The translations under genes were made by a program, and so were the position numbers. A stretch of DNA of 21,989 bases from a virus, in the IMG/VR virus record IMGVR_UViG_3300032516_007493, positions 1 to 21,989 of that record. One strand, given 5' to 3'. Below, one piece after another: positions 1 through 21,989 of this stretch. Each line of letters starts with the position of its first letter. Position 1 is the stretch's first letter. A model generated the notes under the pieces. It saw nothing but the letters and a program-made list of their open reading frames with translations, searched no databases and had not been told where the DNA came from.

Positions 1-20
1 AGCTTTCGCTGCCGCCATGA
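1..20 (-). repeat. Partial CATGGCGG structured element (E0), cut by the window edge
   Basis: On the minus strand this reads TCATGGCGGCAGCGAAAGCT, starting about 27 nt after the stop of the deoxyribosyltransferase-like gene. It matches the 5' end of element E1 (minus strand from 640) at 18 of 20 positions. The two differences, A for G and T for C, keep the pairing of an AGC-GAAA-GCT hairpin where E1 has GGC-GAAA-GCC. The rest of the element lies outside the window. Confidence 0.5.
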
Positions 21-46
21 TCTGCTTTCTTCCAAAACAAATAACA

Positions 47-529
47 TTACAGTTTCCAACGATGAATTACCTGATCCACCAGATCATCGATGGAATACAT
101 GATGTCCACCTTATTGCCACGCCTCACCAGTTTGGTCTGAATCTCCACATCATGCCTGCGCTGGTAATATGGATGCATACCAACGAATATTGGTTTCGCA
201 GTCATTGACCATGCACCCAACTCGTAGAGCACGATAGGACAAAGGGTCTCCTTGGGAAACCAAAACAAGATGGCGTTGGCCTTCCTAAGATGATCGTGCT
301 CCCACTTGATCTGTGCCTCTGCTGCCAAAGGATCATGAATAGGAAAGTCCTTGCGCCTCGGGTTGAAAAGGATTACATCGGTATTCTCAAGCAACTTCAC
401 CACATCAGCTTGCCAGTCCGGGCATCCGGTAATCCCGCCAGCAAGAAATAGCTTGTTATACAACTCGCTCTCTGGAACGAGCGTCGTCAGATCCGGTTCA
501 TAAACGGTTGGTGACTCTATGTATCGCAA
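47..529 (-). CDS. Nucleoside 2-deoxyribosyltransferase-like protein
   Basis: About 160 aa. The protein resembles the nucleoside 2-deoxyribosyltransferase-like family common in phages: an early LFLAGGITGCPDWQ segment (Gly-rich nucleotide-binding loop), then VILFNPRR, a long helix ending in KWEHDHLRKAN, ILFWFPKET, and a helix with YELGAWS, which supplies the Glu expected near the active site. Such enzymes exchange or hydrolyse the base of deoxynucleosides or nucleotides, fitting a phage nucleotide-salvage role. I chose the TTG at 529 because GGGAG lies 7-8 nt upstream. An in-frame TTG at 586 would add 19 residues but falls inside structured element E1. It is the last gene of the SSB group, 327 nt after the SSB stop. 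The exact substrate cannot be told from sequence. Confidence 0.7.
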   Translation of the reverse strand: MRYIESPTVYEPDLTTLVPESELYNKLFLAGGITGCPDWQADVVKLLENTDVILFNPRRKDFPIHDPLAAEAQIKWEHDHLRKANAILFWFPKETLCPIVLYELGAWSMTAKPIFVGMHPYYQRRHDVEIQTKLVRRGNKVDIMYSIDDLVDQVIHRWKL

Positions 530-563
530 GACCGATCTCCCTTGATTTGTTCTGTATAAAGTA

Positions 564-639
564 CATGGCGGGCCGAGCGGTGGCAATTGATCTTGATCCC
601 CCGGCGGTTATTCCCCCTCCGGCTTTCGCCGCCGCCATG
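564..639. repeat. Element E1, bounded by CATGGCGG / CCGCCATG
   Basis: 76 bp. The ends are perfect 8-bp inverted repeats. On the minus strand it begins TCATGGCGGCGGCGAAAGCC, shared with E0, and ends GCCCGCCATG, shared with E3. Confidence 0.5.
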
Positions 640-773
640 AGTTTTGTGCGGAGAGACAGGGTTTTTCCTGTAAATGTTCACCACGTTCGGGGGTTCGCGC
701 TTTTGTGAACACGGTAATCCTCCCCTACCGCTGCCTTTAACTCGACCACTCTCCGCATTGACAATCCAATGTT

Positions 774-843
774 CATGGCGGACCGGATTAGCCGACCGTC
801 TTGGGTTTGACAATCAATTCGTCCGCGTGACGTCGCCGCCATG
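774..843. repeat. Element E2, bounded by CATGGCGG / CCGCCATG
   Basis: 70 bp with perfect 8-bp inverted ends and an inner 6-bp inverted repeat GCGGAC/GTCCGC partly overlapping the end box. It lies just 13 nt downstream of the SSB stop. Confidence 0.5.
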
Positions 844-855
844 ACGATAGCTCAT

Positions 856-2070
856 CTACAGCTTCCTACGTCCTCCAGTCCGGTCTCCCGTCTCTTTCTC
901 AGGCTCGGACCTTGGGGCTGGTCTGATAGGCCGACGGGAAGATTGTGCCTTTCTACGTTCTGTCTCAATCTCATCAGCCTTCTCACCACAGGCATCATAC
1001 TTTTCTGTCACACAGTCTTTACAATCCTCAGGGAACTGGTCAATATCGACCCCAAACTCGTGACCTCGCGGACAATCTCCTTCAACCTTACTCGCCTCTT
1101 GTGCAGACTCTGCCCTACGACCCCTCTGTGGTAGACGCCCCAGGTCTTCCTTCGGCTGTTCCCTCTCGGGAGTATCCTCTCTCCTTAACCTGGAAGACCG
1201 CTCCTCAGGCTCCTCCGCATTCAGTACCTCAGAATCCCTTCCCCTGCCCAGACCCTCGGACTTTGCACTGGCGAAAAAGGCATCGTGAATCTCAGCATAG
1301 GAAGGGACATAAACAATCTCATCCAGGCAATAAACAGAGTCCAAGGTGCCATCGTCAATATCGTAATCCCGATCCTCAAACGCATAACCAGAATAGCTGG
1401 TATTGGTTTTGCCCGTCCCTGTCCGCGTAAACTGAATGGTCTTTCCCAACTCCTTCTCTGGTAGAGCGAAATGCACTTCTCCCCCACCTCGCGCCTTGTG
1501 GGATATAGCTTGGATCTCTTTTTCAAACTGGTAATGGGATACCGGCCACACCTGAATGCCCTTGTCCTGCTCACCCTTGTCGTAGCAGATAATATTGTAA
1601 AGACAGTATCGAGTGGGACGCAGTGGGGATATCACCTTCTGGTAATACTCCTCTGCCGTAATACCCGGAGGATTGCCCTCCTCAATCATCTGCTGGCGCT
1701 TCTCACAAATTGGACAATCCCCATACAACCGATGTCCTACATGATACGTAGTCAAGGGACAAACGAAATCTTGATCCGCTGGACCAATGAACCTATGCAG
1801 ATATCCCTCCCACCGATAATCTGGCTTCCCGGGCTTGACCTTCGGGTCTGGATGTAACCCCCGCTTGTCCTTGTCATCCTTCCCTGCTACGTTGGTCATG
1901 TACGGAATGATGTCCAGCAAGTGCAAGCCCTCTCCCGCCCACCAGGTGAGAATTCCCAGTTCCGGCTTCAGAACGGAAGATGCCCGGCTACCTCCTCGAT
2001 CCTTAGTAGCGTAGGACTCCCGACCTCGGTTCATCAACTCCTCTGCCATACTTTTACGATCATACTTCAT
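856..2070 (-). CDS. gp32-like single-stranded DNA-binding protein
   Basis: 404 aa. The layout fits the T4 gp32-like SSB family of phages, which coats single-stranded DNA at the replication fork. An N-terminal basic region is followed by a metal-binding cluster (C104, H110, H113, C119, C122, in DFVCPLTTYH...GDCPICEK), then an OB-like part with YCLYNIICYDKG and QVWPVSHYQFEKEI, and GKTIQFTRTGTGKTNTSYSGY. The tail is long, highly charged and low in complexity. A second Cys-rich patch (CPRGHEFGVDIDQFPEDCKDC, about residues 333-353) is not expected in gp32. The tail ends in basic Arg/Lys residues rather than the purely acidic end typical of gp32. The ATG has GGGAG 6 nt upstream, and the gene overlaps the preceding membrane-protein gene by 11 nt. 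Confidence 0.8.
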   Translation of the reverse strand: MKYDRKSMAEELMNRGRESYATKDRGGSRASSVLKPELGILTWWAGEGLHLLDIIPYMTNVAGKDDKDKRGLHPDPKVKPGKPDYRWEGYLHRFIGPADQDFVCPLTTYHVGHRLYGDCPICEKRQQMIEEGNPPGITAEEYYQKVISPLRPTRYCLYNIICYDKGEQDKGIQVWPVSHYQFEKEIQAISHKARGGGEVHFALPEKELGKTIQFTRTGTGKTNTSYSGYAFEDRDYDIDDGTLDSVYCLDEIVYVPSYAEIHDAFFASAKSEGLGRGRDSEVLNAEEPEERSSRLRREDTPEREQPKEDLGRLPQRGRRAESAQEASKVEGDCPRGHEFGVDIDQFPEDCKDCVTEKYDACGEKADEIETERRKAQSSRRPIRPAPRSEPEKETGDRTGGRRKL

Positions 2071-2326
2071 TTTTTCTCCCTTCTTTTCCTTTTAGATTTG
2101 TTCCCACTTCAACACTCTCTTTGCTGGTCCTATCATTCTCGTCCTCTTTTGGTTTCTCCTTTCTGTAAAATTCTTCCCTCACATGGAACCATGAGCGAGC
2201 CGCCCCGAACGAAGCTATTCGGACAAACACGTAGCCCAAGAGCAGAGCAGCCACAATGCCTGCCAGGACTTCCAGCAATCGAATTAAAATAGTTCCAAAC
2301 CATACCACTTCGTTCGGCATTGCCAT
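2060..2326 (-). CDS. Small single-pass membrane protein, unknown function
   Basis: 88 aa. One strong membrane segment at about residues 9-36 (WFGTILIRLLEVLAGIVAAL and on through VFVRIA) is followed by a charged, Lys/Glu-rich tail, probably cytoplasmic. Two in-frame ATGs (2326 and 2320) are possible: GGAAGG is 8 nt before the first and AAGGGG 7 nt before the second. It lies 5 nt after the PEP-CTERM gene and its end overlaps the SSB start, so the three are probably one transcript. I do not recognise a family. Confidence 0.6.
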   Translation of the reverse strand: MAMPNEVVWFGTILIRLLEVLAGIVAALLLGYVFVRIASFGAARSWFHVREEFYRKEKPKEDENDRTSKESVEVGTNLKGKEGRKNEV

Positions 2327-2331
2327 TCCCC

Positions 2332-2556
2332 TTACCTTCCCCGTCGCTTCCAGCCCAGCCCTATTGATACCAAACCAACTGCGAGAAGAGAGATTGTGAC
2401 GGGCTCAGGTACTTGCGTCGGTCTCGGCTCGGCAGAATGCGTTGGTCGAAGCAACTGTAACGAGATCTGATCATCGGCATAACCTGTAACAGCACCAAAG
2501 GAAGCCACCAAAACCATGCAGCATACAACCAGAAGAACCGTTCCTTTTCTTTTCAT
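2332..2556 (-). CDS. Small secreted protein with a PEP-CTERM sorting signal
   Basis: 74 aa. The N-terminus is a signal peptide: MKRK, a hydrophobic run (VLLVVCCMVLVASFGAV) and a likely cleavage site before GYADD. The C-terminus is VPEPVTISLLAVGLVSIGLG followed by WKRRGR, which is the classic PEP-CTERM layout of Pro-Glu-Pro, hydrophobic helix and basic cluster. Such tails are recognised by exosortase in Gram-negative bacteria, usually for export of surface or biofilm proteins. Only about 25 residues lie between the two signals, so the mature product would be very short. AAGGAGGGG lies just before the ATG. A phage-borne PEP-CTERM protein is unexpected. The motif is clear; the role is unknown. 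Confidence 0.75.
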   Translation of the reverse strand: MKRKGTVLLVVCCMVLVASFGAVTGYADDQISLQLLRPTHSAEPRPTQVPEPVTISLLAVGLVSIGLGWKRRGR

Positions 2557-2576
2557 ATTCCCCTCCTTTCAAATTA

Positions 2577-2734
2577 GCATGGCGGGCTTACTCGCGGCTT
2601 CACGGGAGTTACTCTTCCTCCACCGCTTTCGGCCATCTCCCGCTCCTCGAAGTCCCCGAGGCGGGGAAACTTCAGCCTGGGATTTATGGGAGCGCTCGAT
2701 GATGGGTCTTATCTTATGCCCACCGCCGCCATGC
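2577..2734. repeat. Element E3, bounded by GCATGGCGG / CCGCCATGC, with internal hairpins
   Basis: 158 bp with perfect 9-bp inverted ends (2577-2585, 2726-2734). Inside are a compound hairpin, GAAGT-CCCCG (2649-2658) with CGGGG-aa-ACTTC (2662-2673), and CGCTCC/GGAGCG (2641-2646, 2689-2694), which nest. It fills the gap between the coiled-coil gene stop (2742) and the PEP-CTERM gene ribosome-binding site. On the minus strand it also holds CCGAAAGCGG and a GCCCGCCATG end like E1. Confidence 0.55.
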
Positions 2735-2741
2735 TTTACCA

Positions 2742-3236
2742 TCACAACTTCCTCTTCAACCGAGGACTCCTCTCCAATCCCTTAACCTGTTCCTCGTGCC
2801 GAGCTTCCAAAGATAACTCCCTGGCCTTTTCCGGCACATACGGCTTAGCATAATACCCGGCCAGGAATAACTGGGTCAAATTCTCCAAGGACCGCTTCCT
2901 CTGATCCAGGGCCTTAACCATCGCGTCCAAGACCTTCGCATCAGTAACCATGTCCAGATAGTCACGCTCGGCCTTCTGCACTTCTTCACTCAGAACCACC
3001 TGGCCCTTGACCGCCGACTCCGTAATTTTATCAATTCCATGGCCGTTCGGATCTTTCCGAATGGTATCCTCCACCTCAGCCCTGACGGTGTCCAGACGAA
3101 CCATAGCTAAGTCCCGATTGCTCTGCGCATCAATCGCCTTCATGGCAGCCTTCAGAAACTTAATGGACTGCTCTTCCCATTCCTCATCCAAAGACATCTT
3201 ATCGATCTTCAATTCCTTAACAAAATCTCTTTCCAT
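2742..3236 (-). CDS. Helical coiled-coil protein, candidate recombination or replication accessory
   Basis: 164 aa, almost entirely charged and helical with a long predicted coiled coil (about residues 20-135, for example SEEVQKAERDYLDMVTDAK). The middle pattern, TESAVKGQVVLSEEVQKAE, then KALDQRKRSLENLTQLFLAG, resembles small helical phage proteins that sit beside SSB or RecA-like genes. The T4 mediator UvsY is of similar size, but I see no diagnostic motif, so that is only a suggestion. The ATG is preceded by AGGGAGG. A promoter (-10 at 3255-3260) lies directly upstream, so this is the first gene of the 3236-47 transcript, right after the polymerase terminator. Confidence 0.6.
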   Translation of the reverse strand: MERDFVKELKIDKMSLDEEWEEQSIKFLKAAMKAIDAQSNRDLAMVRLDTVRAEVEDTIRKDPNGHGIDKITESAVKGQVVLSEEVQKAERDYLDMVTDAKVLDAMVKALDQRKRSLENLTQLFLAGYYAKPYVPEKARELSLEARHEEQVKGLERSPRLKRKL

Positions 3237-3254
3237 AAATCCCTCCCTATTTTT

Positions 3255-3282
3255 ATTATAGCTCCGTTTCCCGAATTCCCCT
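3255..3282 (-). promoter_or_regulatory. Promoter P1, AGGGG-N17-TATAAT
   Basis: On the minus strand AGGGG (3282-3278) stands 17 nt before TATAAT (3260-3255). Transcription would start near 3248 and read the coiled-coil gene. The spacer shares AAACGGAG next to the -10 with P4. Confidence 0.6.
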
Positions 3283-3300
3283 TTTATGATCCTGCGAGAG

Positions 3301-3325
3301 AAAACCCCGACCCTTGTGGTCGGGG
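3301..3325 (-). terminator. Rho-independent terminator after the polymerase gene
   Basis: A perfect 8-bp stem CCCCGACC/GGTCGGGG (3305-3312, 3318-3325) with a 5-nt loop is followed on the minus strand by TTTTCTCTC. It begins 8 nt after the polymerase stop codon and separates that operon from P1. Confidence 0.85.
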
Positions 3326-3332
3326 TAGTTGA

Positions 3333-6300
3333 CTACAGTCCTGCCAGATTTCTTAACCTATCACAGAACACATCCAAAGCATCATCAAGCATAGGCTCAT
3401 TTTCTCTATGGTATAAAACAGATGCCGGATGCATGCTCCAGCATATCCAGCATTTATATTCCTCATTCCATTCAACAGTAGCATTCAAGCTACTGATTCC
3501 AGAATCAAGATCCTTGAAAAACTTAACGCAAGTATTACCAAACGCCAAAATAATTAAAGGATCAAGCCTGAGCAACTCTTCTCTAAGCCACTTGCCACAC
3601 ATGTGTATATGCTTCTTAGCAGGAGTCTTTGTAGAAGCCGGAAAACAGTTATGGGAGACTACAGAATTGGCAATATAAGATTCATCTCCCTCCACCCCAA
3701 AATTGTACAGCCTCTTAGTGACATAGTTAGTAACTTCTTTCACACTTACCACCTCGACATCAACAAAACTATACTCGCGCCTGTGATTCCTCAATACACG
3801 AGAAACCTCCCCAACGCAAGCGAAAACATCTTTCTTTATCTCCTCATCTGTAAAATGCAGCACTGTGAATCCGAGACCAGATAAAATAGAATCTCTACGC
3901 TGGTCTCCCTTTTTGCTGTTCTCCCTACTATGCCAGAACACCCCATCACATTCCACAATAACCCTATCATCTTCAAATAGAATATCAGGATAATAACCTT
4001 GTATGTACTTGTTCTGTTTGAAATCGCTAAAACCACACTTCCTCAATGCCCATGCCATGATTGATTCTATCTTGGTACCTTTATTCTTTGGGCGAATGAT
4101 ACGATCATGATTACTATAATATCCATCAAGAGCTCTCCTACCAATTTCAGGTAGCCTGCTAAATAGACCAGGTTTTTTGTTAGTTCTATAAGATTTTTCA
4201 GTTGCCTCCTTAATCCTTTCATCGCTATATTTATCAAGTCCCTTCCAAGGATGGGTAAATGTCCTATTCCCCTTCTGCAAATGAAATGTCCCCTTAGACA
4301 CCTCTTCTCTCGTTTTATCGTTAGCTCTCCTTGCAATACTGCTTCTATCCAGCACACCACTTCTATAAAGCTCTTTCATAGATTTTGACTTTTTGTCCAA
4401 GGACTCCTGAGACCAACTCCTATTTTTATTACTATATGCCGCCGAGCAAGAACGATCGCAAAAATCAATACGAGAGCAAGAAGGTATATTATTCCCACAG
4501 TTCAAGCATCCTTTAGCCAAGACCCTCAGCCCATCTCCAGGCTTTATATTTCTCGCGGCAACCCACTTGCCTCCAACCAGAAAAGGATGCTCTGGAGTAA
4601 CCACGACAGACTTGGTGCATTTGCTGTTAAAAGAAATACGATACTTAATCTTCACAAGTTTCTCTCCTCTAAGCATTTTCTCATGGGGACGAACCCAAAT
4701 TACCTTACTAAATTTACCTTTATGAGATAGCACAATATCTCCCACCAGGATATCGCAAATTTTTTTGGGCCCCTTAGATGTATAAATCTCAACATTAGGA
4801 TCCACAAAACACTTGACAACGTTAGTCACATGAAACAATTCTCTTTTATGTCCCCTCTTTGCTAACTTTTCCCAAAGCATAGCACCTGTCTTTCCGACAA
4901 ACCCGACTCCTTTTCTGTTCTCTTCCGATCCGGGCGCTTCCCCACATATAGCCACATTGTACTTGCCAAAACTTGGCAGAACCACCTGTCTGGCCTCGCT
5001 ACGCAAATCGCACATATCACAAGCCACAAGAGAGAATTGATCCCCAGCATCTCTTACAAATCTTCTCTCTGCCAAACACAACCCCAAACCCGCAATATTT
5101 CCAGAAAGCAAATCCTCCTCCATCCATACCTCTTTGCAAAATATATTGGTTGCTCTTGTTGGTCTGTCAGCTTTGATTATCATCCACTTACCACTACAAT
5201 GCTCTATTTCCGACTTTTTTGATGCATACAAATCAGGAGAGAACACAATCATAGAAAATCCAGTATCATCTGCTATGTTTCCATACACACCACCAAGCGC
5301 ATCAGATGTGCCAGAAGCCCCCAACCTTTTGGCAAGAGTATCAAGTTTTCCTCTGTAGCCAAACTTAATCTCTGTCATTCTGCCAAAGTAATACCTAAGA
5401 TCCTTGAATACCTCATATCCAGAAAGCTCTACCAGCTTAGAAAATTTCAAGCCATTGCCAAGCTTATCCAGCATGTATCTAAACTTTCGCATAGGATCTT
5501 TATCAAGAGAAAAGTCAAAATACTTTTCAGATATCCTTCTAAGCTCCTCGCTGGACACTTCAGCATCTATAGGCTCCATAACCCCTACATCTGCCAATAT
5601 ATTTGCTACCTTGCCTTTCATCCTGGCAGACGCTTTCTTCTCAAAAAACCCGTTACCAGAACCTCCACGCTCTGCCATAATACCATCAATATAACCCTCT
5701 ACAGCTTCGACAGTTTTGTCCCCTAATCCCCTTATCTCTATATATGGGACATAGAGTTTACCATCGTGCACAGCCCATTCCTTGGATTTTGATATGCCAG
5801 CAGTTGGCCTACAGACATCAATTCCCATACGGAAAGCCTCTTCAACCAAATCCGACTTTTTATTATCAGATCCCCAAGAAAGGCTTGCTGCCATAAATTC
5901 AAGTGGGTGATGAATCTTACAATTATGGACAACCACACCATTTGCCAAGAAATTATGCGCTGGCTCATCCATAACCAGATCGTAAACAGGACAATCCTTC
6001 CAATAGTCTATGCTAACTATCTGCTCATATATGATTTGCCTTCCGCACACAGCCTCTTTTGCCTCAAGCAAGAAAGATAAATTATCATCCAAATCGTCTC
6101 CAGGCTTCAAAACCAGCAAAGGTTCGTCACCAAACTTTTCCTCAAAGTAAATGTCTTCTCTTCCAACCCCATCATACTCAATATACACACCACCAACCAA
6201 GAAATCAGCAAACTTTCTTCCTATCAATATCTCCTTGTCATGCTTTAATCCGTGAGAAGTAAGCCATTCATCAACCAGCAATTCTCCTTTGGAAAACACC

Positions 6301-7922
6301 CTATGCCCATCTGAAGCTCTGCCAACAAATCTATTGCTATAATAACCATTTTTTGACCTACTTGCAGTCAGAATCCAATTATTAAACATCCTTGCTCGTT
6401 TTTCTTCACTTGCATTTTTCCACCTATCTTTCGCCATATTACTTCTATGCTCGTGATCTCCTGCAAGTATGCCACTAACATTTCTACAAGGCTTGGTTCT
6501 ATCTTTTCTATATTTTGTCCCCTTACTCCTCCAAAAAGATTTCAGAGAAGCTCTCACTTTCAAGGACCATGATGAGTTATGTGGTGTTACTCTTTTCTCT
6601 GCTGCCACAAAATCACCAACCCGCAAATCTGACAGTTTCTTATATCCATCAGGAGTAAGTATTTTATGTTCCATGGTACAATACAGCCTCTTGGCAGACT
6701 TCAGCCTCACAGCATACACAGGCTTCTTACCCTTGAACTTGTCCCCTGTCTTAATTATTCTCAATACACGATTAGGTCTCGTAGAGCCGTCTGGAAACAT
6801 AGATATAGTATTAACTATTCCTTCCCTATATGCCTTAGCTACCGTAATATATGCATTTCTATCGCAATCCCATATCATTGTCCTTCCAGCAACACACCAC
6901 ATATCCCACATCGAGATCAGAGAATATTCCACGCTGTGTGACAAATTGAACGAATAACTACCAAAAGAGGCCAACTCGTCCCACATTTCTCCTGCTGTCT
7001 TCTCATCAAGAGTTTTCCTCTCCTTGCACCCCTCAACGAACATCTCCCTGAATTTGAGGAACTGCTCGACACCCTTGGACTTGCTTATAACTTTGCGGAC
7101 AGTATCTGCAGTTCTCCAACCCAATCCGCCCAATTCATACATAAACCTCATAACCTGTTCCTGATAGAGTATGATGCCAAATGTGCTCTTAGTTATTTCC
7201 TCAATGAAAGGGTGTTTATACACAACCTGCTTTTCGCCCTTCTTCCTGAGAATGAACTCTGTCGTTGCCCCCGATCTGAGCGTTCCTGGTCTATGCAGAG
7301 CATTTGCAGCCACAAGCAAATCGAAATTTTCTATTCCCATTTCCTGGCACAGCTTACGCAAGCCAAGAGAGGAAAACTGGAAACACCCTATGTTATTTCC
7401 ATTACTAAACTCTGCAAACACAGCCCCATCATCCAGTGGAAGAGAAATAAAATCTATAGGAATTCCCGAAGACTTTTCCACAAGCTTGGACGTCTCGTGC
7501 AATATAGTCAGAGCATTGAGACCAAGAACATCCAGCTTCATAAGCCCCATATACTCTGCATCCTCCTTGTCCCAATTAACAAGCACCTCCTCTTTAGATC
7601 TGGTTACAAGAGCAGCATTAAGTCCATCATATAGACTGTCTTTAGAAACAACTATTCCGGCCGCATGCTGCCCAGAACCTCTAACCTGTCCCTCAAGTTT
7701 AACACAAGCCTCCGCTGCTTCTGGGTATTTCCTTCTAAATTCCTTAGCGTCTTCAAAAACATCCATAGCATCCTGGGCTGAAAATGAACTGCGAAAATCT
7801 CCTCCAGAATTATGGGTTTGTATACCATTCGCCAAATATCCCTTCCATCTGCCTTTGATAGACAAATCATAAGACTTTCTCTTTCCTACAGAAGAAATAG
7901 ACCTAATTCGTTCGAACTGCAT
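3333..7922 (-). CDS. dnaE: DNA polymerase III alpha, C-terminal part, fused to family 4 uracil-DNA glycosylase; carries IntC and two inteins
   Basis: 1529 aa from the ATG at 7922, which has AAGGAG 7 nt upstream. Order of parts: residues 1-38 C-terminal intein half; 39-342 polymerase palm and fingers, including KLDVLGLNALT (about 130), which carries the third catalytic Asp, and the conserved FNLSHSVEYSLIS; 343-667 intein 2; 668 to about 955 rest of fingers, helix-hairpin-helix-like LGDKTVEAVEGY and an OB-like fold; about 960-1037 and 1426-1529 a family 4-type uracil-DNA glycosylase split by intein 3 (GEAPG, FVGKTG, MHPASVL; Cys 968, 971, 1426 and 1442 as Fe-S ligands). After splicing the extein is about 778 aa. 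The polymerase N-terminal part is the next gene upstream. Ends at a strong terminator. Confidence 0.9.
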   Translation of the reverse strand: MQFERIRSISSVGKRKSYDLSIKGRWKGYLANGIQTHNSGGDFRSSFSAQDAMDVFEDAKEFRRKYPEAAEACVKLEGQVRGSGQHAAGIVVSKDSLYDGLNAALVTRSKEEVLVNWDKEDAEYMGLMKLDVLGLNALTILHETSKLVEKSSGIPIDFISLPLDDGAVFAEFSNGNNIGCFQFSSLGLRKLCQEMGIENFDLLVAANALHRPGTLRSGATTEFILRKKGEKQVVYKHPFIEEITKSTFGIILYQEQVMRFMYELGGLGWRTADTVRKVISKSKGVEQFLKFREMFVEGCKERKTLDEKTAGEMWDELASFGSYSFNLSHSVEYSLISMWDMWCVAGRTMIWDCDRNAYITVAKAYREGIVNTISMFPDGSTRPNRVLRIIKTGDKFKGKKPVYAVRLKSAKRLYCTMEHKILTPDGYKKLSDLRVGDFVAAEKRVTPHNSSWSLKVRASLKSFWRSKGTKYRKDRTKPCRNVSGILAGDHEHRSNMAKDRWKNASEEKRARMFNNWILTASRSKNGYYSNRFVGRASDGHRVFSKGELLVDEWLTSHGLKHDKEILIGRKFADFLVGGVYIEYDGVGREDIYFEEKFGDEPLLVLKPGDDLDDNLSFLLEAKEAVCGRQIIYEQIVSIDYWKDCPVYDLVMDEPAHNFLANGVVVHNCKIHHPLEFMAASLSWGSDNKKSDLVEEAFRMGIDVCRPTAGISKSKEWAVHDGKLYVPYIEIRGLGDKTVEAVEGYIDGIMAERGGSGNGFFEKKASARMKGKVANILADVGVMEPIDAEVSSEELRRISEKYFDFSLDKDPMRKFRYMLDKLGNGLKFSKLVELSGYEVFKDLRYYFGRMTEIKFGYRGKLDTLAKRLGASGTSDALGGVYGNIADDTGFSMIVFSPDLYASKKSEIEHCSGKWMIIKADRPTRATNIFCKEVWMEEDLLSGNIAGLGLCLAERRFVRDAGDQFSLVACDMCDLRSEARQVVLPSFGKYNVAICGEAPGSEENRKGVGFVGKTGAMLWEKLAKRGHKRELFHVTNVVKCFVDPNVEIYTSKGPKKICDILVGDIVLSHKGKFSKVIWVRPHEKMLRGEKLVKIKYRISFNSKCTKSVVVTPEHPFLVGGKWVAARNIKPGDGLRVLAKGCLNCGNNIPSCSRIDFCDRSCSAAYSNKNRSWSQESLDKKSKSMKELYRSGVLDRSSIARRANDKTREEVSKGTFHLQKGNRTFTHPWKGLDKYSDERIKEATEKSYRTNKKPGLFSRLPEIGRRALDGYYSNHDRIIRPKNKGTKIESIMAWALRKCGFSDFKQNKYIQGYYPDILFEDDRVIVECDGVFWHSRENSKKGDQRRDSILSGLGFTVLHFTDEEIKKDVFACVGEVSRVLRNHRREYSFVDVEVVSVKEVTNYVTKRLYNFGVEGDESYIANSVVSHNCFPASTKTPAKKHIHMCGKWLREELLRLDPLIILAFGNTCVKFFKDLDSGISSLNATVEWNEEYKCWICWSMHPASVLYHRENEPMLDDALDVFCDRLRNLAGL
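3648..4811 (-). mobile_element. Intein 3, in the uracil-DNA glycosylase domain, with Vsr-like endonuclease
   Basis: 388 aa (residues 1038-1425 of the host ORF). It starts with Cys (CFVDPNVEIYTSKGPKK, block A), has SVVVTPEHPF (block B, the TxxH) and ends SYIANSVVSHN followed by extein Cys (blocks F/G). In the middle are a Cys4 zinc finger (CLNCG...FCDRSC), and a PD-(D/E)XK Vsr-type nuclease segment: KIESIMAWALRKCG, YYPDILFEDDRVIVECDGVF, WH, and RRDSILSGLGFTVLHF. All expected acidic residues are present, so splicing and homing activity both look intact. Confidence 0.85.
5922..6896 (-). mobile_element. Intein 2, in the polymerase fingers region, with Vsr-like endonuclease
   Basis: 325 aa (residues 343-667 of the host ORF). 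It begins CVAGRTMIWDCDRNAY and ends AHNFLANGVVVHN, with extein Cys (CKIHHPLEF) next. Block B is RLYCTMEHKILTPDGY; block F is VYDLVMDEPAHNFLANG. The nuclease region has SKGELLVDEWLTSHGL, KFADFLVGGVYIEYDG, as in Vsr-type homing endonucleases, rather than LAGLIDADG motifs. The site follows WDMW in the conserved stretch FNLSHSVEYSLISMWDMW | CKIHHPLEFMAA, a part of the polymerase fingers conserved in bacterial DnaE. Confidence 0.85.
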
Positions 7923-8644
7923 TGATAGTCTCCTTAATTCTATTGAGTACAATACCTCTGTCGCTAAACTCTCTGTGAGAGAACCTAACAACAGACCATC
8001 CTATACTAATAAGATATTTATCCCTAGCTGCATCTTTCGCGCACAAATGCTTGTGCAGCTGACCATCATATTCAAAATCTATTTTTAGCTCTGGCTCTCT
8101 GTTTCTCCTTGAACGAGGCCATCTTAACTGGATCTATATGCCACCGACATCCCTTACCCTTCTTGGATCTCTTCATCTTCTCCAGATTAACCGAATTTCT
8201 CAACGGATTATCGTGCAAATTCTTATATATAGCAAGACAAGACAAACTACAGAAACTTCGATCTCTATTCCTCTTTCTATATATTATCTTACCACATTGC
8301 TTACAATGGGAATAAACTTCGCAATGCTCATACGTAAGTATCTTGTCTGTGGGCTTCAAATCTCTCAGCTTACGCCACCCTACATTGCTATATATTTTCC
8401 CATTATAAATATGAGAATATTTGGACCAGAATTTATGCTCTGCTGAACAAATAATTTTCTTACCAGATTCCAGAGTCATCTCAAACATGTCCATATCTGG
8501 ATTCACGAAAACTTGCTCAACCTCCCTTGTTTCTCTCCTACTACCATGTCCATGACAAGATACTCTAAAACCAGAAGATCCCGCCAAATCCCTAATAGCC
8601 TTTGGTCCTTCGACTGTGTACACCATGCTGTCCCCATCCAAACA
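7809..8644 (-). mobile_element. Intein 1, split between two ORFs (IntN 8644-8072, IntC 7922-7809)
   Basis: IntN starts at Cys464 of the upstream ORF (CLDGDSMVYTVEGPKAIRD, block A), includes GKKIICSAEHKFWS (block B) and WRKLRDLKPTDKILTY, and runs through a zinc finger (CKQCGK...FCSLSC) to a stop at 8072. IntC begins at its own ATG (7922) with a good ribosome-binding site, and is 38 aa long: YDLSIKGRWKGYLANGIQTHN with the key His-Asn, then extein Ser. A 35-40 aa IntC starting at Met is the usual size of natural split inteins. Between them lies a Vsr-like nuclease fragment in a third frame. Protein splicing in trans would join polymerase residues 1-463 to the downstream extein. Confidence 0.8.
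7903..8133 (-). pseudogene. Out-of-frame C-terminal half of a Vsr-like homing endonuclease inside split intein 1
   Basis: In the frame +1 to the upstream ORF the DNA encodes LRWPRSRRNREPELKIDF, EYDGQLHKH, AARDKYLISIGWSVVRF, and so on to NAVRTN and a stop at 7903. EYDG, RD and GWSVVRF match the conserved core of Vsr-type (EDxHD) endonucleases and the same segments of intein 3. No ATG, GTG or TTG precedes the core in this frame, so it could only be made by a +1 shift from the upstream ORF around 8075-8130, whose own frame encodes the matching zinc finger. The simplest reading is a decayed endonuclease. Its end overlaps the IntC start by 20 nt. Confidence 0.65.
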
Positions 8645-10033
8645 CCGTACTACAACCGCCTTAGCAGCCTTATCTGAATCGATCATAGGAACATCATAAA
8701 CCCTTGCCACATCCCTTATAGCCGAGCGGCCCTTCAGTTTAGAAAATGTAGATATGCCAGCTACACATTCTTGTCCATACAGATCCTCCAAATGCTTTCT
8801 AATTCGTGGGCGATGTATGTCCTCAAAATCCATATCTATATCTGGTATATCTATACGAGCCGGGGAAATAAAACGAGAGAACAGAAGACCAAACTTAATT
8901 GGATCTACCTGTGTTATGCCAAGCAGATATGATACCAAACTTCCACCAGAGCTTCCCCTACCCGGCCCCACCATTATATCATTGTTCCTACACCAGCTAA
9001 TCAGTTCCCATACTATTAGAAAATATCTGATAAATCCTTGTCCAGAAATAGAGTTTATCTCCTCCTCATAGCGAGACTGATAATCTGAAAAATTATCCCT
9101 CTCTCCAAAATATAGCTTTAATTTTTCAGCACACAATTTTCTGATAAAATTATCCTCTTCCCCAGAGGGTATTCCTGGAACATTAGGAAGATAAACAGAG
9201 ATCTTTTCTATCCTAAAATTGGAACAAAGCTCTGCCAAAGAAATAGAATTATACACAGCCTGCTCAGAAAGCTTGCTGTCCACTACACCCTGCTGACGCA
9301 AAGCAGTTAACATCTCCCTACCAGATTTTAAGTATAGATTCTTAGCTTCAAATCTACGACGATTAGTATCTGACAGCTTATATTTTCCACCTATACATAG
9401 AAGAGCCTCGTGTATATCATCTTCTCCCTGCAAAACATAATGGCAATCATTCGTAGCCAACAAAGGGAGTCCATACTTTCTATGGAGAAGAACCTTATAC
9501 TCATTCACAGCTTTTTGAGGCTCAAACCCAACCAGAGGAATTATCTCAAGAAACACCTCTGTCCTATCAGAAAGCTCAGTCAGCAGGTCCTCTCCCCAAT
9601 CTTGGAAAAGAAAAGAAGATGAGCAAGCTGTAGAAATGGCCAATCCATCGCAATGGGCAAGAAGAAACTCCGGATCAAAACGAGGTTTGTAATAGAAACC
9701 TTCTATATTGGCATAGGTCAGAATCTTCTTGATATTCACCCATCCCTTCTCATTCTTGACAAACAGAACTATGTGGGAACGCTTTTCCCCCTTCTGCTTA
9801 TCTTTGGCATCAAGAACGATATATCCCTCACATCCTATAATGGACTTAACACCAGCTTCCTCACAGGCCTGCTGGAACTTGATTACACCATCTATATTGC
9901 CATGGTTAGTTATGGCAATATACCTCTGCTCCAACTCCTTAGCACGAACCGCATATTTAGCACCAGACCCCAAACCATCAAGTATGCTATATTCATCATG
10001 AACGTGCATATTGCAATAATAGTCCTCTGGCAT
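8072..10033 (-). CDS. dnaE: DNA polymerase III alpha, N-terminal part, with N-terminal half of a split intein
   Basis: 653 aa. Residues 1 to about 205 are the PHP domain (NMHVHDEYSILDGL, GCEGYI, SHIVLFVKN, ISTACSSS, ATNDCHYV). The usual TDHxN motif reads TNHGN, so one PHP metal ligand is Asn. The polymerase palm follows with MVGPGRGSSGGSLVSYLLGI and the catalytic PDIDMDF at about 396-400. Cys464 starts IntN (190 aa, to the stop). The extein therefore contributes 463 residues. The ATG has AGGAGA 6 nt upstream, and the upstream HAD gene stops 10 nt before it. Cellular-type family C replicases are known in some phages. Without trans-splicing or reassociation the two halves would each lack part of the active site. 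Confidence 0.9.
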   Translation of the reverse strand: MPEDYYCNMHVHDEYSILDGLGSGAKYAVRAKELEQRYIAITNHGNIDGVIKFQQACEEAGVKSIIGCEGYIVLDAKDKQKGEKRSHIVLFVKNEKGWVNIKKILTYANIEGFYYKPRFDPEFLLAHCDGLAISTACSSSFLFQDWGEDLLTELSDRTEVFLEIIPLVGFEPQKAVNEYKVLLHRKYGLPLLATNDCHYVLQGEDDIHEALLCIGGKYKLSDTNRRRFEAKNLYLKSGREMLTALRQQGVVDSKLSEQAVYNSISLAELCSNFRIEKISVYLPNVPGIPSGEEDNFIRKLCAEKLKLYFGERDNFSDYQSRYEEEINSISGQGFIRYFLIVWELISWCRNNDIMVGPGRGSSGGSLVSYLLGITQVDPIKFGLLFSRFISPARIDIPDIDMDFEDIHRPRIRKHLEDLYGQECVAGISTFSKLKGRSAIRDVARVYDVPMIDSDKAAKAVVVRCLDGDSMVYTVEGPKAIRDLAGSSGFRVSCHGHGSRRETREVEQVFVNPDMDMFEMTLESGKKIICSAEHKFWSKYSHIYNGKIYSNVGWRKLRDLKPTDKILTYEHCEVYSHCKQCGKIIYRKRNRDRSFCSLSCLAIYKNLHDNPLRNSVNLEKMKRSKKGKGCRWHIDPVKMASFKEKQRARAKNRF

Positions 10034-10042
10034 CGTCTTCTC

Positions 10043-10423
10043 CTATAACTTCCTAAACCAAGGAACAAAAGACTGTACCCTATCAACAGCAATGCCCCAA
10101 TCCCCTTCAAACACAACAGCCCTATCATCAAGATATACATCTGCCAAGGGCTTGCACAGACTACATCCCTGGTCTATGTTCTCCTCATTGAAATTTATAG
10201 CATCAAATGGAATACCCTTAGACACCAGATATTCCTTAACCTGATCTGTTTCAGATCTCGTCGTGAACACAATAATTTTCCAGCCACTATTCTTTAGTCT
10301 CTGCAGGCCAGCAATAGCACCATCAACTGGCTCCCCAAAGACCCCCTTACCTCTCCAGATGTCATATTTGGCAATCACTGCATCAAAATCAACACAGACC
10401 GTATGAACAGAACATCCCATCAT
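10043..10423 (-). CDS. HAD-superfamily phosphatase-like protein
   Basis: 126 aa. A small HAD-like fold: VDFDAV near the N-terminus (D12 and D14 as nucleophile and acid/base pair), GLQRLKNSGWKIIVFTTRSE (motif II region, Thr/Ser) and ADVYLDDRAVVFEGDW at the C-terminus (motif IV acidic pair). It has no cap domain, so it probably acts on a large substrate or a nucleotide. Substrate not identifiable; nucleotide phosphatase is a guess from context. The ATG overlaps the stop of the SDR gene in ATGA, and the stop lies in the ribosome-binding region of the polymerase gene, so it is in the same operon. Confidence 0.7.
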   Translation of the reverse strand: MMGCSVHTVCVDFDAVIAKYDIWRGKGVFGEPVDGAIAGLQRLKNSGWKIIVFTTRSETDQVKEYLVSKGIPFDAINFNEENIDQGCSLCKPLADVYLDDRAVVFEGDWGIAVDRVQSFVPWFRKL

Positions 10424-11148
10424 TGACCTCCAGAAGAATCGATAACAGTCCCATTAACATAATCCGGCAAGTCCAACACCTTAACCACAAGATCCGCTAT
10501 CTCTGCTATATCAGTAAACCTGCCCATAGGTATATTCTTCAATGCATACCTAATAGCGTCCTCTTCCTTCCATCCTCTAATCTCAAGCACCTGACTATCA
10601 GTAAGCTCAGTCATCCTGGTCCCTTCTATCTTACCAGGAGCAACTGCATTAATCACCCAGCCAAAAGGAGCCAATTCTCTGGCCATCACCTTAGTCATCT
10701 GCACCAGACCGGCCTTAGATGCACAATAAAGAGATGTGCATCTTTGTGCCACCCTATACACCTGAGATGCCACATTTACAACTCTGCACACACAGCCATG
10801 CTCGCGTACAAAATTAACGACCCAATAGGGAACCATCAGGTTCGCCAATATGATCTGTTCATCTTCCTTTGGAGTATCACCTATCCAGGATAGATGGTTA
10901 ATACCATAATTATTTATAATAGCGGATATCCTAATTCCAGACGTGACGGGATTAAGATCGTATTTGTTAAATAGAACATCATCTACAAAGCCCTTCAAAA
11001 ACTCATACAGAACATCATCTTCTATTGCCTGGCGTATTTCTCTACCAGGTATATTATGCATGCAATGCCCTGCATCAGCAAGCCTATCATATATTGCAAG
11101 GCCCAATCCCTGCTCTCCTCCTGTAATGAGAACATTACATGGATTCAT
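10420..11148 (-). CDS. Short-chain dehydrogenase/reductase (SDR)
   Basis: 242 aa, the usual SDR length. It has the cofactor loop ITGGEQGLGLAI (about residues 8-19), INNYG in place of the common NNAG, catalytic Ser in NVASQVYRV, the catalytic pair Y141xxxK145 in SLYCASKAGLVQMTK and the NAVAPGKI segment. It would be an NAD(P)-dependent oxidoreductase; the substrate is unknown. I chose the ATG at 11148 because AGGAG lies 7 nt upstream and the fold starts there; extending to 11295 would add an unrelated hydrophobic stretch overlapping the upstream gene. It overlaps the upstream gene by 14 nt. SDRs are not usual in phage replication operons. Confidence 0.85.
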   Translation of the reverse strand: MNPCNVLITGGEQGLGLAIYDRLADAGHCMHNIPGREIRQAIEDDVLYEFLKGFVDDVLFNKYDLNPVTSGIRISAIINNYGINHLSWIGDTPKEDEQIILANLMVPYWVVNFVREHGCVCRVVNVASQVYRVAQRCTSLYCASKAGLVQMTKVMARELAPFGWVINAVAPGKIEGTRMTELTDSQVLEIRGWKEEDAIRYALKNIPMGRFTDIAEIADLVVKVLDLPDYVNGTVIDSSGGQ

Positions 11149-11440
11149 CTTTGGACTCCTCATCCATTTCCTGCAGCATACATGCATACGTTCTAAGATC
11201 CCTGAGAGAATCGATACCATCTCCAGGAAATAGAAACCTTGCAGAATACCTGACAAGCTTAACCACCACGAGATCCAAAAGAGCAAACCTACCAAAATCC
11301 TCCGAAGTTTTAAGAGTCAAACCTGCAGGAAACAGGGATCGCATAACATCACCATGCTTTTTATAACCAGAACCGTACAACTCATTCCTATCCTTGAAAA
11401 CAGATATATCCCCTCCTAATATATCAATCACCCTAGACAT
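11135..11440 (-). CDS. Nmad1/DUF1599-like small helical protein
   Basis: 101 aa. The pattern FKDRNELYGSGY, LDLVVVKLVRYSARF, then DGIDSLRDLRTYACML resembles the nucleotide-modification-associated domain 1 family (Nmad1, DUF1599) and MazG-like helical proteins: a D..YG motif, a K..R helix and a final D..rDL..YA helix. These occur in phages near base-modification genes, but their reaction is not established to my knowledge. The ATG has AAGGAGG 9 nt upstream. The stop overlaps the SDR start by 14 nt. Confidence 0.5.
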   Translation of the reverse strand: MSRVIDILGGDISVFKDRNELYGSGYKKHGDVMRSLFPAGLTLKTSEDFGRFALLDLVVVKLVRYSARFLFPGDGIDSLRDLRTYACMLQEMDEESKDESM

Positions 11441-11515
11441 CCAACACTACCTCCTTAAATTAACCACAGAACCATAGGTTATCTCCCCATAAGCGGGGTT
11501 ATTACAAGACAGAGC
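11441..11515. other. Short gap with CCCC/GGGG hairpin
   Basis: A 75-nt gap holding CCCC-N6-GGGG (11485-11498) and the ribosome-binding site of the next gene. On the minus strand no T-run follows the hairpin, so it is not a convincing terminator. Confidence 0.3.
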
Positions 11516-12307
11516 CTAACTTACTACTTGCCCCCCAATAAGACCAGTTATCTCCTTGGCTCTCTTTGCAGAATCCATAGCTGCAGAAACCACATAAACA
11601 CTAACCGCAATTCTATCGATTCCAAGATCTTTAGCTATAGCAAAAGCCATATTGCGAGGAGAATATACATCCTGAAGAAAATGAGACCACATAACATGCT
11701 TCATGATCCAGCCAACCAATAATCTTTCTTCTTCTGGAATCCAGCGAAAAAATATATTAGTACAACAGAACTTAGCTGCACGGGCCGTCTTTATCTGCTT
11801 AGGATTCCTAATTAGTTCTTCCCAAATCCATTCTGCAGGCACCAAATCGAAATAGAAATTGGGATGAGATCTAAATCTTCTGTTACAAAATCTATCCAGG
11901 AAATATTGCATAAAACTCTTGCCACTTGCAAGAGGCCTGCACAGAGAAGAAAAGAAACTGTGGTCAGAATCCTTACCATACTTGCCCATATGGTATTTAG
12001 ATCTCCCCAATTTATCCACCAAGGCCCATAGATCCTCCCCCAAATCAGAATATAGAGATACTGGGAACCCAGATTCCAATAACCAATCACTCCATGGCAC
12101 TTCCACCCCATACTTAAAAGCTGTGCGATCATACCAGACCTTATCAAATGCTTGAATAAGTTTACGATCCTGATCATCGTTCCACAAAGCAGACTCGGTA
12201 GGTACACAGTCCACATTATAGTTGACGGACTCTCCGTAAACCCTTGACTTGAGAAGTCTGCTGGTGATAGACAAGAAAGATTCGCTGGCAGACACAAAAT
12301 GGCTCAT
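11516..12307 (-). CDS. Unknown 263-aa protein, possibly distantly related to helix-hairpin-helix glycosylase-like families
   Basis: 263 aa, soluble and rich in Trp, Tyr and Phe. Visible features: LGEDLWALVDKLG, CRPLASGKSFMQYFLDRF, and a C-terminal part FCCTNIFFRWIPEEERLLVG ending in AIAKDLGIDRI...AKRAKEITGL. That last layout (FFRW, then LGI, then A.eiT.l) reminds me of the TIGR02757/DUF2400 family, but this is an impression by eye. The ATG overlaps the last base of the ThyX stop (TAATG), so the two are translationally coupled and probably work in one pathway. It could be a nucleotide- or base-modifying enzyme. I do not assign a function. Confidence 0.6.
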   Translation of the reverse strand: MSHFVSASESFLSITSRLLKSRVYGESVNYNVDCVPTESALWNDDQDRKLIQAFDKVWYDRTAFKYGVEVPWSDWLLESGFPVSLYSDLGEDLWALVDKLGRSKYHMGKYGKDSDHSFFSSLCRPLASGKSFMQYFLDRFCNRRFRSHPNFYFDLVPAEWIWEELIRNPKQIKTARAAKFCCTNIFFRWIPEEERLLVGWIMKHVMWSHFLQDVYSPRNMAFAIAKDLGIDRIAVSVYVVSAAMDSAKRAKEITGLIGGQVVS

Positions 12308-13065
12308 TATTTTACCAAAGGTTGAAAATCAGTTCCAGAGACTTCTTCCCAGGTCTTCCTAGCCTGCTCATAAGGCCATTTATTTCTCCTCCTATCAAGA
12401 GAAGGAACCGAAGTTATCAGAGGACAATCCGGGAAATTCTCCCATTGGCAAGATGCATACACCAAGCAATATGGCAATAACATATTATCCAACCATGGGT
12501 GAACTTCCAATATTTTATCCCTAATAGCCTTTGCCACCACTTGAAATTCACCTTGTGCCCTCAAACACAGCCTAACTCCAAGAATATGGATTATGGTACG
12601 CAAATTAGCACAGAATAATATGTTGGTCAATATATTTGTTGGCAACACTCCCCTGGCATCCTGTACGCTTATTCCCTCCTCCAGAAGCTTCTGGTAGTAA
12701 ATCTGAATATTATCCATGCAAGAGCGATAAGATTCGCTATCCCTGCAGCCTCCTGTAGCCAAATACTCAAAGCCATCCATAGAAGCAACCCTTTGAGCTT
12801 GCTGAGCATAACTAATACCTGTACGATGCCTAACAAGCTGATGTGTAAAGGCTCTGGTAACTCCTGTCAGGAGTAAGGTATAATTGACGAACTCCCAAGA
12901 CGAGCCAACAGTGCTAAACACATACGACAGTTCCTTTATCTTTTCTTCTTCGCTTAGGCTAATCACATCCTGCCAAGCCATAGCGTTCCTAAGCTGTCTG
13001 GTCCTTTTGGCAAGAATCAGAATTTCCCGGGCCCTGTCTGTATAATTAACCAAGGTAACTTGCAT
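12307..13065 (-). CDS. thyX: Flavin-dependent thymidylate synthase family protein (ThyX-like)
   Basis: 252 aa. It carries the ThyX signature region HQLVRHRTGISYAQQAQRV (R79-H80-R81) and the later LPTNILTNILFCANLRTIIH and HILGVRLCLRAQGEFQ segments that form the nucleotide site. ThyX methylates dUMP to dTMP with FAD and methylene-tetrahydrofolate. The usual RHR-x7-S motif is altered: counting from RHR, the residue at the usual Ser place is Gln and the aligned place in QAQR is Ala, with one extra residue before SYAQ. Related phage enzymes can hydroxymethylate dUMP instead, so the product here is open. The ATG has AGGGAG upstream; its start overlaps the FAD-enzyme gene by 20 nt. Confidence 0.85.
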   Translation of the reverse strand: MQVTLVNYTDRAREILILAKRTRQLRNAMAWQDVISLSEEEKIKELSYVFSTVGSSWEFVNYTLLLTGVTRAFTHQLVRHRTGISYAQQAQRVASMDGFEYLATGGCRDSESYRSCMDNIQIYYQKLLEEGISVQDARGVLPTNILTNILFCANLRTIIHILGVRLCLRAQGEFQVVAKAIRDKILEVHPWLDNMLLPYCLVYASCQWENFPDCPLITSVPSLDRRRNKWPYEQARKTWEEVSGTDFQPLVK

Positions 13066-14017
13066 ATTCTCTCCCTATAGCAGTAAGTCTCATGAGTTTA
13101 GAAACATGCCTCAAATCAAGCACCAAATCATCTGATCTGACCTGCTTCCAGATTGCATACCTGCCAATAGAATAGATATCAAATTCTCTCGTCAAACACA
13201 TAATCATGTTTTTTCTATCATCGTCCCTGGTGGAATAGAGCTTGCCCAACTCCTGTCTATGTCTTTTCAAATTTTCTACATCAGGCAAGAACAGACCAAA
13301 ATTTCCCAAAATAGATTCCAATTCGTCAGATCCCAGTTCTGACAAAGATTCTATGATAATGTGTTTGCCTTCCAGGGTAGCTCTGTAAGCGGAATGGTCT
13401 CTATCAGGATAATAGATAGTTTGATGAAGGCTGGAACTAAAACCCAACTCTCCCGACACAGTATAGATAGGTACATACCCAAACTCGGATTCTGAGTTGT
13501 CCTTAAACACCATAGGTTTAACAAGCTTCGCAAGGTAAATGATGGGGATAGTACTTATGCACATATCATATTCAACTACACAGTCAGGATTCTCCGAATT
13601 AGCTGTAGAAAAATACAGCTTGCCTTTTGTCACCGCAATAAGACTAAATCCATAGTTGAACCTATTGTTTGGCATCTCCTCCGAGCAGATAACATACCGC
13701 TTTACCCGCCCAAGCTCTCCAAGCGATCTTGCAGACAAGCCATCAGACACCTTCCTGGAATAAAGGTTATTAGCTCTTATACTACATTCATCCGTCAGGT
13801 TACCATCCATCATCACTTGCTTATGAACAGTAACCTGCTCTATCTGTACTCCAAGCAACATGCCTGCATATGGCTCCTTAAATCTCATCACAGCCTTATG
13901 TTCCGACAAGAAGGATCTACTCTCTTCCTTTCTATCAAACACCACAGGAGATAAACCACGAAAAAAACCATACGCCATATGTCCTGAAAGTCCCGCTCCC
14001 AATATGACAAGTTTCAC
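13046..14017 (-). CDS. FAD/NAD(P)-binding oxidoreductase
   Basis: 323 aa. The N-terminus KLVILGAGLSGHMAYGFFRG is a Rossmann dinucleotide-binding motif (GAGLSG, residues 7-12), followed by VVFDRKEE with an acidic residue at the end of strand 2, as for FAD or NAD ribose binding. YDMCISTIPIIYL matches the second conserved strand-to-loop of FAD amine oxidase-like or UDP-galactopyranose-mutase-like proteins, and RYAIWKQVRSDDLVLDL resembles the C-terminal FAD contact region. Substrate unknown. The start is GTG at 14017, with AAGGAG 6 nt upstream. First gene of the 14017-10043 block, with its end inside the ThyX start. Such enzymes occur in phage thymidine hypermodification clusters, which is the basis for the pathway idea. 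Confidence 0.75.
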   Translation of the reverse strand: MKLVILGAGLSGHMAYGFFRGLSPVVFDRKEESRSFLSEHKAVMRFKEPYAGMLLGVQIEQVTVHKQVMMDGNLTDECSIRANNLYSRKVSDGLSARSLGELGRVKRYVICSEEMPNNRFNYGFSLIAVTKGKLYFSTANSENPDCVVEYDMCISTIPIIYLAKLVKPMVFKDNSESEFGYVPIYTVSGELGFSSSLHQTIYYPDRDHSAYRATLEGKHIIIESLSELGSDELESILGNFGLFLPDVENLKRHRQELGKLYSTRDDDRKNMIMCLTREFDIYSIGRYAIWKQVRSDDLVLDLRHVSKLMRLTAIGREYASYLG

Positions 14018-14052
14018 CTACTTCTCCTTCCAGATAGATCAAATGAAGAGAC

Positions 14053-14092
14053 AAATGGCAACCGAAGCAGCAGACACATTCGGTTGCCATTT
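14053..14092 (-). terminator. 14-bp perfect hairpin between winged-helix and FAD-enzyme genes
   Basis: AAATGGCAACCGAA (14053-14066) and TTCGGTTGCCATTT (14079-14092) pair perfectly over a 12-nt loop. On the minus strand a weak pyrimidine run (GTCTCTTC) follows. It lies after the winged-helix stop and before the FAD-enzyme ribosome-binding site: terminator, attenuator or processing site. Confidence 0.6.
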
Positions 14093-14115
14093 TCCCTCGC
14101 CATCAAACAGATATA

Positions 14116-14137
14116 ATGCCAATTAGCTACTTGGCAT
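14116..14137. repeat. Hairpin over the stop codon of the winged-helix gene
   Basis: ATGCCAA (14116-14122) and TTGGCAT (14131-14137) pair over an 8-nt loop that includes the TAG stop at 14127-14129. It is followed by the larger hairpin at 14053-14092. Confidence 0.4.
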
Positions 14138-14690
14138 CAGCGGAGATAAAGTACCTTCCTTCCTTCTTGGAAGCGAAACCATCCCGAACCAGTTCGCCAA
14201 GAATATGCTTTGCCCTTCCCTCCGGATTGGAAGATACAATATCGATATTGCCCACCAAACCAGCAGCAGAAAGACCAGACTTGCCGGACACGTACAGAGC
14301 CTCGTAGATCCTCCTAGCCCCACTACCCTCTCTGTAGGGCAGACCATCAGGCTCCTTCTTGGCCTTGGGCTCCTTGGCCTTGGGCTCCTTCTTGGCCTTG
14401 GGCTCCTTCGCAGGCTTGGTAGTAACCTCACTCTCCTTCGACTGAGACAACTTGTCCTGATGACGAGCCTCCTCCTCGTCCACCAGGGCATTCTGCACTG
14501 TGACCAACAGCTTGTAATCCACCGGCACCCTCTTCTCGATGGACTTCAGCACGCCCTCGTCCAGATCCTCGATGGACTTCAGGAACGTGGCCTCCAACGC
14601 GTCCTGCTTCAGGAAAAAGGAAATCTTCTTGTCCTTGGGCAGCAGCTCATTCACTATCTTGATTGCAGCCAATACTTGCTTCCGATCCAT
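14127..14690 (-). CDS. Lys-rich winged-helix DNA-binding protein
   Basis: 187 aa from the ATG at 14690 (AAGGAGG 7 nt upstream; an in-frame start at 14741 lacks a site). Residues 1 to about 85 are helical and charged. About 85-115 is a Lys/Pro/Ala low-complexity tract with repeated KEPKAK units, like the tails of histone H1 or of some bacterial nucleoid proteins. The C-terminus (about 120-187) looks like a winged helix: GARRIYEALYVSGKSGLSAA, then AKHILGELVRDGFASKKEGR and YFIS as wing. It may package, silence or regulate phage DNA. Its own promoter P2 and a downstream hairpin make it a single-gene unit. Confidence 0.65.
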   Translation of the reverse strand: MDRKQVLAAIKIVNELLPKDKKISFFLKQDALEATFLKSIEDLDEGVLKSIEKRVPVDYKLLVTVQNALVDEEEARHQDKLSQSKESEVTTKPAKEPKAKKEPKAKEPKAKKEPDGLPYREGSGARRIYEALYVSGKSGLSAAGLVGNIDIVSSNPEGRAKHILGELVRDGFASKKEGRYFISADAK

Positions 14691-14751
14691 CTTTCTTCCT
14701 CCTTGACAAATACGTTTTGGTTTAGGAATTCTTACTACCAACTCTAATTCT

Positions 14752-14779
14752 ATTATAACCCTTTTTCTTCAACTCCCCT
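14752..14779 (-). promoter_or_regulatory. Promoter P2, AGGGG-N17-TATAAT
   Basis: AGGGG (14779-14775) and TATAAT (14757-14752) on the minus strand, 17 nt apart, upstream of the Lys-rich winged-helix gene. The leader to its ATG is about 55 nt. Confidence 0.65.
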
Positions 14780-14825
14780 AAGAAAAGTTGCAAAAATTAC
14801 AAACCTTTTTACAATCCCCTTAGAA

Positions 14826-15539
14826 TCAACTATTTAGTACTCCTGCCCTACTCTGGCCGCTGGCCATATATATTTGTGGATCTGAAGGAAACAGAGCAAA
14901 ATGCCATGCTCGATTATTCTGGACCCACCTAACTACCTCCGCCGGACCCCACCCAGGAATTCCCATGACCGGACTCAGAGCAAAGCGAGCTTGACATCTC
15001 TCCATTAGTTTCTCAGCCCAGAACATTGCCTCTCCACACTCACTTTCGGAACCTACTATAAATTTGACCCAGTCAAACTTCCTCAGCCCTTCATACCTAT
15101 CAATCTGTCTCAGCTGTTCTGTCGGCCTTCCCGAGGACGCCATTTTCCAGTCAACTACCCATGACCCAACCTCTTTAAGACCCCAACCAACACGGGGCAG
15201 ATCAACAAGCCCGCTGGTTTCAACGGAAACACTAAATATTAAACCCCCCAATCGTTTGATTAGCTCCACGAACCCATCCATCTGAAGTAAGGGCTCTCCC
15301 CCGGTTATTGTTACCTTCGGGCATCCTATTCGCTGAACCTCTTGTACAATTTCCTCCACCGTCATTTCCTTAACCAAAGGGGCATCCATTCGTTGACTCC
15401 AAGGAGTATCACATAGAATGCAATATGGAGGGATGCATCCGGCAAAACGGATAAATGTAGTGGGCGTACCTTGACCCCAGCGATTTACCTCACCATCAAT
15501 AGAATTGAATATGCCAACCACTCTGACCTTCTCACTCAT
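14826..15539 (-). CDS. queE: 7-carboxy-7-deazaguanine synthase-like radical SAM enzyme (QueE)
   Basis: 237 aa. QueE makes 7-carboxy-7-deazaguanine, the precursor of preQ0, queuosine and the 7-deazaguanines that some phages place in DNA. The N-terminus GIFNSIDGEVNRWGQGTPTT, then FIRFAGCIPPYCILCDTP, gives three Cys (C35, C40, C43) for the 4Fe-4S cluster in a CX4CX2C spacing, one longer than the textbook CX3CX2C. TITGGEPLLQ (about 77-86) is the SAM-binding GGEP motif, and VETSG and WKMASSG follow. Length and start are normal for the family. It begins 8 nt inside the end of the 68-aa ORF. No queC, queD or folE lies in the window. Confidence 0.85.
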   Translation of the reverse strand: MSEKVRVVGIFNSIDGEVNRWGQGTPTTFIRFAGCIPPYCILCDTPWSQRMDAPLVKEMTVEEIVQEVQRIGCPKVTITGGEPLLQMDGFVELIKRLGGLIFSVSVETSGLVDLPRVGWGLKEVGSWVVDWKMASSGRPTEQLRQIDRYEGLRKFDWVKFIVGSESECGEAMFWAEKLMERCQARFALSPVMGIPGWGPAEVVRWVQNNRAWHFALFPSDPQIYMASGQSRAGVLNS

Positions 15540-15738
15540 CGCAACAGGCTCCTCTCAACGACTCAATCTGGAATCCGCCTTGCCTCTGCATCCAACGAGA
15601 CAAATTCACCAAGGGTTGCCCCACAAACTTCCTGACAATTGGTGGGGCCTCTTGTATCAACCCAGACTTTCTGGACACTGTTACGCATACTGTCATACCA
15701 TTGGAGGAAACCCAAAAATCATCCATCCAGAGATTCAC
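15532..15738 (-). CDS. Small unknown protein upstream of queE
   Basis: 68 aa from a GTG at 15738 with GGAGG 6 nt upstream. It holds MDDFWVSSNGMTVCVTVSRK and ends ESLRGACCDE; there is no membrane segment and no family that I recognise. Its start lies inside the end of the zinc-ribbon gene and its end overlaps queE by 8 nt, so the three are probably translated in a coupled way. The good ribosome-binding site is the main evidence that it is real. Confidence 0.55.
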   Translation of the reverse strand: MNLWMDDFWVSSNGMTVCVTVSRKSGLIQEAPPIVRKFVGQPLVNLSRWMQRQGGFQIESLRGACCDE

Positions 15739-15859
15739 GTTTCACCTCCACCATACACATATCGCATCTTTCCGATCCGCCTTTGATGGTACGTTCGTCC
15801 CTACTATCGTTCTCTTCCAATAGAATTCTGCCACACGCGCAGCAGACCCACCGAATCAT
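15719..15859 (-). CDS. 46-aa zinc-ribbon peptide
   Basis: 46 aa: MIRWVCCACGRILLEEN, then ...GGSERCDMCMVEVKRESLDG. Two CxxC knuckles (C6/C7-A-C9 and C32-D-M-C35) predict one bound zinc. GGAG and AAGG precede the ATG at 15859. Overlaps the following 68-aa gene by 20 nt. Many phages carry such zinc-ribbon peptides of unknown role. Confidence 0.65.
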   Translation of the reverse strand: MIRWVCCACGRILLEENDSRDERTIKGGSERCDMCMVEVKRESLDG

Positions 15860-15871
15860 ACCTTCTCCTCT

Positions 15872-15946
15872 CTACCACAATCGAAAAAGCGAGCCAACAA
15901 AAAACAGCACAACAAACAGAGTTATCAAGCACCAGGCTTTCTGCAT
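15872..15946 (-). CDS. 24-aa membrane peptide
   Basis: Starts at ATG 15946 with AGGAGGAG 2-9 nt upstream and reads MQKAWCLITLFVVLFFVGSL then FRLW and stop: a single membrane helix with a basic end. It is the first ORF after promoter P3, which supports translation, but so short an ORF could also be a leader peptide. Confidence 0.5.
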   Translation of the reverse strand: MQKAWCLITLFVVLFFVGSLFRLW

Positions 15947-15962
15947 ATCTCCTCCTATACTT

Positions 15963-15990
15963 ATTATAGCCCCTTTTCTCCCAATCCCCT
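15963..15990 (-). promoter_or_regulatory. Promoter P3, AGGGG-N17-TATAAT
   Basis: AGGGG (15990-15986) overlaps the helicase stop region; TATAAT at 15968-15963, spacer 17 nt. It would read the small membrane peptide, zinc ribbon, 68-aa ORF and queE. Confidence 0.65.
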
Positions 15991-17569
15991 ACTCAACTTC
16001 CTCTTCCCGACCCCTAATCCTCTTGGCCCACGTAGAAGAGAAGTTCAACCACTCAGAATCCAAAATCATACTGCACACATCCAACTGCTGTAAGACCAAA
16101 CATTCCCGACCCGTATCGAACTCATCCTCTCGTTTCTTCACCATCCCCATACGGGCCACCAGAGAGCGCTTCTCCCCTTCCAACTGGTTTATCGTAATCA
16201 AGTCATCAACGTGCTGCGGAATCCCCCAATTGTCCGCTACATCAATCTGGGCAAGGCTCCTTCTCGTCGCACCCCTCCTATTCGACTGAGTGGGCGCCAA
16301 AACCACGCAATGTTTTACTCCGCTCAAAACTTTCATGCGCTGCCAGATATCGTCCAGACGTTCCCGACGATCATCTGATTTGAACTCGGATGCCATAATC
16401 GCGGGGTAATCCACAATGAGAACATCAGTGACAAAACCATCATCCTCCAAACAATTCATATAATTTTCTACTTGGGTCAAAGTAAGCCGGGCTTGGCACA
16501 AGATATGCAACCGACCCTTCAATCCTCCGTAATGAATTTCAGATCCACGTAAAAACTGTTGAATGGAAACCTTATCCACCTTCTGGACTTTTTTCTCATA
16601 CCACCATAACCCCGGATCGAAGTCCCCTCTAACTTCCTCCCTACAAGCAGTGCACGGGACATATCGAGCATTCGAGTAGAAGCTGGAGATATTTGTGGGA
16701 GTCCCCTTCAGCTTTATGGTATTTCTTCTTCGATCCAACGAACAACTATTTGTCTGATTCCCCTGACAATCAAAAATCGGATAAAGTAACGTCTCTCCTT
16801 TCTGGAAAGTAGGTTTCACCCTGCCCGTAAGCCTACGATAAAACCTCATACCCAGCAACCGCTCCCCCATCTCCAAGGAGAAGTACAAGACATTCAATCC
16901 TTTCGTGGCTGCTACCATCCCCAACTCCTGCACAATAAAACTCTTACCCCTACCTGTTGCCCCCATCACCCCGACCAGAGTATTCCGCAACAAAGGTCCG
17001 ACCATCTCCCCTACTGCCCCCGGAAGAGAAAATAGTTCGTCCCCTACCCGACCCTCCTCCGACAGCAATCTATCCACAGTATCTGAATCAAACAAATCTA
17101 CTACAGGCAGAGAGCGTCTTTCAATTTGCCGATATTCCAGGGTAGCCTGTTCCGCCTCATCTGCTTTGCCCTCAGACAGCAGCACCTCTATTTGATCCTT
17201 CAGAATACCAAGAGACCGCTCCTTGACGAAATTTATCGTCTGGTCGAGAAGATATTCAGCATTGAAAGATTCCGCCCGCTCATACTCGGAGGATAGTCGA
17301 GCCAGGAAGTCCTCAGTCAGACTGATGATCTCTGGGGTCATCCGCTTCTTATGCTGCTCGTATAGATCCTGAATATGACGACCAGGAGCTACTTTATACT
17401 TTCTAAAATACTGTAAGCACCAGCGCGCTACCGGGCGACAATGCTCCGCTTGGAAATGTTCCAGGGAAATAAGCTGAGTAGCCTGTTTGGAATAGTTTGT
17501 AGAAACGATCAAGCCTGTCAGTACTTTTTCTTCCATCCTATTGTCTATGCGACGACGAGTAATTTGCAA
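15989..17569 (-). CDS. dnaB: DnaB-like replicative helicase
   Basis: 526 aa. N-terminal helical domain (residues 1 to about 165), then a RecA-like motor: Walker A MGATGRGKSF (about 203-212), LNVLYFSLEMGERLLGMRFY (DnaB motif 1a with the catalytic Glu), Walker B VTDVLIVDYPAIM (about 385), and LAPTQSNRRG (motif with sensor Gln). Between motif 1a and the rest sits an insertion of about 90 residues with Cys pairs (FDCQGNQTNSC, VPCTACREEVRGDFD), a likely zinc-binding insert not usual in DnaB. It would unwind DNA ahead of the polymerase and recruit the primase at 21.5 kb. The start is TTG at 17569, with AGGAGAG just upstream; the next ATG is 11 codons in. Confidence 0.85.
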   Translation of the reverse strand: MQITRRRIDNRMEEKVLTGLIVSTNYSKQATQLISLEHFQAEHCRPVARWCLQYFRKYKVAPGRHIQDLYEQHKKRMTPEIISLTEDFLARLSSEYERAESFNAEYLLDQTINFVKERSLGILKDQIEVLLSEGKADEAEQATLEYRQIERRSLPVVDLFDSDTVDRLLSEEGRVGDELFSLPGAVGEMVGPLLRNTLVGVMGATGRGKSFIVQELGMVAATKGLNVLYFSLEMGERLLGMRFYRRLTGRVKPTFQKGETLLYPIFDCQGNQTNSCSLDRRRNTIKLKGTPTNISSFYSNARYVPCTACREEVRGDFDPGLWWYEKKVQKVDKVSIQQFLRGSEIHYGGLKGRLHILCQARLTLTQVENYMNCLEDDGFVTDVLIVDYPAIMASEFKSDDRRERLDDIWQRMKVLSGVKHCVVLAPTQSNRRGATRRSLAQIDVADNWGIPQHVDDLITINQLEGEKRSLVARMGMVKKREDEFDTGRECLVLQQLDVCSMILDSEWLNFSSTWAKRIRGREEEVE

Positions 17570-17756
17570 TTCTCTCTCCTATTCTTGCCCTTTTCTGCCC
17601 CAAAGAGGAATTCCCCTCCCTAACCCTCTCCTTAACTCCTCCTTAAAGGCCCCTAACGACCCCAAGGACACGTTTTCTTTCCTGTCCCCTTATAAGTCCC
17701 TTACCTACCCCACTGAACATGTTAAAAGGGGTGTTTTAGAGTTTTACCAATTACCA
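17570..17756. other. Intergenic region with repeat R1 and helicase leader
   Basis: 187 nt without a gene. It holds repeat R1 (17641-17740), then G-rich runs and the helicase ribosome-binding site. The best match to the phage -10 here is AAGAAT (17592-17587), which is weak. Confidence 0.5.
17641..17740. repeat. Intergenic repeat R1
   Basis: Shares with R2 and R3 a run of blocks: (AAAGG)CCCCTAAyGACCCCAAGGAC, then CCCCTTATAAGTCCC, then TGAACATGTTAAA and GGGG.GTTTT. The CTTATAAG palindrome lies at 17689-17696. Located directly upstream of the helicase gene. Confidence 0.7.
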
Positions 17757-19394
17757 TCAATCATACTCCTCTGCTTCCTCTGTCCCATAGCCCAACATAT
17801 AATCCAGTTGATCTTTAGGCTTACCCTGTCGATCCTTGGGTGTTCTCACCACCTTAATGTCAAATGCTCTTGGAACCCGCAACTCCCACGTATAACTCGT
17901 ACACAGCCAGGCAGGCATAAATACATGTCCCGTCTCCTTTTCATCCTGGCGTATAGCATGAAAAACGCTATCCACTAACTCCTCCGGGGACGACCACCCC
18001 TTGATAAAGCAATAGCGCTTGAAAAACTTTACCAGCCTCTCTGCTCCCAAGCGACAGCAGTTAATGTCTTTGTTAGATAGTTCCTCCTCTTTCTTCTTGC
18101 GCTTATCACAGAATGAAAGGAACCGAGCAGAGATATCTGGAAACTTGTCTTCGATAAGAGGGACCCCTTTATAGGACAATTCTGCGGGAGCTTTCAAATA
18201 TCTTAGAAATAGACTTGCTATCTCTCCCTCCCACCGGGGATTGTAAAAAAAGTTACACAAAGAAGTTCCACGATAGGTCTTCTTTAGGGAACCGGTCGGG
18301 GAGTAGGACTCATCCAGAGCAGCCAGGGAAAACTCGTACATAGATTGACAGATCTCTTCCGGGGTAAACACCTTACTGTTTAACTCGGGCAGCTTAGAAC
18401 AGACAAACTCCCCTGATAGGAGATGTCGTATGGCTTTAGCTGACTGGGCAAATACATTAGTGGATGATTTATGATGAACAAGACCTAAACCATTCCAGTG
18501 GTCAACGATCTGCTGAACAATAGGAGATACCCGAATAGGAGATCTTTGTATTCTATAGGAGGGTAAACCATTCTTACGAAGAGACTCTCGGGGCGATAGG
18601 TCTTCTTTCATAATAGCACTACCTTTCTGAAGATCTAAATGTTTTGATAAAGGACCACCTCCTGGTGGTCCTTCTCCCTGCTGCTTTCCTAAGCAGCAGG
18701 CATTACCCTTATTACTATCATTATACTTTATATCATTAGACTTTATATCATTAGACTTTATATCATTAGACTTTATATCATTAGACTTTATATCATTAGA
18801 CTTTATATCATTAGACTTTATATCATTACTCTTCTCTTGTTGTTTTGTGAAATCCTTATACTTTTCTTTCTTAAGAAAAGGATCTCCTATTCTTATAGGA
18901 TTCTTATCTCCTTCTCCTATTCTTATAGGATTCTTAATATCTAAGGTTATCTCCTTATAAGGGAAGGACCTTATAAGGACATAGACATCTATGCTGTTAT
19001 CTTCTGGACCCAGGCAATCTTTGAACGATTGCATATGTGTCTCTTCGTCTATCCAGCGGCATAAAAATAAATCAGACCCTATTACCCATCCAGACTTGTC
19101 TTTCTTCCTTTGGTACTCTATAAGCCCCAACCATCTTAGCATGCGCATAATTTTAGTAACGGTAACCTGATCCAATCCAGAATAGGCTGTACAAGTTTGG
19201 GTAAGGTTTCGAAGTTGACTATTACTACTGAATCTTCGTTCACTAAAGTCAGAGTCTATCTCGCAAAGCGCAAAATAGACATCCCGAAACCTACGATTCC
19301 ATTTCTTCTCAAAAACTTTTCTAAAGAACCTCGGTATCCTTTTATCAGCCCATAGATGGGCAACATCCCTGTGGCGCTCGCTTACCTTCTCCAT
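17757..19394 (-). CDS. Putative replication initiator / helicase-loader-type winged-helix protein with internal SNDIK repeats
   Basis: 545 aa. The N-terminal ~120 residues look like a winged helix of phage replication organisers (SQLRNLTQTCTAYSGLDQVT, then MRMLRWLGLIEYQRKKDKSG). Residues about 175-240 are a low-complexity linker with NPIRIG twice and SNDIK seven times. The C-terminal half has a helical domain (VQQIVDHWNGLGLVHHKSST and FTPEEICQSMYEFSLAALDE), as in proteins that load a helicase. The gene order, just upstream of dnaB, supports a role at the origin, much as lambda O carries its origin inside its own gene. It follows the smaller winged-helix gene by 7 nt. The specific family is not certain; the ribosome-binding site (GAGGG) is 12 nt from the ATG. 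Confidence 0.6.
   Translation of the reverse strand: MEKVSERHRDVAHLWADKRIPRFFRKVFEKKWNRRFRDVYFALCEIDSDFSERRFSSNSQLRNLTQTCTAYSGLDQVTVTKIMRMLRWLGLIEYQRKKDKSGWVIGSDLFLCRWIDEETHMQSFKDCLGPEDNSIDVYVLIRSFPYKEITLDIKNPIRIGEGDKNPIRIGDPFLKKEKYKDFTKQQEKSNDIKSNDIKSNDIKSNDIKSNDIKSNDIKSNDIKYNDSNKGNACCLGKQQGEGPPGGGPLSKHLDLQKGSAIMKEDLSPRESLRKNGLPSYRIQRSPIRVSPIVQQIVDHWNGLGLVHHKSSTNVFAQSAKAIRHLLSGEFVCSKLPELNSKVFTPEEICQSMYEFSLAALDESYSPTGSLKKTYRGTSLCNFFYNPRWEGEIASLFLRYLKAPAELSYKGVPLIEDKFPDISARFLSFCDKRKKKEEELSNKDINCCRLGAERLVKFFKRYCFIKGWSSPEELVDSVFHAIRQDEKETGHVFMPAWLCTSYTWELRVPRAFDIKVVRTPKDRQGKPKDQLDYMLGYGTEEAEEYD
18650..18700. repeat. Two adjacent 10-bp hairpins with TCCT loops
   Basis: AAGGACCACC-TCCT-GGTGGTCCTT (18650-18673) and CCTGCTGCTT-TCCT-AAGCAGCAGG (18677-18700). 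Both have perfect 10-bp arms and the same loop; on the minus strand the loops read AGGA. Confidence 0.8.
18722..18834. repeat. Seven 15-bp direct repeats (iteron-like) inside the initiator gene
   Basis: The unit TATCATTAGACTTTA repeats head to tail, encoding SNDIK on the minus strand, with seven SNDIK copies and a decayed eighth (YNDSN) at the low-coordinate end. The internal copies are identical at the DNA level, so they are recently expanded or under selection as DNA. AT-rich and in phase with the reading frame. Confidence 0.85.
18861..18930. repeat. Three tetraloop hairpins with TCTT loops
   Basis: CTTTTCTT-TCTT-AAGAAAAG (18861-18880), then TCCTAT-TCTT-ATAGGA twice (18885-18900 and 18915-18930) within a direct repeat TCTCCTATTCTTATAGGATT. 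The direct repeat encodes NPIRIG twice. Confidence 0.75.
18953..18978. repeat. Two CCTTATAAGG palindromes
   Basis: Perfect 10-bp palindromes at 18953-18962 and 18969-18978, 16 nt apart. Their core CTTATAAG recurs in repeats R1, R2 and R3. Confidence 0.7.
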
Positions 19395-19401
19395 TTTTAA
19401 C

Positions 19402-19854
19402 TTATCCCTCTTGTTTTATACCGTGATCGTGGTAGGAATTTAATACAGTTAACATCCACTTTAGGTTGAGTCTATAGTGGTGGACTATTCGAAAATCAAA
19501 GCTTGTGGTCTTATCTGTTTGAATCCTTTTCCTCTTGAAGTCTATTAGATCTGCCTCCTTCAATTTCTTTCTGGCCAACTGTATCTGTGTTAATGACAAA
19601 AATGGCATGTCACTTTGTACAGCTTCGTCCGTCCTCCAAAAGTAACCTTCTTTATCTAATTCGTCACAGGAAAAAAGAAGCTTACCTTCGAGATAGGAGA
19701 GAAGGTACGCAGCGTTAATGCCTACAAGCAGAGCTATCCCCGGATAAATCTTTTGCCAGGCGAACCCATGCTTTTCGTTTTTTAGTCGGACGAGTTTCAA
19801 GTTTTCTTTCACATCATACTCTTTCTTATCGGCAAGAGCCCCCTTACCTCTCAT
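19402..19854 (-). CDS. Winged-helix replication protein
   Basis: 150 aa. The pattern GYFWRTDEAVQSDMPFLSLT, then QIQLARKKLKEADLIDFKRK, is typical of the winged-helix N-terminal domain of phage replisome organisers: a substrate-type helix, recognition helix and basic wing. It lacks a C-terminal helicase-loading domain. It lies directly before the 545-aa initiator gene, 7 nt apart, and looks like a partner or a paralogue of its N-terminal domain. The ATG at 19854 has GGAGG 12 nt upstream, 3 nt after the previous stop. Confidence 0.65.
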   Translation of the reverse strand: MRGKGALADKKEYDVKENLKLVRLKNEKHGFAWQKIYPGIALLVGINAAYLLSYLEGKLLFSCDELDKEGYFWRTDEAVQSDMPFLSLTQIQLARKKLKEADLIDFKRKRIQTDKTTSFDFRIVHHYRLNLKWMLTVLNSYHDHGIKQEG

Positions 19855-19857
19855 CTC

Positions 19858-20025
19858 TTATTCTCCCTCCTCGGCATACTCGGTGTACCACGCCTGGTAT
19901 TCTTTCCAGCATTCAGGCCCTCCTCCACCATCATGAAAATAGTGGGTGTTATCTTCTAAATCCTTTTTCTCTCTGAACTTAGTATTTACTGGAGTCCCAC
20001 ACCAAGAGCATTCTCTGCTTGTCAT
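19858..20025 (-). CDS. 55-aa Cys-containing small protein
   Basis: 55 aa: MTSRECSWCGTPVNTKFREK, then a stretch with HYFHDGGGGPECWKEYQAWY and an acidic end. CSWC plus a later H...C could bind one zinc. Start at ATG 20025 with GGGG 6-9 nt upstream; the stop is 3 nt before the winged-helix ATG and supplies its ribosome-binding site, which argues that it is real. No known function. Confidence 0.6.
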   Translation of the reverse strand: MTSRECSWCGTPVNTKFREKKDLEDNTHYFHDGGGGPECWKEYQAWYTEYAEEGE

Positions 20026-20043
20026 AATGACCCCTATCGTGAT

Positions 20044-20499
20044 TTAGCCACATTCAGGGCAAGTCGTCCTCTGGATTTTTTCCATTCCCGCTCCGCAGTC
20101 TCCAGGACGATCATTGCCACTACCAGGAGGAATAGCAGGCCCGACATTACTATGTTCCAAATCCACAGCACTTTCATCATATACCTCCCTCAAGGCTTTT
20201 CCAATAGCATCCGCACAAGACAAAGTCTTCTGTGCACCAAAACCCACTGGCAAATGGCAGCGAATACCTACCAACTGTAACACTAACTTATGGATGTCTA
20301 AACCGCCCCGTAACCATCCAGAGGCCAGACGGGCTACTGCTTCTGTCTGAGCAGAGGCACAACCCCCGGCCTTGCCCAATCGAGCAAATATCTCATACGG
20401 CTTTTCCTCTTTGAAATTGATCGTAATGAATAGGGGACCACACCCCGTTGTTATCCTAATTGTACGACCAGGAAGCATTGGAAATTTCCATTCACTCAA
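20044..20499 (-). CDS. Standalone TSCPD-domain protein
   Basis: 151 aa. It matches the TSCPD domain found at the C-terminus of B12-dependent (class II) ribonucleotide reductases and as separate proteins: TTGCGPLFITINFKEEKPYE, IFARLGKAGGCASAQTEAVA, LRGGLDIHKLVLQLVGIRCH and SCADAIGKAL. The C-terminus has DCGAG and ends in CPECG, a likely metal or redox Cys set. It may bind nucleotides or modulate reductase; no reductase gene is in the window. I chose TTG at 20499: GGGAG lies 6 nt upstream and it overlaps the previous stop in TTGAGTGA, a translational coupling site. In-frame starts further upstream would overlap the neighbouring ORF. Confidence 0.75.
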   Translation of the reverse strand: MSEWKFPMLPGRTIRITTGCGPLFITINFKEEKPYEIFARLGKAGGCASAQTEAVARLASGWLRGGLDIHKLVLQLVGIRCHLPVGFGAQKTLSCADAIGKALREVYDESAVDLEHSNVGPAIPPGSGNDRPGDCGAGMEKIQRTTCPECG

Positions 20500-20707
20500 C
20501 AGTTTCTCCCGAGCAGATGAGACAGTGCTGACAAATATATTTTCCAGCCCCACCAGCACCTGCATGATTCTGAGCCCTAACAAACATCAGGTGATTAACC
20601 ACAGCCCAGTGGGGCATCTTGAATCTCTGAGATTCGCAACGTAGGATCATAGGACCTTGTGGTCCTCGCATCATAGACCAGCTAAAGTGAACCCGGTTTT
20701 GCCCCAC
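20492..20707 (-). CDS. Small Cys-containing ORF before the TSCPD gene
   Basis: About 71 aa from a GTG at 20707 downstream of promoter P4; an ATG cluster at 20671 and 20668 is an alternative start. The body is QGPMILRCESQRFKMPHW, and the end KYICQHCLICSGETVE is a Cys cluster able to bind metal. Its stop overlaps the TSCPD start by 8 nt. A hairpin AGGACC-TTGT-GGTCCT (20651-20666) lies near the start. The family is unknown. Its reality rests on the promoter and the coupled junction. Confidence 0.5.
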   Translation of the reverse strand: MGQNRVHFSWSMMRGPQGPMILRCESQRFKMPHWAVVNHLMFVRAQNHAGAGGAGKYICQHCLICSGETVE

Positions 20708-20726
20708 TCCTTTCCTTTCCTTTCCT

Positions 20727-20756
20727 ATTATAACTCCGTTTCTCAAATTGCCCCCT
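20727..20756 (-). promoter_or_regulatory. Promoter P4, AGGGG-N19-TATAAT
   Basis: AGGGG (20756-20752) and TATAAT (20732-20727); spacer 19 nt, or 18 if the adjacent G is used. The sequence before the -10 (GAGAAACGGAGT) closely matches P1. Repeat R2 lies just upstream. Confidence 0.6.
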
Positions 20757-20773
20757 AAACCTCCCCTAAACTA

Positions 20774-20888
20774 CCCCAAGCAAGGGGTCTAACAACCCCA
20801 AGGACGAGTTATTCTTCCTTCCCCCTTATAAGTCCCTAACCCTCCCCTATGAACATGTCCTTGGGGTCGTTAGGGGCCTTGCTTGGGG
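20774..20888. repeat. Intergenic repeat R2 with a 32-nt inverted repeat
   Basis: Related to R1 and R3 over the CCCCAAGGACGAGTTATT, CCCCCTTATAAGTCCC and GAACATG blocks. In addition arms 20774-20805 and 20857-20888 pair at 28 of 32 positions (core CCCCAAGGAC/GTCCTTGGGG and CCCCAAGCAAGG/CCTTGCTTGGGG), with a 51-nt loop that contains CTTATAAG (20825-20832). Confidence 0.75.
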
Positions 20889-20918
20889 AGTCTTTTGTAA
20901 TCCCTTGAAAACAAAGGA

Positions 20919-21134
20919 CTAACCAATACTCGCCTCTTTCAGAAGCAAGCGAATTCGATCATCCAGCATAGAGCCTTTCTCTGTTCTCAAATCAAGATCA
21001 ACCGCATCCCTTACACCTTCCAATACAACAAAAGCATTTTCTGCCCACCTTATTGTGGCTCGTATCTCATCGAATACGGCACTGTTCTCGAAGTCTCTTC
21101 CGTTCAACAAATCAAACCCCTTTACGGTCATCAT
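20919..21134 (-). CDS. Small unknown protein
   Basis: 71 aa, charged and helical (VFDEIRATIRWAENAFVVLE, LDDRIRLLLKEASIG), no membrane segment. The start is ATG-ATG at 21134/21131, with GGAG 9 nt upstream and promoter P5 30 nt before. I do not recognise a family. It is a single-gene unit between repeats R2 and R3. Confidence 0.55.
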   Translation of the reverse strand: MMTVKGFDLLNGRDFENSAVFDEIRATIRWAENAFVVLEGVRDAVDLDLRTEKGSMLDDRIRLLLKEASIG

Positions 21135-21164
21135 AGCCCAAGCTCCTTTCTTAGTATTACTACT

Positions 21165-21193
21165 ATTATAACTATATCCCCTAATCCTCCCCT
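21165..21193 (-). promoter_or_regulatory. Promoter P5, AGGGG-N18-TATAAT
   Basis: AGGGG (21193-21189) and TATAAT (21170-21165), spacer 18 nt; a second AGGGG lies closer (21182-21178). It reads the 71-aa gene and lies just downstream of R3. Confidence 0.55.
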
Positions 21194-21203
21194 TTTCCTT
21201 CCC

Positions 21204-21300
21204 CCTTAAAGGCCCCTAATGACCCCAAGGACGAGTTATTATTACTCTCCCCTTATAAGTCCCTTACCCTTCCTATTGAACAGGTTAAATGGGGAGTTTT
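21204..21300. repeat. Intergenic repeat R3
   Basis: Shows the same ordered blocks as R1: TTAAAGGCCCCTAATGACC, CCAAGGACGAGTTATT, CCCCTTATAAGTCCCTTACC, TTGAACAGGTTAAA and GGGGAGTTTT. CTTATAAG at 21252-21259. About 60 nt of it are read as the C-terminus of the 92-aa gene. Confidence 0.7.
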
Positions 21301-21520
21301 GGACAGCATCAATCAAGATCAAAAAGGCTTCTTCAATGAGTCGTTCATCTTTTTTGTTGGATGCCAATCCTAACCCGATGGACTTCCCCGAAACGGTCAC
21401 AAGATTCCCAACAAAGAATTTGCCGGCACTTGTAGGGCTTGCCCAGGCAAACTCTTGGTGTCCGAAGCTATCAGGAAACAAGATAGGTCCCCGGTCTGTC
21501 ATTACATATTTTCCTTTCAT
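21242..21520 (-). CDS. Small unknown protein downstream of primase
   Basis: 92 aa. Contains KYVMTDRGPILFPDSFGHQE, FAWASPTSAGKFFVGNLVTV and SIGLGLASNKKDERLIEEAF, suggestive of a small beta-rich domain plus a helix; phage proteins of this kind are common but I cannot name one. The ATG overlaps the primase stop in ATGA, so it is coupled. Its last ~20 residues (NSPFNLFNRKGKGLIRGE) are encoded by repeat R3 and are probably not part of the original fold. Confidence 0.6.
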   Translation of the reverse strand: MKGKYVMTDRGPILFPDSFGHQEFAWASPTSAGKFFVGNLVTVSGKSIGLGLASNKKDERLIEEAFLILIDAVQNSPFNLFNRKGKGLIRGE

Positions 21521-21989
21521 AGTCCTATGTCCTTTCTCAGTTTGATAACGTCCTCCAGGAACATGTTATGAGGACTGGCCTCGTCAAGCTCCAGCACCTC
21601 AACCATAGGGATGAAACCAGCCAGGAAGTGAGCAAGCTTGTGGGCTTTCCTCGTGGCCAGAGACTCCCCATCAAACATAACATAAATCTCTTTCAATCCC
21701 CTATTCACAATCTTACAAACTTGATGTAATGTCCATTCCATTCCCAGCAACGCTACAGACCCCGGACCCATCCTCCACACATCCATTGGCCCTTCCACAA
21801 GAATTACCTTGTCCTTTACCTCATCTATACCGTAGAGGCATCGCTTGGCTGGGATAACGGCCTGATCATTATGGCAATGTTTGTACTTTGGCACCATCCC
21901 ATCAATAACGGCCCGCCCTGAGTAATTGACCAATAGTTTATCCTGGTAGATGGGAATGATAATACGGAACTTGAACTCCCCCATTTCCC
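21517..21989 (-). CDS. dnaG: DnaG-type primase or TOPRIM protein, 5' end outside the window
   Basis: About 157 aa visible; the reading frame stays open to the window edge, so the N-terminus (zinc finger and start) is missing. FRIIIPIYQDKLLVNYSGRA matches the region of DnaG before the TOPRIM fold. The TOPRIM motifs are VILVEGPMDVWRMG (catalytic Glu in EGPxD) and EIYVMFDGESLATRKAHKLA (the DxD-like part reads DGES, so one acidic residue is a Glu). It would make RNA primers with the DnaB-like helicase encoded at 17.6-16.0 kb. A TOPRIM domain of another phage primase-helicase type cannot be excluded. Confidence 0.8.
   Translation of the reverse strand, partial: EMGEFKFRIIIPIYQDKLLVNYSGRAVIDGMVPKYKHCHNDQAVIPAKRCLYGIDEVKDKVILVEGPMDVWRMGPGSVALLGMEWTLHQVCKIVNRGLKEIYVMFDGESLATRKAHKLAHFLAGFIPMVEVLELDEASPHNMFLEDVIKLRKDIGL

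What the first reader, a model, noticed from the sequence alone, without database searches (positions are those of the whole stretch)
7809..8644. Split intein with a frameshifted Vsr-like endonuclease between the halves of a phage replicase gene
The polymerase is encoded in two ORFs that meet inside an intein. IntN runs into a zinc finger and stops; IntC restarts at an ATG with AAGGAG 7 nt upstream and is 38 aa long, the normal size of a natural IntC. A Vsr-type nuclease core sits between in a third frame. This matches the 'fractured gene' arrangement known for split inteins with Vsr-like homing enzymes, but here the nuclease looks caught in decay, suggesting how a contiguous intein becomes split. 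Seen: motifs, frames and ribosome-binding site. Inferred: trans-splicing.
Basis: partly seen in the sequence, partly recalled or inferred. Interest (0 to 1): 0.8.

Follow-up and report, generated by a model that had tools for sequence, protein, structure and literature searches.

The report
Split-intein phage polymerase with nuclease-less allele
A phage's DNA-copying enzyme is encoded in two pieces that a split protein-splicing element should stitch together; a near-identical phage sequence still carries the intact DNA-cutting gene that normally sits between the pieces, while this one has lost most of it.

Summary
A phage DnaE-type polymerase (minus strand) is broken into two ORFs inside an intein: IntN (Cys1 at 8644, then a zinc finger, stop at 8072) and IntC (ATG 7922, SD AAGGAG, 38 aa, ends HN|Ser). 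Intein-free relatives have the two exteins exactly abutting, so the borders are right. A second public contig is essentially identical over about 18 kb but carries 288 nt where the window has 107 nt. There IntN stops right after the zinc finger, and an intact 151-aa DUF559/EDxHD (Vsr-like) nuclease ORF overlaps the IntC start by 20 nt. That is the known 'fractured gene' arrangement. Hence the two frame changes are not assembly indels. The split is present where the nuclease is intact, so nuclease decay did not cause it. The window keeps only the last 63 codons, without a start codon and without the upstream catalytic part. Two further contiguous inteins lie in the same gene, which also carries a fused UDG domain. 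Trans-splicing is inferred. Unusual points: a homing-endonuclease zinc finger left on IntN, and a near-isogenic pair of alleles with and without the nuclease. A local chimera in the window is not excluded.

The parts
8645..10033 (-). N-extein of phage DnaE-type DNA polymerase III alpha (463 aa; PHP and NTPase/palm part)
   Evidence: Pfam PHP E=1.5e-29 and DNA_pol3_alpha E=9e-57; TIGR00594
8324..8644 (-). IntN splicing core (107 aa): Cys1, block A CLDGDSMVYT, block B CSAEH
   Evidence: TIGR01445 intein_Nterm E=6e-7, 30.3 bits against cut-off 24.5; empty site in relatives
8237..8305 (-). Zinc finger CKQCGKIIYRKRNRDRSFCSLSC on the IntN tail, a homing-endonuclease-type domain
   Evidence: PHROG HNH-endonuclease families 15471 (E=1e-3) and 1271 (E=1.7e-3)
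8096..8202 (-). Window-specific 107-nt block (NUMOD-like linker NPLRNSVNLEKMKRSKKGKGCRWHIDPVKMASFKEKQRA), replaced by 288 nt (nuclease start) in the sibling contig
   Evidence: close relatives not found in other IMG/VR or GTDB contigs
8072..8074 (-). TGA stop of ORF1 (IntN half)
7903..8094 (-). Remnant of DUF559/EDxHD (Vsr-like) nuclease ORF: last 63 of 151 codons, no start codon before the EYDG...H motif, stop TAG overlapping the IntC start
7930..7935 (-). Shine-Dalgarno AAGGAG, 7 nt before the IntC ATG
7809..7922 (-). IntC (38 aa), ATG start, ends ...NGIQTHN, +1 Ser
   Evidence: Pfam Intein_splicing 119-155; 50% identical to IntC of fractured uvsX in T4-like phages
6897..7808 (-). C-extein part 1 (304 aa; rest of NTPase domain and finger domain)
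5922..6896 (-). Second intein, contiguous (325 aa), with a degenerate-looking EYDG nuclease core
   Evidence: Pfam Intein_splicing; empty site in relatives
4812..5921 (-). C-extein part 2 (370 aa), running into the N-part of a family-4 UDG domain
3648..4811 (-). Third intein, contiguous (388 aa), zinc finger plus DUF559/Vsr nuclease, inserted in the UDG motif TNVVK|C
   Evidence: Pfam DUF559 E=2.8e-11, Vsr E=1.8e-7; empty site in relatives
3333..3647 (-). C-extein part 3 (104 aa; rest of UDG domain) and stop
   Evidence: Pfam UDG E=7e-20

Best explanation
This is a naturally split intein in a phage DnaE-UDG polymerase, a 'fractured gene'. ORF1 makes N-extein-IntN (with a zinc-finger tail) and ORF2 makes IntC-C-extein. 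The two halves associate and should trans-splice, joining ...VVR to SGGD... Two other inteins splice in cis, giving a 1241-aa enzyme. In the sibling allele a free-standing EDxHD/DUF559 homing endonuclease is encoded between the halves, translated from its own ATG (SD GAGGA) and overlapping the IntC start, and it would spread the element to empty sites. In the window allele the start and most of the catalytic core of that nuclease are gone, so the element is expected to splice but not to home by itself. Shown: ORFs, frames, domains, site borders, the two alleles. Inferred: trans-splicing, homing, and that the window allele is a real molecule.
For: Intein N- and C-half profiles. Exact empty sites in at least seven relatives. 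Two contigs with an identical IntC restart and identical flanks. Intact 151-aa nuclease ORF in the sibling, DUF559 E=1.8e-8, with D85, E96, D98, G99, H102 and R112 invariant across six homologues. Its AlphaFold2 model (pLDDT 76.8) matches the I-Bth0305I catalytic domain 3r3p and the endonuclease-like 3hrl with Foldseek probability 1.00. The IntC is 50% identical to that of uvsX in T4-like phages, where the order uvsX-IntN / homing endonuclease / IntC-uvsX with a 4-nt overlap is annotated. The window's long ORFs are uninterrupted (1552 aa in ORF2), so indel errors are rare.
Against: No splicing data. The usual block-F His is replaced (GRWKGYLANG), so splicing may be slow. Foldseek E-values are only about 3-5e-3. 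No reads were available to test the window block. The sample of the window contig is unknown.
Confidence: 0.85

Rival explanations
1. The split is real, but the window's 107-nt block is a local assembly or recombination-graph chimera with another intein variant. The true population carries only the intact-nuclease form.
For: The block occurs in no other contig searched. Everything else over about 18 kb is essentially identical to the sibling. The two contigs also diverge at a repeat-rich left end, where assemblers often mis-join.
Against: The block is shorter than a typical short read, so its junctions should have been seen within single reads (inference). It reads on in frame from the zinc finger in the style of homing-endonuclease linkers.
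Confidence: 0.35
2. An assembly indel in a contiguous intein: IntN, nuclease and IntC are really one frame.
For: Three frames meet within 300 nt. Contiguous inteins of the same make-up exist in the same gene.
Against: A second contig shows the same IntC frame and start with an intact, separately started nuclease ORF. In that contig several stops lie between IntN and IntC in their common frame.
Confidence: 0.03
3. A broken, non-functional polymerase gene (pseudogene).
For: The gene is in two ORFs, and the nuclease in the window is dead.
Against: Exteins are full length and collinear with intact relatives. Both halves keep intein catalytic residues and ribosome-binding sites.
Confidence: 0.05
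4. Ribosomal frameshifting produces a continuous intein with a working nuclease.
For: An A5 run lies at the junction (CTAAAAATAG).
Against: The shift needed is +1 at no recognised site; the nuclease would still lack its catalytic N-part, and a second shift would be needed to reach IntC.
Confidence: 0.02

Closest known systems
Fractured genes with split inteins and Vsr-like (EDxHD) homing endonucleases (Dassa et al. 2009, gkp095; not held here, cited in PMC12350094)
   Same: Host gene in two ORFs meeting inside a split intein, with a Vsr/EDxHD-type nuclease ORF between (sibling contig).
   Different: DnaE-UDG fusion host. IntN carries a homing-endonuclease zinc finger. One allele has lost the nuclease. 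Differences are stated against recalled features of the 2009 set.
Fractured uvsX in T4-like phages (Enterobacter vB_EclM-UFV01, Klebsiella Lion_ER11, Pseudomonas PspYZU05)
   Same: IntN / homing endonuclease / IntC order, overlap of the endonuclease stop with the IntC start, IntC 50% identical.
   Different: Different host gene. Endonuclease recalled as GIY-YIG-like from its sequence, not DUF559. IntN ends shortly after its core, with no zinc-finger tail.
Contiguous inteins with DUF559/Vsr nucleases in phage DnaE (intein 3 here; L003; L048)
   Same: Same nuclease family; intein 3 also has a zinc finger before the nuclease.
   Different: One continuous frame, other insertion sites.
Homing endonuclease I-Bth0305I (PDB 3r3p)
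   Same: Predicted fold of the sibling's nuclease.
   Different: Low sequence identity (15-16%).

Membership tests
Naturally split intein | IntN and IntC on separate ORFs with their own starts and stops | tested here: met
   the same IntC start in a second contig
Naturally split intein | Splicing motifs: Cys1, block B (S/T)xxH, C-terminal HN, +1 Ser/Thr/Cys | tested here: met
   C1, SAEH, THN|S; profile matches
Naturally split intein | Block F His | tested here: not met
   GRWKGYLANG against VEHYVLENG in uvsX IntC. By general knowledge this residue is not strictly required, so it is treated as non-defining
Naturally split intein | Precise insertion: exteins abut in intein-free relatives | tested here: met
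Naturally split intein | Trans-splicing activity | not testable with these tools
   needs co-expression
Fractured gene with EDxHD/Vsr-like homing endonuclease | Intact free-standing nuclease ORF between IntN and IntC | tested here: not met
   Window: only 63 of 151 codons, no start. Met in the sibling contig, so the locus belongs but the window allele is a degenerate member
Fractured gene with EDxHD/Vsr-like homing endonuclease | Nuclease belongs to the EDxHD/Vsr/DUF559 fold | tested here: met
   DUF559 E=1.8e-8; 3r3p match. Pfam Vsr itself did not match this ORF (it matched intein 3)
Fractured gene with EDxHD/Vsr-like homing endonuclease | Cleavage of the empty site | not testable with these tools
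   needs a cleavage assay

The most novel reading that the evidence does not exclude
A near-isogenic pair of phages catches a split intein just after losing its homing nuclease. The zinc finger left on IntN shows that a contiguous zinc-finger nuclease was itself cut in two when the gene fractured, so that in the intact allele the DNA-binding part is delivered by the IntN polypeptide and the catalytic part by a separate protein.
Probability: 0.25. Interest if true: 0.65.

Novelty: new variant of a known kind. Interest (0 to 1): 0.5.

Why it matters
How contiguous inteins become split, and what happens to the homing nuclease afterwards, is usually inferred from distant relatives. Here two alleles differ at essentially one place in the element, one with and one without the nuclease, in a gene that also holds two contiguous inteins with related nucleases. 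The pair allows a direct test of whether nuclease loss affects splicing and spread. The split intein itself could also be tested as a new trans-splicing pair.

Tried and rejected
Searched IMG/VR with the IntN half and with the nuclease, and GTDB genomes with the IntN half: apart from the sibling contig, no other copy of this split intein, and no source for the window-specific block. Looked for the block elsewhere in the window or sibling: longest shared exact word 13 nt. Tested whether block B or the sibling's block C is the more natural continuation of the zinc finger with PHROG profiles: both weakly, undecided. Rossellomorea phage phiT1 has a DnaE in two ORFs, but translation shows no intein there. 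Dassa 2009 could not be opened. Considered and dropped: ribosomal frameshifting, pseudogene, simple indel. The metagenome collection allowed no scans.

Full report
What is there. On the minus strand a DnaE-type polymerase gene is carried by two ORFs. ORF1 (10033-8072) has PHP and Pol III alpha domains and then an intein N-half starting at Cys 8644 (TIGR01445 E=6e-7, above its cut-off), a CxxC...CxxxC zinc finger that matches HNH-endonuclease profiles, and a stop at 8072. ORF2 starts at ATG 7922, with AAGGAG 7 nt upstream, with a 38-aa IntC ending THN|S. Between them, in a third frame, runs a Vsr-like core without a start codon. The finding does not mention that ORF2 contains two further contiguous inteins (5922-6896 and 3648-4811), the last inside a family-4 UDG domain fused to the polymerase.

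Borders. Relatives from IMG/VR without inteins have the flanking exteins exactly adjacent at all three sites, for example IVVR|SGGD, VNK|CWPS and YWDMY|MKIYH. The intein borders are therefore exact.

The sibling contig. IMGVR_UViG_3300032053_018290 matches the window from 622 to 18828 with one substitution outside the differing block and the ends of the match. The exception is one block: the window's 8096-8202 (107 nt) is replaced by 288 nt. In the sibling, IntN ends NPY* just after the zinc finger. A 151-aa ORF then starts at an ATG with GAGGA upstream and runs past the IntC ATG by 20 nt. That protein is DUF559 (E=1.8e-8). Residues D85, E96, D98, G99, H102 and R112 are invariant across six homologues. 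Its AlphaFold2 model (pLDDT 76.8) resembles the I-Bth0305I catalytic domain and an endonuclease-like protein (probability 1.00, E about 3-5e-3). The window retains only its last 63 codons, so it lacks the strand with D85 and everything before it.

What follows. Two contigs share the same IntC restart, so the split is not an assembly indel. That they are independent assemblies is an inference: one assembly would be expected to merge two contigs this alike. The split exists together with an intact nuclease, so nuclease decay did not cause it. The zinc finger on IntN, followed in the sibling by a separate nuclease, has the same domain order as the contiguous intein 3 and as the zinc-finger nuclease reading frame at locus L092. 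This suggests that a contiguous zinc-finger nuclease was broken when the gene fractured; that is inference. Which allele is older cannot be decided. The window block reads on in frame from the zinc finger, while the sibling block supplies the nuclease start; either could have lost or gained sequence, or both could derive from a longer ancestor.

Is the window block real? It was found in no other contig searched, and not elsewhere in either phage contig. Being shorter than a typical read, it is unlikely to have been stitched from distant pieces, but reads were not available. I put real allele at about 0.65 and local chimera at about 0.35. The split-intein conclusion does not depend on this.

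Known relatives. The arrangement matches annotated fractured uvsX genes of T4-like phages, whose IntC is 50% identical and overlaps the upstream homing-endonuclease stop by 4 nt. The EDxHD/Vsr nuclease family and the fractured-gene concept are those of Dassa et al. 2009, seen here only through citations. The locus is a member of that kind; the window allele fails the intact-nuclease criterion and is a degenerate member. The zinc-finger tail on IntN and the near-isogenic pair are the unusual points.

Caveats. The block-F His of the intein is replaced (see the membership test). Trans-splicing and homing are inferred.

Noticed in passing
window 3333-7991 and relatives L004-L090: The polymerase is a DnaE-family-4 UDG fusion; many intein-free phage relatives share the fusion. 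One intein sits in the UDG motif TNVVK|C.
   Followed up: partly
window 1-622 against sibling contig 1-1945: The two otherwise near-identical contigs carry different sequence at this end, bounded by repeated motifs such as GGCCCGCCATG and a run of GGCGGCGGCG.
   Followed up: partly
window 18712-18828: Tandem 15-nt repeats encode a (KSNDI)n stretch in the ORF 17757-19394; the sibling contig ends inside this repeat.
   Followed up: no
L094 4435-4557: A nuclease relative on a contig from the same sample as the sibling is also frame-broken, exactly before KIDFEYDG, at a poly-A run: independent decay or a sequencing error.
   Followed up: no
window 14826-15539 and 12307-13065: Radical-SAM protein (QueE-like by eye) and ThyX in the same operon-like block, suggesting a phage that may modify its DNA with 7-deazaguanines.
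   Followed up: no
L099 4001-7283 (Rossellomorea phage phiT1): DnaE annotated as two ORFs separated by a small unrelated ORF, with no intein seen.
   Followed up: partly
L048 6618-14909: A phage DnaE carrying at least five inteins in one 2809-aa frame.
   Followed up: no
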